From assembly GCF_900141815.1 (NCBI RefSeq), contig NZ_FQYR01000002.1, positions 845,091-909,090 of the forward strand: 64,000 bases of DNA. The letters run 5' to 3'. Source of the stretch: Rubritalea squalenifaciens DSM 18772 (GTDB lineage Bacteria; Verrucomicrobiota; Verrucomicrobiia; Verrucomicrobiales; Akkermansiaceae). Below are positions 1 to 64,000 of this stretch, in pieces. The position numbers and the translations under genes were made by a program. The stretch's first letter is position 1, and the number at the start of each line of letters is the position of its first letter. Under the pieces are notes generated by a model. The model was not told where the DNA came from, ran no database searches, and saw nothing but the letters and a program-made list of their open reading frames with translations.

Positions 1-286
1 CGGTTTGCTGCTCGAGCTTGAGAATTTCGCTCTTGTGCACCAGAAGTCGACGCGGACGGCGTGACTGGTGCTGAAACCAAGTGCCAGCAGTCTCCCATGG
101 CTGAATGTCACAGCCGTAGAGAAAGAGCTGGCCTTTGTCGATGCGGGCGAATGAGTCGGCAATGTTGACTTTGCCCGCGCGAATAGACTTCACCTCGGTA
201 CCTTTCAGCTCGATACCGGCCTCATAGGTTTCAAGGATGTGGTAATCATGGCGTGCTTTTCTATTCTTGGATATTTCAGCACTCAT
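1..286 (-). CDS. smpB: SsrA-binding protein SmpB (3' end beyond window)
   Basis: Partial gene whose first 95 codons are visible, starting at the ATG complementary to 284-286 and running off the left edge. The translation begins MSAEISKNRKARHDY and contains the SmpB hallmarks NRKARHDYHI, LKGTEVKSIRAG and the FARI/ELFLYG-like core (here SFARIDKGQLFLYG), followed by RRPRRLLVHKSEI. SmpB binds tmRNA and delivers it to ribosomes stalled on broken mRNA. It lies 36 bases downstream of rpoZ on the same strand, so co-transcription is likely. No tmRNA gene was recognised nearby. Confidence 0.95.
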   Translation of the reverse strand, partial: MSAEISKNRKARHDYHILETYEAGIELKGTEVKSIRAGKVNIADSFARIDKGQLFLYGCDIQPWETAGTWFQHQSRRPRRLLVHKSEILKLEQQT

Positions 287-322
287 GACTAGAGAATGAG
301 AGAACGCTCTTCAGAGAGAAGA

Positions 323-595
323 TTACGCTTCTTCCTCTTCTTTGGTAACTTTGATCTTACCCTCGATGATCTCGATTAGGGCAATATCAGCGGCTCCCAT
401 GCTTGGAAGTGTGTCGACAAGCGGTGCGCGGCCGTTATTCAGCTGACGTACACGTTGGGAGACTACGTTGATGAGAACTTGAGGATCTGGTAAGATCTCT
501 GCTGCTTTGTCGACAAGGTCGCTTTTCATAGGTGTTCCTGGAAATCTGCTGACCGGTTTAGGTTGTTCAAACGGGATGATGTTTGATTCTTCCAT
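323..595 (-). CDS. rpoZ: DNA-directed RNA polymerase omega subunit
   Basis: A 90-residue protein of the usual omega length. The core has the family pattern: a lysine-rich DLVDKAAE segment, VLINVVSQRVRQLNNGRAPLV at residues about 40-60, then ADIALIEIIEGKI, and an acidic EEEE tail. Omega assists folding and assembly of the beta-prime subunit. The gene precedes smpB on the same strand. Its upstream region contains a cluster of RNA hairpins (676-831) that could be a leader or a separate RNA. No strong Shine-Dalgarno sequence precedes the ATG. Confidence 0.9.
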   Translation of the reverse strand: MEESNIIPFEQPKPVSRFPGTPMKSDLVDKAAEILPDPQVLINVVSQRVRQLNNGRAPLVDTLPSMGAADIALIEIIEGKIKVTKEEEEA

Positions 596-675
596 GTTCC
601 AGTCGTTCTGTTTGTGGTGATTCAGTATGGGTCGCTTACCGATATGCGGAGAAGGTGGAAACCATGGTTCCGCAT

Positions 676-831
676 AAAAAGCAAGCCCAATCTGCCTTAG
701 TTGGCCTGATTGGGCAAGATTTGATTGGTGAAAAAGATGTCGGCACGAGGGCGGAAAATTCCCCCCGAAATACCACCCTCGGCCGTTGCGACTGGCGAAC
801 CAGCCACACAGGGAATGTGGCGTGAACTCAC
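676..831 (-). ncRNA. candidate structured RNA or rpoZ leader
   Basis: Four stems follow one another on the minus strand: 803-821 (GCCACA/TGTGGC), 792-803 (CTGG-CGAA-CCAG tetraloop), 741-785 (CGAGGG paired with CCCTCG, extended by flanking pairs) and 685-715 (GCCCAATC/GATTGGGC with an inner GCC/GGC). The last is followed within four bases by five Ts, like a terminator. The array could be a small RNA ending at about 676 or an attenuating leader of rpoZ, whose ATG is 81 bases further on. It does not match tmRNA, SRP RNA, RNase P or a riboswitch known to me. The rest of 596-1001 is AT-rich and shows no convincing gene. Confidence 0.35.
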
Positions 832-1001
832 CGAAATGGCAAGGAAATGTTGAATAGAAATTAACAAATTGTTTTCTTCTCTGGTTGTAACTTTCTATTC
901 CGCAATAGGATGTGGGTTAATCTAGCGGATTTCTAAATGTGAGTTTTTGTTCATTTAAGTGTAACAGTTAGTCGGATAACCCGGCAGCTAGTGGCAGCAC
1001 G

Positions 1002-1031
1002 AAAAAAGCGAAGCCCGTAATCGAGCTTCGC
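1002..1031 (-). terminator. intrinsic terminator after ilvE
   Basis: A 7-bp stem (GCGAAGC/GCTTCGC, arms 1008-1014 and 1025-1031) is followed on the minus strand by six Ts (1002-1007). It sits about 33 bases past the ilvE stop codon. Confidence 0.9.
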
Positions 1032-1063
1032 CTGGAATCGAATCACTTGATGGTAAAGATATT

Positions 1064-1945
1064 TTAAGTGCAGGGAGTTCCTTCACTATTCGCGAGTTCG
1101 CGGAAGTCTTTGATCAGGCGCTGAGTGATCTTGCCTGGATTGCCGTCTCCAATCGGGCGTTGGTCAAGCTTGACGAACGGGATGACTTCAGCGGCCGTAC
1201 CGGTGAGGAAGGCTTCGTCAGCGGTGTAGAGATCGTAACGGGTCATGGACTTCTCCTTGATCTCGATACCAGCGTTGGCGCAAAGCTCGAAGATGACCTG
1301 GCGGGTGATGCCGTCCAGGGATCCGTCAGAAACCGGAGGAGTGTAGACGACGCCGTTTTTGAGGACGAACACGTTATCACCTGTGCTCTCCGCGACATAG
1401 CCTTGCTCGTTGAGCATGATACCCTCCATGACGCCAGCCTGGATGCACTCGATCTTGGCCATGACGTTGTTGAGGTAGTTGAGGGACTTGATTTGCGGGC
1501 TAAGTGAAGCAGGAGTCGGTCTGCGGGTGGCACAGGTGATGAGCTCCAGGCCATTCACGTAGTTCTCTTCCGGGTAGAGCTGGATAGCTGCCGCGATGAT
1601 GAACATGGATGGCTTCGGGCAAAGGTATGGGTTGAGCCCCAGTCCTCCCTCGCCACGGGTGATCACGAGGCGGATATAGCCGTCTGTGAGACCGTTGGCT
1701 TTCACAGTATCGACGGTAGCCTGGCAGATTTCCTCCTTGGTCCATGGGAGGTCGAGCAAGATGGCCTTGGCAGAGAGAAGAAGACGGTCAATGTGTTCCT
1801 CGAGTCTGAAGACGCGTCCGCTGTAGAAGCGGATGCCTTCGAAAATGCCGTCTCCGTAGAGGAGGCCGTGGTCAAATACTGAGATGGTGGCTGCGGACTT
1901 GTCGACCAGTTGTCCGTCGAGCCAGATTTTTGAGTTGTCGCTCAT
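1064..1945 (-). CDS. ilvE: branched-chain amino acid aminotransferase
   Basis: Fold-type IV PLP aminotransferase of 293 residues from ATG 1945. It transfers amino groups between glutamate and the branched 2-oxoacids, the last step of Ile/Val/Leu synthesis. Landmarks are the N-terminal IWLDGQLVD, DHGLLYGDGIFEGIR (about 25-39), the presumed PLP lysine in QIKSLNYLNN (K153) and the AESTGDNVFV phosphate-binding segment. The reading frame is open 37 codons further upstream, but those residues do not resemble the family, so the internal ATG is preferred. A leuD gene for the leucine branch lies at 26.1 kb. The gene ends before a clear terminator. Confidence 0.93.
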   Translation of the reverse strand: MSDNSKIWLDGQLVDKSAATISVFDHGLLYGDGIFEGIRFYSGRVFRLEEHIDRLLLSAKAILLDLPWTKEEICQATVDTVKANGLTDGYIRLVITRGEGGLGLNPYLCPKPSMFIIAAAIQLYPEENYVNGLELITCATRRPTPASLSPQIKSLNYLNNVMAKIECIQAGVMEGIMLNEQGYVAESTGDNVFVLKNGVVYTPPVSDGSLDGITRQVIFELCANAGIEIKEKSMTRYDLYTADEAFLTGTAAEVIPFVKLDQRPIGDGNPGKITQRLIKDFRELANSEGTPCT

Positions 1946-2102
1946 AGGTAAACGTTGTGGTTGGGATTTCTTAGGAGAATACGCCTGAAATGCAAACCAG
2001 TAATGAGTCTGTATTGGCGCGAAAGGCGGGGTAGAAACTGCCTCACCCGCTGGCATGACTGTATCTACTTGGATTTTGGCGGTTAGAGGCTATGTTGAGT
2101 GC

Positions 2103-2633
2103 ATGGATTTGTTTGTAGAAATCATGTCGCATCCCTTCACTTGGGGCTTGCTGGTTGGCCTGGTGCTGATTGTTTGGCTCTGGCGGTCAATGCGTAAGGA
2201 TGTGATTCATCTACGTAAGGAGCTTGAGAGAATCAGGGAGGAGAAGGATGACCTGACTCGCCATCTGAATACCCAACTCAAAATTAATGCCAAGGGCAAT
2301 GAGGTGCTGGAAAAGCAGGTCGAAGAGCTCAAGGAGCAAAATGAGAATTTACGCCACAATCTGAATGCTTCCCAACAAAAGGCCGGCAAGGCTGAGTTGC
2401 GCCGCCTGGAGGTCATGGAAGCTGCGGTGAGTGCTATGCGTGAGAATGCCCCGGGCTTCGCGCCTGCCTGGGAGCGTGCCATGCGCGATGCTGAGAATGA
2501 GCAGGAGGCGGCAGAGGGAGGGCTTAAGAAGCTGATGCGTAAGGTGGTTCCTAGTTTCCGGGCGACACCGACTATCTCCACGCAGAGCAAGGAGATCGAG
2601 GCAGAGGTTCAGTCGGAAAAGGAGTCAGACTAG
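2103..2633 (+). CDS. membrane-anchored coiled-coil protein
   Basis: No family recognised. From the ATG at 2103 it encodes 176 residues: a short N-terminal segment, one transmembrane helix (GLLVGLVLIVWLW, about 14-27), then a long highly charged heptad-like region to about residue 105, and a more variable C-terminus. The topology suggests a single-pass inner-membrane protein with a cytoplasmic coiled coil. An in-frame ATG at 2055 would add 16 residues and is possible. It is divergent from ilvE, and its stop is 4 bases from the end of the opposing macro-domain pseudogene. Confidence 0.65.
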   Translation: MDLFVEIMSHPFTWGLLVGLVLIVWLWRSMRKDVIHLRKELERIREEKDDLTRHLNTQLKINAKGNEVLEKQVEELKEQNENLRHNLNASQQKAGKAELRRLEVMEAAVSAMRENAPGFAPAWERAMRDAENEQEAAEGGLKKLMRKVVPSFRATPTISTQSKEIEAEVQSEKESD

Positions 2634-2637
2634 GGCT

Positions 2638-3120
2638 TTATTCCTCTAGTAGGGCTTGGTAGAGATCCAAGTGAGCTTTTGAGAAGCAGCAGAAGGTGAT
2701 GTCTAGATCACTGTCTTTACAGGTTTCGACAGCAATCTTTGCTGCCCGGTCCGCAGGAAAGGCGAAGATGCCGGTGCTGATGCCGGGAAAGGCGATGCTC
2801 TGGATGTCCGGATGCTCTGCTGCAATGCGCAGGCATTCGCGGTAGCAGGACTCTAGCAGCATGTCTTCATTATTGAGACCTTCTCGCCAGACGGGGCCCA
2901 CGGTGTGGATTACTTATTGGGCGGGGAGATTGTAGCCTTTGGTGAGCTTGGCTTTGCCTGTCTTGCAGCCGCCCAGCAGTCGACATTCATGTACGAGGTC
3001 TGGGCCAGCGGCTCGATGAATCGCGCCATCCACGCCCCCTCCTCCAAGAAGGGAGGAGTTCGCCGCATTGACGATAGCGTCTACCTTCAGAGTCGTGATG
3101 TCTGCTTGGATGGCTTTCAT
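2638..3120 (-). pseudogene. macro-domain (ADP-ribose-binding) protein gene with an in-frame stop
   Basis: The two halves are in one frame and together give a full YmdB/MacroD-type macro domain. The N-terminal part has [22 protein letters not shown] and the [14 protein letters not shown] phosphate loop. The C-terminal part has VIHTVGPVW, then AFPGISTGIFAFP. They are separated only by a TAA at 2914-2916, after LPAQ, where relatives usually have a tyrosine or similar residue (PAKYVIHTVGP). A single base change from TAC/TAT would restore the gene. The domain normally binds ADP-ribose or deacetylates O-acetyl-ADP-ribose; the product as read would be inactive. It lies 9 bases after the ABC ATPase gene, as the last gene of that operon. 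Confidence 0.85.
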
Positions 3121-3129
3121 GACAGGGTT

Positions 3130-3786
3130 CTAGATGACGACCCCGTCTTTGACGATGAGAGTTCGGTCGCCATACTTGGTGAGTGACTGGTCGTGAGTGA
3201 CCACGACGAGGGTGGAACCGTCCTCGGATGCGAGGTCGAGCAACATCTTCATGACCTGCTCGCCATTCTTGGAGTCCAGGTTACCGGTGGGCTCGTCCGC
3301 GAAGATGATCTCAGGCTTGTTCACTAGGGCACGGGCGATGGCCACGCGTTGTTGCTCCCCTCCGGAAAGCTCGGCAGGGAGGTGGTCCTGGCGATGACCG
3401 AGGCCTACGCGTTCGAGTGCGGCTTCGGCTGCGCCCATATTGCTTCTGCCTCCGATGAGGGCAGGGATGCTGACGTTCTCCAAAGCCGTGAGCTCTGGCA
3501 GGAGATAGTAGTTCTGGAAAATGTAGGCCATGCGTGAGTTACGCAGATTCGCCTGCCTGCGTTTGGACAGGCTGTAGAGGTCGACATCTCCGATGAGGAC
3601 GGTACCAGCCTCAGGCTTTTCGAGGCCAGCGAGGGTATACATCAGGGTTGTTTTGCCTGCTCCCGATGGGCCGCAGAGAAAGACTTTTTCCCCTTTGTTG
3701 ATAGTGAGATCGACACCGTGCAGCACTTCGACACGTTTTTTACCGACGGTGTATCCTCTGTGAAGATTGGTAGCTTTGATGAGCAT
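3130..3786 (-). CDS. LolD/MacB-type ABC transporter ATP-binding protein
   Basis: A 218-residue ABC ATPase with Walker A GPSGAGKT (39-46), Q-loop (Q91), signature LSGGEQ (140-145), Walker [13 protein letters not shown] (from 160) and an H-loop in VVVTHDQ. The ADEPTGNLD motif and the length are typical of the LolD/FtsE/MacB branch, which powers lipoprotein release or mechanotransmission. No LolC/E-like permease is adjacent, so the partner must be encoded elsewhere. The gene follows the methyltransferase gene by 30 bases and precedes the broken macro gene. Confidence 0.85.
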
Positions 3787-3816
3787 TGCGCTTTAGTGAT
3801 AGTGGCTATTGCTAGA

Positions 3817-4779
3817 TCAGGGAAGGGTAATCCAGAGTGACTTGAGATATTGTTCACCCGGGTATTCCTCTGGCATGTGGAGCGGGGTGATCTGGGCATT
3901 TTTCGGTAGCCTTCGGCTGGCTTCCTGGATGAATTCCTGCAGGGTCATCTTGCGGATGTTTGTGGAGGCGAGGATCCAGCCTCCGGGCTCCAGGCAGGAG
4001 GCTGCGAGCTCGGTCAGGCGGTGATAGTCCCTTTCCACTCGGAAGACCTTGCCTTTGTCGTCACGGGAGAAAGTAGGCGGATCCAGGATGATGCCGTGGA
4101 AGGTACGTCCTTGTCTGGCAAAGCGTTTGAGCCAGTGGAAGGTATCCCCTTTACAGAAATAGTGCTCGCTCGGATCTATGCCGTTGGCGCTGAGGTTGTC
4201 CTTGGCCCAGTCGAGATAGGGCTGGGAGAGATCGAGCGTGGTGGTGGTGGCTCCCGCAGCTGCGGCTGCCACGGAGAAGGCGCCGGTGTAGGCAAAGGTA
4301 TTGAGGATACGCTGACCGGGCTGAGAAAATTCCCGGACTCTTTTCCTATTTTCCCGTTGGTCCAGGAAGATGCCCTGCGAGTAGCCAGACTGGAATGAGA
4401 TGTGGTAGTTCAAGCCGGATTCGCGGGCGAGAAAGGTCTCGTTTTGCTCTGGGCCGCAAAGGTGTTTCGGGTCTTCCTTTTGGTGGTCGTCGAGGCGCTT
4501 CCAGTAGACAGTCTTGCCGGACTCTTCGAGGAAGTCTTTGACGTCTCGTGACATACGGCTATCGCGGGTGGCGATGAGCCAGCGTCCTGCGAAGGTCTCC
4601 AGGAAGACGTCTGGCATGCCGTCACCGATGCCGTCGAAGAGTCTCAGGGCGTTGGTGTCCTCATCGAGGAGGTGTTGTCGTTTATCAATGGCTGTAGTGA
4701 AGAGCTTGTGCACGGTGGTGGCTGGTTCGCTTTTTCGTGGAGATGTTGTAACTTTATGGCGTGCTTGAAGGGTTGCCAT
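3817..4779 (-). CDS. class I SAM-dependent methyltransferase, RlmI/RlmK-like
   Basis: A 320-residue protein with the layout of the RlmI/RlmK rRNA methyltransferase C-terminal domains. It has GIFLDQRENR (136-145), the SAM-binding LNTFAYTGAFSVAAA (159-173), an acidic TLDLS after the second strand, and the DPPTF catalytic motif (233-237). The family methylates cytosine C5 or guanine N2 in 23S rRNA. The N-terminal PUA domain seems reduced or absent compared with RlmI. The start is divergent from the phosphohexomutase gene across only 30 bases. The substrate is inferred from the family. Confidence 0.85.
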   Translation of the reverse strand: MATLQARHKVTTSPRKSEPATTVHKLFTTAIDKRQHLLDEDTNALRLFDGIGDGMPDVFLETFAGRWLIATRDSRMSRDVKDFLEESGKTVYWKRLDDHQKEDPKHLCGPEQNETFLARESGLNYHISFQSGYSQGIFLDQRENRKRVREFSQPGQRILNTFAYTGAFSVAAAAAGATTTTLDLSQPYLDWAKDNLSANGIDPSEHYFCKGDTFHWLKRFARQGRTFHGIILDPPTFSRDDKGKVFRVERDYHRLTELAASCLEPGGWILASTNIRKMTLQEFIQEASRRLPKNAQITPLHMPEEYPGEQYLKSLWITLP

Positions 4780-4809
4780 CTCATTTTTGGTATTTATTAT
4801 CCGGAGCCA

Positions 4810-6747
4810 ATGAGTGATCTGAAATCCCTTCTAGATAAGGCCGTGGAGAACGGCGATTTGTTGGAATCCTCCCGTACTAACATCCAGGCGCTGCTCGCAG
4901 GTACGATCAGCCCGGTAGCTGAAAAGGCCGTGACTGAACTGGCTGAGAAGGGTGAGTGGGCTGAACTCAATGACCGTTTTTACAAGACGCTGGCATTTGG
5001 TACCGGTGGTCTGCGTGGGCGTACCGTCGGCCGCGTAGTGACTGGAGCTGAGCAAGGTGAAGGTGGCCCACTGGGCGCTCCTGAGTATCCATGCGTGGGG
5101 ACCGCGACCATGAATTTCTACAACGTGGGCAGAGCGATTCGCGGCATGGTGGCTTATGTGAAGAAGCACCTCGCCAATGAAGGGCTGGACCGTAAACCAA
5201 GTTTTGCCTTTGCTCATGATACCCGCCACTTCTCCCGCTCCTTTGCTGAGTTTTGCGCGAAGATTTGTACGGACTTGGGCTGTGACGTTTATCTATTCGA
5301 GGCTGCACGAGCGACGCCTCAGCTGAGTTTCCTGATCCGTGAAATGCGTGTGGATTCCGGTGTGGTACTCACTGCCTCTCACAACCCAGCCCATGACAAT
5401 GGTTTCAAAGCCTACTTTAACCAAGGTGCCCAGTTGGTAGAGCCGCATGCCACAGGTGTGATCGAAGAAGTAGACGCGATTACGAGTGAGGCCTACGAGG
5501 CGCTTCCAGAGAGTGAGCAAGGTGAGCTCAAGATTCTCGGTGAAGAGGCTGACCGCCGCTACATGGATAAGCTGCGTACACTGCTTCTCCGCCCGGATCT
5601 GCTGGAGAATGGCGGTGCCAAGGTGGTCTTTACTAATCTGCACGGTACTGGTGGTCACATTTCCGTGCCGATGCTCCGCGAGCTCGGCTTCGAGGTTCTC
5701 ACCGTGGCAGAGCAAGATGGTGCAGACGGTCGTTTCCCGACGGTGGCTTCCCCGAACCCAGAGAATGCTCCTGCGCTCAAGATGGCAATCGAGCTGGCTG
5801 AGAAGGAAAATGCAGAAATCGTGATCGGCACTGACCCTGACTGTGACCGTATGGGCGTGGCTGTACGCAATGACGCCGGAGAAATGCAGCTGCTCACTGG
5901 TAACCAGATTGGCAGCTTGATGGCTTGGTACCGTACCAAGACCATGTTTGATATGGGAATTCTGAATGATTCCAACCGTGGCCATGCGGTGCTGATCAAG
6001 ACTTTCGTGACCACTGAGCTTCAGACCGCGATTGCCGAGAAGTACGGCATCAATATGGTGAACACTCTCACTGGCTTTAAGTTTATCTCTGACAAGCTGC
6101 AGAAGTATGAGGACGGTATCCCAGCTGATAAGAAGGGTGACTACCGTGACCTCAGAGAAGAGGAGAGCCGCAAGCTCCGCCTGGAGTACTCACGCTTCTT
6201 TGTCTTCGGTGGTGAGGAAAGTTACGGTTACCTCGGTGCTGACTTCGTGCGCGATAAGGATGGTAACATGGCGGCTGTCATGTTTGCTGAGGTTGCAGCT
6301 TATGCCAAGAGTGTTGGTAAGACGATTGCTGGTCTGCTAGATGATATCTACAGCGAGTTCGGTTATTACCTAGAGGATGGCAAGTCCATGGTGATGGAAG
6401 GTGCTGAAGGTGCGGCGCAGATCAAGGCGCTTGCAGATTCCTACTCAGACAATCCTCCAAGTGAGGTCGATGGTGTGGCAGTCAGCCGCGTGCTCGACTT
6501 CTCCCGTGAGTCCTTTGAGGACAGCGAAGGTGATGCGATTCCTAAAGCTGGCATGATCATCGTGGAGCTTGAGGATGGTCGCCGATTTGCAGTGCGCCCA
6601 TCAGGTACAGAGCCGAAGATCAAGTTCTACCTCTTCGGCATGGAAGAACCATCCGATGATCTTTGCGCCAGCAAGCAGCGTGTGCAAAAGTCCCTCGAGA
6701 CGATGTGGTCTGCTCTGGAAGCTGACGCGCAGAAGCGTATGGCGTAA
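4810..6747 (+). CDS. alpha-D-phosphohexomutase (phosphoglucomutase/phosphomannomutase)
   Basis: A 645-residue enzyme interconverting hexose-1- and hexose-6-phosphates. The four-domain signature is complete: active-site serine in TASHNP (S190), metal loop DPDCDR (342-347), sugar-binding GGEESYGYL, and phosphate-binding RPSGTEPKIKFYLF near the C-terminus. The start at ATG 4810 is preceded by GGAG (4803-4806). An upstream in-frame extension has no family similarity. The length suits the long PgcA-like branch. The relation to glycogen, EPS or LPS precursor supply cannot be decided from context. It ends in a strong terminator. Confidence 0.93.
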   Translation: MSDLKSLLDKAVENGDLLESSRTNIQALLAGTISPVAEKAVTELAEKGEWAELNDRFYKTLAFGTGGLRGRTVGRVVTGAEQGEGGPLGAPEYPCVGTATMNFYNVGRAIRGMVAYVKKHLANEGLDRKPSFAFAHDTRHFSRSFAEFCAKICTDLGCDVYLFEAARATPQLSFLIREMRVDSGVVLTASHNPAHDNGFKAYFNQGAQLVEPHATGVIEEVDAITSEAYEALPESEQGELKILGEEADRRYMDKLRTLLLRPDLLENGGAKVVFTNLHGTGGHISVPMLRELGFEVLTVAEQDGADGRFPTVASPNPENAPALKMAIELAEKENAEIVIGTDPDCDRMGVAVRNDAGEMQLLTGNQIGSLMAWYRTKTMFDMGILNDSNRGHAVLIKTFVTTELQTAIAEKYGINMVNTLTGFKFISDKLQKYEDGIPADKKGDYRDLREEESRKLRLEYSRFFVFGGEESYGYLGADFVRDKDGNMAAVMFAEVAAYAKSVGKTIAGLLDDIYSEFGYYLEDGKSMVMEGAEGAAQIKALADSYSDNPPSEVDGVAVSRVLDFSRESFEDSEGDAIPKAGMIIVELEDGRRFAVRPSGTEPKIKFYLFGMEEPSDDLCASKQRVQKSLETMWSALEADAQKRMA

Positions 6748-6763
6748 TTTATTTTCTAGATCA

Positions 6764-6794
6764 GGCGGAGTCTTGTTAGGGCTCCGCCTTTTTT
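6764..6794 (+). terminator. intrinsic terminator after phosphohexomutase
   Basis: GGCGGAG/CTCCGCC stem (6764-6770 and 6782-6788) followed by six Ts (6789-6794), 16 bases past the stop codon. Confidence 0.92.
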
Positions 6795-6824
6795 ACTTAC
6801 CACCCGAAGAAACAGAATCAAGAG

Positions 6825-8705
6825 ATGAAGATCATCAAGAAACTATGGCCACTTGTGATGGCTATGCTGAGTGGAACCATGTTGGCGGCTTGTTTTCCGG
6901 GCTTCATCTCAGAGTCTTGGTTGGTGTGGTTGTGGATCCTGCCCCTGATGCTGGCCCTCTGGCTGGGTGGTGGTGAGAAGAAGCGTAAACGCTATGGCTT
7001 TGGAGTGGGCTTTGTGGCGGGTCTAACTTTCTGGCTGATCAATCTGAAGTGGTTGATTGCCATGGGCGAGCTGGATACCGTGCCTCTTGGTGGGGCGATG
7101 TTTGGCTGGGCGTGCTTGAGTCTCTACCTTTCCCTCTACTTTGGATTTTGGGGTATGTTTGCGGCTTCACTCGGTAACCCGTGGAGAGGCAAGCGTGTTT
7201 CTGAAGGTGAGAAGATCTCTTCTAACATTGAAAAGAAACTGTCAGCCAAGGCTGAGAAGAAAGAGGCGAGCGGTTTTACGCTCTCGCTGCGTGTGCTGCA
7301 GTTCTCTTTCATGAATGCCAGCTTTTGGGTGGTGCTTGAGTGGCTGCGTGGCTGGCTGATGACTGGCTTCGGCTGGAATGGGCTGGGAGTGGCTTTCTAT
7401 GATGTGCTGGTAATGGCACAAGCTGCGGACCTGATAGGCGTCACGGGCTTGTCTTTCTTCCCGGTCATGATCGGAGCCTCAGTGCTTCAGACCGGCAAAA
7501 GGATGGCGGAGGAACTCAAGGTGGGGCGTTTCAAGCCACACTGGGAGATCGGGGTGAGTATGGGGATCATCGCGGTGACCTTTGCCTATGGGGTGAACCG
7601 CATGTCTCATTTCAGTAATGTTCCCACCAAGGATGTGAGTGTCTTGCTAGTGCAGGAGAACATCAAGCAGCAGATGAAGTGGGACGAAATGGAGCGGCCC
7701 AAGCACTATGACGGCTATGAGAAATCTACCGTGCAGGCGCTGGAAAAGCTGGAGCAGGAAAATACGGAGGCTATTAGAAAGCAGATTGAGAGTGGGGATG
7801 AAGGCGAGCTAGTTCTCAAACAGCCCGATCTGATCATCTATCCTGAAAGTTCTCTGACTCAAGAGCTGCTCTTCCTGAAAGATGAAGAGGGGGTTTATCT
7901 GCTGCCGGAGAACGACCGCTTGTTGACTAGTGATTTCATGAAGCAGGGGAACCATCATTTGGTCTTTGGTTCAAACCTAGTGCGGGGCAAGGAGTACCCG
8001 AATGGGGGGATCGGTTATGATCCGGAAGCCAACGAGATCTACAATGCCCTTGCCATCGCTACGCCCGATTTGAAGAAGGAGACGGTTCAGCCTGCCAAAA
8101 GTATCAAGACTTACGGCAAGAACCACTTGGTGATTTTCGGGGAATACATCCCGAAGCTTCCTTTGCTCAACACGATCATGGAGATGAGCTCTGGCGCTTC
8201 ATTCGGTAGTAACTTCAGTAAAGGTGGGGTGACTGATCCTATTGATATTAAGGTGAGGGGAGATGATCTGCAGATCATTCCATCGGTCTGCTTCGAGGAT
8301 ACGGTCGGCCGCTTGGAGCGAAAATTTGTGCGTACGGATGCCCCGCAGTTGATGGTGAATATCACCAATGATGGCTGGTTTGGCACGAGTGAGGCGGCGA
8401 TGCAGCAAATGGCGAATGCCAAGTTCCGTACCGTTGAGTTACGCCGGCCGATGGCTCGATCCGCCAATACAGGAGTGAGCTGCGTGATCGATATGGTAGG
8501 AAGCCTGATGAACCATGAGACCGGGAAGCGTAACATGGTGGAAGATGAGACCGGCAACCATTTCATCAAGGGCACTCTCTTTGCCCAAGCCAAGGTGCCT
8601 GTGAACCCTGAGTGGACGGTCTATGCGATCGCGGGCGATTGGTTTGTGATCGCGTGTACGCTTCTCTTCTTGGCCTTAGCCTTTGTGACTTTGAAAAAAG
8701 CCTAG
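6825..8705 (+). CDS. lnt: apolipoprotein N-acyltransferase
   Basis: A 626-residue inner-membrane enzyme adding the third acyl chain to lipoproteins. The N-terminal half carries several transmembrane helices with a hydrophilic insert (about 120-150). The C-terminal nitrilase-like domain holds the apparent catalytic triad: E341 in IIYPESS, K432 in TYGKNHLVIFGE and C489 in IPSVCFED. The conserved NITNDGWFG and the RSANTG loop follow. It is longer than the E. coli enzyme (512 residues), mainly through the insert and a charged region at 290-330. Its TAG overlaps the bioF stop by four bases (CTAG). Several lipoproteins predicted in this window would be substrates. Confidence 0.94.
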   Translation: MKIIKKLWPLVMAMLSGTMLAACFPGFISESWLVWLWILPLMLALWLGGGEKKRKRYGFGVGFVAGLTFWLINLKWLIAMGELDTVPLGGAMFGWACLSLYLSLYFGFWGMFAASLGNPWRGKRVSEGEKISSNIEKKLSAKAEKKEASGFTLSLRVLQFSFMNASFWVVLEWLRGWLMTGFGWNGLGVAFYDVLVMAQAADLIGVTGLSFFPVMIGASVLQTGKRMAEELKVGRFKPHWEIGVSMGIIAVTFAYGVNRMSHFSNVPTKDVSVLLVQENIKQQMKWDEMERPKHYDGYEKSTVQALEKLEQENTEAIRKQIESGDEGELVLKQPDLIIYPESSLTQELLFLKDEEGVYLLPENDRLLTSDFMKQGNHHLVFGSNLVRGKEYPNGGIGYDPEANEIYNALAIATPDLKKETVQPAKSIKTYGKNHLVIFGEYIPKLPLLNTIMEMSSGASFGSNFSKGGVTDPIDIKVRGDDLQIIPSVCFEDTVGRLERKFVRTDAPQLMVNITNDGWFGTSEAAMQQMANAKFRTVELRRPMARSANTGVSCVIDMVGSLMNHETGKRNMVEDETGNHFIKGTLFAQAKVPVNPEWTVYAIAGDWFVIACTLLFLALAFVTLKKA

Positions 8706-9856
8706 GCCAGTGAGTTTAGTATCTCACAGAGTTGTGTGATGTTCTTCTCACTATGCGCCGCTGTAATAGTGATGCGTAGTCTTGCGGTGTTACGTGGTAC
8801 GGTGGGGTAACGCACAGCGGGAGCAAGGATGGAATGCTGGTCAAACAATTGGTTAGACAAGTCGAGAGCCTTCTGAGAATCACCGACCATCCATGGGATG
8901 ATCGCGCTCTCTGGAAGAGGAGAGTCTGTGAGTTCTGAGAATAGCCTCAAGTTGCTCCAGAGTTTTTCTCTTAACGCTGCACCCTCGCCGGATTGGATGA
9001 GTTTCAGTGCGGCGAGAGAGGCTGCTGCCTGGGCTGGAGGGGCGGCGGTGGAGTAGATGAAGGAGCGGGCTTTGTTGACGATCAGATCGATGAAAGCTTT
9101 TGAGCCAGCGATGTAACCACCTGCGGAGCCTGCGGACTTCCCAAGGGTGCCCATGTGAAAATCGATACCAGACGAACATCCGAGTTGCTCAGCGAGTCCC
9201 ATGCCGTGTGATCCATAAATGCCTAGGGCATGGGCTTCATCTACCAGCAGGAGAGCATGGTACTTCTCTTTGAGGGCGACGATTTCGCGCAAGGGGGCCA
9301 GATCTCCATCCATGCTGAATACGGACTCGGTGACGATGAGTATCCTTCTGTTAGGTTCTGCTGATTGGCTTGTGCTTTGAAGAAGTCTCTCCAGTTTATC
9401 CAAGTTGTTGTGAGGAAACACCCGGACGGTCGCGCCTGATAGACGGGCCCCGTCAACCAGTGAGGCATGGGAAAGTTTGTCCAGAATGACGGTGTCTCCC
9501 TTTTCTAACAGGGCGGAGAGTGTGCCGACGGAGGTGGTGTAGCCGTTAGCAAAGGTGATCGCAGACTCTGTTTTCTTAGCCTTGGCGATGAACTCCTCCA
9601 GTTGGCGGTGAGGGCTGAGCGAGCCGGTGATGAGGCGGGATGCACCAGAGCCTGTGCCCCACGTTTCTATAGCCTCAGTCGCCGCCTGCCTGAGTGCAGG
9701 GTGCGTGGCGAGTCCCAGATAGTCATTCGAGGCAAAGCTTGTGACCTCTTTCTGGTAAATAATGCTTTCAGGTTGCTGTGGTGAATCCACTGGCCTGAGT
9801 GTGCGGCGAAGCGAAGCTGCGTCGAGTTCAGCGAGTTCGTCCTCGGGTGAGCGCAT
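8702..9856 (-). CDS. bioF: 8-amino-7-oxononanoate synthase (biotin synthesis)
   Basis: A 384-residue alpha-oxoamine synthase. It has the substrate/PLP-contact SNDYLGLATHP, GSGASRLITG, LDKLSHASLVDGARLSGA, the DEAHALG motif (D206-H209) and the PLP lysine in GTLGKSAGS (K240). BioF condenses pimeloyl-thioester with alanine. KBL-type paralogues share the fold, but the LGKSAGSAGGYI context favours BioF. No other bio gene is adjacent. It follows the carboxypeptidase gene by 26 bases on the same strand and shares a CTAG stop overlap with lnt. Confidence 0.85.
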   Translation of the reverse strand: MRSPEDELAELDAASLRRTLRPVDSPQQPESIIYQKEVTSFASNDYLGLATHPALRQAATEAIETWGTGSGASRLITGSLSPHRQLEEFIAKAKKTESAITFANGYTTSVGTLSALLEKGDTVILDKLSHASLVDGARLSGATVRVFPHNNLDKLERLLQSTSQSAEPNRRILIVTESVFSMDGDLAPLREIVALKEKYHALLLVDEAHALGIYGSHGMGLAEQLGCSSGIDFHMGTLGKSAGSAGGYIAGSKAFIDLIVNKARSFIYSTAAPPAQAAASLAALKLIQSGEGAALREKLWSNLRLFSELTDSPLPESAIIPWMVGDSQKALDLSNQLFDQHSILAPAVRYPTVPRNTARLRITITAAHSEKNITQLCEILNSLA

Positions 9857-9882
9857 GACGTCCGGAAGCTGGTGGTGTAGGC

Positions 9883-10764
9883 TTACTGGGCAGCAGGGCG
9901 CTCAAGTGCCCAACGGAGGAGCTTCTCGGAATCGCTCCAGACATTGGCGCTGTTAGAGCCAAGTACGACCACGATGGCAGTGCGACCATTGTAGGTGCCT
10001 GAGGAAACCAGGCAACGGCCGGAGGCTTTGGTGGTGCCTGTTTTCATGCCATTGCAGTAAGGCACGCGCTTGAGAACCTTGTTGGTGTTATCGAGCCATT
10101 TCCTTTTTCCGTCCGGGTGGAAGAAGTAGTATCCCTTGATGTGGGTGAAGCTGCGGATCGTTGGATTGGAAAAGGCGGCACGAGAGAGAATGGCCAGATC
10201 GTAGGCGGTAGAGTACTGGCCGTTTTCGGTTAGGCCGTGTGGGTTCACGAAATGAGAGTTGCGCATGCCGAGGCTACGAGCTTTGCGGTTCATGACATTC
10301 GCAAAGCTTTGCTGGCTGCCGGCGACATCGCGAGCCAGTGCGCGGGCGACATCGTTGCCGGACTTTACGGTAAGGGCTTTGAGAAGGTCATAGCGAGTGT
10401 AGGTTTCGCCGGGCTTGATATAAATTTTGGTGGGCTCAACCAGAGTGTCGGTCTTTTGAACGGTCACTTTGTTTTGAGTAGAGCCTGCATCAAGCACGCA
10501 GAGGGCTGTCAGCAGCTTCTGAGTGGAGGCAATCGCGCAGCGCTGGTGGGCATTTTTCTCATGAAGAATGCGTCCTGTATCGTAATCAACCACGATGGCA
10601 CGCTTGGCATAGACACTAGGAGCCTGGCTGCGCGGGATGGTGGCAATGCGAACTGGTTCTTGTGCGGCAGTCTGGTCCACCCCTTGCTGTGCGATCGTCT
10701 GGGTGGAGCTGCAGGAGATGGTAAAAATGCTCAAAAAGCTGAGCATGAGAAAGCGTGAGATCAT
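9883..10764 (-). CDS. D-alanyl-D-alanine carboxypeptidase (peptidase S11) lipoprotein
   Basis: A 293-residue low-molecular-mass penicillin-binding protein. It has the three active-site motifs SxxK (STQK, S80-K83), SxN (SGN, 135-137) and KTG (241-243). The N-terminus has a hydrophobic segment ending in TISCSS, a plausible lipobox with C18, so the enzyme is probably lipid-anchored in the periplasm and trims pentapeptide side chains. It lacks the C-terminal beta domain and amphipathic helix of PBP5/6. It is downstream of cdd and upstream of bioF. Confidence 0.9.
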   Translation of the reverse strand: MISRFLMLSFLSIFTISCSSTQTIAQQGVDQTAAQEPVRIATIPRSQAPSVYAKRAIVVDYDTGRILHEKNAHQRCAIASTQKLLTALCVLDAGSTQNKVTVQKTDTLVEPTKIYIKPGETYTRYDLLKALTVKSGNDVARALARDVAGSQQSFANVMNRKARSLGMRNSHFVNPHGLTENGQYSTAYDLAILSRAAFSNPTIRSFTHIKGYYFFHPDGKRKWLDNTNKVLKRVPYCNGMKTGTTKASGRCLVSSGTYNGRTAIVVVLGSNSANVWSDSEKLLRWALERPAAQ

Positions 10765-10857
10765 GGGCGTATTGTGGAGCAGAAATGCCGACTTTCAACC
10801 CATAATCCTGATTAATCTGGGAAGCTGGATAATTTGTTCCCCCTTTATAATCAGTGC

Positions 10858-11244
10858 TTAGGGTTCCAGGGAGTCAGGGCTGAAGGCGCTGGGGTAAAGT
10901 GCTGAGAGGGTAGTTTCTGCAGAGATCTTGCCGTGTGTATCCGCAATGATGATGAGCAGATCGGGGGTGAACTCGTTCAAGAACTGGCGGCAAGCGCCAC
11001 AGGGGTAAGATCCATTGACGCTGACCACGGCTAAAGCTTCAAAGTTCTGGTGACCATCTGCTATGGCTGAGGCTGTGGCCACTCTCTCTGCGCAGCAGGT
11101 CAGGCTGTAGGAGGAATTCTCAATATTGCAACCCGCGTAGATTTTTCCAGAGCTGGTGAGAAGCGCAGCTCCCACGAGGAAGTCCGAGTAGGGAGCGTAA
11201 GCTCTCAGTCGTGCTTCTGTGGCTGCGGCGATGAGTTCTCTCAT
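10858..11244 (-). CDS. cdd: cytidine deaminase
   Basis: A 128-residue short tetrameric-type cytidine deaminase converting (deoxy)cytidine to (deoxy)uridine. Zinc and catalytic residues are in CAE (C51, E53) and PCGAC (C82, C85), and the substrate motif GCNIENSSYS lies at 38-47. It is the third gene of the deoA-deoD-cdd operon, 12 bases after deoD, so deaminated deoxyuridine can feed the phosphorylases encoded upstream. Confidence 0.95.
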   Translation of the reverse strand: MRELIAAATEARLRAYAPYSDFLVGAALLTSSGKIYAGCNIENSSYSLTCCAERVATASAIADGHQNFEALAVVSVNGSYPCGACRQFLNEFTPDLLIIIADTHGKISAETTLSALYPSAFSPDSLEP

Positions 11245-11256
11245 GAGGGTGGCGGG

Positions 11257-11964
11257 TCAGATGGTGAGGCTGGCTCTGAGGGCGATCTGGATCATCTCTG
11301 AGAAGCTGCTCTGCCTCTCTGCGGGCGAGAGTTGTTCCTGGCGGCGGATGTGATCGGAGACGGTGCAGATGGCTAGAGCTTTGGCTCCATATTCCGCCGC
11401 TACTCCGTAGAGTCCTGCGGCTTCCATTTCCACGGCGAGGATGTTCATTTTCTCCATGGTATCGAAAAGCGTATGATCCGGGTGGTAGAAGAGGTCGGCA
11501 GAGAAGAGATTACCCACCTGTACTGGGATATCCAGCTCACCGGCAGCTTTGGTGGTGGCTGAGAGCATGGTGTAGTCTGCTGTGGCGGCATAATCTAAGC
11601 CAGCAAAGCGAGCCCGGTTGACTCCGGAATCGGTAGAAGCTCCGATGCCGATGATGATGTCTCTGAGCTGAATGTCTGGGGCAATGGCACCGCAGGATCC
11701 GACACGGATGAGGTTCTTGACTCCGTAGTGATTGATGAGTTCGGTGGCGTAGATGGAAATGGAGGGGATTCCCATGCCGGAACCCATTACGGAAATACGT
11801 TTACCCTCAAATTCACCGGTGAAACCCAGCATGTTGCGGATTCCTGTGACTTGCTTGGAATTGCTGAGAAATGATTCGGCGATGAATTGGGCGCGGAGCG
11901 GGTCTCCGGGCAGCAGGACGGTCTCAGCAAAATCTCCGAGCCGGGCTTCGAGGTGAGGTGTCAT
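11257..11964 (-). CDS. deoD: purine nucleoside phosphorylase, DeoD type
   Basis: A 235-residue hexameric-type PNP. Family motifs are [35 protein letters not shown] and the MEAAGLY nucleoside-binding segment; the conserved late SDH motif is present in CTVSDH. It splits purine nucleosides to base and (deoxy)ribose-1-phosphate. It lies between deoA (45-base gap) and cdd (12-base gap), forming a nucleoside salvage operon. Confidence 0.95.
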
Positions 11965-12009
11965 GGATGAAGCAGTTTTTTCAGTGATTCGGCTCTATCC
12001 ATGTCAGCC

Positions 12010-13344
12010 CTATCGATGTGAGGTTGGATGGATGACCTCCAGGACGGCATCGTTCGGGTTGATGCTGGAGGAGGAGATGCTGTAGGCCTGCTCTGCTCTC
12101 CAGGCTGCACTTTGCCAGTCTTTGTCAGAATCAGCATGAATCATCAAGAGAGGCTCATCCTTCTCAACACGATCAGCAATATGGGTGATTTCTGTGAAGC
12201 CGACGGAATGGTCGATCTCCTGGTCCACTCTGGTGCGGCCTCCACCGATGCGGTTGACCGCCTCTCCGAGCAGTTTAGTATTGATCGAGTGCACATAGCC
12301 GGACTGTGTGGCCAGCAAAGGCTTGATAACTTTGGCTTTGGGAAGGTGCTTGTCCGGATTTTCCAGCAAGTCGCTTGGTCCACCGAGGGTCGAAACCATC
12401 TTGGAGAAGTACTCGGCAGCCTTGCCGGACTCGAGTGACTGTCGGATCTTCATCTTGGCGTCCGTGTCATCTCTTACCAAGTCACTATTCAGCAGAGACT
12501 CTTCTGCGAGACCAGCAATCACAGCACGGAGTCGTTCATTCTGGCTGTCACCAGTGAGGAAATTGATGGCCTCGCGGACTTCCAGAGCATTGCCCGCGCT
12601 GTCTGCGAGGGGTTGGCTCATGTCTGTCACGAGAGAGGATACTTTCATGCCGCACGCGCGTCCCAGGTCAGCCAGTTTGACAGCGAGGCGACGGGCGTCG
12701 CTGAACTTGGTCATGAAGGCGCCGTTGCCTGCCTTGACGTCCAGTACCAGGCAGTTGATGCCCGCGGCAAGTTTCTTGGAGATGATGGAGGAAGAGATCA
12801 GGGAGCCTGACTCAATCGTGGCAGTCACATCACGAACGGCATACATTTTACCGTCTGCTGGGGCGAGTTCGCCAGTTTGGCCAATGATGGCGCAACCGAC
12901 TTCCGAGACAATCTTGCGGAAAAGCTCGTTGTCCGGAGTGGTATTGTAACCGGGAATGGATTCGAGTTTGTCCAAGGTGCCGCCAGTATGACCTAGGCCT
13001 CTGCCTGCGATCATTGGGACGTAGCCTCCGCAGGAAGCGAGTAAGGGGGCGAGTACCAGGGATACCAGATCGCCCACTCCTCCTGTAGAGTGTTTATCAA
13101 GAATGGGACCAGGCAAGTCCCAGGAAAGCTTTTTTCCGCTATCACGCATGGCTTTAGTGAGCGTGATGAGTTCACCGCCATTCATGCCGCGCTGGAAGAC
13201 AGCCATGGCAAAGGCGGCGATCTGACCCTCGGTGACTGTGCCGTCTACGATCCCGTTGACAAACCACACGAGTTCTTCGTCAGGCAGCGGCTCTCCGTCT
13301 CGCTGCTTACGGATAAATTCCTGGGGTGTGTAACCGAGTGACAT
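12010..13344 (-). CDS. deoA: thymidine phosphorylase
   Basis: A 444-residue member of the thymidine/pyrimidine phosphorylase family. The N-terminal helical domain contains FVNGIVDGTVTEGQIAAFAMA. The phosphate- and nucleoside-binding motif DKHSTGGVGD follows, then GRGLGHTGGTLDKLESIPG. It converts thymidine to thymine and deoxyribose-1-phosphate and is the first gene of the operon with deoD and cdd. Pyrimidine-nucleoside phosphorylase (pdp) is a close alternative. No DeoR/CytR-like regulator is adjacent. Confidence 0.92.
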   Translation of the reverse strand: MSLGYTPQEFIRKQRDGEPLPDEELVWFVNGIVDGTVTEGQIAAFAMAVFQRGMNGGELITLTKAMRDSGKKLSWDLPGPILDKHSTGGVGDLVSLVLAPLLASCGGYVPMIAGRGLGHTGGTLDKLESIPGYNTTPDNELFRKIVSEVGCAIIGQTGELAPADGKMYAVRDVTATIESGSLISSSIISKKLAAGINCLVLDVKAGNGAFMTKFSDARRLAVKLADLGRACGMKVSSLVTDMSQPLADSAGNALEVREAINFLTGDSQNERLRAVIAGLAEESLLNSDLVRDDTDAKMKIRQSLESGKAAEYFSKMVSTLGGPSDLLENPDKHLPKAKVIKPLLATQSGYVHSINTKLLGEAVNRIGGGRTRVDQEIDHSVGFTEITHIADRVEKDEPLLMIHADSDKDWQSAAWRAEQAYSISSSSINPNDAVLEVIHPTSHR

Positions 13345-13605
13345 GAACTGAATGGTGTTATAAGGGTGCGTGTATGAGAGCGATCAGTTGGTGAAATTTC
13401 TCTTTGCGGAGGCTCTTGTGGTGAAACACTTAGCTCGGCAGTGAGGTGCGATGCTTATTGCAGATTAATTCATTAGCTGATCAATATAGTTAAATTATTC
13501 TAAATAAGTGGAATACGTCAAGATAACACTGCGTTGAACGCGTCATTGGGTAAAGCGTGCAAAGACGTTTGCCCTTGAGTGACAATACTGTTAGCAAAGA
13601 AGGCG

Positions 13606-14097
13606 ATGGCTGTATTTTTTAAGGACTGGGCTGTGATTTGCGAGGCGATAGGTCAAGGCGAGCAGGATGTTATCCTGCGAAAAGGGGGCATTCATGAGGG
13701 GAGGGAGGGCTTCTCCTTCAAGCATGAGGAGTTCTACCTTTTCCCTACTTTGTTTCATGCCCAGGGGGATATGGTGAAAGCTCCCTGGGATGAGCTGGCC
13801 CCGCAGCTCGCCAGAGGGAAAGCATGGGAGCTAGGGGATCAGGTTTCTATCAAGTACCGCTGCAGGGTGCTGAAAGCGGAGACGCTAACAGACTGGGCAG
13901 AGGTGCAGTCCCTGGACTCCCGCCATATCTGGAAAGAAGAGATTATCCGTGAGCGCTTTGACTGGGCGGGCAAGGGCATGAGCGAGGGGAGTATCCACGT
14001 GGCCTACCTGAAGGTAGAAGTATTAGATGAACCTCTGGAGCTTCACTACGAGAAGTCCATGGGAGGCTGCAGGAGCTGGCTGGAGATGCCTCTCTAA
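13606..14097 (+). CDS. DUF1802 family protein
   Basis: A 163-residue cytoplasmic protein of the DUF1802 family, function unknown. It has the N-terminal FKDWAVICEAIGQGEQ, then ILRKGGIHEG, and EEFYLFPTLFHAQ; later a WKEEIIRERFDW stretch. A GTG at 13579 would add nine residues. The ATG at 13606 is chosen because the domain starts there, although its GAAGG is only two bases away. It is divergent from deoA across about 260 AT-rich bases that should hold both promoters; no operator could be defined. Confidence 0.75.
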   Translation: MAVFFKDWAVICEAIGQGEQDVILRKGGIHEGREGFSFKHEEFYLFPTLFHAQGDMVKAPWDELAPQLARGKAWELGDQVSIKYRCRVLKAETLTDWAEVQSLDSRHIWKEEIIRERFDWAGKGMSEGSIHVAYLKVEVLDEPLELHYEKSMGGCRSWLEMPL

Positions 14098-14121
14098 TGT
14101 TGGCGCGGGCTCAGCAAGAGC

Positions 14122-14469
14122 TTAACGCCCAGAGCCTCCACCCGATCCTTTCTGGAAGACGAGAAATTTTTCACCGACATCGATGAGGGCATAGCCCTTT
14201 TCACTGCGGATTTTGCTATAGAAAGCGACCATGAGTGCTAGCTGCTGGTCGGGGCTGTTTGGGTTATGAATCTGTCCTTGTTTCGGATAGATGATATTGG
14301 TCCCAGCCTTGACTCTGTCCTGATACACCCGCATCCAGTCTTTGAACTCTACGTTTTTATCTTCACAGAACTTCTTCACGGTGTCGTAGGTGACCACATC
14401 ATAAGGGACGTCCTCAGCGGCAGCGGTGCCGAGAGCCAGTATGGAGCATAGCAAAACAAGACGATACAT
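14122..14469 (-). CDS. small exported protein of unknown function
   Basis: A 115-residue protein beginning MYRLVLLCSILALGTAAAED, a clean Sec signal peptide with a likely cut after the alanines. The mature part is polar, with one cysteine and a glycine/serine-rich C-terminus. No family recognised. The ATG at 14469 has a strong AGGAG seven bases upstream. It follows the TraB-like gene by 54 bases on the same strand, so the two are probably co-transcribed. Confidence 0.7.
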   Translation of the reverse strand: MYRLVLLCSILALGTAAAEDVPYDVVTYDTVKKFCEDKNVEFKDWMRVYQDRVKAGTNIIYPKQGQIHNPNSPDQQLALMVAFYSKIRSEKGYALIDVGEKFLVFQKGSGGGSGR

Positions 14470-14523
14470 GCTCACTCCTTAGCACAGATGAGCTTGGGGG
14501 GAAAGAAATCTCTGGGGGAGAGA

Positions 14524-15411
14524 TTAAGCGGCCTTTTTGTCTTCGGCTGGTTTTGGCTGGGCGTTCGCCTTTTCTTTGTCGATTGTCCAGGCGGGGATCC
14601 AGCTGTGACCGGACTTCTTGAAACCTTGCTTGATGAGGCGTTCCTCCATGTCAGGGAAGTGGGCTGCCCCATAGAAAATGCCGATCTTCTTTTTGCCCGC
14701 AGTCATTTGCTTGGCTAGCACCTCCATGCATTTCTGGTTGCGGTCGCCAATGATGACGCTCTGGCCGGCAAATTGACCGACCTGGTTGTCTCCATTGCCG
14801 AGGGTCTCGACGAGGTTGAGCTTCAGCTTGTCCGGGTTGCCTGAAAGGATGGCGTGGAGCAGCTTCATCGAGTCTGGCTGAGCCTTCTCATTCATGTTTT
14901 GGTGCTGCGCGAGTGCGAAGCCTACGATGGATTCACCTTTCTTCTTCTGAAGGTCCTGGAATTCACGCACGGAGAGATCGGCGTGGACGAAATTCTTCTT
15001 GGAGTAGTCGATGTGGTCCTTCTGGCCAGTGAGGCTGAGAGCTTTTTCCATCATGAGGAAGGCGGTGCCGAGGAAGTCCAGGGCAGCTTCTTTGTCCTTG
15101 CCAGCTTGCTCCGGCATTTTGCCATCCACCATCTGCTCTCCTCCGACCATTTCAAAAAGAACCACGTCGTAGTTCTCGAAGGTGGTATTAAGCGTCTCAA
15201 AGTAAGACTTGTCGGCAATGTGGACGGCACCAATCAGGTCCACTTTCACGTCGCCTTTGCTGTAAGAGGTGACACCGGTCTGGAGGAAGACGTTTTTCTC
15301 GGTGTGATGGACGCGGATGAAGTCGGTCATCTCGTCGCCTTTCTTGACGGTGTCTTGGGCGAGAAGTGGGAGGGCTGTAGCCAGCAGTGTGGAAAGGATG
15401 CGCAGTTTCAT
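14524..15411 (-). CDS. exported TraB/GumN-like protein
   Basis: A 295-residue protein with a signal peptide (LLATALPLLAQ). It carries TraB/PrgY/GumN-family landmarks: a GAVHIAD motif (G61, H64), an acidic pair after YDVVLFEMVG (E87), a central helical region and a second IFYGAAHFPDMEERL histidine motif. The family is thought to include metal-dependent hydrolases or proteases, but the biochemistry is poorly known. The C-terminus is lysine- and proline-rich. It is upstream of a small exported protein and downstream of nadK. Confidence 0.75.
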   Translation of the reverse strand: MKLRILSTLLATALPLLAQDTVKKGDEMTDFIRVHHTEKNVFLQTGVTSYSKGDVKVDLIGAVHIADKSYFETLNTTFENYDVVLFEMVGGEQMVDGKMPEQAGKDKEAALDFLGTAFLMMEKALSLTGQKDHIDYSKKNFVHADLSVREFQDLQKKKGESIVGFALAQHQNMNEKAQPDSMKLLHAILSGNPDKLKLNLVETLGNGDNQVGQFAGQSVIIGDRNQKCMEVLAKQMTAGKKKIGIFYGAAHFPDMEERLIKQGFKKSGHSWIPAWTIDKEKANAQPKPAEDKKAA

Positions 15412-15519
15412 GAGTGATATTGTCTGATGTATCTATGATTAGCCGGTTATCGCCCTGCGGTTACAACAGACTTCTACCTATGGTAGCGTTTGTTGTGCTT
15501 AGTCTTGTCTATAAGAGAC

Positions 15520-16368
15520 TTATCCCCAGCGTAGTTTCTGTCTTAATGTGGCAAAGTATGAGCGATCGCGCAAGCGGATGAGGTGAAGTTTGTGCCCGGC
15601 TTTTTCCACTTTGATGCGTGAGGTGCGCGGTAGTTCGCGGACTTCACGGCCATCAATGGAGTAGAGTGCGGGGCATTCCGACTCTTCAGCCGTGGTGAGT
15701 TCGACCACGGAGGAGTCGTCCAGAACCAGTGAGCGGTTGGACAGGGAGTGCGGGCAGATCGGAGTAACCACGAAGGCGCTGGCAATAGGTGAAATGAGTG
15801 GGCCGCCGGCCGCCAGGGAATAGGCGGTGGAGCCTGTCGGGGTGGCTACGATCAAGCCGTCAGCATGGTAGTGGTTGAGCAGGGCGCCATCGATAAAGGC
15901 ATCGATCGAAATAAGGCGTCCGGTCTGGCCGCGGGAAAGAGTAATTTCGTTGACGGCGAAGTCTTCCTCGATGGAGCCATCTTGATGGGTGATGGTCGTC
16001 TTGAGGAGGATGCGGGGGACTACCTTGTATGAGAGATCCAGCAAGGCGTCGGCAAAGATATCCAATTCATCATCTGTGCAGGAGGTGAGGAAGCCGAGGT
16101 TGCCGATATTAATGCCTGCTACCGGAGTGTCTGTAGGGCCAATGCGGTGCGCTGCATCCAGCATCGTACCATCTCCTCCGAGAACAGCGACGACATCACA
16201 TTGCTGGGCCAGTTCAGGAGCGGGGATGCCTGTGACCCCGTCGATGAGTTTGGCGGTGTCGTCTTCCAAAGAGGTGGAGATCCCTTTTTTCTCAAGGGTG
16301 TCAATGAGTGAGAGGACGGTTGCGGCTGATCCATTTTTATGAGGATTAGCGATGATGCCTAGGTGCAT
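15520..16368 (-). CDS. nadK: NAD kinase
   Basis: A 282-residue NAD(H) kinase. It has the GGDGTML diphosphate loop (64-70), INIGNLGFL, the NEI motif (VNEITLSRG), the DGLIVATPTGSTAYSLAAGGP signature and an ICPHSLSNRSLVL segment. It makes NADP from NAD. It is monocistronic or first before the TraB-like gene (108-base gap). No unusual feature was seen. Confidence 0.95.
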   Translation of the reverse strand: MHLGIIANPHKNGSAATVLSLIDTLEKKGISTSLEDDTAKLIDGVTGIPAPELAQQCDVVAVLGGDGTMLDAAHRIGPTDTPVAGINIGNLGFLTSCTDDELDIFADALLDLSYKVVPRILLKTTITHQDGSIEEDFAVNEITLSRGQTGRLISIDAFIDGALLNHYHADGLIVATPTGSTAYSLAAGGPLISPIASAFVVTPICPHSLSNRSLVLDDSSVVELTTAEESECPALYSIDGREVRELPRTSRIKVEKAGHKLHLIRLRDRSYFATLRQKLRWG

Positions 16369-16414
16369 TCTAATAGTCTCGTGTTTGGTTAGGAAACTTT
16401 CAAGCTTGGAAAGT

Positions 16415-16443
16415 AAAAACGCGCCCCGGTGTGGAGCGCGTTT
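16415..16443 (-). terminator. intrinsic terminator after superoxide dismutase
   Basis: AAACGCGC/GCGCGTTT stem (16417-16424 and 16436-16443) continuing into a T-run on the minus strand, 22 bases past the sod stop. Confidence 0.88.
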
Positions 16444-16465
16444 GAAAAGCGGTTCAGGCTAGTGA

Positions 16466-17128
<663 letters not shown>

Positions 17129-17252
17129 AATTGTTTTTTTCTGGTGATATGTTTTGCGGACCCAACTGCGTGTTGCTATCAACGAACGCAGTTTAGAAAC
17201 GACACGCCCACTATGGGTGTGGATGTAGAATTTCGCAAGTAGTAATCAGGTT

Positions 17253-18755
17253 ATGAATATATCTCCGGAAGTTTGGGCAATCATTGGTGGGGCAGCGGTG
17301 TTAGGGTTTGTGTTAGCATGGGTGATTGCAGCCGCTGGGCGCAAGGCCGCGGTAGCAGAGGTCAAGGGTAAGCTAGAGGGGGAGCAGCAACGCTCTGCGG
17401 ATCTAAGCTCACGTTTAGAGAAGTCTGAAAATCAATTAGATGCGACCAAAAAGGTCGAGAGTGAGCTGCGCACTAGCGAAGCTAAACTGAAGACCCAGCT
17501 GGAGGAGGAGCAGAAGGCGCTCAAGGAAAAGGAGCAGCTGCTAGTGAATGCCCAGCAGCGGCTTAGCGATGCCTTTAAGGCTCTCAGTGCGGATGCGCTG
17601 AAGGCGAGTCAGGAGCAGTTTTTGCAGATGGCTAAGAGTACCTTTGAGGCTCAGCAAAAAAGCTCCAGCGAAGACATGAGTAAGCGTGTGGAGGCCGTGG
17701 AGCGCCTGGTGAAGCCGATCAATGAAACTCTGGAGAAAGCTCAGAAGCAGGTTGGTGATCTGGAAAAAGCACGCGAGGGTGCCTATGCCAGCCTCAAGGA
17801 GCAGGTGATGCATATGAAAGAGGCTCAGCTGGGGTTGCAGCGTGAGACCAGCCAGTTGGTGAAGGCTCTCAGGCAGCCGACAGGCCGTGGCCAGTGGGGT
17901 GAAATCCAGCTTAAGCGCGTGGTGGAGATGAGTGGCATGCAGGAGCATTGTGACTTCCAGACTCAGACCACGACGACAGATGATGAAGGCAAGCGCCTTC
18001 GCCCTGATTTGATGGTTAACCTTCCTGGTGGACAGCATATCGTAGTGGATAGCAAGGCGCCTATGGATGCCTATCTGGATGCTCTTGAAACTGAGGACGA
18101 ACGTGAAAAAGAAGCGGCAATGGCTCGTCATGCTGAGCAAGTGCGCAAACACATCCAGCAGCTTGGAGCGAAAAAATACCAGGACCAGTTTGAAACCAGT
18201 CCTGAGTTCGTGGTTCTCTTCCTGCCGAGTGAGGCCTTCTTCAGTGCGGCTCTTTCCCAGGATAGTTCTCTTATTGAGAAGGGGGTTGCCCAGAACGTTA
18301 TTCTCGCTACTCCGACGACACTCATCGCTCTGCTGCGTGCCGTAGCCTATGGCTGGAGACAGGAAGTGCTGGCAAAGAACGCTCAGGAAATCTCAGCAGT
18401 GGGGCGCGAGCTTTATAGCCGCCTGACCACCTTCACCGAGTACATCGATAAGATGGGTAAATCTCTTGGGACGACAGTGAATCACTTTAACTCAGCCGTT
18501 GGCTCTCTGGATGCCCGCGTGCTGGTCAGTGCGCGCAAGTTTGAAGAGCTGGGCGCTACGCCCGAGAATGCTGAGCTTAGTGGGCCTTCCTCCGTGGAGA
18601 AGATTGTGAGGGATGTGCAGGTGCTGCCGGATGCGAAGAAGCAGGAAGAAAAGACCATTGAGCCGAGTGTCGGATTTGGAGACTTTGTGGAAGTCGGCGG
18701 GCTGGAGGATGGCTTCGAGGGTTTTCTTGCCGAAGGTGAGGGCGAGGGTATTTAG
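17253..18755 (+). CDS. rmuC: RmuC-family DNA recombination protein
   Basis: A 500-residue protein with an N-terminal transmembrane helix (about 9-27), a long coiled coil (about 40-190) and the RmuC nuclease-like domain. Motifs are [41 protein letters not shown] and the later [22 protein letters not shown]. RmuC limits inversion at short inverted repeats. The C-terminus is acidic and glycine-rich. Its stop overlaps that of the convergent phosphatase gene by four bases. Confidence 0.92.
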
Positions 18756-20851
18756 GCTTTGCCGGCAGTAGATTCAGCCTCGTGCTCATGGTGGGAGGCT
18801 GCGTGTGCTGCATGCACGGCGATAGAGAGGATGCAGATGTCATCCTCTGGCATGTCGTTGGCGTAGCGCATGACATCGTAGGCGATGCCTTTGACCATGA
18901 AGTCATTGTCCTTATCGTAGCGCTTGCGGATGATGTGCTTCAGGCCTTTGATGCCCAAAGGTTCCTGTAGCTGGTTTTCCGGCTCAATGGCGCCGTCAGT
19001 AAATAAAAGGAAGACATCGTTAGGCTTAGTCCTCCATTCTCTGGTGCGGTAGTCTACACCGGCAGTCAGGCCAAGAGGGAGGCTTCCTTTTTCATCCCCT
19101 AAGAGACGGTTGGCTCTGTCTTCGGGTTGTCGGTAGATTAGCATGTGGGGGTGGCCAGCGTGGGAGCCTTTCACAAGGCCAGTCTCAAGGTCAAAGATGA
19201 GATAAGCCGCAGTCACAAAGATCGTCTGGCCACTGCGTACGATGATATCTGAGAACTGGTTGTTGAGTTCCTCAAGAAAGCATGCCGGATCCTGCTCGAT
19301 GATGGCCAGAGGTCTGACCAAAGCTCTGAGTATGGCGGTTACCAGGGCTGAGCGGGCGCCGTGGCCCATGACATCGGCGATGAAGACCCCTACATGATTT
19401 TTATCCAGAGGGAAGATGTCAAAGAAGTCTCCTCCCACGGCGGCTGCGGGTTGATAGAAGTGGGCGACATCTAGTAAAAGCTCGTGCTTGGGAGATGGCT
19501 GCTGGAGCCATTGATAGTCGTGAGGAAGAAGGGCTTGCTGGAATTCTTTCGCCATCTCCAGATCTTCATTGATCTGTTGGGTTTTGCTAATCACTTCAGA
19601 CTCGAGGATGGACTGGAAGTTGAGAATGCCTTCGGCCATAGAGGAGAAATGCTCAGCCAGCTTTTGGATTTCATCCTTGGTGTGGATCTTGTTCAGCGGG
19701 TTTACGATCTGCTTGATTTCAGTCCTGCTGAGATAGAGCCCCTTTTGGGAGGCTGATGCTACATTCTCTGACACGGTTTGCATCGTTCTGACCGGTGTGG
19801 TGACGGTCTTTCTGAGGTAGGAGAAGCCGACCGTGGTGAACAGGGCGACAAGGATGATGACGCCGCCTATCTGCATGGCGTGATATCTTTTGAGAGTTCC
19901 AGTGAGAGGGGTCATGTCCTCGGTGGCGATAGTCGTCCATTGGCATTCGCTGAGCTTGGTATTGGCTGAAGTGATGAGGTGGGGAGTTTCGGGTTCACCA
20001 TGGAAGATAAACTCCTCAGCCGTCCATGAAGGTTGATTATGAATCTCCTCCATTAAGATGGTCGGGACTTTAGTCACTTGTGCCGGTAATGCCATGTTGC
20101 CTTTGCTGAAGACAATCGAACCGTCGGAAAGGCTGATCGTCCCGTTAAAGGTGTCGCTGGCATTTGAGTTGGCGAATTGTTTAAAGAGTTCGTCTGCCTT
20201 GAGAATGAGCTTGAAGTAGCCATGGATCTTGAATCCTCCATTTTTGTGATCTTTGTAGGCCACTGGGACAAGTAGCTCATAATAATGCAATCCCTCTATT
20301 TTCAGCGGTCTATAGATGACTGAATCATAGGGGAGCTTGGAAGTCTGTTGCCACCAGTCTTGGGAGGTTTGATCGTATTCCTCAGGCTTCGGTAGGGCGC
20401 CAAGAAGAATGCCTTTGGTGTCCGTGAGAATGAAGCTGTGCAGGCTGGCGTCCTTTTGCCTGTGTATCCTGAATTGGTGATTAGCCGGGCTGTTGGTCAG
20501 CCAGTTCATCCGCGGATCGTTCAAATGTGGAATTTCCTTCCAGATGGGAATCGCTTTCGCTCTCTCTTCGAGGCGGCGAGCCATGTTTTTCTCTACGTCG
20601 GGGTTTTCGTGCTGAATGAAGGTGATTCTGAAATTTCCGGTTTGATTGAAGAGTGCGATCTTTTTCTCAAATTCAGCATTAATGAAGTTTCTGAGGGTGA
20701 TGCTGTTGTTGAATGCCGCCTGTTGCTGGCTGTGTTTGGCGTGTTTCAGAGTGTGGTGATAGGAGGTGCGCGTAACAAAGTAGAGGCAGGCCACCAGTGG
20801 TAAAAAGGTAGTGAGCAGTATCAAAAGAAGTATTCTCGCCTGCAGTTTCAT
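18752..20851 (-). CDS. membrane sensor protein with Cache-like, HAMP and SpoIIE phosphatase domains
   Basis: A 699-residue protein. Transmembrane helix 1 spans about 7-25, a periplasmic Cache-like sensor about 30-320, helix 2 326-345, and a HAMP-like linker with coiled coil to about 440. A PP2C/SpoIIE phosphatase domain then runs to about 685, with metal-binding GGDFFDIF (473-480), DVMGHG (493-498) and a late FTDG. Architectures like this (RsbU/RsbP type) usually control a partner-switching anti-sigma pathway by dephosphorylating an STAS protein. No STAS or anti-sigma gene is adjacent. Confidence 0.88.
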
Positions 20852-20929
20852 TTCGGGGAATCAAGGATTCTACCAGAAATGAAATGGGAAGCCATGTGTA
20901 TTTTGTTGGCGCTGAGTGTTTAGCGGGTG

Positions 20930-20968
20930 AAAAAAAAGGAGGCCCGGCATAGTTAGGTATGCCGGGCC
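20930..20968 (-). terminator. second terminator-like hairpin
   Basis: A perfect 10-bp stem (GGCCCGGCAT/ATGCCGGGCC; arms 20941-20950 and 20959-20968) is followed on the minus strand by TCC and eight Ts. It lies 74 bases past another terminator, so it may end a separate small transcript. Confidence 0.8.
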
Positions 20969-21041
20969 CCATGGGTTTTGAGCATGCCCCACTCAGGCAT
21001 GCGCATTTTGTACACAGAATAATGTCGCCTCTTTCCACTCT

Positions 21042-21106
21042 AAAAAAAAAGGCAACCCAGCTGCACAGGCCCGTCCCTCCAGACGGGTCTAACTATGGTG
21101 CAGTGG
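21042..21106 (-). terminator. terminator after the GYF_2 membrane protein gene
   Basis: A nested hairpin: inner CCCGTC/GACGGG with flanking pairs (21067-21090), outer CTGCAC/GTGCAG (21061-21066 and 21098-21103), then nine Ts on the minus strand (21042-21050). It sits about 100 bases past the stop of the gene at 21207. Confidence 0.82.
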
Positions 21107-21206
21107 TACTGAATAACAGCAGATAGGAGGGAAAGGTTAGCAAGAAATATGAATTTTCTGTTAAATAGCCGACCTTTGTCCGCTAGGTGGAATAGGTGGT
21201 GGCTGG

Positions 21207-21944
21207 TTAATCGCAGGAATATCGGTACCGGTAGATCTCGGCCCATAGGGTTAGACCGTGAATCGAGAGGGCAAAGGCGATCAAGAAGGAGGTGCCTGCT
21301 CCGGCGAAATCCATCAGGGAGAAACTGGAGATGAGTGCGGTAATGCCATCAACGCTATGGGTGATGAAGATGCCGTACAAGAGGTTCTCACCTGTGATGG
21401 CTCCGAGGTCGATCACGCATGCGATCAGCTTGGCTAGTAGGTAGGATGAAGCTGCTATGGCGCCCGCCATGGCTTTAAAGAGAATACAGTTCCGCTCCGG
21501 GTAATAGATGCCCGAGCAAAGGCCTGCTGCGATACCCAGCGGGATGGCTGCAATAAAAAGGGAGGATTGGTTATTTGGGATATAGAACCATGCCCATAGA
21601 GTAAGCACTGCCAGGCAGGCCAGGCTGGAGCGTAGAGCTCCCCAGAAATAGAGACGCTTGAGGTAAATGGCAGGGTCTTCGTATTCCCGCTTGATGGGCC
21701 TGACGTAGGAGCGCTTGGCGGCCTGGCGTCTTTTTTCTTCCTGTTCTTGTTTGGCCAGGATTTCCAGTGAGGGTTGGAATATTTCCAATTCCCCAAGCTG
21801 TTGCCAGTCTGTCATTTGCTTACACCACACCAGGGTGCCGTCCGCGGTGAGCTGTTTGCTCAGGATGAGCTCTCTCATCTTGTCCTCGGTGACGGGGCCG
21901 CGGCGAGTGCCGCCAAGGGTGTAGTACCATTCGTTGGACTGCAT
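21207..21944 (-). CDS. membrane protein with an N-terminal GYF_2 (DUF4339) domain
   Basis: A 245-residue protein starting MQSNEWYYTLGGTRRGPV. The GYF_2 domain covers about 4-52, with the GP-V turn and ...DGTLVWCKQMTDWQQLGEL. A charged linker rich in K/R/E follows, then four or five hydrophobic helices from about residue 105 to the end. GYF_2 domains in Verrucomicrobia and Planctomycetes are commonly fused to membrane segments; the function is unknown. The ATG at 21944 is 20 bases after the mscS stop and is chosen because the residues upstream in frame are the antisense-like shadow of mscS. Confidence 0.8.
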   Translation of the reverse strand: MQSNEWYYTLGGTRRGPVTEDKMRELILSKQLTADGTLVWCKQMTDWQQLGELEIFQPSLEILAKQEQEEKRRQAAKRSYVRPIKREYEDPAIYLKRLYFWGALRSSLACLAVLTLWAWFYIPNNQSSLFIAAIPLGIAAGLCSGIYYPERNCILFKAMAGAIAASSYLLAKLIACVIDLGAITGENLLYGIFITHSVDGITALISSFSLMDFAGAGTSFLIAFALSIHGLTLWAEIYRYRYSCD

Positions 21945-21963
21945 TAGCTGAGATCTAACGGGC

Positions 21964-22812
21964 TTATTCAGATTTTGAAAGGTTAAGCTGCTGGATTGCC
22001 AGAGGGATTTTTGCCTGGCGCAGGTGAGAGACGAGATTGCTGAGGACTGCCGAGCGGATGCGGGTGCGCAGACGCACATCGGGGATAAAGTAGCGGCCTT
22101 CGATGAGGATGCCTGCATGCTGGTAGCCGCCTTCATCAGACCAGAGCCCGCGGACGACGATGTCGGCACTGTCGGGAATGACTCCCGCGGTGGAGTGGAT
22201 GGCGTTCTTGGTGACTTGGGCTACCTGGTCCAGGTCGGCATCATAGCTGACTTGGAAGCGGATGCGGACGCGGACAGGTTTGTCCAGGTAGGAGAAGTTG
22301 GTGATGACTGAATTGGCCAGAATAGAGTTGGGGTAATCGACGATCACTCCATCAGTGTTCTTGATTTGAGTGCGGCGTAGTCCGATCTCGACCACGTCAC
22401 CCCAGCCACCCCAGTGTTTGCCGGGCCGTTCGATCTTGATGCGGTCACCTATCCGTATGGGTCTGTCGGCGATGAGGAAGACGCCGGAAAGGATATCGGC
22501 GAGTGTTTCCTTGGCCGCGAGGCCTATGGCGATGCCTGCGATGCCTGCGCTGGCGAGGAAGGGGGTGATCTCTACTCCGTGGTTCTTGAGAACCATGATA
22601 AAGAGGACGAAGAGGAGGATCAGGACGTAGAAGCGCTTGATGAAGTAGACCAAGCGGTCGTCCAGGTCGTTTGAGGTAGCAGCGGCTACCTTTTCAAGTC
22701 CGCGGATTAGAAATACGCGGATCAGAATGTGCACAAAAATTCCGGCGACGAGAATGACGCCGGAACGATACCAAACATTAAGGTTTTCCCACCATTCCAT
22801 GGTAGGAGACAT
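21964..22812 (-). CDS. small-conductance mechanosensitive channel, MscS family
   Basis: A 282-residue channel with three transmembrane helices (about 15-35, 58-78, 82-112). The pore helix reads ASAGIAGIAIGLAAKETLADILSGVF. The cytoplasmic beta domain follows with RIGDRIKI, VVEIGLRRTQIKNTDG and YPNS. It releases solutes on hypo-osmotic shock. Its ATG follows the stop of a 36-codon membrane peptide gene by three bases and has no clear ribosome site, which points to translational coupling. Confidence 0.92.
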   Translation of the reverse strand: MSPTMEWWENLNVWYRSGVILVAGIFVHILIRVFLIRGLEKVAAATSNDLDDRLVYFIKRFYVLILLFVLFIMVLKNHGVEITPFLASAGIAGIAIGLAAKETLADILSGVFLIADRPIRIGDRIKIERPGKHWGGWGDVVEIGLRRTQIKNTDGVIVDYPNSILANSVITNFSYLDKPVRVRIRFQVSYDADLDQVAQVTKNAIHSTAGVIPDSADIVVRGLWSDEGGYQHAGILIEGRYFIPDVRLRTRIRSAVLSNLVSHLRQAKIPLAIQQLNLSKSE

Positions 22813-22815
22813 TAA

Positions 22816-22926
22816 TTAGGCGGCGCCCATCAGGTCGAGCACTTTGTAGATGTAGAGTGCTGCGGTGCCGATTAGGGCGATGATGAAGAGCTTGATGAGG
22901 AACTCGATTGTCTTACGTGCCATCAT
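22816..22926 (-). CDS. 36-residue single-pass membrane peptide upstream of mscS
   Basis: A short open frame from ATG 22926 to TAA 22816. It begins MMARKTIEFLIKLFI and continues IALIGTAALYIYKVLDLMGAA. It has a basic N-terminus followed by one hydrophobic helix of about 20 residues, the positive-inside pattern of a small inner-membrane protein. The stop lies three bases before the mscS ATG. There is no strong ribosome-binding site, so expression is uncertain, but membrane-helix composition in a random 36-codon frame placed this tightly against mscS is unlikely to be chance. It is not assigned to a family. Confidence 0.6.
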   Translation of the reverse strand: MMARKTIEFLIKLFIIALIGTAALYIYKVLDLMGAA

Positions 22927-22969
22927 AGTGCTGGAAGATTCTTGAATTTAGAGAGTGAGATCAAGTCGT

Positions 22970-23003
22970 AAAAAAAGCCCCGCTCAGAAGAACGGGGCTT
23001 TTT
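22970..23003 (-). terminator. terminator after tsf
   Basis: AGCCCCG/CGGGGCT stem (22976-22982 and 22993-22999) with A-runs and T-runs on both sides, so it could work in both directions. It lies 12 bases past the tsf stop. Confidence 0.92.
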
Positions 23004-23014
23004 CAAAAGGTCAA

Positions 23015-23884
23015 TTAAGCACCCACGCTGAAACGAGCGTAGCGCTTGATTTCAAGGGTGTCGCCGAGCTCCTTGCCCTTAGCTTCGAGAAGCTTGGAGA
23101 TAGAAGTGTCAGGATCCTTAACGAATGCTTGCTCAACGAGGCACTGCTCGCTGTAGAACTTGTTGATCTTACCAACAAGGATCTTGTCGATGATGTTGGC
23201 AGGCTTGCCTTCAGCTTCGAGCTGCTTGCGGTTGATTTCGTTCTCTTCTTCAACGACGGAAGCGTCGATGTCATCACGAGTGAGGCCAGCTGGGTTAGCA
23301 GCAGCAACGTGGAGTGTGATGTCCTTGAGAAGAGTCTGGAATGTGTCAGCGGAAGTGGTTTCTGCCTTCTCGCAGGAAACTTCGATGAGAACGCCAACTT
23401 TGCCACCCATGTGGATGTAAGAAGCAACAGAACCGGTGCCTGCTGTTTCAAAGCGAGTCACGCGCTTAACAGCGATCACTTCACCGAGTTCGATGAACTT
23501 GGCCTTGAGAGTGTCTTCAACAGTGCCTTCACCGGAGGTGAGAGCGAGTGCTGCTTCAGCGGAGTCAGCTGCACCTTCAGCGATGATGCCTGTAACTTCT
23601 TCAACGAAGTTGGTGAAGTTTTCGTTCTTAGCAACGAAGTCAGTCTCGCAGTTTACTTCAACGAGAACACCAGCGGAGCTGTCAGTGTTAACGGAAGCGG
23701 CGATGATGCCTTCGGAAGTTTCACGGTCGGAGCGCTTGCCAGCCTTCACGATGCCTTTTTCGCGGAGGAGCTTTACTGCTGCGTCGAGGTCGCCGTTGGT
23801 CTCAGTGAGAGCCTTCTTGCACTCCATCATACCAGCGTTGGTCTTGTCGCGGAGTTCTTTAACTGCGGATGCTGTAATAGCCAT
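23015..23884 (-). CDS. tsf: translation elongation factor Ts
   Basis: A 289-residue EF-Ts, the guanine nucleotide exchange factor for EF-Tu. The N-terminal UBA-like module has VKELRDKTNAGMMECKKAL and LDAAVKLLREKG. The core has the EVNCETDFVAKN signature and a second dimerisation module. It ends in a basic KRYARFSVGA. It is 107 bases downstream of rpsB, the usual order. Confidence 0.96.
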   Translation of the reverse strand: MAITASAVKELRDKTNAGMMECKKALTETNGDLDAAVKLLREKGIVKAGKRSDRETSEGIIAASVNTDSSAGVLVEVNCETDFVAKNENFTNFVEEVTGIIAEGAADSAEAALALTSGEGTVEDTLKAKFIELGEVIAVKRVTRFETAGTGSVASYIHMGGKVGVLIEVSCEKAETTSADTFQTLLKDITLHVAAANPAGLTRDDIDASVVEEENEINRKQLEAEGKPANIIDKILVGKINKFYSEQCLVEQAFVKDPDTSISKLLEAKGKELGDTLEIKRYARFSVGA

Positions 23885-23945
23885 GATCTTAGTAATACTT
23901 AATTAGTTCGAGATAGGGCGGAAAATATCGGACTTGGCCGAAAAT

Positions 23946-23970
23946 CTCTGCAGCCGAAGGGGCTGCAGAG
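23946..23970 (-). promoter_or_regulatory. hairpin between rpsB and tsf
   Basis: A perfect 10-bp stem CTCTGCAGCC/GGCTGCAGAG with a five-base loop, 21 bases past the rpsB stop. Only ATTTT follows on the minus strand, so it is at best a weak terminator or an mRNA-processing/stability element that sets the rpsB:tsf ratio. Confidence 0.55.
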
Positions 23971-23991
23971 CAAATGGTTTCCGGTGACGTA

Positions 23992-24675
23992 TTAGCCTTT
24001 TGCACCTACGACGATGGAGTCGACGAGGTTCTGAAGGAGGATACGGATGGAGCGGATCGCGTCGTCGTTACCTGGGATTGGGTAGTCGACCTTGGATGGG
24101 TCAGCGTTGGAGTCAACGATAGCAACTACTGGGATGTTCAGGCGGCGAGCTTCTGCAACAGCGATGGTCTCGCGTGCGGAGTCAACGATGACGATAGCGT
24201 CTGGGAGCTTCTCCATGTCGCGGATACCGCAGAGGTTGCGGAAGAGCTTTTCACGCTCACGGGAAAGAGCGGCGAGCTCCTTCTTGGACATGGCCTTGAA
24301 TTCCGGCTGCTTTTCGATGTCCTCAAGGTACTTGAGGCGCTCAACAGAGCGGCGGATGGTAGCAAGGTTGGTGAGAGTACCACCAAGCCAGCGGTGGTTC
24401 ACAAAGAACTGACCGGAAGCTTCAGCTGCTTCTTTAACAGCATCCTGAGCCTGGCGCTTGCAGCCAACGAAGAGAATTTTCTTACCTTTACCGGCGATGT
24501 CGGTGAGGAAGTCGGAAGCCTTGTCGAGGCAACGTACTGTTTCCTCAAGGTTGATGATGTAGATGCCGCCTTTGTCCTTCATGAGGTAAGGCTTCATCTT
24601 TGGATTCCATTTGCGGGTCTGGTGTCCGTAATGGACGCCAGCGTCTACCATTTCTTGAATGAGTTCGTTAATCAT
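23992..24675 (-). CDS. rpsB: 30S ribosomal protein S2
   Basis: A 227-residue S2. It begins [29 protein letters not shown] and has [10 protein letters not shown] and [23 protein letters not shown]. It is slightly shorter than the E. coli protein at the C-terminus. It is the first gene of rpsB-tsf. A sigma-70-like promoter (24797-24825) precedes a leader of about 115 bases. Confidence 0.97.
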
Positions 24676-25068
24676 TGTAATTGAGTGTCTTTCCTTGAAT
24701 CAGGGAAGCGCAGGTTGTTGGGAAACCCGCCGCGTGGGAATTTAGAATCGTCTGATTTCCCGGTTGTTATGCGACGGCGAGAGACGAAGCGGGCGCGTGA
24801 TACATTGATCTTGCAGGCTTGGCAAGGATTAGTTGCGGGATTTCTCCTGCTTCCCCGCGTTGGAATTACTTTGTGGATCTGGCTGACTGTCTGAGGCTTG
24901 CTAGCAAGGGGATTGTTAGTTGTTGTGTGCAAGGCGGGGTAAGGGCTGGCAAGTCTGCTGGAGCTGAAAGTCAAGGCGGGGAGATTATTTTGGTGAATAA
25001 GGGTAAAATGCAGGAGAATACACGATCTTGGGTTGTACATGCAGGCTTGAGGGGCTAGCACAGGTCTT
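24676..25068. other. rpsB leader and divergent promoter region
   Basis: A gap of 393 bases between rpsB and the divergent AEC transporter. Translated frames here are arginine- or proline-rich without family resemblance. The left part is the presumed rpsB leader, where S2 autoregulation would act in other bacteria. The right part should hold the transporter promoter. No further structure was recognised. Confidence 0.5.
24797..24825 (-). promoter_or_regulatory. sigma-70-like promoter of rpsB-tsf
   Basis: On the minus strand TTGCCA (24820-24825) and TATCAC (24797-24802) are separated by 17 bases. The expected start site is about 115 bases before the rpsB ATG. Confidence 0.45.
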
Positions 25069-26007
25069 GTGGAGCATGTTTGGACCGTTCTTCAGGCCGC
25101 GTTTCCGGTGTATTGCATCATCGGCTTAGGCATCTTGCTCAGGAAACTGAAGGTATTGACGGAGGAGATGGACAAGGGGCTCATGCTGCTGGTGGTGCAC
25201 TTGCTGCTGCCGAGTTTGATCTTGGTCAATATCGTAGGGAATGAGGCTTTGATGGATGTGGGCTTGGTCGCCTGGGCAGCAGGTCTCGGCTTCGTCTTTG
25301 TGGCAGGAGGATTTCTTGTGGGCTACTTGTCTGGTGGGTTATTGGGCCTTAAAAAGGGGGGAGGCAAGCGCACCTTCGCTGTGTCCACTGGAATTCAGAA
25401 CTACGGCTACATGGCTATTCCATTGATGGCAGCTTTGTTTCCGGGTGGGAATGGTCTTGGGGTCCTGCTGACTCACAATGTGGGGGTGGAGCTGGCTCTC
25501 TGGACGGTAGGGATTGCCATGTTGACGGGGGAGCTGAAGCCCAGTTTGAAAATGTTTTTGAAGGGGCCCATTGTGGCGGTGGTCGTTGCCTTGTCTGTGA
25601 ACTGGCTCGGGGTGTCTGGCTCGATTCCTGGCTCAGTGACCAATGTGTTTACGATGTTGGGGAACTGTGCCGTGCCGATTGCTTTGCTGACGGTGGGTAC
25701 CACGATTTACGATCTCATGCAGAAGGCTAGTTTTGACTGGCGGGTCAGTCTGGGTGGTACGGTCGTGCGGCTCTTCGTCATCCCGGCTATGATGATAGGC
25801 GCCGTGGCGATGCTTCCTGTCACGCTGGAGCTGAAGCAGGTCATCATTGTGCAGGCGGCTATGCCGGCGGCAGTCTTTCCGATCATTCTAGCCCGTCACT
25901 ATGGCGGGCGTCCGGATGTGGCCGTGCAGGTCTCTGTGGCGACCAATGTGCTTTGCGTGATCACCATGCCGCTGGTGGTGGCGGCGGGGATCCACTTTGT
26001 GCTCTGA
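25069..26007 (+). CDS. AEC family transporter
   Basis: A 312-residue membrane protein with about ten hydrophobic helices in two halves, as in the auxin efflux carrier/malonate transporter family. Typical points are the N-terminal PVYCIIGLGILLRK, the helix-breaking LLLPSLILVNI, a central NYGYMAIPL and a late AAMPAAVFPIILARHYG. Bacterial members move dicarboxylates or other organic anions; the substrate here is unknown. Translation appears to start with GTG. leuD follows after 69 bases. Confidence 0.85.
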   Translation: MEHVWTVLQAAFPVYCIIGLGILLRKLKVLTEEMDKGLMLLVVHLLLPSLILVNIVGNEALMDVGLVAWAAGLGFVFVAGGFLVGYLSGGLLGLKKGGGKRTFAVSTGIQNYGYMAIPLMAALFPGGNGLGVLLTHNVGVELALWTVGIAMLTGELKPSLKMFLKGPIVAVVVALSVNWLGVSGSIPGSVTNVFTMLGNCAVPIALLTVGTTIYDLMQKASFDWRVSLGGTVVRLFVIPAMMIGAVAMLPVTLELKQVIIVQAAMPAAVFPIILARHYGGRPDVAVQVSVATNVLCVITMPLVVAAGIHFVL

Positions 26008-26076
26008 TTCTTTGAGTGATGCAGGGATGTATGCTTGCAATTTGAGGGAAGCTGAGGAAGAGTCCGCCAACAAGTT

Positions 26077-26673
26077 ATGGCAATCGAAGCGATCAAGAAA
26101 GTAACAGGCAGGGCAGTACCCGTCCCGGGTGCTGATGTGGATACAGACAGGATCATTCCTGCTCGTTTCCTTAAGTGCGTGACCTTTGATGATCTCGCAG
26201 AGGGAATGTTCTACGACGAACGATTCGATGCCGACGGCAACAGTAAAGGACATCCGATTGATGCACCCGAGTATCAAGGTGCTTCCATCATGGTGGTCGG
26301 GCCGAACTTCGGCTGTGGTTCTTCCCGTGAGCATGCTCCGCAGTCCATCCGCCGTGCCGGATTTAATGCCATCGTCGGTGTCAGCTTTGCTGAAATCTTC
26401 TTTGGTAACTCCACTAACCTCGGCATGCCTTGCGTAGGTCTCAGCCCTGAGGACAACGAGAAGCTGATGGAGCTGGTGAAGGCCAATCCTGAGGCTGAGC
26501 TGAGCCTGGACATGGAGAAGATGGAGGTCAGCTTTGCTGGTCAGGTCTTCAAGGCCGGCATGGATGAAGGTGCCCGCGAGGCCCTGGTCAGCGGCAAGTG
26601 GGATGTGATCCAGGAGCTGGTGGACCGCAATGCCTCCATCGAGTCTACTGCCGAGGCGCTTCCTTACGTCTAG
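26077..26673 (+). CDS. leuD: 3-isopropylmalate dehydratase small subunit
   Basis: A 198-residue LeuD, the swivelling domain of isopropylmalate isomerase in leucine synthesis. It has GADVDTDRIIPARFLK near the N-terminus, then VVGPNFGCGSSREHAPQ, and FAEIFFGNSTNLGMPCV. The large subunit LeuC is not in the window. It ends with a hairpin terminator that also covers the start of the next gene. Confidence 0.95.
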   Translation: MAIEAIKKVTGRAVPVPGADVDTDRIIPARFLKCVTFDDLAEGMFYDERFDADGNSKGHPIDAPEYQGASIMVVGPNFGCGSSREHAPQSIRRAGFNAIVGVSFAEIFFGNSTNLGMPCVGLSPEDNEKLMELVKANPEAELSLDMEKMEVSFAGQVFKAGMDEGAREALVSGKWDVIQELVDRNASIESTAEALPYV

Positions 26674-26696
26674 GCGGCAGCCTAAGAAAATTTTCT

Positions 26697-26740
26697 AATC
26701 CGACGTTAGGACCCTGATGGGTGTCTTGCGTCGGATTTTT
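26697..26740 (+). terminator. terminator after leuD, overlapping the next start codon
   Basis: AATCCGACG/CGTCGGATT (26697-26705 and 26729-26737) with an inner ACCC/GGGT pair and five Ts at the end. The ATG of the following gene (26717) and its AGGA lie inside the loop region. Confidence 0.8.
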
Positions 26741-27421
26741 AGTTTAGAGAGGTTGCCATGGAATGCGTTTGTGCTGGTGACCTGCTACTGGTTGTTGGCG
26801 TTTGGGCTTTCGGTGCTTGAGCTGAGTGCTGAGAATTGGAAGGCGTGGTGGAATCCGGAGTTATTTAGAGAGTCCGCATGGCGTGAGGGTGAGAGTATCT
26901 ATGGCGGGTGGGCCATGAGGTGTTGTCACAAGTGGGTAGAGTCTGAAGGAGATTTTGCCGCTGTATTCGCCATGTTAATGGTGATCACCTCTTTTATTAA
27001 AGGGGTGAAAGTATCTGTGTTGGGGTGGATTATTAAAAAATTGCTGAAAAAGCTTCAGGCTAGATGGAGTTGTTTCTGGAGAGGGCCGCCGGAAGAGCGG
27101 AAGGAATTTCTTCGGAGTTTTGAGTGGCTGCCATCGAGCCTGCTAATAGGTGTGAGCATCTACTGGGGTTTGGCGTTCCTCTCTGTTTTTAATGGCGGAC
27201 GAAAGTGGCTTGACTGGGCAATGTTCAAGGATCCGGGAGAGCTTTTGAGCAGAGGCGTGTTTGATATATACAGCTATGTGAATGTCGGGAAACGAGCTGA
27301 GTTCATGGAAAGTGATACTTCCTATCTGGTACTACTGCTGTGTCTCTCTTGGTTGCTCGGGTGTGTAGCTTACTTTTTAGGTTTGCGTGCAGTAGAGGTG
27401 TTGAAGGCTAAGAAAGGCTAA
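26717..27421 (+). CDS. membrane protein of unknown function
   Basis: A 234-residue protein with three or four hydrophobic helices (about 17-35, 78-98, 138-158, 200-222), rich in tryptophan. No family recognised; it does not resemble an MlaE permease despite lying upstream of mlaF. The ATG at 26717 has AGGA five bases upstream, but both are inside the leuD terminator hairpin, so readthrough could couple its expression to leuD. An alternative start is the TTG at 26753. Confidence 0.6.
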   Translation: MGVLRRIFSLERLPWNAFVLVTCYWLLAFGLSVLELSAENWKAWWNPELFRESAWREGESIYGGWAMRCCHKWVESEGDFAAVFAMLMVITSFIKGVKVSVLGWIIKKLLKKLQARWSCFWRGPPEERKEFLRSFEWLPSSLLIGVSIYWGLAFLSVFNGGRKWLDWAMFKDPGELLSRGVFDIYSYVNVGKRAEFMESDTSYLVLLLCLSWLLGCVAYFLGLRAVEVLKAKKG

Positions 27422-27462
27422 TTTTCCTTTTGTGATTTGGGATTCGGGGCTAGTTAGTAAGT

Positions 27463-28218
27463 GTGCCTGACAGAGAGCCATTGATCCGGGTTGAGAATGT
27501 CCACCAGAGGTTTGGTGATAACCACGTGCTGCGTGGTGTGACCATGGATGTCTATGAGGGAGAGACCTTACTGTTGTTGGGAGGTTCTGGTGGAGGGAAG
27601 AGTGTGCTGATGAAGCATTTCCTTGGGCTATTGAGCCCGTTGGAGGGAAAAGTGTGGGTCAAAGGGACGGATATTTCCCGGATGAGCGAGCGTCAGCTGG
27701 GCCCGGTGCGCAAGATGATGGGGATGATGTTTCAGAATGGGGCGCTCTTTGATTCCATGACAGTGGGGCAGAATATCGCCTTTCCTTTGCTGGAGTCTGG
27801 TCTGAAAGACGAGAAGGAGATCGAACGCTTGGTGACTGAGTCTCTGGAGATTGTCAGGCTGCCAGGTCAGGAGGACAAGATGCCGGCTGATCTGTCTGGT
27901 GGAATGCGCAAGCGCGTGGCTCTTGCCAGGGCGATCGTGGATAAGCCGGCGTGCGTGCTCTACGACGAGCCTCATGCTGGACTGGATCCTATCACGGCGG
28001 ATTCTATCGATCACTTGGTGAAGTGCCTCCAGCGTGATCATGGGATGACCAATGTCATTGTCACCCACGAAATGCGCAGTGTGTTCCGCATTGCAGACCG
28101 GATCGTCTTTCTGAAGACCGGGCAAATCTACTGGGAGGGGACTCCTGAGGAACTGCAGGCTTCTGAAGATCCTGAATTGAAGAATTTCGTTGAAGGGGAT
28201 TCGGGTGGTGAGTGGTGA
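27463..28218 (+). CDS. mlaF: MlaF-type ABC transporter ATP-binding protein
   Basis: A 251-residue ABC ATPase of the phospholipid/MCE import branch. It has Walker A GGSGGGKS, Q-loop MMFQNGALFDSMTV, signature DLSGGMRKRVALARAI, Walker B VLYDEPHAGLDPI and IVTHEM. The LSGGMRKRV and DEPHAGLDP forms are diagnostic of MlaF/Ttg2A. It would energise lipid transport between the membranes with an MlaE permease and an MlaD MCE protein. An MlaD-like gene is 2.5 kb downstream; no MlaE gene is in the window. Translation appears to start at GTG. Confidence 0.85.
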   Translation: MPDREPLIRVENVHQRFGDNHVLRGVTMDVYEGETLLLLGGSGGGKSVLMKHFLGLLSPLEGKVWVKGTDISRMSERQLGPVRKMMGMMFQNGALFDSMTVGQNIAFPLLESGLKDEKEIERLVTESLEIVRLPGQEDKMPADLSGGMRKRVALARAIVDKPACVLYDEPHAGLDPITADSIDHLVKCLQRDHGMTNVIVTHEMRSVFRIADRIVFLKTGQIYWEGTPEELQASEDPELKNFVEGDSGGEW

Positions 28219-28310
28219 AGGGTACTGATATGGAGTTGGTTGTAGGTGTTTTGCTGTCTCCGCTTTCTAATCGCCTTGCATAAACGGGTTGCTTGATTAG
28301 CTTGCTAGAG

Positions 28311-30647
28311 ATGAAACGCACTTTGATACTTTTTTCAACTCTAGTAGCAGGACTACAAGCCGACGAGTACAAGTCGGCTTTGCCTGAAAATGTTGACCGT
28401 CCGTGGGCATCAGCGGACATGTGGACCAACCCCATGGAAGACTGGCGTCTGAAGGATGGCCGGGTTTTTAATACGCATTCCGGGGGAGATCGCAGCGTGG
28501 CTTTGCTGGGCGTGGAGGTAAAGGCTGGTAAGGATTTTAATGCCAGTGTGAAGGTCAGCCAAGTCAGTGAAAAGATAGAAGGTTTTGGAGTAGTTGGCCT
28601 CCAGTTGGGCCGCCGAGGAAATTTCAATGATTACCGCGATACGGCAGTCTATGGCAAAGGCTTTGATATCGGTGTGACTGCGGACGGTAGTTTGTTCATT
28701 GGGAAAAAGTTTACCGAGACGAAAAAGGTCAATGGAGCACTGAAAGATACGACACTGGCAATCGATGCCAAGGCGGATGGTGAATTCTATCAGCTGACTC
28801 TCGTGGTTAAGGATGCGAAAGGTGAAACTCTCACTAGCGCGAGCCGTCGTGTTCACGGTAGCTGGTTGGAAGGTGGAGCCGCGTTGATCGCCCACGGTGA
28901 GAAGCTGCTCGAGCGTCCAGCAGAGCAGGCAGCTCCTAAGGCCATCGCTAAGAATAGTCAGAAGCGCGGCGGGGAATTCCGTTTCGCGTTCAGTGACGTC
29001 CAGATCTCCGGGGACTCAGTGAAGGTTCACAAGGATAGAACTTTTGGTCCGGTCATGTGGACTCAGCAGACATTGACCGAAGAGGGGAATTTGAGGTTGG
29101 TTGCTCTGATGGCTCCTGTGGGCAATGGTCCGCGCAAGGTCGAGCTACACGTGGATGGCAAGAAAGTGGCGGAAGATGAGATTGATCCCAAATCCCGTAC
29201 TGTCCGCTTTGATACCAAGGTAGACACGAGCAAAGACCATCAATATCAGGTAGTCTACCAGCAGGCCAATGGTGAAGAAGCTCGCTACGATGGGCACGTT
29301 CGCAAGATTCCGCTCAAAGGAACAGTCAAGCTGGCCGCGCTCTCCTGTAACGACTCCACTGGATTCCCTCACAATTTGTTAGTGGATAACGTGACGGCAC
29401 AAAAGCCGGATGCGATCACTTTCCTGGGTGACCAGATCTATGAGCCGATTGGAGGATATGGTCTCGTCGGAGCCCGTGGTGATGACCGCGCGGTTTTGAG
29501 CTACCTGCGTAAGTACTACATGCACGGCTGGAGCTGGGGCGGTCTCTTGAAGGATATCCCTTCGGTCACTATCCCGGATGATCATGATGTATTTCATGGA
29601 AATATCTGGGGTGACGGGGCTCGCTTGGCCGATATCAAGAAGTATGGTTTCTATGGCTGCCAAGACTTTGGTGGCTATAAGATGGATGCTGAGTTTGTGA
29701 ACGTCGTGCATCGGACTCAGACAGGAAACCTGCCTGATGGGCCTAAAGTGAAGTCTAACGAGTCTGGTATCACCGACTACTTTACCTCCTTTGTGTATGC
29801 GGGCATTGATTTCGCGGTGATTGCAGACCGCCAATACAAGTCACCACCGCGCGTACTGCTGCCAGAGGCTAAGATCCGTAACGGCTGGCCTCAGAGTGAT
29901 ACTTGGAACCCGAAGACAGATGGCATGAATGTAGAAAATGCCCGTTTGCTCGGTGAGAAGCAGATGACTTTCCTTAAAGGCTGGTCGGAAACACGTCCGG
30001 AGAATGCTCAGTTTAGAGCGGTGCTCTCGGCTTCCCCATGGACCTGTACCTCTACACTGCCACCGGACATCAAGGATGATGCCAAAGTAATCTTTGGCGG
30101 TGCTCCGAAACCAGGTGAATATCCTGAGGGCGAGGTGCCAAGAGGTGACTATGACTCGAATGGCTGGCCTCAAAACCGCCGTAACGATGCCCTGCGTCTG
30201 ATGGCAAAGGCAGGTGCGATCCATGTGAATGGTGACCAGCATCTGGGTACTACAGGCCAATACGGCATTGATGAGTTCCGTGATGGTCCTTTCTGGATTT
30301 CAACTCCAGCGACGGCGAACCTTTGGCCGCGCCGCTGGTTCCCTAACGATAAAGGCGGGAACTGGAAGGAAGGGATGCCTCGCTATACCGGTGACTACAT
30401 TGATGGCTTTGGTAACAAGATTACCATGCATGCCGTAAACAACATGGTGGATACTGAGCGCGAGCCCGCGCGTTTGTATGATCGTGCTCCAGGTTATGCG
30501 GTGATTAGCTTTGACCGTGATAAGGATCAAGTGAGCCTGGAAGCCTGGCACTACTGGGCTGGCCCTCAGCAGGCGGCTCCTGATAACAAGCCTTGCCCGG
30601 ACTGGCCAGTGATCATCGATAACAAGACCAATAAGCGGGTGAACTAA
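28311..30647 (+). CDS. exported PhoD-like phosphatase, large form
   Basis: A 778-residue protein with an N-terminal signal peptide (KRTLILFSTLVAGLQA). A beta-rich N-terminal region of about 230 residues resembles a laminin/LamG-like accessory domain. A PhoD-like metallophosphoesterase follows, with LAALSCND, FLGDQIYE, IPDDHDVFHGN and VNGDQHLG. PhoD enzymes release phosphate from diesters and monoesters outside the cytoplasm. The ATG at 28311 is preferred over an upstream TTG. It lies between mlaF and mlaD; whether it belongs to that pathway is unknown. Confidence 0.85.
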   Translation: MKRTLILFSTLVAGLQADEYKSALPENVDRPWASADMWTNPMEDWRLKDGRVFNTHSGGDRSVALLGVEVKAGKDFNASVKVSQVSEKIEGFGVVGLQLGRRGNFNDYRDTAVYGKGFDIGVTADGSLFIGKKFTETKKVNGALKDTTLAIDAKADGEFYQLTLVVKDAKGETLTSASRRVHGSWLEGGAALIAHGEKLLERPAEQAAPKAIAKNSQKRGGEFRFAFSDVQISGDSVKVHKDRTFGPVMWTQQTLTEEGNLRLVALMAPVGNGPRKVELHVDGKKVAEDEIDPKSRTVRFDTKVDTSKDHQYQVVYQQANGEEARYDGHVRKIPLKGTVKLAALSCNDSTGFPHNLLVDNVTAQKPDAITFLGDQIYEPIGGYGLVGARGDDRAVLSYLRKYYMHGWSWGGLLKDIPSVTIPDDHDVFHGNIWGDGARLADIKKYGFYGCQDFGGYKMDAEFVNVVHRTQTGNLPDGPKVKSNESGITDYFTSFVYAGIDFAVIADRQYKSPPRVLLPEAKIRNGWPQSDTWNPKTDGMNVENARLLGEKQMTFLKGWSETRPENAQFRAVLSASPWTCTSTLPPDIKDDAKVIFGGAPKPGEYPEGEVPRGDYDSNGWPQNRRNDALRLMAKAGAIHVNGDQHLGTTGQYGIDEFRDGPFWISTPATANLWPRRWFPNDKGGNWKEGMPRYTGDYIDGFGNKITMHAVNNMVDTEREPARLYDRAPGYAVISFDRDKDQVSLEAWHYWAGPQQAAPDNKPCPDWPVIIDNKTNKRVN

Positions 30648-30695
30648 GGATTTTTACCCACAATATCTCGGTGTTAGGCCGTGCAAACATTTATC

Positions 30696-30737
30696 CAAGC
30701 CCGATTTGGTGGGACGCGCTCCGCCAAATCGGGCTTG
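30696..30737. repeat. long near-perfect inverted repeat before mlaD
   Basis: Seventeen base pairs starting CAAGCCCGATTTGG and closing on CCAAATCGGGCTTG, around a short loop. There is no T-run on either side, so a classical terminator is doubtful. It begins 49 bases after the phosphatase stop and ends 31 bases before the mlaD ATG. Confidence 0.75.
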
Positions 30738-30768
30738 CAAGTATTTGGAATCAGCCGATGATGGGCGT

Positions 30769-31815
30769 ATGGGTCTGAAAGAAAAGCGCTCGGAAACGCT
30801 TGTCGGATTATTCGTGCTAGTCGGCTTGCTCGCTTTGGGTGGGCTGATTTTGCAGTTCGGCAAATTCAGTGACAAATTCAAGGGGGAGTACACGCTCTTT
30901 GTGGAATTCAAAGATGCGTCAGGTCTGATCGAGGGAAGTGAAGTGCGCATGGGCGGAGCCCGGGTGGGTAAGGTGATCAACAAGCCACGTCTGACAGATG
31001 ATTTGACTGTCATGGTCGAGCTCAGTGTGGATGAGAGGGTCAAACTGTACAAAGGGTCTGAGTTTCTGATCCAATCTGTTACTTTGTTAGGGGACAAGAT
31101 GGTTGTGGTTGTGCCTCCGGAAATTAAGAGTGAGCAATACTATGCAGATGGAGACTTCATTATGGGTGGTGGTGCCGGTGGTCTGGATGCCCTGCAGTCC
31201 GATGCTGAGTCTGTGGCGCGTGACGCACGCGGACTGATGAAGGATGCGCGTACTAGTCTCCTGAAGGTAGATGCTGCTCTGGATGACATCCGTGCTGTTG
31301 CAGGCCGTTTGAGTGAAACGCTGGAGAAGGTGAATTCTGAAATTCTGGACGACCAGAACACCAACAACCTGAGAGAGACCTTTGCCAATCTGGAGCAGAC
31401 TTCTGCAAAGTTTAAAAATGCCAGTGAGCAATTGGATCCAGTTATGCAGGATCTGCGGGGGGCTATCACTTCCGTGAAGAATGCGGCGGATTCTGCGGAC
31501 AAGACCTTTGCCTCTGCCAACGAGCAAATCAAGAAGCTGGAGCCAGCACTTGCCGAGGTGCCCGTTGCCGTGAGTAGCCTTAGTGATACCGCGAAGAAGG
31601 CTGGGGCTTTCCTCGATCAGGCTAGTTCCACGGTGGGCAAGCTTGAGGAGGGTGACGGACTATTGGGGGCGATCACCACGGATGAGGAAGTGGGGACAGA
31701 TGCCAAGACCTTCATCAAGAACCTCAAGCGCTACGGTATTCTCGGCTACAAGGATGACGAAACCAAAGACGATAGCGACGCTCGCAAGAGTCGCTATCGT
31801 GGGCCTCGCCGTTAA
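30769..31815 (+). CDS. mlaD: MlaD-like MCE-domain protein
   Basis: A 348-residue protein with an N-terminal membrane anchor (VGLFVLVGLLALGGLI) and one MCE domain (about 38-115, with FKDASGLIEGSEVRMGGARVGKV). A long helical C-terminal region rich in A/S/K/D follows, like the helical needles of MCE proteins. MlaD presents lipid between the membranes. An upstream in-frame ATG at 30706 falls in the hairpin, so 30769 is preferred. The last codons contain a perfect 11-bp inverted repeat. Confidence 0.85.
   Translation: MGLKEKRSETLVGLFVLVGLLALGGLILQFGKFSDKFKGEYTLFVEFKDASGLIEGSEVRMGGARVGKVINKPRLTDDLTVMVELSVDERVKLYKGSEFLIQSVTLLGDKMVVVVPPEIKSEQYYADGDFIMGGGAGGLDALQSDAESVARDARGLMKDARTSLLKVDAALDDIRAVAGRLSETLEKVNSEILDDQNTNNLRETFANLEQTSAKFKNASEQLDPVMQDLRGAITSVKNAADSADKTFASANEQIKKLEPALAEVPVAVSSLSDTAKKAGAFLDQASSTVGKLEEGDGLLGAITTDEEVGTDAKTFIKNLKRYGILGYKDDETKDDSDARKSRYRGPRR
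31769..31800. repeat. 11-bp inverted repeat at the mlaD 3' end
   Basis: ACGATAGCGAC (31769-31779) and GTCGCTATCGT (31790-31800) around a 10-base spacer, inside the last codons of mlaD and 30 bases from the opposing phosphatase gene's end. It could be a hairpin that shields converging transcripts; no T-run follows. Confidence 0.7.
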
Positions 31816-31829
31816 TTGCGCCGAATGAA

Positions 31830-33152
31830 TCAGGCTTGAGTGAGCTCGCCGGCCGAGAGGGAGAACTGGTACAGTTTTTTCCCGGCCATGTTGATCCAAG
31901 TAAACTCTGCTTGTTTCTGGTCTGCCTTGACAGTCATGAAGACATTGGGAGCTGGCTTGCTCCAAACTTTGGCTGGATGAGGGACATCCAGTGATTTGAT
32001 CACACTGCTATGCATAGGGGAAACCACGCATTCATGCAGCGGGTAGCCCAGGCGATCCTTACCGTAGTCGTGATGGCGACTGACGTGGATGTCGCCCGAA
32101 ATCAGCACGACGCCGGCTATTTTCTCCTTCTTGATGAATTGGAAGATTGCCTCGCGTTCTGCTGAGTAAGTTTCCCAGTGATCTTTTTCTTTGTTCCCTT
32201 TGGGGTACCACACCATGCCGGTGCAGAGAAGTTTGAAGGGGGCGTCGGAGGCTTTGAGTGATTGTTGTAGCCATTCCCACTGCTTCTTGCCGATACAGGT
32301 CTTTTGCTTTGGGTCGGCCCAAGAAGGTTCAGTCTGAGAGAACCAGCGGTCATCGATCAGCCAGACTTCCAGCGGTCCTCTACGGAAGCTGGTATAGATG
32401 CCCGCGTTGTTCTCGCCGTAGTTGGCGAGTGCATTGTACTCGATGAATGCCTTGCGGATGTTTTCTTTTTTCGGCATCAGGCCGTCTGAGTCATTCTTGC
32501 CGAAGTCGTGATCGTCCCAGGTATTCCAGAAGGGGATTTCCCGAGCCAGGGATTTGAGAGCGGGGAGCGTGGTCCAGAAGTCTCGCCGGCGCTGGCGGTT
32601 TTTTTCCAGCTTGTTGCTGTCGATGTAGGGTGAATCACCCAGTAGACAGAAGCCTTCAATCTTCTGAGCCTTGGCCTGTTTCCAGATATCATTGAACTTA
32701 TCGTTGGAGATGCAGGAGCCCATACCCAGAATGACGGGTTTGTTGTCTTCAGGGGATGCGGCGGTCTGGACGATGAAATTGGCTCCCTCAAAGAGTGGCT
32801 GACCTTGTTCATGAAGGAATTTGCCGTGGTATTCCGTATTGGCTTCCAGGCCTGTCACGGTAAATTGGACACAGAGGTCATTGTCTTGGACCGCCTTGGC
32901 TGTCAGTTGCTGGATAGTCTTCCCGCTGGAGTTTTTGAGTTCCAGGCCAATTGTCCCCTCCTTGGGCGCTCGGACGAAGCAACAGATGGTGGAGGCGTCG
33001 ATATGCCCGAGAACCGGACCTACGACTTTTCCTTTCATCAGTTCTTCGGCTTGAGCGAGTGAGGAAAGGACGGGCAGAGAGAAGGCTCCCAGCGCAGTTT
33101 TTTGGAGAAAGCTGCGTCTGGAGGTGATTGGTGCTATGTTGTCTGTCTTCAT
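31830..33152 (-). CDS. PhoD-like phosphatase with a Tat signal
   Basis: A 440-residue protein with a twin-arginine signal (SRRSFLQ, R12-R13, then a hydrophobic stretch to about 35). PhoD-family motifs follow: LGMGSCISNDKFNDIW, LLGDSPYIDSN, NTWDDHDFGKND and VLISGDIHVSRHHDYG. It is shorter than the phosphatase at 28311 and converges on mlaD. A phosphate-starvation role is typical of the family, but no PHO box could be recognised in its upstream region. Confidence 0.88.
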   Translation of the reverse strand: MKTDNIAPITSRRSFLQKTALGAFSLPVLSSLAQAEELMKGKVVGPVLGHIDASTICCFVRAPKEGTIGLELKNSSGKTIQQLTAKAVQDNDLCVQFTVTGLEANTEYHGKFLHEQGQPLFEGANFIVQTAASPEDNKPVILGMGSCISNDKFNDIWKQAKAQKIEGFCLLGDSPYIDSNKLEKNRQRRRDFWTTLPALKSLAREIPFWNTWDDHDFGKNDSDGLMPKKENIRKAFIEYNALANYGENNAGIYTSFRRGPLEVWLIDDRWFSQTEPSWADPKQKTCIGKKQWEWLQQSLKASDAPFKLLCTGMVWYPKGNKEKDHWETYSAEREAIFQFIKKEKIAGVVLISGDIHVSRHHDYGKDRLGYPLHECVVSPMHSSVIKSLDVPHPAKVWSKPAPNVFMTVKADQKQAEFTWINMAGKKLYQFSLSAGELTQA

Positions 33153-33375
33153 ATGAGATGTGAATGGTGTTGCTGCTTGTTAAGTACATCTTAAACGAGA
33201 ATAAAGTTTCACAAAAGAAACAATATTGGGTTTAAAGTGGTTTTTTCGGGGGTTGCATGCAAAAATGTGTGCATATTTCGTCAGAGGCTATTCTTTACGG
33301 TTGTAATACCAAACCACTGAAAGCTAGCCTCCATCAGTCACGTAAGACGAACGCGCATAATCAGAACAATACGAT
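33153..33375. promoter_or_regulatory. divergent promoter region
   Basis: A 223-base AT-rich gap between two outward-reading genes for exported proteins. It holds a GTTTC-acaaaa-GAAAC repeat and a perfect palindrome TTGCATGCAA (33253-33262) followed closely by GTGCATAT. These could be an operator; the regulator is unknown. Confidence 0.4.
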
Positions 33376-34428
33376 ATGAAATTCACAGCAATAACGACAG
33401 CTCTCTGTAGTCTCACCCTGCTAGGTGTGGCTCACGCTCACGAAGGACACGAGCACCCGCCAAAGGGTAAGGAAATCACGGAAGTGATTCGTACCGGTAA
33501 TGGTCAGTTCACTTATGAGACCGTTCCAGGATTTGGTAAGCTTCCAGAAAATGCCAAGCTCGGACCTACACATGGTGGAGTGGCTGTGGATAAAGATGGC
33601 CTCATTTATGTGAGTACGGATGGTGAAAAGTCCATGTGCGTCTTCAAGCCGGATGGCACCTTTGTGAGAGCCATTGCTTCTGAAGCCCGTGGTATCCATG
33701 GCATGCAGATGGTGACCGAGGGAGACAAGCAGTTCATTTACGGAGCTCAGCTCAACGCTTATGGTAACAGACAGTTGAAGGAGAAAACCAAACTGCGTGC
33801 CGTGAAGGTGGACCTGGAAGGCAATGTTGTCATGGAAATTCCCAATGAAAAGACTGGTGAAATTCAGGGGGGAACGAGAGGGATCACAGGAATTGCTGTG
33901 GCTCCAGACGGCTCTATTTTCGTGAGCATGGGCTACGGTTCTAACCTCATTCACAAGTTTGATAAGGAAGGTAAGCTGCTTAAGTCTTTCGGTGGCCGTG
34001 GTGCTGGTGAGAACAAGTTCAAGACTTGTCACGGACTCGGTATCGATACTCGTTTCGGTGAGCCACGTCTCCTCGTTTGTGACCGCGAGAACCGCCGTTT
34101 GGTTCACCTGGACCTCGAGGGTAACTGGATCGGCGTACACTCCACACATCTGCGTCGTCCTTGCTCAGTCTCATTCTTCGGTGATTACTGTGCCGTAGCT
34201 GAGCTGGAAGCTCGCGTGGTGATTCTCGACAAGAACGGCACTCCTGTCTCCTTCGTGGGGGACAACCCGAACAAGAAGCAGTGGGCTGGTTTTGGCGTGA
34301 AGCCGGAAGACCAGACTCTGGGTATCTTTACGGCGCCTCATGGCTTGAGTTTTGACAAAGAGGGCAACCTCTACGTGCAGGACTGGAATGCTACTGGCCG
34401 CGTCAGCAAGATGCAGTTGGTGAAGTAA
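33376..34428 (+). CDS. exported NHL-repeat beta-propeller protein
   Basis: A 350-residue protein with a signal peptide (ITTALCSLTLLGVAHA) followed by a histidine-rich start (HEGHEHPPKGK). NHL-like blades follow, such as GGVAVDKDGLIYVSTD, GIAVAPDGSIFVSMG, HGLGIDTRFGEPRLLVCDRENRRL and HGLSFDKEGNLYVQDWN. The fold suggests a six-bladed propeller, as in peptidyl-alpha-hydroxyglycine lyase-like proteins. The histidines could bind metal. It is probably monocistronic, with a terminator after the stop. Confidence 0.8.
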   Translation: MKFTAITTALCSLTLLGVAHAHEGHEHPPKGKEITEVIRTGNGQFTYETVPGFGKLPENAKLGPTHGGVAVDKDGLIYVSTDGEKSMCVFKPDGTFVRAIASEARGIHGMQMVTEGDKQFIYGAQLNAYGNRQLKEKTKLRAVKVDLEGNVVMEIPNEKTGEIQGGTRGITGIAVAPDGSIFVSMGYGSNLIHKFDKEGKLLKSFGGRGAGENKFKTCHGLGIDTRFGEPRLLVCDRENRRLVHLDLEGNWIGVHSTHLRRPCSVSFFGDYCAVAELEARVVILDKNGTPVSFVGDNPNKKQWAGFGVKPEDQTLGIFTAPHGLSFDKEGNLYVQDWNATGRVSKMQLVK

Positions 34429-34450
34429 GCCTAGCTGATTACTTTTTCAG

Positions 34451-34484
34451 GAGGCGCTCCACGGTCTGGTGGGGCGCCTTTTTT
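34451..34484 (+). terminator. terminator after the NHL-repeat gene
   Basis: AGGCGCTCC/GGGGCGCCT stem (34452-34460 and 34471-34479) followed by Ts to 34484. Confidence 0.9.
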
Positions 34485-34556
34485 GTGCCCTAGTTGTTAT
34501 ATCTGTATGACAAATTTCAGCTTGATTCTCTAAGTTTATGGTGTAATGAGATAGCT

Positions 34557-35543
34557 ATGAAAACGAATCAGGTGGTGGTATTATCGGCGATATTTTGTGG
34601 TTTGTGGCCATGGATAGCAGTAGCAGCCGAGCGGCAATGGACGAGCAAGGCGGGAACCAAGGTGGAAGCTGAACTGATTCAGCAGAATGGCGATGTGGTG
34701 ACCCTGAAGATGCAAAACGGTCGAGAAATTCAGGTGAAGGCCTCTGATCTGAGTGAGGCGGATCAAGCGTTTCTGGAGGGGCAGAAGAGTCAAACTGCGG
34801 AGGTGGTCAGTGGTTCTCAGAAGAGATTGCCAGTGTTGGCCAGCGGTGAAGGTAAGGGGCTGTACGCTCTCTACCGCGGTGATGACTATGTGGCGAGAGT
34901 GAGCAAGTCAGGGAGCATGAAGATCCATCCCATCGTGGATGGTAAAGTGAATGAGAAATGGTTCATCAGCATTGATGTAGATATCTATGAACAACAGGCC
35001 AATGACCGGGAGAAATTCTGGTTTGAGAGTTTTGAAGACTATGCCCAAGCAGCAGAGAACCCCTCACAAGTCCGCTTTGTCGGTACCAGGCGCGGAGGTA
35101 CGACCTGTGAAGTGATCTATGGTTTTGAGAAAAATGCGGTGACCACCTGGTTTCGTGCAGACCCGAGCCAAGAACTCCAGTCAAAGGACAATATGGTGTA
35201 TCGAGTACGCCATTTCGTGGGTAAAACCACGGACATGGACGCCAGTGAAAAGTTTTCCAAGCGTTGCCGGGTGAAGCAGGAAATGATCGACGGGAACAAG
35301 CGGAAATATAATTTCTGGGAGACGCTGAAATTTGGAGGTGAAAGTAAGGAGATAGAGATCGACGGCCCGATGCTCGGTAAACACAAGATGGTGTTTAAGC
35401 GTGGTGGCAGTGAGTCGGTCAAATTCTCGCCCTACCAGTATGGGGAGTCACCGCTATCCGGCGGTTTTGCGATCTACATGTACAAGCCGGATCCAACAAC
35501 CAAGGATCACGACGCTGAAAAAGTCACGATTACCATCAAGTAA
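34557..35543 (+). CDS. exported SHD1-domain protein
   Basis: A 328-residue protein with a signal peptide ending around VAAAER. An SHD1-like domain follows (about 20-75): RQWTSKAGTKVEAELIQ, VVTLKMQNGREIQVKASDLSEADQAFLEG. The remainder is beta-rich and not assigned. SHD1 domains are frequent in exported proteins of Planctomycetes and Verrucomicrobia. The ATG at 34557 is chosen because the signal peptide starts there. Its end overlaps the end of pxpA by eight bases. Confidence 0.75.
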   Translation: MKTNQVVVLSAIFCGLWPWIAVAAERQWTSKAGTKVEAELIQQNGDVVTLKMQNGREIQVKASDLSEADQAFLEGQKSQTAEVVSGSQKRLPVLASGEGKGLYALYRGDDYVARVSKSGSMKIHPIVDGKVNEKWFISIDVDIYEQQANDREKFWFESFEDYAQAAENPSQVRFVGTRRGGTTCEVIYGFEKNAVTTWFRADPSQELQSKDNMVYRVRHFVGKTTDMDASEKFSKRCRVKQEMIDGNKRKYNFWETLKFGGESKEIEIDGPMLGKHKMVFKRGGSESVKFSPYQYGESPLSGGFAIYMYKPDPTTKDHDAEKVTITIK

Positions 35544-36237
35544 GCGCGTTGATGGCGATGCGTGCCATTTCTTGGCTGTTAGGCGAATCTGAGTGGATGC
35601 AGAGAGTGTCAACAGTTACCGGGAGGGGATTGCCGTCCACGTCCTCGAGGGTTCCTTTTTGGTCAAGCTTTTCGATCCTAGCCTTGATTTGATCTAGGTC
35701 GTGAATGTGAGCATTGTCAGAGTCCCGCGGTACCAGCTGGCCATCGGGGAGATAGTTTCTGTCTAAAAATGCTTCTTGGAGAATGGGGAGATTCCTATCC
35801 TGAGCGGCTCTAGCTACAGCTCCACCCGCGAGACAAACGATTTTAGTATCGTGACTCGCTACATAGTCTAGCAGCGTATTACGGATTGAGGTATCTTGTT
35901 CACTAAGGTGGTAGAGGGCGCCATGGAGTTTGATGTGGTGCAGATAAGCACCGGCATCGAGGTAGAATTGAATTTGGTTCTCTATCAGGTGGACAAAGTC
36001 TTCATGAGTGAAGCCCATGGGTAGTGTTCGGCCCTTGTTCCCCATGATGCCGGGATGAGCTCCGGTCAGGACGCCTTTTTGGCGGGCTAGGCTGTCACAA
36101 TACTGGATAGTTTCCTTGCTGCCTGCATGGCCTCCGCAGGCGATGTTAGCCAAGTGGATATGATCCATCAGGCTGGCTGTCTTCTCGGAGGTTTCCCATT
36201 CGCCGAGATCGCAATTGATGAGGATATGTTTAATCAT
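35536..36237 (-). CDS. pxpA: 5-oxoprolinase subunit A (LamB/YcsF family)
   Basis: A 233-residue protein with the LamB/YcsF motifs INCDLGEWET and ANIACGGHAGSKETI, TGAHPGI, and HIKLHGALYHLS. PxpABC hydrolyses 5-oxoproline to glutamate with ATP. The ATG (36235-36237) overlaps the pxpC TGA in an ATGA junction, so translation is coupled. The gene order is pxpB-pxpC-pxpA. Confidence 0.92.
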   Translation of the reverse strand: MIKHILINCDLGEWETSEKTASLMDHIHLANIACGGHAGSKETIQYCDSLARQKGVLTGAHPGIMGNKGRTLPMGFTHEDFVHLIENQIQFYLDAGAYLHHIKLHGALYHLSEQDTSIRNTLLDYVASHDTKIVCLAGGAVARAAQDRNLPILQEAFLDRNYLPDGQLVPRDSDNAHIHDLDQIKARIEKLDQKGTLEDVDGNPLPVTVDTLCIHSDSPNSQEMARIAINALT

Positions 36238-37088
36238 GGGTTTGGGCATTGGGTGAAGTGGACGGATGCTTCGGGAGCATGCTGGACGAAGTAAGAAAGG
36301 TCCTCTGGATGGATGATACCAAGTATCGGGTAGCCTCCGCATGTGGGGCCATCGTTCAAGGTGACGATAGGTTGCCCAGATGGAGGTAGTTGAATGGTGC
36401 CGGGCAGTACCGGTAGACTGCGGATACTGGGTTTGAAGTCGAGAGTTGTACCGTCGAGTCGGAAGCCTGTCCGATCAGACTGCGGGGAAACTGACCAGGT
36501 GTCCGAGAAGAGCTGATCGAGAATTGCTTGAGGGATCTCGTGGGGGCCCGGGAATACCCGGATCGCTGGCGGTGTGGAATAGTCTCTGATTTCTGAGGAG
36601 TGCATGTAACGTGCGGCGATGCCCGGGTAGGGATCTGACTTGGCATTCCAATTGATTTCAGAATTCTGGAAGATGGCCTGGCCTAGTGCGGATCGTTCAT
36701 GTCTGGACGCGCTGCCAAACTGTGAGGGGGCTGAGAAGCCGCCGGGAATAGCGAGATAACTCCAGATTCCAAATTTGGCTGGATGAATGATGACCTGGTC
36801 GCCAGCTTTGACTCTGCGGGCTGACCAGCGGGGGAGTTGGTCACAGCGCGCCGCTCCAGACAGGGAAATCCAAGTATCGGCAAGAAAGTGCAAACTGACG
36901 CACCCCAGTGTCATTTCCAGACAGAGATCATTAGGGTGATTATCGAGTAGTTTGTTAGCAATGCTGAAGGCATGTTTATCCATGGCTCCAGCCGGGGCTA
37001 CTCCATACTGGGTCCAGCCGTGGCGGCCAAGATCCTGATAGCTGAGGCCGACTCCTGTGGTCTTTGCGATGGCGATAGGTTTAGTCAT
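36234..37088 (-). CDS. pxpC: 5-oxoprolinase subunit C (KipA-like)
   Basis: A 284-residue biotin-dependent-carboxylase-like protein of the KipA/PxpC family. Motifs are QDLGRHGWTQYGVAPAGAMD, ANKLLDN, LEMTLGC, the YLAIPGGF segment, and a C-terminal SDRTGFRLDG plus NDGPTCGGYPILG. It overlaps pxpB by eight bases and pxpA by four. It acts with PxpB as the ATP-dependent part of the complex. Confidence 0.93.
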   Translation of the reverse strand: MTKPIAIAKTTGVGLSYQDLGRHGWTQYGVAPAGAMDKHAFSIANKLLDNHPNDLCLEMTLGCVSLHFLADTWISLSGAARCDQLPRWSARRVKAGDQVIIHPAKFGIWSYLAIPGGFSAPSQFGSASRHERSALGQAIFQNSEINWNAKSDPYPGIAARYMHSSEIRDYSTPPAIRVFPGPHEIPQAILDQLFSDTWSVSPQSDRTGFRLDGTTLDFKPSIRSLPVLPGTIQLPPSGQPIVTLNDGPTCGGYPILGIIHPEDLSYFVQHAPEASVHFTQCPNP

Positions 37089-37719
37089 TCTGGGGGATGA
37101 AAGTTAGAGTGTCACCAGACTTTAGGGCAAAGGCGGACTCATCATTTTTTTGGGGGTCGAAGACGGGAAAGTTTGTGTTGCCTAGCCAATGCCAGCCACC
37201 AGGGCTGGCGATGCTGTAGATGCTGGCGTGACCTCCCCCAATAGCCACAGCACCAGGGTTCATGCGAGGTCTGGGTGAACTACGGCGAGGAAGGTGAATG
37301 CGTTCGGGTAGTCCATCTAGGTAAGGGAAGCCGGGGCTAAAGCCGAGGAAGCGCACCTGATAGAGCGCAGATGAGTGAAGCTGAATTAATTCCTCACAAG
37401 TTAGTTTCAGCGCTTTGGCTGTGTCCTCCAGGTCTGGGCCGTCATAGCTTACCGGGATGTGGTGATGCGTGGAGGCTGTGTCTTCGGAAGCGTCTAAAGT
37501 CAGGGAATCCAGATAAACTCTCACGACTGCCTCGGGCACTGGGACTCGGAAGAGGATCAGTAGTGACTCATAGCCAAGAGTGTAATCTACAAAGTCTGCG
37601 GGTGCTTCCTGTTCCAGGGCCCTACCTAGGGCTTTGAGCTTGGAGTGATCAGGGTGCAGAACGAGCCAGGCGCTGGGCCCGAATGGCGTGAGAGATAACA
37701 TCTTGGATATTTGTAGCAT
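37081..37719 (-). CDS. pxpB: 5-oxoprolinase subunit B (KipI-like)
   Basis: A 212-residue PxpB/KipI-family protein. The C-terminal cyclophilin-like domain has FLGFSPGFPYLDGL and PRPRMNPGAVAIGGGHASIYSIASPGGWHWLG. The N-terminal domain is divergent from E. coli. It is the first gene of the operon, starting 43 bases from a divergent DinB-fold gene. An internal ATG 18 bases later is an alternative start. Confidence 0.9.
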   Translation of the reverse strand: MLQISKMLSLTPFGPSAWLVLHPDHSKLKALGRALEQEAPADFVDYTLGYESLLILFRVPVPEAVVRVYLDSLTLDASEDTASTHHHIPVSYDGPDLEDTAKALKLTCEELIQLHSSALYQVRFLGFSPGFPYLDGLPERIHLPRRSSPRPRMNPGAVAIGGGHASIYSIASPGGWHWLGNTNFPVFDPQKNDESAFALKSGDTLTFIPQND

Positions 37720-37762
37720 AAATTCATATTTTTTCAGATAGCTTTTTGTGTAGTCTATCTAT

Positions 37763-38302
37763 GTGAATAAGCGGATGATTAGATTTCTGGTACGTGCCAG
37801 AATGAAACTGACTTCCCGGGCGGTAGCAACCGAGAAGATCAGGGATGAGCTCCGGCGCTATCTCGGGCTGATGCATTATGTTCCGAGAGAGAAATGGGGG
37901 GAACATGTCCGCGTTCCCGCGATGATGGGGGTGGACCCGGATATGCGAGAGTGGTCTTTGTTAGACATCTGTGAGCACAATGCCATAGTGAACCGTTCGA
38001 TCCGTGAGGTGGTGACCTCCTTGGTGACACAAGAGCCCATGAAGCACGTGATCGATCCCAAGAAGGATGTGATGCCGAAAGGGGAACTGGGGCAAAAGGC
38101 TCTCGATGAGTTTAAGCAGTCCGTGGAGGATTACCTGAAGGCTGTCGATAGCTACAAAGGACTGAGATCGACTGAACAAAAAAAGCATCCCGTGTTTGGG
38201 ATGCTTAACGCACATAGTTGGCATGTGATGTTTGGCTTGCACCTACAGATTCATCGCAAGCAGGCCGAGGTAGTTGCTGATCTACTCAGCAGAGATGCTT
38301 AA
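37763..38302 (+). CDS. DinB-fold (DfsB-like) protein
   Basis: A 179-residue all-helical protein. Spaced histidines (ICEHNAIVNRSI about 70-81; MLNAHSWHVMFGLHLQIHRKQ near 150-170) match the three-histidine metal site of the DinB/YfiT four-helix-bundle superfamily. Members are metal-dependent transferases using small thiols in some bacteria; the function here is unassigned. Translation appears to start at GTG. The stop overlaps the convergent DUF3127 stop by four bases. Confidence 0.65.
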   Translation: MNKRMIRFLVRARMKLTSRAVATEKIRDELRRYLGLMHYVPREKWGEHVRVPAMMGVDPDMREWSLLDICEHNAIVNRSIREVVTSLVTQEPMKHVIDPKKDVMPKGELGQKALDEFKQSVEDYLKAVDSYKGLRSTEQKKHPVFGMLNAHSWHVMFGLHLQIHRKQAEVVADLLSRDA

Positions 38303-38685
38303 AACGGGATGTCGTCGTCATCGTAGTTGCCACGCAGCTCATCTGCGGATGGCTCTTCTTCATCACCAAACGGGTTGTCAAAGTTTGGCTCCTTAACCGG
38401 GGCTTTTGCCGCTGGCTGGGCACCACCGGCTTGGATCTTCCAGCAGTTAAGGTTCACATAGTAGCGACCATTGTACTCATTGCCTCTGATGTCGAAGCTG
38501 ACAGTAATCTCTTGGCCTACGGAGAGCTTGTCCAGCATGCTGGTCTTGTCTTTGACAGTCTCGAACTTGATGTCCTGAGGGTACTTGGAGTCGCTGGTGG
38601 TGAGGACGAATTCACGCTTGGTAAAGCCACTGCTGAAGCTTTGAGTGTCCTCGATAACTTTGATTTTGCCGCTAAGTTCGAACAT
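38299..38685 (-). CDS. DUF3127 OB-fold protein with an SSB-like C-terminal tip
   Basis: A 128-residue protein. The DUF3127 part (1-85) reads MFELSGKIKVIEDTQ, then KREFVLTTSDSKYPQDIKFE and DIRGNEYNGRYYVNLNCWKIQ, an OB-like beta barrel. An A/P-rich linker and an acidic tail ending DDDDIPF follow. That tip is the same as the SSB tail that recruits replication and repair enzymes. The ATG at 38685 is used; upstream in-frame residues look like non-coding extension. Confidence 0.82.
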   Translation of the reverse strand: MFELSGKIKVIEDTQSFSSGFTKREFVLTTSDSKYPQDIKFETVKDKTSMLDKLSVGQEITVSFDIRGNEYNGRYYVNLNCWKIQAGGAQPAAKAPVKEPNFDNPFGDEEEPSADELRGNYDDDDIPF

Positions 38686-38725
38686 GATGGTGAGTGTTTC
38701 GCGTGTAGGGTAATCTGGCAAGTGC

Positions 38726-39262
38726 CTAATGGCCGAGAGCGCCAATGCTGCCAGATTTTCTCCATTCATCCCGGGTGATTTGTGAGATCGGGTTGCCCCA
38801 GCCGTGATTGTCGGCAAAGAGGGACTCTTTGTAGGGGCTGAGGGTGGGAAAGATGATGCCGTTGCGCTCGGCGATTACGAGTGAGTTCTTCAGGTAGGCC
38901 AGTGAGGTTTCATCGTCAGCTGTTCGGAAGAAGTTCCCCCAGAGGATTTCTACAGGCGCTTCAACGACATGGAACAATTCCTCCACAGTAATACCAGCGG
39001 GTTCGAGCAGGCCTTCCAGATCATCGGGAAGGTCATCCGTCAGCCCGAAATCGACCAGATCTCCGCGACGAGCTTCCCACTCTGAGAAAGCTTTGGGTTC
39101 TTGCTGTAAGGGGTGTTGCCAGAGATGATCGAAAAACTCATCAACGATCTCGTGCTTGAGTCCTTTTTTCAGGAAGTAGGCTTCCGTGATGTGGAGGGAG
39201 ATCGCGGCGCGAGCGGTGAGAGAAAGAGGTCTGGCTTGTTCGAGATAGGCGTCGAGTTTCAC
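38726..39262 (-). CDS. protein of unknown function
   Basis: About 178 residues from a GTG start at 39262, beginning KLDAYLEQARPLSLTARAA. It is mostly helical in the first half, acidic and with several tryptophans in the second. No family recognised. An ATG at 39343 would extend it into the GH25-like gene. It lies between that gene and the DUF3127 gene on the same strand. Confidence 0.55.
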   Translation of the reverse strand: MKLDAYLEQARPLSLTARAAISLHITEAYFLKKGLKHEIVDEFFDHLWQHPLQQEPKAFSEWEARRGDLVDFGLTDDLPDDLEGLLEPAGITVEELFHVVEAPVEILWGNFFRTADDETSLAYLKNSLVIAERNGIIFPTLSPYKESLFADNHGWGNPISQITRDEWRKSGSIGALGH

Positions 39263-39287
39263 AGTGCGGTTCTTGGTTGCGCATGGC

Positions 39288-40136
39288 TTACCACTTCCAG
39301 GCGCGGGAATTCCAGAACGAATACAGTTCAGAAGTAGAGCCATTGAATCCGCTACGTTCTATCGGGCGGTCCAGATTACCGAAATACTTGGGGGTGTGCC
39401 AGCTGCCACGGTGATAGTTGTGGGGAACGGAGCGTCCGTTCTTCCACCAGACTCCACCGTACTGCCACATGACCCAATTGGACCAGATGCCGGATGCTTG
39501 GGTGAGTCTGAGCGGGGTTTCTAAGCCGGCATGTTTGTCTGAGTACAGTGCCAGCCAGTAGGGGCATTGGCGGAGGATGGATTTTTCACGGGCACTGGCG
39601 GCATTGAGTCTGGCCCGTATGCCTGGTCCGTTCTCGATATAGATCACGGGGTATTTGCCTGTGATGCTTTTGATCTCAGAGACAAAGTGGACAGCCCGGC
39701 TGATGCTGCAGTCCGTGTGGATATCTGCCACCAGAAGAATCCGGTCCGTACGCAGACCGCGTGAAGCCTTGATTGAGCGTAGTCGCTTGATAAAGCGATG
39801 CGCATGGTAGTGGGGATCTGAGTCAGGCAACAGATAGTAGTAGGAGCCCAATAGCATGCCTTGCCGCTCTGCCCCTACCAGAAAGTCAGCGCACTTGGTA
39901 TCCAAGGTAGGGCCCTTGGCGCAGCGGGCAATCAGGCCATGTGCTCCATTCGCACGTAGCGCGGCTTGGTTCAGAGGCGTGTAGGACCTCCCGGAGCGCT
40001 GTTTCTCCTTGGGGTCATAGTGGGAGACATTGATGACTTTGGGTGAGTCCGAGTAGGAGACTTTTCCGTATTCGAGCCCGCCGCAGGAGACGGAGATCAG
40101 TGACAATAAAAAGAGGATGGGGAAATGGCGACACAT
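39288..40136 (-). CDS. GH25-fold lipoprotein, probably non-catalytic
   Basis: A 282-residue protein with a lipobox (LISVSCGG, C18). The GH25 (Cellosyl-type muramidase) fold is suggested by VINVSHYD (34-41), GLIARCAKGPTLDTKCADFLVGAERQGMLLGSYYYLLPDSDP, LLVADIH (134-140) and PVIYIENG. In active GH25 enzymes the first motif is IDVSxxQ and the second ends in DxE; here Asp is replaced by Asn36 and Glu by His140. The protein may bind peptidoglycan rather than cleave it. It is preceded by the GH10 pair and overlaps or abuts the next gene. Confidence 0.7.
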   Translation of the reverse strand: MCRHFPILFLLSLISVSCGGLEYGKVSYSDSPKVINVSHYDPKEKQRSGRSYTPLNQAALRANGAHGLIARCAKGPTLDTKCADFLVGAERQGMLLGSYYYLLPDSDPHYHAHRFIKRLRSIKASRGLRTDRILLVADIHTDCSISRAVHFVSEIKSITGKYPVIYIENGPGIRARLNAASAREKSILRQCPYWLALYSDKHAGLETPLRLTQASGIWSNWVMWQYGGVWWKNGRSVPHNYHRGSWHTPKYFGNLDRPIERSGFNGSTSELYSFWNSRAWKW

Positions 40137-40138
40137 AA

Positions 40139-40167
40139 CAGACGTACCCTATTGGAAAGTACGTCTG
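40139..40167. repeat. hairpin between GH10 and GH25-like genes
   Basis: CAGACGTAC/GTACGTCTG inverted repeat with an 11-base loop, adjoining the start codon region of the GH25-like gene. There is no T-run, so it may shape the mRNA rather than end transcription. Confidence 0.55.
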
Positions 40168-40187
40168 CTGTGAAGAAGAATCCTGAT

Positions 40188-43100
40188 TTAAGGGCTCGTC
40201 TGGACTTTGGCACGGATGAAGATTTGCTCGCAATCTGGAAGCTGAATATTGAAGGTCTCCAGGTCTCCGTCAGGGTTCGCCTTGGAGGATTGTTGCCATA
40301 GTGGGGATAGACCTGCGCTGCTCAGATTCGTTTCATTGAGAGGCTGCCAGGAAGTCAGCTCTGTAGAGAACTCCAGTGAAAGCGTGCCCCCAGTCAGATC
40401 CTCGTTCTGTCTGAGCTGGTAGGCAAGAGTGGTGGTGCCATCGGCTGAGTGTTCGATGTTTACCGGGGAGTCGCCAGCTTGGCTGGCAGAGAGGCCGAGT
40501 ACAAACTCGAGTGCCGTGCTTACTCCGTCGAGATCATGGTCTGCATTGCCATCCGTGATATTGAGGTAGTCCAGGCCGTGTCTAGCTTCGTAGCTGTCCG
40601 GGAGCTTGTCATTATCATCATCGTCGTCTAGTAGATCAGATTGGCCATCGAGATCGTTGTCTTCAAAGGTGTTTGTGACTAACAAGCTTGGAGGGTTCGA
40701 TGACTCTGAGGAGGATATCTTCGCGAGGGTGTCATTGTCATTCACCAGAGCCAAGGTGAGGTAGCCTGAATTACCTTGAGAGAGTGTGAGTGGTATTTCT
40801 GTCCAGGCTTCATCCTGTAAACTGACGGTTGTTAGTTTTGTGCCTAGTGCGGGCTTGTTGTTCCAGTTCAGGTTCTGAGCGTTCCAGCTGGAGTCTTCTA
40901 CAAGGTGGACCGAGAGAGAGTCTCTGCCTAGTTCTGAATAGAGCTTGAGAATTGTGGATACATTTGTGCCGTGCAGACCGTGCAAGTCAAAGCGCAGGAA
41001 GGCGATGCGCGTGTATGGGCCATCTGCTTGTGTCCTCAGTTCGAGGCGCTGCCAGTTCTCCGGGCTTAAGTCCGGGTTGTTCTCAAAGGCGAAAGTGTCT
41101 GCTTCAACGGAGTATTCCCGGCTTTCGGCAGCGGCGAAAGGAATGGTGATAGCTTGTGTGTTATTGTCTAACAGGTTGATGGTGGTGCTATAAGAGCGAC
41201 CCTCGTGCTCAATGGTGATTTCGTACTCTCCATGAATGCCTCTGAATTGAGCGGTTCCTGTATTGCTGTTGGTGTCCGCCGAAGTGTTGAAGCGGATGCG
41301 GCTGAGGTAGTACCAGACCAGTCCATTGAGTTTCGGGTCTCCATTCTGATCGATGAGTGCGCGCTCGCTGTAGTCCTTGCCAAAGTCCCAGGCAAAGAGC
41401 GCTGTCACCTTAGGGTGGGAAAAGTAGGAGGTCATGATCTCGGCGGTCATACGTGCGCGCAGGTACTCATCTGGCTCAAAGACATCCGGCGTAGTCTTGA
41501 TCTCGAATTCCGTACCTACCAGGCTCATGTTGTAGCTGGAGAACTGTTCGAGACGGTCATAGAGGGTTTCTGGATCTTCCTGCTGCCACTTGAATCTGGA
41601 TTGGAAGCCTATGGCTGTGATGGGAGCCCCGTTGTTTATCAAGTAATCCAGGCGCTCCTTGTAGGTGGCGATGCGGTTTTCGTTTTTACCGGAAATGATC
41701 TGGAAGTCATTGAGCAGGAGATCAGCGTCTGGGTTGACTTTGTTTTGCTCGGCCAGATTGTACCAACGGATCATTTCCGCATCCCCAAAGATGTTTTGCA
41801 GTCGCTGGTTAGAGAGGATCTCATTGAGGACATCCCACTCATAGACATCCCACTTGGCAGCCCAGCTGGTGATTTCATTGTCTACCAAGGTACGCAGCTC
41901 ATCTGTGAGGGTGGCAATCTCGGTGGGGTCTTCACTTTCCTCGATGGCTGTCGTCTTGGCTTCGATGTCTGCACTGAGGTGTGAACCTCCGGGCCACAGG
42001 AGAAGGTGGCCGCGAACCGGGACATCATGATTGGAACACCAGTCGAAGAAGTCTGGCAGGTATTCCTCGAATCCACCTCTTAGCTTGGGTTTCAGGCCGT
42101 TCATCAGGCCGACGGCATCAAAGTAAGTTTTAATTTTGTCCTTATAGGCCTGGCCGTGGTGGCCATCTGTATCTGCCGAGGCAAAATGCTTGAGGCTGAG
42201 CACGCCACCAAAGCGGAACTTCCGTTTCTTGAGGCTGGCATGGATGGCGGCGTTCTGGAGGGCATTGCCGTTTGCGTCCATGATCTGAAGAGTGAAGTCA
42301 GACTTACGGTGTTGTTCTATCCTGGCATGCGCCTGATCCAGACGACTACTGTCGGCAGGTGGTGGATCGACCGCCCAAATGAGATCGAGCTCTTGGTTCA
42401 GGCCTAGCGTAATGCCTAGATCGTTCTCCAATTGGTCTCTCTCGGCGTCACTGAGAAGAATCGCGCGCCCACGAAGATAGAGGGTGACGGTTACGGGATC
42501 TGACTGGAAATTCCCATCACTGACCCGGTAGGTGAAACTATCCGTGCCGTACTGACCGGGAGTCGGAGTGTAGACGAATGAGCCGTCGGCACTGAGAGCG
42601 AGGCTGCCTTTGGTTGTGGTGGACTCAAGAACGGCGGTGATGGCGTCATCATTGGCATCCGTATCATTACTGAGTACACCAGGCTGGCTGATAGTGCGGG
42701 CGGTGTCATGGATCACATAAAACTCATCATCTTTCCCCTCGGGGGCCTCATTGCTGTTATCATAGGTGATTCGAAGGAAGGCGCCTTGTGAGGCTTCTCG
42801 TGTTCCGAGGTCCACGAAACTGGTACTGCTGGTTTGCAGGGCCAGACTGTGAAGGCCGTTCATGGTGATCAAGTTGCCGAGGTCGTAGGAAGTATAGCTA
42901 TTCGCTGTAGTGCTGCCTGTGGCTGTGGCTAGAGTGGTGATGTCCGGCTTGTTGTCCCACATGAGCTGTTTCTCATCCCATGTGTCGTCTGCAACATCGT
43001 GGATCGTGATTTCACTCGTCGTGCTTAGGGCGTAGAGGTGAAGCTCGGCTGAGAGAATGGTTCCGGGAATGCCCTCTACGTCAAACTGGAGGAAGCCGAT

Positions 43101-43274
43101 TTTACCAGAGGACTTCAGCCGCATCTTGCTGCTGTCACCGTAGGTCCTCGTCGGTCGCGCGTCATTGACCCAAGTGTCAGCAGATACAGGAACATCGACG
43201 ATGGTCTGTGCTGTGAGCGTAGGGACAATCGTGGCCAGGCATAGAATAATCAGGCTTAGTGAGCGGGTGAGCAT
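40188..43274 (-). CDS. multidomain exported GH10 endo-xylanase (long paralogue)
   Basis: A 1028-residue secreted protein. Order: signal peptide (1-22), DNRLRE/CBM96-like carbohydrate-binding domain (about 24-172), cadherin-like Ig repeat (about 180-268), linker, GH10 catalytic domain (about 350-660), second CBM96-like domain (about 720-868), and a TSP3-like calcium-binding stretch (DNDLDGQSDLLDDDDDNDKLPD) with a C-terminal module. GH10 acid/base is probably E485 (VLNEIL) and the nucleophile E589 (GTEFEI). It is a tandem paralogue of the gene at 43478 and is the longer copy. Confidence 0.88.
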   Translation of the reverse strand: MLTRSLSLIILCLATIVPTLTAQTIVDVPVSADTWVNDARPTRTYGDSSKMRLKSSGKIGFLQFDVEGIPGTILSAELHLYALSTTSEITIHDVADDTWDEKQLMWDNKPDITTLATATGSTTANSYTSYDLGNLITMNGLHSLALQTSSTSFVDLGTREASQGAFLRITYDNSNEAPEGKDDEFYVIHDTARTISQPGVLSNDTDANDDAITAVLESTTTKGSLALSADGSFVYTPTPGQYGTDSFTYRVSDGNFQSDPVTVTLYLRGRAILLSDAERDQLENDLGITLGLNQELDLIWAVDPPPADSSRLDQAHARIEQHRKSDFTLQIMDANGNALQNAAIHASLKKRKFRFGGVLSLKHFASADTDGHHGQAYKDKIKTYFDAVGLMNGLKPKLRGGFEEYLPDFFDWCSNHDVPVRGHLLLWPGGSHLSADIEAKTTAIEESEDPTEIATLTDELRTLVDNEITSWAAKWDVYEWDVLNEILSNQRLQNIFGDAEMIRWYNLAEQNKVNPDADLLLNDFQIISGKNENRIATYKERLDYLINNGAPITAIGFQSRFKWQQEDPETLYDRLEQFSSYNMSLVGTEFEIKTTPDVFEPDEYLRARMTAEIMTSYFSHPKVTALFAWDFGKDYSERALIDQNGDPKLNGLVWYYLSRIRFNTSADTNSNTGTAQFRGIHGEYEITIEHEGRSYSTTINLLDNNTQAITIPFAAAESREYSVEADTFAFENNPDLSPENWQRLELRTQADGPYTRIAFLRFDLHGLHGTNVSTILKLYSELGRDSLSVHLVEDSSWNAQNLNWNNKPALGTKLTTVSLQDEAWTEIPLTLSQGNSGYLTLALVNDNDTLAKISSSESSNPPSLLVTNTFEDNDLDGQSDLLDDDDDNDKLPDSYEARHGLDYLNITDGNADHDLDGVSTALEFVLGLSASQAGDSPVNIEHSADGTTTLAYQLRQNEDLTGGTLSLEFSTELTSWQPLNETNLSSAGLSPLWQQSSKANPDGDLETFNIQLPDCEQIFIRAKVQTSP

Positions 43275-43413
43275 GGGTGTAGAGAGTGCGGGTGGTCATG
43301 TTTATCGGGGGGCTCAGGTATCGGCTTTTGCAAGTGCTGTGCCGAAACCTTCTCACGAGCTTGTTAGTTTTCTCATGATTCTTGTGTGTATGCGTAAATT
43401 GTTTCAGCCGCAG

Positions 43414-43447
43414 AAAAAGGCCTCAGAGCTGGTTAGGCTCTGAGGCC
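43414..43447 (-). terminator. terminator after the upstream GH10 gene
   Basis: An 11-bp stem GGCCTCAGAGC/GCTCTGAGGCC (43419-43429 and 43437-43447) followed by five Ts on the minus strand, 31 bases past the stop. The downstream GH10 gene therefore needs its own promoter. Confidence 0.9.
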
Positions 43448-43477
43448 GTGGTCTTTGGGAAATAGAATGTACTGATG

Positions 43478-46099
43478 TCAGGGAGCAGTGTAGGGCTCTG
43501 TGGTCACCAGTGATGGAGGATTGCTGGACTCGGAGGAAGACACTTTGGCTATCTGATCCAGATTGTTTATGATCGCTAGGGTGATGACGCCGGGGTTATC
43601 CGCAAAGTTGAGCGGGATCTCTACCCAGGTGTTGTCCTGGGTGCTGACGGTGGCGAGCAGGGTTCCCAGATCCGGTTTGTTCGTCCAGTTGAGAGTCTCT
43701 TGATTCCAGCTGGAATCATCTACCTGATAGATGGAAAGTGAAGTAGTAGCGACTTCGGAGTAGAGTCTCAGGATGGTGCTCACTTCTTCCCCAGACATTT
43801 GTGAGAGGTCGAACTTCAGATAGGCGATTCTGCTGTATGGGCCGTCAGGATCCGTGCGGAGATCGAAACGCTGCCAGTTGTATGGCGTTAGGGTTTCATT
43901 GTTATCGTAGACGAATGTGTCTTCAGATGGAGCGTAGTTGCTGCTCACGGTGCCAGAGAATGGTAGGTTGACCTCCTGTGCGGAGCCATCGGTGAGATTG
44001 ATGTTCGTGGTGAAACTTCTGCCTTCGTGCTCTACCGTGACTTCATACTCACCATGGAAGCCTCTGAAGCTCGCCATGCCGTCGGCATCGGAATCTGTGG
44101 AAGCTGCACTCGTGAAGCGGATCCGGTTCAGGTAGTACCAGACGAGGCCGTTCAGTTTTGGGTTTCCACTGGAGTCTAACAAGGCGCGCTCACTGTAGTC
44201 TTTGCCGAAATCCCAGGCGAAGAGGGAGGTGACCTTAGGGTGAGAAAGGTAGGCCGTCATGGTTTCAGCGGTCATTCTGGCCCGGGTGTATTCATTGGGC
44301 TCGAATACTCCAGGGGATGTCTTGATTTCGAATTCAGTGCCTACCAGTTTCATGTTGTAGGAAGAGAATTGGTCCAAGCGGTTGTAGAGTGTTTCCGGGT
44401 CTTCATGTCTCCATTTGTAGCGGGACTGGAAACCGATGGCTGTGATAGCTGCGCCGTTATTCACGAGATAGTCCAGACGCTCTTTGTAGGCCGCGATTCG
44501 GCTCTCTTCTTTGCAGGAAATGATCTGGTAGTCGTTGAGTAATAGATCAGCATTTGGGTCGACCATGTTCTGCTGGGCTAGTGAGAACCAGCGAATCATT
44601 TCGGCATCGCCAAAGATATTCTGGAGACGTTGGTTAGAGAGAATCTCATTCAGGACGTCCCACTCGTACACATCCCAGGTCGCGGCCCAGGTGGTAATCT
44701 CATTATCGACTAGAGTGCGAAGCTCAGCAGTGAGGGTGGCGATCTCTGTGGGGTCTTCGCTTTGCTCGATGGCAGTGGTCTTGGCTTCGACCTCGGCACT
44801 GAGGTGGTTGCCACCAGGCCAGAGAAGCAAGTGGCCGCGCACCGGTACATCATTTTGCTGGCACCACTGGAAGAAGTCAGGAAGGTATTGTTCATTGCCA
44901 GCACTGAGCTTGGGTTTCAGGCCGTTCATCAGGCCTACCGCATCGAAGTAAGTTTTGATCTTATCTTTGTATGCCTGACCGTTCAGTCCGTCGGTGTTAG
45001 CACCGGCGAAATGTTTTAGGCTAAGTACACCGCCAAAACGAAACTGGCGTTTCTTCAAGCTTGCGCTGACTGAGGCTCCGGTAAGTGGAACTCCATTTGA
45101 ATCCAGCAAGTTCAGTGAGAAGTCGGACTTACGGTGTTGTTCGATCCTTGCATTGGATTGATTCAGTCGGGAGCTGTCGGCAGGTGGGGGATTGACTGCC
45201 CAGATGAGATCCAGTTCTTGGTCTAGGCTAAGATCAATCCCCAGATCGCCTTCCAGCTTGTCCAGTTCCGCGCTGGGGAGAAGGAATGAGTAGCCGCGCA
45301 GATAGAGGGTGACGGTCACTGGTGCCGAGTCCAGGTAGCCGTCATTTGCTACGTAGGTGAATGAATCTACCCCGAACTCTCCTGGAGTGGGGGTGTAAAC
45401 AAAAGATCCGTCTGCATTGAGTGTGACGCTGCCTCGGGTAGGCGCGGATTGCAGCTTGGCTGTGAGTGTGTCACCATTCGGGTCTTGGTCATTGCTGAGT
45501 ACACCGGAGCCGGAAATCGTGCGGTCTGTGTCGTGGATGACGTAGAACTCGTCATCACTGCCATTGGGTGCCACATTGCTGTCATCATAGGTGATGTGCA
45601 GGATGGGTTGAAAGTTGGTTTCACGACTACTGATATCGATGTTGCCTTTGTCCCCGTAAAGCAGGGCCAGGCTGTGTACTCCGGAGCTGTTGACAAGGGA
45701 GCTGACGTCGAATGTGTTGTAGGCATTCGCAATGAGAGCACCAGAGGTAGCAGCTGTCAGGGTGTGGTCGGGCTTGAGGTCCCAGTTGAGGGTGTTTTCC
45801 TGCCAAGAGTCGTCGTCAACGTTATGGATACCGATCTGGCTGGCAGCATTCATGGCATAGAGCTGGAGCTCAGCAGAGAGAATGGCACCGGGCAGCTCAG
45901 GAACCTCAAATTTGAGGAATGCAATCTTGTTGCCGGAGCGGAGTGTAAGGTCGATGCTTTCCCCGTAGTTTTTATTCGAACGCGAAGCGTTCGCGTAGGA
46001 GTCTGCTAGAGCGTTGAGGTTCATCGTGCTCTGGGCGTAGAGCGGTAGTGTGAGACTAGTACTTAAAAGTGCTAGTTGTGTGATCGAGCGGAAGCACAT
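43478..46099 (-). CDS. multidomain exported GH10 endo-xylanase (short paralogue)
   Basis: An 873-residue secreted protein with the same layout as its neighbour: signal peptide (1-22), CBM96-like domain, cadherin-like repeat, GH10 domain with E485 and E589 at identical positions, and second CBM96-like domain. It ends there, without the TSP3-like and C-terminal parts. Residues 1-600 align to the neighbour without a gap; segment 476-504 is identical. Both probably act on xylan or a related beta-1,4-linked polysaccharide outside the cell. Confidence 0.88.
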   Translation of the reverse strand: MCFRSITQLALLSTSLTLPLYAQSTMNLNALADSYANASRSNKNYGESIDLTLRSGNKIAFLKFEVPELPGAILSAELQLYAMNAASQIGIHNVDDDSWQENTLNWDLKPDHTLTAATSGALIANAYNTFDVSSLVNSSGVHSLALLYGDKGNIDISSRETNFQPILHITYDDSNVAPNGSDDEFYVIHDTDRTISGSGVLSNDQDPNGDTLTAKLQSAPTRGSVTLNADGSFVYTPTPGEFGVDSFTYVANDGYLDSAPVTVTLYLRGYSFLLPSAELDKLEGDLGIDLSLDQELDLIWAVNPPPADSSRLNQSNARIEQHRKSDFSLNLLDSNGVPLTGASVSASLKKRQFRFGGVLSLKHFAGANTDGLNGQAYKDKIKTYFDAVGLMNGLKPKLSAGNEQYLPDFFQWCQQNDVPVRGHLLLWPGGNHLSAEVEAKTTAIEQSEDPTEIATLTAELRTLVDNEITTWAATWDVYEWDVLNEILSNQRLQNIFGDAEMIRWFSLAQQNMVDPNADLLLNDYQIISCKEESRIAAYKERLDYLVNNGAAITAIGFQSRYKWRHEDPETLYNRLDQFSSYNMKLVGTEFEIKTSPGVFEPNEYTRARMTAETMTAYLSHPKVTSLFAWDFGKDYSERALLDSSGNPKLNGLVWYYLNRIRFTSAASTDSDADGMASFRGFHGEYEVTVEHEGRSFTTNINLTDGSAQEVNLPFSGTVSSNYAPSEDTFVYDNNETLTPYNWQRFDLRTDPDGPYSRIAYLKFDLSQMSGEEVSTILRLYSEVATTSLSIYQVDDSSWNQETLNWTNKPDLGTLLATVSTQDNTWVEIPLNFADNPGVITLAIINNLDQIAKVSSSESSNPPSLVTTEPYTAP

Positions 46100-46246
46100 A
46101 ATAGGTTTATGGTTTGGGTTTATGATAGTGTGAGTATCGGGGGATTAATGGTTTTAATCGAAAAGATGAATGCTGTTGGAGTCTGGAGGGGTGTTGTTTT
46201 CGCAATCAAATTTGTGCTCAAGCGCCCTGATAGAATGAGTTAGACA

Positions 46247-46282
46247 AAACGAAGAAAGCCCGCTCTCCGGGGAGAACGGGCT
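46247..46282 (-). terminator. second terminator-like hairpin before GH10
   Basis: AGCCCG/CGGGCT outer stem and TCTCC/GGAGA inner stem (46257-46282). It is followed on the minus strand by a mixed T-rich stretch, so it is weaker than others in the window. Confidence 0.55.
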
Positions 46283-46451
46283 CTAGGTCAGGGGTGGGGT
46301 AAACCTGATTATAATGTGATCTCAGACCACAGAGTATGATAACTCTCGTGATATAAGATCGGGTTATAGAAATAAATATTGCATAGAATACACCATGGTT
46401 CCGATTGGCATGTAAAGCAGGTTTTTCTCTCGGTCGTTTGAATTGGCTGCC

Positions 46452-46487
46452 AAAAAGAAGGCGCCAATCTCGTCTGAGACAGGCGCC
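46452..46487 (-). terminator. terminator after the beta-propeller-like gene
   Basis: GGCGCC/GGCGCC arms (46460-46465 and 46482-46487) followed by TTCTTTTT on the minus strand, about 60 bases past the stop at 46549. Confidence 0.72.
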
Positions 46488-46548
46488 ACAAGGAATTCTG
46501 GGCTTCTGGGGTAGTTGTAATTTTTTTGCATTTCCACCCTCAAAGGGC

Positions 46549-47718
46549 TCACATCCACCTCACTTCGTCTGCAATTCCGTCCGTCTTGAGGAGTGTCTGG
46601 GTCTTGCCTCCGATGATGGAGAGGATCTTGCGCCCGTCAGAGGCCAGAATGGCGCCATCGTGCCTGACGTCGAAGTCAAGCAGGGCTGTCTTGAGCACCT
46701 GTTCGCTTCCATCCTTGAGACGTTTGATGAGTTTCCAGGAATGGGGGACAATCGATGCCTCATCCTCACCTTTAGGGGATTTGGTTTTGCTGAGGTCGAC
46801 CATCACGCCTTTGATGTTCTTCCATTTCTGGGGCTGCTGGGGTTTGTCCTCAGGTCCCAAATTGGCCAAAGGCTTTTTCCTGGTGAGCTTGGAAATGCTG
46901 TCGACTACCAGATAAGCGGTCTTGGCGATTCTGAATGGAATGAGAATGGTCTCCAGAGCCACTTTGTGGAGAGGGAGTTTGCGGTTAGAGTTCTCCATCG
47001 GGCGGCGGATGAAATACAAATTGCCCTCGGCGTCAGTCTGCGGAGCTAGCAGATCGTGCTCGGCATCTTCTAGCAGGGTTTGGTGTTCACCGGTTTTGAC
47101 GCAGATCTGCTCGATACTGCTGGGTGTCCTGCCTGCGTAGTAGCCATCTTCATCTCGCCCGATACCACTGCTCTGGTAGAGAATGGAGGTGCCGTGCTCT
47201 TGGTCCCAGCTAGGGCTGGAGTCAAAGACGTCTCCATCCGTTAGGATCTTGTAGTCAAACTTGTGGTTAGACATGACCACGATGTGGGCATTGTCCTTGT
47301 TCCGGAGAGAAGCCGCAATGTACTTGGACTTGGGGTGGTGGCGGATCTCGGCAATGTCGATCTGGTCCTTGTGAAAGATCCGGTGCTCCTCGTCGCTATT
47401 GAGGTCTTTTTTGAAAAGCCCGCTGACGTTAGGGAGGCTGAGTACGTAGTAAACCTCGCCTACAGCTTTGGCACGAGAGATCGATTCGAACTTCGGAGTG
47501 TAGTGCTCCCAGCTGTTGTTAGCCTTCCAAGCGGTGGCGGACATACCGAAGGGAGTATTGTCCGAGGATTGTTTCCAAGAATTCTTCTGAATGCTCTGCT
47601 GGGCTACAGCTTCAGCATTCTGCGCAAACTGGCTTTGAACCTCGGTAGTGAGGTTGTCGCCATTGGCATAAAAAAATTTGCCTCCAGATTTGTAAATCCA
47701 CTCCGGTTTTCCAGACAT
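46549..47718 (-). CDS. probable PD40/WD40-like propeller protein, function unknown
   Basis: A 389-residue protein without an obvious signal peptide. Repeating units of the type KSKYIAASLRNKDNAHIVVMS, DSSPSWDQEHGTSILYQS, LLAPQTDAEGNLYFIRRP and DFDVRHDGAILASDGRKI suggest a TolB/PD40-like beta propeller. A hydrophobic segment around 245-270 (LETILIPFRIAKTAYLVVDSI) may contact the membrane. No family was assigned. It is 36 bases after the Gfo/Idh/MocA gene on the same strand, so co-transcription is likely. Confidence 0.65.
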   Translation of the reverse strand: MSGKPEWIYKSGGKFFYANGDNLTTEVQSQFAQNAEAVAQQSIQKNSWKQSSDNTPFGMSATAWKANNSWEHYTPKFESISRAKAVGEVYYVLSLPNVSGLFKKDLNSDEEHRIFHKDQIDIAEIRHHPKSKYIAASLRNKDNAHIVVMSNHKFDYKILTDGDVFDSSPSWDQEHGTSILYQSSGIGRDEDGYYAGRTPSSIEQICVKTGEHQTLLEDAEHDLLAPQTDAEGNLYFIRRPMENSNRKLPLHKVALETILIPFRIAKTAYLVVDSISKLTRKKPLANLGPEDKPQQPQKWKNIKGVMVDLSKTKSPKGEDEASIVPHSWKLIKRLKDGSEQVLKTALLDFDVRHDGAILASDGRKILSIIGGKTQTLLKTDGIADEVRWM

Positions 47719-47754
47719 GACCTACAATTTCTGGAGGCAGTTGATTCTGCAAGC

Positions 47755-48822
47755 CTACAGATGAACAATCTCACCAGTGCGGAATGACTTGTCCGCAGCG
47801 GCTACGATCTTCATGGAGTTGATTGCATCGTCCATGTGATCGGTTAGATCGATGTTTTCCTGGATGGCTTTGAGGAAGTATTCCTGCTCACGGTGGCAAA
47901 GGCCGTCGTGATCTGGCTCATCGCCAGTCTCTACCCATTCGTCCTTTTTGACGAACTGGTTGTTCTCGTCGAGTTCGGAGAAGTGGCGGCGCAGGGTATT
48001 CGTCTTGGTGTGCGCGTCCACGTCTGCAGAGGCACCTTCGCCGGCGGCATCCTTGGCTTCGATAGTGACACAGCCGTTAGGTCCAACCACGTCTTTCACG
48101 AAGAAAGCGGTTTCGGACATCATTGGGCCCCAGCCAGCTTCGTACCAACCTACAGAACCGTCTTCGAAGGTGACCTGGAGGTGGCCGTAGTTGATCTTGC
48201 CCTCAGGAAGCTCGTCGGTGAGACGTGCACCGAGACCAGCTACGCGGACTGGCTTGGAGCGTGTCATCTGACACATCACGTCCACGTAGTGAACACCGCA
48301 GTCCACGATCGGAGAGATGGAGGACATGAGGTTCTTGTGGGTGTTCCAGTTGTCGCCGAAAGACTGCTGGTTGAGGTTCATGCGCATGACGAGCGGCTTG
48401 CCAAGGTCATGGGACATCTCGATGAATTTCTGCCAGGATGGATGGTGGCGGAGAATGTAGCCGATTACCAGCTTGCGGCCGTTTGCCTTGGCTGATTCGA
48501 CGATTTCCTCGGCTTCTTCCACGGTCTCAGCGAGTGGCTTCTCGATGAAGACATCGCAGCCAGCCTCGAAGGCTGCCTTGGCATAAGGAGCGTGCGTGTC
48601 TGGGTAAGTGGAGATGGAGACGGCGTCTGGCTTGGTTTCCTCCAGAGCTTTATAGAAGTCGTCGTAGAGGGCGTAGCCGCCACCGAGTTCGTCATTAAGC
48701 TTTTCACGGGAACCTGCAGAGCGGGTGCAGATGCCAACGATTTCGAATTCAGGGATATTGTGGTAGGCGAGTGCGTGTGAGCGGCCCATGTGGCCGGCGC
48801 CGGCGCAGAGGATCTTAATCAT
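47755..48822 (-). CDS. Gfo/Idh/MocA family oxidoreductase (cytoplasmic)
   Basis: A 355-residue NAD(P)-dependent oxidoreductase with a Rossmann start (KILCAGAGHMGRSHALAY), the EKP motif in DVFIEKPLAETVEEAEE, then RHHPSWQKF and the C-terminal substrate domain with DCGVHYVDVM. Members oxidise sugars or cyclitols. The substrate is unknown. A Tat-type family member is just upstream and a NupG-like transporter beyond it, which suggests sugar or nucleoside-derived substrates. Confidence 0.87.
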   Translation of the reverse strand: MIKILCAGAGHMGRSHALAYHNIPEFEIVGICTRSAGSREKLNDELGGGYALYDDFYKALEETKPDAVSISTYPDTHAPYAKAAFEAGCDVFIEKPLAETVEEAEEIVESAKANGRKLVIGYILRHHPSWQKFIEMSHDLGKPLVMRMNLNQQSFGDNWNTHKNLMSSISPIVDCGVHYVDVMCQMTRSKPVRVAGLGARLTDELPEGKINYGHLQVTFEDGSVGWYEAGWGPMMSETAFFVKDVVGPNGCVTIEAKDAAGEGASADVDAHTKTNTLRRHFSELDENNQFVKKDEWVETGDEPDHDGLCHREQEYFLKAIQENIDLTDHMDDAINSMKIVAAADKSFRTGEIVHL

Positions 48823-48900
48823 ATTCGTGTGGTTACAGTTTGAGTGCTGGTGAATTCATAAGTGGGGGGGAGTCGGGGGGCAAGGGTGGATGGTGCCCTA

Positions 48901-50190
48901 TTAGCCTTTGATGAGGCTGCGGTGATCCCATTTGGGGCGATCCGGCTGATGGATGAGTGAGTTAGCCAGCTTGCTGTTGGTGATTTCCATTTTCTTTGGA
49001 TCAAAAGTGATGTTGGTATTGGTGCGGTGGGCGATCTTGCCGAGGTTGACCAAGGTGCAGGAGTTGAAGCCGTTGTTCTGGTTCAGAGCGAAGAGCTTCT
49101 TCTCGCGGATGGCCTGGTGGAAATCGGTGACCTGTGCTGGAGGGTCGGGGAGTTGGGCGACCTTTTTCTCGAAGTCTGGGATGTCCGACTTGAAGCCTCT
49201 GAAGATTTTCCCTTTGGAACCTTCGATGAAGGCGGCGTTCTTGTCCTTGTTTGCGCCATCCAGTACGATGGTTGTTCCGTCTGCGTACTTGTAGGTGATG
49301 CGGCGCCAGCTGCCGACTGCATCGGTATCCTGTGGGTCGGCATCGATTTCCACGGAAACAGGAAGCTCATCGTCCTTGCCGAGGATATACTGAACGGGAT
49401 CGAGGTAGTGCTGCCCCATGTCTCCCAGTCCGCCACCATCGTAGTCCCAGTAGCCGCGGAAGGTGCCGTGGGTTCTGTGGCGGGAGTACGGGCGGTACGG
49501 TGCAGGTCCAAGCCAGGAGTCGTAATCCAGTACCTCAGGCACCTCCATGATGGGAAGTTCGGTCTTGCCCACCCAGTTGAATTTCCAGTTGAAGCCGGTG
49601 ACCCCACTGAGGGTGACCTTGAGTGGTCCGTCTCCAAGCATGCCGCTGGCCACGACCTTGCGGACGTCCCGGGCGAGGACATTGGAGCCATAAAATTTGC
49701 TCTTGAAGCGGAACCAAGTGTTCAGGCGGAAGGCGGTCTGGTTCTTGTTGATCAGGTCGCGCATGGCCATGCCTTCACCGATGGTACGGCTCATCGGCTT
49801 CTCGCCCCAGACGGCCTTGCCGGCATTGGAGGAAGCCATCGCCATGTAGGCATGCCAGTGAGGCGGGGTGGCTACGTGAATGATGTCGATGTCCTTGCGC
49901 TCGAGAATCTCGCGGAAGTCGTGATAGCCTTTGACTTCTTTGTTGCCCTTGCCCTGAACCTCTTTCATGCGGCCAGCGAGACGGGAAGAATCCACATCAC
50001 AGAGAGCGAGCAAGCGGCCCGGACGGCCCAGGTGATTGGTACAGATGCCGCCGCAGCCGATGATGGCGCGGGTGAGTTCCTCGGATGGTGGTGTCTGGCC
50101 TGAGAGTCCAAGAACGCGGCTTGGAACAATCGATACAGTGGCTAGTGTGGCGAGTTTGCCGAGTGCTTGGCGGCGGTTGATTTCAGTCAT
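48901..50190 (-). CDS. Gfo/Idh/MocA family oxidoreductase with a Tat signal
   Basis: A 429-residue protein. The N-terminus MTEINRRQALGKLATLATVSIV is a twin-arginine signal (RRQAL). A Rossmann domain (RAIIGCGGICTNHLGR) and the EKP motif (GKAVWGEKPMSRTI) follow, then a C-terminal domain with DMGQHYLDPVQYI. It is presumably exported folded with its cofactor to the periplasm, common in Verrucomicrobia and Planctomycetes. The ATG at 50190 is chosen for the Tat signal. Confidence 0.88.
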   Translation of the reverse strand: MTEINRRQALGKLATLATVSIVPSRVLGLSGQTPPSEELTRAIIGCGGICTNHLGRPGRLLALCDVDSSRLAGRMKEVQGKGNKEVKGYHDFREILERKDIDIIHVATPPHWHAYMAMASSNAGKAVWGEKPMSRTIGEGMAMRDLINKNQTAFRLNTWFRFKSKFYGSNVLARDVRKVVASGMLGDGPLKVTLSGVTGFNWKFNWVGKTELPIMEVPEVLDYDSWLGPAPYRPYSRHRTHGTFRGYWDYDGGGLGDMGQHYLDPVQYILGKDDELPVSVEIDADPQDTDAVGSWRRITYKYADGTTIVLDGANKDKNAAFIEGSKGKIFRGFKSDIPDFEKKVAQLPDPPAQVTDFHQAIREKKLFALNQNNGFNSCTLVNLGKIAHRTNTNITFDPKKMEITNSKLANSLIHQPDRPKWDHRSLIKG

Positions 50191-50303
50191 GAGCTTAATT
50201 CGTCGTTTTTTGGGTCCTTGCGTCCGTGAATGCGGCAAGCAATCACACAGCAGGGAGACGCCATCATATACCACGATCTTTCAGATCCTGACAGGATAAG
50301 AAA

Positions 50304-50334
50304 CAAAAACACCCGGCTAAGCAGCCGGGTGTTT
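50304..50334 (-). terminator. terminator after the MFS transporter
   Basis: A 12-bp stem (AAACACCCGGCT/AGCCGGGTGTTT; arms 50307-50318 and 50323-50334) with Ts on the minus strand, 31 bases past the stop. Confidence 0.9.
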
Positions 50335-50364
50335 GAAAGGTTTCGATTTTGTCTGTCCAGTGAC

Positions 50365-51825
50365 TTACATGGCAGACTCGGAATCCGGAGTCGCTGCCTC
50401 GGCGGCTTCTTCCAGATCCACATCGTCGGTCTTCACTTTGTCCCAGAAGAACATGAAGAAGAGAACCATGACTCCCAGAGCAAATGCTGCAGGAACATAC
50501 CAGAATTTGGCAAAGTCAATTACGCCGTCTGAGGTGCACATTCCAGTCCATTGACCAAAGAGCTGAGCTCCGATACCAAGACCGAGGCCTTGGGTAAGCA
50601 TCACAACGAGAGACTGGGCCTGATTGCGGATGGCTGGTGGTGCTTTCTTGTCGGTGTAGATCATGCCAGTGACGAAGAAGAAGTCATAGCAGATACCGTG
50701 GAGGAGAATACCAATGAAGATTGGCAGAGTTAGCATTGGGCCTTCCTGGCCGAATGCATAGCCCCAGAGACCATAACGTGCTACCCAGGCTGCCATGCCG
50801 ATAGTGAGCATCCATTTTACTCCAAGTCGGGCGAAGCAGAATGGCATGATGAGCATGAAGATGATCTCAGACATCTGGCCGGTACTCATGGCGCCTGTGG
50901 TGGAGCCGAAGAGAGTGACGCCCATTTCCCCGACATATCCGTAGCCCTTAGCGTAGTATCCAGCGAGTGGAATACAGATCAAGAAGCTGGCGAGAGCGAA
51001 TACGAAGAAGCTCTTGTTTTTGAGGAGGCCCCAAGCGTCTTTACCGACGATTTCGCCGACAGCGATTTTCTTACCTTTGGATGGAGGAGCTGTTTTTGGA
51101 AGGGTGAGGCAGTAGATGCCAAGTAGCGCAGAAGCAATGGCTGCAGCGGTGAAGATGTGCTGGGAATTGTCAGAGAATGAAATGCTAGCCATTACAGAAT
51201 TCAATTTTTCTGTAGCTGTTGCAATATCTGCCTGGATTCCACTTTCTGTAGCGGCTGCTAGGCCTTCTTTAGCTTCATTGACCAGTGCTTGTTCTCCTGT
51301 GAACATGCGTGATCCCCACATCACCCAGTTACCCACGATCCAGCCAATGGTGCCTAGTACGCGTACTATGGGGAACTGCTTCTCGGCATTGTCGAGGTGG
51401 CTGAAGGAGAGACTTGCTGTCAGGCCGAGAGTTGGCATGAAGCAGATCATGTAAGCCAACAAGCAGAGAATCATAGGATGGCTAAACTGACCAAGAAGTG
51501 AGTCTGGTGCTCCAGCAGAGGCTAGGCTTGGTGCGTAGTACAGTAGTGCTGCACCAATAAGGAAGAGGATTGAGAGAACTTTCTCTGTATTGAGGAATCG
51601 GTCAGCGATGAGTCCCAAGGTAAGTGGGGCTAGGATGGCTGCGATAGGGGCTACTGTATAGGCGGCCGCGTCGTAGGATCCACCTGCACCGATGGCAGTC
51701 ATGCCGTTTTGGTCAAGGAATCCCCAGAGGGCTACATACCATGCTCCCCAGATAAAGAACTGGAGGAACATCATGATCGATAACCGGATGACGGTTCCGG
51801 TAGAGCTGGCTTTAGCGTTACTCAT
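50365..51825 (-). CDS. NupG-like MFS nucleoside/sugar transporter
   Basis: A 486-residue protein with about twelve transmembrane helices. Near the N-terminus it has LSIMMFLQFFIWGAWYV, typical of nucleoside:H+ symporters (NupG/XapB). LGLIADRFL follows between helices 2 and 3, and GILLHGICYDFFFVTGMIYTDKKAP occurs late. An insert (about 178-220) between helices 6 and 7 is longer than in NupG. The C-terminus is acidic. It is upstream of two Gfo/Idh/MocA genes on the same strand, but separated by a terminator. Confidence 0.85.
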   Translation of the reverse strand: MSNAKASSTGTVIRLSIMMFLQFFIWGAWYVALWGFLDQNGMTAIGAGGSYDAAAYTVAPIAAILAPLTLGLIADRFLNTEKVLSILFLIGAALLYYAPSLASAGAPDSLLGQFSHPMILCLLAYMICFMPTLGLTASLSFSHLDNAEKQFPIVRVLGTIGWIVGNWVMWGSRMFTGEQALVNEAKEGLAAATESGIQADIATATEKLNSVMASISFSDNSQHIFTAAAIASALLGIYCLTLPKTAPPSKGKKIAVGEIVGKDAWGLLKNKSFFVFALASFLICIPLAGYYAKGYGYVGEMGVTLFGSTTGAMSTGQMSEIIFMLIMPFCFARLGVKWMLTIGMAAWVARYGLWGYAFGQEGPMLTLPIFIGILLHGICYDFFFVTGMIYTDKKAPPAIRNQAQSLVVMLTQGLGLGIGAQLFGQWTGMCTSDGVIDFAKFWYVPAAFALGVMVLFFMFFWDKVKTDDVDLEEAAEAATPDSESAM

Positions 51826-52215
51826 AGTTAGGTTAAGTATAGTTGATTAATAGCGTTGTAAGAGTACGTGCGCGTTAGGGCATCATTTCATAAAGGACAT
51901 TGTTAGCCATGGGAAGAGTGAATTTTGACGATGACTAGCTAAAAAGTGTGCAGGTCATCGTGACAGCTTGTCCGCTTATTCTGTGTCACTATGGCGCGCT
52001 ACTGTGTCGCGCTGGCGTGTCATTTTGTCCCTTTTGAGGGGTGTTTGAAGGAGCGTGCTGTTACGGGTTCCATTGTGTTTTGTTGATATAGAGAGGGTTG
52101 GTTCTTTGCTTGGGCGGGTGGCATGAAACCTGCGTTAGTAAATGGTAAGAACGCGCCTGCGCGCGCCAAAGGCATGCAGGCTGATATTTAACCTCAATAG
52201 AAAGAAACAAAGATT
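51826..52215. other. intergenic region upstream of dnaK
   Basis: A 390-base gap with no gene. No CIRCE operator (TTAGCACTC-N9-GAGTGCTAA) and no clear sigma-32 pair were found. A sigma-54-like element is at 52119-52134. The last 20 bases before dnaK are A-rich without a Shine-Dalgarno. Confidence 0.5.
52119..52134 (+). promoter_or_regulatory. sigma-54-like -24/-12 element upstream of dnaK
   Basis: TGGCATGAAACCTGCG has GG (52120-52121) and GC (52132-52133) exactly 12 bases apart and resembles the consensus TGGCACG-N4-TTGCW with mismatches. It is 82 bases before the dnaK ATG. Neither an rpoN gene nor an enhancer-binding site is visible. Confidence 0.3.
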
Positions 52216-54132
52216 ATGGCTAAAATTCTAGGAATCGACTTGGGTACAACCAACTCCTGTATGGCCGTCATGGACGGTGGCGAGGCGACAGTTTTGGAAA
52301 ACTCCGAAGGTGCACGCACTACTCCATCCGTAGTGGCATTCACTAAGAGTGGTGAGCGTCTGGTAGGTCAAGCTGCCAAGCGCCAGGCTGTTACCAACCC
52401 AAGAAACACGATCTTCTCCGCTAAGCGTCTCATCGGTCGCAAGTTCGACGAGCTTACAGACGCAGACAAGCGCATGCCTTATGAGATCGTGAAGGCAGAC
52501 AACGGCGACGCCCACATCAAGGTGGATGTAGCTGGAGAAAGCAAAGTATACAGCCCGCAGGAAATCGCTGCCATGGTTCTCGGCAAGCTTAAGAGCGATG
52601 CTGAGTCCAAGCTCGGTGAAACCATCACTGAAGCAGTGATCACTGTTCCAGCTTACTTCAACGACTCCCAGCGTAGTGCTACTAAGGCAGCTGGAGAGAT
52701 CGCAGGACTTAAAGTTCGCCGTATCATCAACGAGCCTACCGCAGCAGCTCTTGCCTACGGTCTGGACAAGAAGTCCGACGAGAAGATCGCGGTATACGAC
52801 CTTGGTGGTGGTACCTTCGATATCTCCGTGCTGGAAATCGGTGACGGTGTCTTCGAGGTACTTGCAACTGACGGTGACACCCAGCTTGGTGGTGACGACT
52901 GGGATAACGCACTCATCGAGTTCGTTGTGAACGAGTTCAAGAGCAACGAAGGTATTGACCTCTCCGGTCAGCCAGACGCTCTGCAGCGTATCAAGGAAGA
53001 AGCTGAGAAGGCGAAGATCTCCCTCTCCAGCTCCCAGTCCTACGACATCAACCTTCCGTTCATCACAGCAGACCAGAACGGTCCTAAGCACATCCAGCTT
53101 ACCATCAGCCGCTCCAAGCTTGAGCAGCTTACTGACAGCCTCTTCGCTCGCACGAAGAAGCCAGTACTCGACTGTCTCAAGGAGGCAGGTGTATCTGCCA
53201 GCGAGGTGGACGAGCTCGTGCTCGTCGGTGGTATGACCCGCATGCCTAAGGTTGTGGAAACAGCCAAGGCGCTTGCAGGTAAGGAACCACACAAGGGTGT
53301 GAACCCGGATGAAGTGGTAGCCATCGGTGCTGCGATTCAGGGTGGTGTTCTTCAGGGTGACGTGAACGACGTTCTTCTTCTGGACGTGGCTCCACTGACT
53401 CTCTCCATCGAGACAGCAGGTAGCATCGCCACTCCAATGATCGAGCGTAACACCACCATCCCAGCGAAGAAGTCCCAGACTTTCTCCACCGCTGCGGACA
53501 ACCAGCCAGCTGTGGACATCCGCATCTGTCAGGGTGAGCGCAAGATGTTCGAAGACAACAAGATCCTCGGTAACTTCCGCCTGGACGGCATCGAGCCGGC
53601 ACCACGCGGTATGCCTCAGATCGAAGTGACCTTCGATATCGACGCCAACGGTATCCTTCACGTTTCCGCCAAGGACAAAAAGTCCGGCAAAGAGCAGAAG
53701 ATCTCCATCGAAGGCTCCAGCGGTCTCTCTGACGAAGAAATCGAGAAGGCCAAGCGCGAAGCTGAAGAGAACGCAGAGGCAGACGCCCAGCGTGCAGAAG
53801 CAGTGCAGGTCAAGAACGAGGCAGACAGCATGGCTCACCAAGTCGAGAAGCAACTCGAAGAAATGGGTGACCAAGCTCCAGCTGAACTCAAGACTGAGAT
53901 CCAAGGCAAGATCGATGCCGTCAAGGAAGCCCTCAAAGAGGACGACCTCGACAAGATCAAGTCTGCCAAGGCTGATCTCGAAGCGATGCTTCAGCAGCTC
54001 TCCCAGGCAGCCCAGGCTGCAGGTGCAGCAGGCGGTCCAGCTCCAACAGCTGAGCCAGCCGATGACTCAGAATCTGGCGAGCCAAAGAAAGCTAAAGGAA
54101 AGGTTGTCGACGCTGAAGTCGTAGAAGACTAA
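52216..54132 (+). CDS. dnaK: chaperone protein DnaK (Hsp70)
   Basis: A 638-residue Hsp70. The ATPase domain (about 1-385) has [50 protein letters not shown] and [11 protein letters not shown]. The substrate domain with [14 protein letters not shown] follows, then a helical lid and a Q/A/G-rich end closing VVDAEVVED. grpE and dnaJ are not in the window. Codons are strongly biased (GAC, AAG, ATC, CGC), as expected for high expression. The leader is A-rich with no Shine-Dalgarno. Confidence 0.98.
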
Positions 54133-54165
54133 GCCTGACGGCTGTCATTAGTTGACAAGTCATTA

Positions 54166-54196
54166 GTCACGGGTGGTTAGGTTCACCCGTGACTTT
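54166..54196 (+). terminator. terminator after dnaK
   Basis: A perfect 10-bp stem GTCACGGGTG/CACCCGTGAC (54166-54175 and 54184-54193) followed by TTT. Its left arm overlaps a GTCATTAG repeat of the cassette. Confidence 0.7.
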
Positions 54197-54213
54197 GCTA
54201 AAAGTAAAAGCCT

Positions 54214-54585
54214 ATGTCTTCAAAAACGATCAACGACTTGGAAATCTACCGCGAAGCGATGAGCCTCGCTGAGGAGATCTGGGCTTTGGTCGTATCCTGG
54301 GATGGCTTTGCTAAAAGCTCACTTGGGCTGCAGTTAGTACGCAGTACGGATTCGATAGCTGCGAATCTCACTGAAGGCTACGGGCGCTTCCATTATAAGG
54401 AGAATCAGAAGTTCTGCTTCTATGCTCGAGGTAGTCTGCAAGAAACCCAGACTTGGGTGGAAAAAGCTGCAAGAAGGGGGGTGATTCCAGACGAAATGGC
54501 ACGACAGCTCTATGCGAAGTTGGAAACGCTGAAGAAGCGGCTTAACGCTTACATTTCCTCCATCGGGCAAGCGGCATCTACCTAA
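54214..54585 (+). CDS. four-helix-bundle protein (S23 / intervening-sequence family)
   Basis: A 123-residue protein matching the S23 four-helix-bundle family. It has INDLEIYREAMSLAEEIW, SLGLQLVRSTDSIAANLTEGYGR (the IAANLTEGYGR signature), NQKFCFYARGSLQE and the closing helix LYAKLETLKKRLNAYIS. Members were first found in intervening sequences of 23S rRNA and also occur as free genes. The function is uncertain. Its weaker codon bias contrasts with dnaK and groEL on either side. Confidence 0.9.
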   Translation: MSSKTINDLEIYREAMSLAEEIWALVVSWDGFAKSSLGLQLVRSTDSIAANLTEGYGRFHYKENQKFCFYARGSLQETQTWVEKAARRGVIPDEMARQLYAKLETLKKRLNAYISSIGQAAST

Positions 54586-54688
54586 TGACTATTGACCCCT
54601 GACTAATGACCTAAACTTTTTAGCTGCTTCCATGTAGCGAACTAACAAAAACAATAATCTAAACAATAAAACAAACGAACTAAACATT

Positions 54689-54979
54689 ATGTCTAGCATT
54701 ACACCACTCGGACAGCGCGTACTCGTTAAGCGCATCGAAGCTGATGAAGTCAGCGCAGGCGGTATCGTTCTCCCTGATACAGCCAAGGAAAAGCCACAAG
54801 AAGCTACTGTGGTTGCCCTTGGTACAGGCGGTAAGAACGAAGATGGAAGCGACTTCGAATTCTCCGTCAAGGTGAACGATGTCGTTCTGATCTCCAAGTA
54901 TGGCGGAACTGACGTGAAGGTGGATGGTGTTGATCACCTCATCCTTCAGGAGTCCGACATCCTCGGCATCGTAGGTTAA
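54689..54979 (+). CDS. groES: co-chaperonin GroES
   Basis: A 96-residue Hsp10. It has ITPLGQRVLVKRIEADE, the mobile loop SAGGIVLPDTAKEKPQEATVVALG, and a C-terminal VDHLILQESDILGIV. It caps the GroEL cavity. It is followed by groEL after 34 bases; the A-rich leader lacks a Shine-Dalgarno and no CIRCE element is visible. Confidence 0.97.
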   Translation: MSSITPLGQRVLVKRIEADEVSAGGIVLPDTAKEKPQEATVVALGTGGKNEDGSDFEFSVKVNDVVLISKYGGTDVKVDGVDHLILQESDILGIVG

Positions 54980-54992
54980 TTAAACGATCTAA

Positions 54993-56651
<1,659 letters not shown>

Positions 56652-56676
56652 TCAGCCGTTACACCTAAGTAACTTT

Positions 56677-56712
56677 AAAGCCGGTCGCGGAATTCCGTGA
56701 CCGGCTTTTTCT
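56677..56712 (+). terminator. terminator after groEL
   Basis: AAAGCCGGTC/GACCGGCTTT stem (56677-56686 and 56699-56708) with an inner GCGG/CCGT pairing and five Ts in the right arm and beyond, 26 bases past the stop. Confidence 0.92.
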
Positions 56713-56742
56713 TTGGAAAGCAATGGGAGACTAACAGAAGAT

Positions 56743-57471
56743 TTATTTCTGTTTCTCGGTGATCACCGGAGCGGTCTGTTCAGCTGTTGCGGTGCCGCCG
56801 GGGAGTTCCATGATCTTGATATTGCGGAAGTGGATCTCAGCACCTTCGGATTCCAGACAGATGTATCCCTTTCGCATGGAGGACTGGCTCATGCCGTTAA
56901 CGAATTTACCATTCACGGAAAGTTTGATGACGCCGTCCACGCAGACGACATCGTAGGTGTTCCATTCACCGCGCGGCTTGCAGCGATTCTCGACCGATTT
57001 GCTACGCTGGCCTCTTGGGTTGTCTGGTACGGCGGTCAAACCATTGGCTCCGAAGAGTTCGCCATGAACGTAGGCGATGGGGCGGGGATTACCGTTTTTG
57101 TCTGGGTAGAGCTTGGGCCAGTCCAGTTCTAACATCTGAACTTCCATGCCGAGTGGCAGGCGGTTGGGTGCTGGTGTGGCATTGCTCCAGACGAAGACGC
57201 CTGAGTTGCCGCCAGCTTCCATGTGCTTCCACTCGATATGCAGGACGAAGTTCTCGTATTGCTTCTCGGTCCTCATTACGCCGATGGGCTTGCCGGTGCA
57301 GATGAGGATGCCGTCTTTGACCTTCCAAGTTTCAGGAGAGGTGTTCACGTCCACCCAGCCAGTGAGGTCCTTGCCATTGAAGAGTGAGGTCCACTTGGGG
57401 ACTTTTTCTTCGGCGAATACTGAGCTGATGCTGGATACGGCGAGTGCGGAAATAAGAAGTAGAGATTTCAT
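56743..57471 (-). CDS. exported DUF1080 (3-keto-disaccharide hydrolase fold) protein
   Basis: A 242-residue protein with a signal peptide ([19 protein letters not shown]). A DUF1080/concanavalin-like jelly roll follows: [76 protein letters not shown] and [19 protein letters not shown]. Some relatives hydrolyse 3-keto-disaccharides made by Gfo/Idh-type oxidoreductases, so a link to the two oxidoreductase genes at 47.7-50.2 kb is possible but not shown. The ATG at 57471 fits the signal peptide. Confidence 0.85.
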
Positions 57472-57544
57472 GATAGTCTGGTGAGTGAATAGCAAGAAAC
57501 ATACTAGCACATCACCAGACATCTTTCAGTAGCAAGGGGCGGTC

Positions 57545-60500
57545 TTATTTTCTGAGTAGAAGAATGGCCCAGATAGCAGCACCCAGCAGGATGATCAGAT
57601 AGAGCGGCATCCACCAGCTGGATCCGTGCTCAGGGGCTACGCTGAGTTCCAGAGTCATCGGGCTGTCCGCATTGAGCTGTACCCCGCGGTGGAAGTGGAG
57701 CAGTTGTCCACTCTCCGGCATGGTGATTTCGATCGCCTGCGGAGCTGGCTGGGCGGCGAGTTGCTGGCTGACCATGCGGTTGGCAATGCTGAGCATGGCC
57801 TGACGTTCTTCCTGCGTGTTTCCGCTGAGGAGCTTGTCGATGTCGGATGGGTTGTAGTTGGTGTCGCCATTGAAAACCGGGTTGATCTTGGCGGCCTCTT
57901 CCAGCGCGGCATTCATGTTGGCCGTATTACCTACAGCGGCATTATCGAGGTAGATCTTCTGGCGTCTGGTGTTCAGGCCCATGAGGGCTTGCTCGTTACG
58001 CAGCTTGCGGAGTTGGACTCGGGCATCTTCGTTAGAGGCTGCATCCACGGCTCTGTTGCTGGAGACTTGGTTGAGGACTTGCTCGGCTTTCTTGTACTCG
58101 CCTTTACTGATCCAGTCATTGGCCTGCACCATCTGATCCTGTGCTTTTTCTACCACAGCCTGACGCTTCGACTGCATGGTCTCCTGGTACTGGCTTTCGC
58201 TGTAGCTGCTCTCTACACCATGGGCATCGATGAGGTCGAATGACTGGTCGCGGCTGGCGAGTTGGTAGCCCTTCGGTAATCTAACAAACCAATCAATCTT
58301 CTCGATGGGGGCATTGAATCGAGGGCCATCCAGCGCGATATTCTTTTGAGTATCGGCTTCGCCAAGGTCACGGTAGACGATGCGGACGTCCGCGTGGCGG
58401 TCATCCTCGGCTCCCGGAGTCACGTAGAAGAGATGCTCGTCACCCTGACGCACCACATCCACGCTCTCGCCATTGACGATTACGCTGAAGAGCTCTGCTT
58501 TTTCAGGGAGCATGGCGCGCATGGTGTGCTTTTCCACCACGCGGACTTTCAACTCCACCATGGTTAGGGCAGCGCCGTGGTCGCTGAAGACTGAAGTGAG
58601 TGTGCCATTGACGATGCGTAGCTTCAGAGTGTCTGCGATGTCGTGGCGCTTGACCGCAATCTTCATGGCCATGTCAGGGACAGTTACCTGATAGCAAAGG
58701 CCTGGGACGTTGCCCTCAGCTGGGTTGCGGAGTTGGGCTGGGATGTTCGCCCAGTCGAGCGTGCGCCATCCAGCAGTCTCAGACGGTGTCATATCGAGCC
58801 GTCCGCTGGCACGCACGGTGACGAACTGGGTGACCTGGCGGGCATCAACGAGTTTGATGGGCGTGATGCTTTCTGCTGAGCCGCGTTGTTCGACTGCGCG
58901 CTGGAATTCAATTTCCACAGGCACATTGCCGATGATTCCACGGCGGAGCCTAATTTCCCAGATATCTCCATCTAACTTTACGATCTCTTTCACGGAGGCG
59001 CCACTGCCACGCACGGTGCGGGCTTCTTCCTCGCTAAGGCCGGGGAGTTGGACGCGCAGGGTTTTGACTGCAGCGTTTTCGATGGTGTAGTTCAGGCTGA
59101 GGCGCGTTCTGGTCTGGCCCTCACGCAGGGTGACTTCCTGCAGTGCGGTCGCTTTGACCCAGGGATCCAGCTTCTCGATTCCGATGCTGAGCTTCCAGTC
59201 TGATTGCAGGAGCTTGAATGCCAGGTCTCCTTTGCGGTTGCTACCGGCAGTGCGTGCATCGAGCTGGGAAATGTGCTGCCTGTTGATGGTGCGGATACGA
59301 ATGCCAGGGTTCGGAGAGATACGCAGGTCACCTGTCTGTCTCACGGTATTGAGGATGCTGAAGTGCGGGACTTGCCATTCAGCAGCGCTACCATTGGCCG
59401 CAGGGGAGCGTCCGGCCATGGTGATCGAGAATTGCTGGGCACCGATGGTTCTGCCATTGAGCTGGAGCACGGCGATGCGTTGCTTGTTACGTTCGATCTC
59501 GGTCCAGTCGCGCAGGGCAGGGCTGCTGATAGATTCTATCTCCAGATCCTGTGGAATAGGGAACTGCAGTTCGAAAATACCTGCTCTGAGGATATTCACA
59601 TTCGCAGTGATCGAGAAGACTATACGCTCTTCACCCAGCGAGAGTACCTGATTTGTAGTGACCCTGAGTTCGGCCTCCACGGGTTCGATCTTGAGGGAGA
59701 GCTGTGCGTTTTCCTTATTGTAGCGGTAGACCTTGTGGAGAGTGAAGCCGCTGTGGACTGCTTGGGCTTGCTGCAGGAGGCTGGCTTTAAAATCACCGAT
59801 GTTAGCGGTAGCCAGACCTTCAGTCTGGATGTTGTCCGGCTGGGCGTCATCGGAGAATGCCAGGCCTAAGATGCCTACCACGGTGTCTGCCTCGCGAACG
59901 CTCAGGGGAGCCAAGGATAAATCCTGTGGGAGCTCGGCCAGTCCGCGCTGGCTGGTGACAGTGAGTTGAAATTCACGTGATGCCGGTTTTGCTAGATCGA
60001 TGCTGAGAGTTTTATTGTCCGGGTTGAAGCGCCAGCTTTCCACATTGTGGCCCATCACATCACCGATCATGATGTCAGCCGGGGTGTCGATGGTGAGAGA
60101 AGAAATTTGGCCGCTGACTGGACGTATGGAGAGTTCATGGTAACCATCGACAACGCCGGGAGACGGTAGATAGATGTCTGCAGATTCTACAAAGAAACGT
60201 GTGGGTTCCTTTTCAGGATCTCTGCTGGCAGGGCGTAGGCTGAGCGCAGCTGCCGTGACTGGAGTAAGAACCATGTCGGCACCGCTGAGCCCTGCAGCCA
60301 GTGTCGTTTTCTGCTCCTGGCTGATGGCATTGGCTGAGCTGACTTCCCAGTTGGGTTGATCCACAGTGACCGAGAGTCGATGAGCGGCGCTTGGGCCAGT
60401 GGGTACGGTCCAAAGATGGTCCGTGAGGTTCTGCATCGGCATCTCATAGCTCACCGAAGCGGTGATCAGTCCATCACGCTGCGCGATCAGGTACCAGGTA

Positions 60501-63500
60501 AGCTGGCCATTGTTGTTGCCTTTGCTGACTTGGGCGCCTTCCGCTTGGATGTTTTTCAAGACGGCAGGATTGGACAGGAGCACAATGCTTTCGCCAGCCT
60601 TGGCCGTCCACTTGACTTCCATGCTGGCCTCCAGGCGTTCCGCTTTGATGCTCCAGTTCTGGGAAATGGAATCGGCAATCTCGCTGGCTGAGGAGACATC
60701 GCCGGAGCCAAACCAGAGAGACATGGCGAGCACGGCGGTGGCGGCCGTGGTCACTGCTTTCTTTGCGCGGCGCATCATGGAGCCCTGTAGCCACTGCTGG
60801 ATAAGCAGGATGAAGAGCAGGCAGCAGATGGCAGCCAGAATGCCGTAGAAGGCAATCGCTCCCCCATGCTGGCCAAGGATGCCAAGAAGAATCAGTGCCG
60901 CAGCTCCTGACTGGACGAGTGGATTGCGTAATTCCCGGCGGGCGACTCCTCCGATCAATGCGATGGCACCGAGAGCTCCAACCGCAATCCATCCTTTCGA
61001 GATCATGGCTTCGTTGACTGTTTTGTTAGACATGGTGATGACTAGTGGTTGCTCAGGTGAGACAACTGGGGTGACGACTTCAAAACTCTGTTTGTTCACT
61101 CTGCGCTCGCTCGAAGCTTTGGTGGCCAAGTTGACCGAAAAGACAAAAGCGAGAATGATCCAGAGCACTCCCAGGGCTGGTATCCAGCCGCCGCTCTTGG
61201 CTCTGCGAAGCGTCCATACGGAAGCGATGATCAAGAGCAAGATGCCTAGGATCTGGAACGGGTACTTCATTTGCCATTCAAATCCTGTCTCCGTGAGGTT
61301 GGGTTCGCTGGGCTTGGCGTTGCCGTCTATCACTTCGAGCAGATGATCACTGTCGCTGGTGATTTTCCATTCGCTGATGGTAATGGGAGCGGCGAGTGAT
61401 GGAGTTCCCGCAGTAGGGCGTGAGGCATTTTCCGAGGTGCTGCCATAGCGAAGCGTGACTTTGACTGGAGCATTCGGGTCGTTCTTCGGCGGCAGCGGCA
61501 CAAGGATGTGGCTGCCGTCTTTGCGGGCATTGAGGCTTTCGCCATCTGCACGAACTTCCCAGAGTGTGGAGTTCTCAGGAAGGGTCAGCTCAAGGGCTTT
61601 GCGTCCTCGGGTCTTGATAAAGAAGCTGGCTTCGGTGACTACCTGTCCGTCTCGGGAGACGACAGTATCCAAGGTGGCAAAGTCGACGACTTGGCCGAGG
61701 GTGGAACTTGGCTGATACCACTCGACGTTCATGCTGAGCTCGAAGTCACGGGAGGCATATTGCCAGGCTGCTAGAGAGGGAGCACTGCTCATCAGGCGAT
61801 ACTCCGCGGGGAGCTCGGATGCGCCAAGCTTGAGCAAGCCATTGGAAACGAGAATGGAGGGTTTGACCTGAGTGGGGCTGACTACCTGGATAAATCCACC
61901 TTCATTGAGGGCGTCCATCGGTCTTACTTTACCCAGTTCCAGCGTGCCACCCTTGGCGTCCATCGGCTGTTCAAAGGAAACTAACAGAGTGGATCCGCCG
62001 AGTGTCGGCTGATTGAGCGTGACGATGAGTTGATCGCCATCTTGTCTCCAGCTGCGGACATTCTGACCTTCCACAATCACATTACCCAGACCGTTTTTCT
62101 CACTCAGTCCGGGTACGAGTATTTTCCATTCATTCATCGGTGAACCCACCACGAAGTAGTTGATCAGCACACTTCCGTAGACCATGGACTCGCGCAGGGA
62201 GTAGAGGTGGAAGACGTCTGCCTGGATGCTCTGTGGGAGAGACTCCACAGTCATGGTGGCTTCCCAGTCGGCATCGCGCAGACGGAATGCCTGCTGCAGA
62301 GCTGCGGAACGTTTAGGGAAAAAGGCGAGTGGGGTTTCTACGAGTTTCTTGATGTCCTTCGGGACGAGTCTCCAGCCGAGCGCGGCTTCGACTCCCAGAT
62401 TGCCTCGTACGGATTTGGCCTGAGGGTAGTTGATCTTTACGAGTTTCCAGTCGCCGGCCTTGGTCGATTTGTTGAGGGAGAGATGAACGTGGATCAGCTG
62501 ACGGCCGATGACTTCCTTGGAGAAATTAATTTTTAGGCTGCGCTCTCCGTTGGTCACGGTGCTGCCCACGATCATCTGGGCGACCTCGGCACCGGTGACG
62601 CTGGCTACGGCGTAGTCGGCAGGGATACGCATTTCCCACTCACGGAGTGGTGCCTCGCGGATATCGAGCTCGATGTTAGCCAAGACCTCGCGATCGGCCT
62701 CGGACAGCTTGTAGACGAGGACCTGGTTGACTCCCACCTCTGGCAGGATCTGGTCGGCCACGACTTCCCAGTCGCGCTGGGCAGAGGGAAAGCGGTAGAC
62801 GAAGACCTGGCGCGGCTTGCTGGGGAGATTGGCTCCAGGGAATTGCTCTGGGGCCAGTTGCATCATGCCTTGCTGATTGGAGACACCTAGCCTAACAGCG
62901 CCGTGGTTGCTGAGTCTGACGTGACCTGAATGACGCAGGGCATTTTCCGGGGTGATGCGGAGTGGTTTGACCTTGGCTGGGAACTGACCCAGAGGGTACT
63001 GGGTCTGGATGGTGATAGGGTTGATCACGTTACGTTCACCTGTGAAAGTGATTTCCAGCTGACGCTGGTCGCCTTCTCCAGAGACCTTCCAGTTGCCTAC
63101 CTGGTCACCGTGTACTGCAAGGATATCTCCGGGGCCGTCCAAGGTGAGGCGCATGGTACGCATTTTCCCCTGCATGATTTTCGTCTCGATGCGAGTGAGC
63201 TCTTTCAGCATGCCTGCACCGACCTGCACATCCACCAGTGCTTTGGTGGTAAAGAAGAGTTCTCCCTGGGCGTCGGCTTTCTGGTCTTTCCAGTAGACTT
63301 GGCAAATCCCCGTGGCTGGGAGGAAGCCAGTCCAGTTTCCGCTGGTGTCTTGTTGGGGGACGACGAGCGCATCCTGTTTGAAGCTATAGCCGGCAGGAAT
63401 ACCGGAGAGGGTGAGGGGGACGATGGCGCTGTGAGGGATGGAGAAGGTCAGGCCCTGCCAGCCCTGAGGTTCGTAGAGTGAGGCGGCGAAGACCATGTTG

Positions 63501-64000
63501 ATGGGGTATTCGCCAGCTTCGCTAAACTTGAGCGTGTAGCTGCTATTGAGTCCTTTGCCTCTGAGAATATCCAGTGAGTAGCCAGCGCCGTGAGGAAATT
63601 CTTTCAGGGCGAGCGGGCCGGTTAGGAGGGTGATTTCCCCGCCTTCAGAGGATCTCACAGAGGCGGTGCCACTCAGAGTGATAGTGGCGCTTTCCTTGTT
63701 CTCACTGAGAGTGGCATTCAGTTTGAGTTGCTGGAGATTGATCTTGCCGATAGTCGCACCGCTGGCACTGGTTCCGAGCACGATGGAGTTGTTTGCCGTC
63801 GAGAGTAGGGAAAGTTCGTAGGGATTGGAGGTGTTGACCTTGAGCGGCTGGCAGCCATTGGCCTGCTGGAGATTCACTTGAAGACCCGGCGACCAGCTGA
63901 TCTTGGTCTCCTGGCGGAATCCTGTCGCTTGTCCGGGGCTGAGGGTGGTGACTTGGAGTTCCTTATCCAGCTCGGTGGCATTTCTCAGGATCTTGGCGCT
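57545..64000 (-). CDS. giant membrane protein with two homologous beta-rich halves (N-terminus beyond window)
   Basis: At least 2151 residues; the frame is open to the right edge. The N-terminal half is beta-rich and extracytoplasmic in character. A membrane block of several helices follows (coded at about 61120-61265 and 60700-61010), then a second beta-rich half homologous to the first. Next come a helical, TPR-like region (about 57750-58200) and a last transmembrane helix (about 57545-57610). Matches between the halves include LPGLSEKNGLG/LPGLSEEEART (near 62110 and 59040) and LPENSTLWEVRADGESL/LPEKAELFSVIVNGESV (near 61560 and 58490), with equal spacing. No family was recognised. Confidence 0.8.
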   Translation of the reverse strand, partial: SAKILRNATELDKELQVTTLSPGQATGFRQETKISWSPGLQVNLQQANGCQPLKVNTSNPYELSLLSTANNSIVLGTSASGATIGKINLQQLKLNATLSENKESATITLSGTASVRSSEGGEITLLTGPLALKEFPHGAGYSLDILRGKGLNSSYTLKFSEAGEYPINMVFAASLYEPQGWQGLTFSIPHSAIVPLTLSGIPAGYSFKQDALVVPQQDTSGNWTGFLPATGICQVYWKDQKADAQGELFFTTKALVDVQVGAGMLKELTRIETKIMQGKMRTMRLTLDGPGDILAVHGDQVGNWKVSGEGDQRQLEITFTGERNVINPITIQTQYPLGQFPAKVKPLRITPENALRHSGHVRLSNHGAVRLGVSNQQGMMQLAPEQFPGANLPSKPRQVFVYRFPSAQRDWEVVADQILPEVGVNQVLVYKLSEADREVLANIELDIREAPLREWEMRIPADYAVASVTGAEVAQMIVGSTVTNGERSLKINFSKEVIGRQLIHVHLSLNKSTKAGDWKLVKINYPQAKSVRGNLGVEAALGWRLVPKDIKKLVETPLAFFPKRSAALQQAFRLRDADWEATMTVESLPQSIQADVFHLYSLRESMVYGSVLINYFVVGSPMNEWKILVPGLSEKNGLGNVIVEGQNVRSWRQDGDQLIVTLNQPTLGGSTLLVSFEQPMDAKGGTLELGKVRPMDALNEGGFIQVVSPTQVKPSILVSNGLLKLGASELPAEYRLMSSAPSLAAWQYASRDFELSMNVEWYQPSSTLGQVVDFATLDTVVSRDGQVVTEASFFIKTRGRKALELTLPENSTLWEVRADGESLNARKDGSHILVPLPPKNDPNAPVKVTLRYGSTSENASRPTAGTPSLAAPITISEWKITSDSDHLLEVIDGNAKPSEPNLTETGFEWQMKYPFQILGILLLIIASVWTLRRAKSGGWIPALGVLWIILAFVFSVNLATKASSERRVNKQSFEVVTPVVSPEQPLVITMSNKTVNEAMISKGWIAVGALGAIALIGGVARRELRNPLVQSGAAALILLGILGQHGGAIAFYGILAAICCLLFILLIQQWLQGSMMRRAKKAVTTAATAVLAMSLWFGSGDVSSASEIADSISQNWSIKAERLEASMEVKWTAKAGESIVLLSNPAVLKNIQAEGAQVSKGNNNGQLTWYLIAQRDGLITASVSYEMPMQNLTDHLWTVPTGPSAAHRLSVTVDQPNWEVSSANAISQEQKTTLAAGLSGADMVLTPVTAAALSLRPASRDPEKEPTRFFVESADIYLPSPGVVDGYHELSIRPVSGQISSLTIDTPADIMIGDVMGHNVESWRFNPDNKTLSIDLAKPASREFQLTVTSQRGLAELPQDLSLAPLSVREADTVVGILGLAFSDDAQPDNIQTEGLATANIGDFKASLLQQAQAVHSGFTLHKVYRYNKENAQLSLKIEPVEAELRVTTNQVLSLGEERIVFSITANVNILRAGIFELQFPIPQDLEIESISSPALRDWTEIERNKQRIAVLQLNGRTIGAQQFSITMAGRSPAANGSAAEWQVPHFSILNTVRQTGDLRISPNPGIRIRTINRQHISQLDARTAGSNRKGDLAFKLLQSDWKLSIGIEKLDPWVKATALQEVTLREGQTRTRLSLNYTIENAAVKTLRVQLPGLSEEEARTVRGSGASVKEIVKLDGDIWEIRLRRGIIGNVPVEIEFQRAVEQRGSAESITPIKLVDARQVTQFVTVRASGRLDMTPSETAGWRTLDWANIPAQLRNPAEGNVPGLCYQVTVPDMAMKIAVKRHDIADTLKLRIVNGTLTSVFSDHGAALTMVELKVRVVEKHTMRAMLPEKAELFSVIVNGESVDVVRQGDEHLFYVTPGAEDDRHADVRIVYRDLGEADTQKNIALDGPRFNAPIEKIDWFVRLPKGYQLASRDQSFDLIDAHGVESSYSESQYQETMQSKRQAVVEKAQDQMVQANDWISKGEYKKAEQVLNQVSSNRAVDAASNEDARVQLRKLRNEQALMGLNTRRQKIYLDNAAVGNTANMNAALEEAAKINPVFNGDTNYNPSDIDKLLSGNTQEERQAMLSIANRMVSQQLAAQPAPQAIEITMPESGQLLHFHRGVQLNADSPMTLELSVAPEHGSSWWMPLYLIILLGAAIWAILLLRK

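Follow-up and report, generated by a model that had tools for sequence, protein, structure and literature searches.

A giant Rubritalea membrane protein with two paralogous halves, encoded in a conserved operon with an ECF sigma factor and a VWA-domain protein

The window analysed here is a stretch of 64,000 nucleotides from Rubritalea squalenifaciens DSM 18772. One end of it is occupied by a minus-strand gene for a giant membrane protein (57545-64000) that is open at the window edge. A sequence-only reading of this DNA had described a giant protein built from a duplicated half. The duplication stands, with the refinement that the halves are themselves built of modules of ~175 amino acids (aa). 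The open reading frame (ORF) is not complete in the window: its start codon lies outside, at window-equivalent 64426, and the full protein has 2,293 residues and begins with a signal peptide. The gene is present as a single copy in its own genome. Its parts within the window are as follows.

57545-64000, minus strand: giant ORF inside the window, residues 143-2293 of 2,293
61277-64000, minus strand: half A ectodomain, residues 143-1050 in the window; modules A1-A6, with A1 mostly outside
62753-63262, minus strand: module A3, ~residues 389-558; modelled fold resembles the M1-aminopeptidase N-domain (model 356-525)
62240-62746, minus strand: module A4, ~residues 561-729; modelled fold resembles the M1-aminopeptidase N-domain (model 528-696)
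60800-61270, minus strand: membrane block behind half A, residues ~1053-1209; about five transmembrane (TM) segments
60686-60781, minus strand: internal signal-peptide-like stretch, residues 1216-1247, MMRRAKKAVTTAATAVLAMSLWFGSGDVSSA-SE
57617-60685, minus strand: half B ectodomain, residues 1248-2270; five beta modules, B1-B5
60224-60691, minus strand: module B1, ~residues 1246-1401; modelled fold resembles the M1-aminopeptidase N-domain (model 11-166)
57632-58633, minus strand: module B5, ~residues 1932-2265; helical insertion inside (model 697-1030)
57758-58198, minus strand: helical insertion in B5, ~residues 2077-2223; no counterpart in half A
57554-57610, minus strand: C-terminal TM anchor, residues 2273-2291

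We infer the fifth TM segment and the topology of the membrane block from the charge pattern. Just 3' of the giant gene, on the same strand, lies a gene for a 3-keto-disaccharide hydrolase (DUF1080 type, PF06439; window 56743-57522), a neighbourhood that is not kept in relatives. Elsewhere in the window, between dnaK and the groEL region, positions 54214-54585 hold an ORF for a 23S rRNA-intervening-sequence protein (PF05635, 1.1e-26), with no rRNA gene in view nearby.

In its own genome, the giant gene is the last of a three-gene sigma-factor operon, which the earlier reading had not noticed. The gene order is ECF sigma factor (L002:12801-13373), VWA protein (9587-12760), and giant (2636-9517), separated by 40 and 69 bp. 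The first gene encodes a 190-aa protein with Sigma70 regions 2 and 4 (PF04542, PF08281). The second protein contains vWF_A, VWA, and YfbK_C domains (PF12450, PF00092, PF12034) together with TPR domains, and begins with a conserved N-terminus of ~95 residues (DPELEARIVAWVLGEAS.FEAAELERL...), with a TM segment near residue 116 in 58 of 59 VWA proteins; this N-terminus is the proposed anti-sigma domain, for which Pfam gave no anti-sigma match. The MIDAS of the VWA domain looks intact, with GT in 53/59 proteins and hhTDG in 49/59; the DxSxS motif served to select the 59 proteins. The TPR region is similar to the N-terminal portion of Amuc_1098, a pilus secretin (5e-75 to NF042912, but at 253 bits against a 750-bit cut-off). 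In Akkermansia, Amuc_1098 is the outer-membrane PilQ (PMC4960237).

We surveyed the operon at the 80 best GTDB loci, counting a VWA gene as upstream if it was on the same strand and within 1.5 kb. The VWA gene is directly upstream of the giant at 72 of these loci, i.e., at all 72 that are assessable; at the other eight, the giant starts ≤1.2 kb from a contig end. An ECF sigma gene lies ahead of the VWA gene at 45 of the 80 loci, and in 20 of those 45 the sigma and VWA genes share a 4-bp stop/start overlap, an arrangement that suggests translational coupling. No further conserved neighbour of the operon was found. The layout resembles that of ECF sigma factors with transmembrane anti-sigma factors: behind the sigma gene, in many cases overlapping it by 4 bp, comes a gene for a single-TM protein whose N-terminus is conserved and putatively cytoplasmic. 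It differs in that the periplasmic part consists of TPR and YfbK-type VWA domains, and in having the giant as its third gene.

The two beta-rich halves of the giant, A (residues 33-1050) and B (residues 1236-2270), align collinearly, and a membrane block separates them (residues ~1053-1209, window 61270-60800), as had been proposed from the sequence alone. The motif pairs reported in that proposal are all found at their places in the ORF: VPGLSE (62116-62099) and LPGLSE (59047-59030) are offset by 1023 aa, or 3,069 bp; LPE..DGES (at 61582) and LPE..NGES (at 58510) by 1024 aa; and DWEATM (at 62269) and DWKLSI (at 59200) by 1023 aa. One detail needed correction, in that the first LPGLSE, placed near 62110, is present at that site but reads VPGLSE. 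The offset of ~3.07 kb had been considered unlikely to arise by chance; indeed, the BLASTP and profile-profile matches between the halves are far beyond chance. This self-comparison, set beforehand as a test that could refute the duplication, returned a significant collinear match. BLASTP aligned half A to half B along one collinear path (99 bits, E=4e-25, 21% identity, 643 columns), and a profile-profile comparison with 16 homologues per profile gave E=1.5e-42 over 767 columns. Moreover, of 773 aligned residues, 84.9% have the same predicted secondary structure in both halves, as compared to 50.6% (sd 2.6, max 57.1%) when the registers are slid by 10-80 residues.

The finer unit of the protein is the beta module of ~175 aa, with six modules in half A and five in half B, and with motifs recurring every 150-180 residues along the giant. 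When the profiles of eleven windows were compared all-against-all, the in-register pairs were A2-B1, A3-B2, A4-B3, A5-B4, and A6-B5 (1e-6 to 1e-14); A1 and A3 are each other's closest module (2e-21), and A4 and A5 cross-match. Together, these matches argue that the module array came first and that a unit of five or six modules was doubled later. Half B alone has a helical region of ~150 residues; in the predicted model, this region is inserted in B5, and the final strands resume after the helices. A very different view would be that the halves resemble one another through convergence or a general beta-repeat bias, with no duplication. Both halves are beta-rich and consist of related modules, and off-register matches therefore also occur. 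However, no other register comes near the in-register match (E 2.8e-37 with larger profiles of 79 and 68 sequences, versus 1.8e-8 for the next best register), and every one of A2-A6 finds a collinear module in half B, even though A1 and A3 are closest to one another. The profile-profile match and the module register rule out convergence, which we regard as exceedingly improbable; judging from these comparisons, the duplication of the halves is real.

AlphaFold models of half A (pLDDT 83, pTM 0.40) and half B (pLDDT 79, pTM 0.38) are confident for the modules singly but not for their overall arrangement. In these models, A3, A4, B1, and B5 match the N-terminal domain of M1 aminopeptidases (Z 11.6-13.1, 3.0-4.1 Å, ~147-162 residues), such that the modules, as predicted, resemble this domain in fold. 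When the eleven modules were compared by hhalign to a shallow, five-protein alignment of M1 N-domains, the profile similarity was no better than for reversed controls; hence, we do not claim the likeness of fold as homology. The giant also differs from M1 aminopeptidases in being a tandem array with no catalytic domain. It lacks the HEXXH zinc motif and GxMEN, and has no Pfam match to the M1 N-terminal domain family (PF17900, Peptidase_M1_N). The best structural match of both halves is ribophorin I/Ost1, with Z scores of 14.8 and 15.2 for predicted module pairs; the rmsd of 12-20 Å over two domains indicates that the domains are alike but differently arranged. Ribophorin I/Ost1, a subunit of oligosaccharyltransferase, likewise has two successive beta domains on a membrane anchor. 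The giant, by contrast, is bacterial, with eleven modules in two arms and a multi-TM block, and has no sequence match to it; no ribophorin family is among the Pfam matches of the whole giant or of either half. Foldseek also ranked integrin alpha, alpha2-macroglobulin-like, and AP-2 mu chains, which we rejected as generic beta-sandwich chains with low TM scores.

The sequence-only reading recognised no known family, and this holds for Pfam and NCBIfam, where the giant has sub-threshold matches only (TgpA_N 0.75, DUF3364 0.2). A PDB sequence search returned nothing (best E 0.2), and we found no report on the family in open-access papers. The giant and its relatives thus form a large and unnamed family of ~2,300-residue proteins that has no Pfam or NCBIfam entry. 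Scanning genome contigs with a single sequence found no relatives; an alignment-based scan did. The family is present in 60 of 289 sampled genomes of Verrucomicrobiota, as well as in Planctomycetota. All sampled genomes of one genus (g3) of the window's own family are without the giant. With fused genes in many verrucomicrobial families and in Planctomycetota, the fused state is, by its distribution, old.

Unfused single-half homologues, for which the earlier reading had suggested a search, exist in other families of the same order. They are encoded by adjacent genes of ~1,120-1,310 residues, with modules 2/3-4-5-6 in the same order and a TM pair or triplet at the C-terminus, and the genes that come after them (~1,170-2,800 residues) show additional module matches. 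At the loci examined, neither a sigma nor a VWA gene was recognised next to them. Loci L033-L040 represent a divergent cousin system in which two or three module-and-anchor genes follow one another, with no sigma or VWA gene recognised; one third gene there has Amuc_1098-like TPRs. The idea that two ectodomain-plus-anchor genes fused draws support from these anchored relatives and from the start of half B, which opens with a signal-peptide-like hydrophobic stretch in 64/64 fused homologues examined. This evidence supports a fusion that is ancient and maintained. The giant could also have originated by internal duplication, with the internal signal sequence gained later; of the two origins, the signal-peptide-like junction favours fusion.

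In two planctomycete metagenome-assembled genomes (L069 and L082), inserted DNA divides the gene exactly between the membrane block and the internal stretch. Here, the split half B carries a separate start, and its signal peptide is homologous to the stretch that is internal in fused relatives (CLA/ATPDGF when split, CLA/AVPDGF when fused; slashes mark junctions here and below). In L069, the inserted DNA is an interspersed repeat: dozens of matches to it occur across that genome, whereas the relatives of L069 have none. For the L082 insert, the same genome holds three more matching sites, and the L069 genome contains pieces of it. Half B of L082 runs off its contig. In the tree, both L069 and L082 are nested among fused genes, with L082 adjoining the fused L089 with full support. 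The nesting means that these splits are secondary, and apparently independent of each other; the split genes might be decaying. Splits at other loci (L055, L044, and L047/L078) have the appearance of frameshifts or stops and are located within half A, half B, or runs of modules; we excluded them as evidence of natural separation. In Rubritalea profundi (L047/L078), the VWA gene and the giant are each broken once in an otherwise well-assembled genome, by either sequencing error or decay.

The properties of the internal stretch bear on whether the giant is cut in two by signal peptidase I. Its hydropathy (KD19 1.66, KD12 2.35) is close to that of N-terminal signal peptides (1.65, 2.33), whereas TM helices are more hydrophobic (KD19 1.93-2.31, KD12 2.61-2.93). 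An A-x-A is found at the junction in 43/64 fused homologues, against 0.24 in random windows, partly reflecting alanine richness; examples of junction ends are APLARA/E and DFAQA/A. Under a stricter rule for the -3/-1 site, 39/64 qualify versus 26.5 expected; with shuffled tails of 30 non-redundant proteins as the control, the excess is modest (19/30 versus 13.7, only p=0.025). The Rubritalea giant itself has S-S-A/S, an allowed but not ideal site. On these sequence features, we consider cleavage at the internal stretch close to an even question, if anything slightly on the doubtful side. There is a precedent in the FbcH cytochrome b/c1 precursor of Bradyrhizobium, which yields two membrane proteins when signal peptidase cuts at an internal signal peptide. 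FbcH is like the proposed giant precursor in being bacterial and having an internal signal peptide; the proteins are unrelated, the products of the giant would be paralogues, and its cleavage is a prediction. Conversely, the giant may stay one uncut polypeptide, with the internal stretch as its last (sixth) membrane segment and the arms acting in cis. This fits with the stretch being hydrophobic enough to span the membrane in 58% of cases (KD19 above 1.6), with the weak enrichment of cleavage sites, and with the maintenance of the fusion across two phyla, which a purely dispensable linkage would not need. It fits less well with a hydropathy typical of signal peptides rather than TM helices, and with natural insertions at exactly the junction that leave the halves as separate genes. 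We view an uncut giant as a serious contender that nonetheless falls short of an even chance.

We tentatively favour, at slightly less than even confidence, an explanation in which the giant is an exported, inner-membrane-anchored periplasmic protein with two paralogous halves that functions in an ECF-sigma switch. The features on which it builds are demonstrated at the level of sequence: the duplication, the module register, the membrane block, the internal signal-peptide-like stretch, and the conserved operon. Each half would consist of ~175-residue beta modules in a row, with the predicted M1-aminopeptidase N-domain fold, and a membrane anchor at the end. The precursor would export half A and then cross the membrane about five times; the internal signal sequence would export half B, and signal peptidase I may cut at the internal stretch to give two membrane-anchored partners. 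The two arms would then form a periplasmic receptor or scaffold that touches the second protein of the operon at its TPR and VWA domains, and the cytoplasmic N-terminus of this second protein would hold the ECF sigma factor until an envelope signal frees it. The role in an envelope switch is proposed because of the operon, and genes sharing one operon need not interact; that the arms contact the TPR/VWA protein, and that its N-terminus holds the sigma factor until such a signal, strikes us as evenly balanced.

The giant could instead be a structural or assembly scaffold of the envelope (e.g., chaperone-like or cell-wall-binding), and merely a sigma-regulated target outside the sensor. Sigma-factor operons often include their own targets, and both the predicted ribophorin I-like fold and the resemblance of the VWA protein's TPR region to Amuc_1098 would suit such a role. 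However, the presence of the VWA gene at every assessable locus, with nothing else conserved nearby, looks more like a dedicated module, and we consider a scaffold outside the sensor plausible but rather improbable. Returning to the switch, its most specific form, which we hold to be similarly on the improbable side, is a polyprotein conserved in Verrucomicrobiota and Planctomycetota: signal peptidase would cut a precursor of ~2,300 residues into its two paralogous arms, and the ECF-sigma switch would receive equal amounts of both. Through the operon, what was a hypothetical giant becomes one component of an envelope-signalling module that can be tested. Should cleavage occur at the internal signal peptide, the giant would be an example of a natural polyprotein in bacteria, made of paralogous receptor arms; the two genomes with natural insertions already have the halves separate.

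Upstream of the sigma gene in the Rubritalea genome is a sulfatase-modifying-factor-like (FGE) gene (L002:13477-14433), and beyond it lie genes for a PEP-CTERM protein and a sulfatase-like protein. Sulfatase genes near the giant operon recur in eight loci only.
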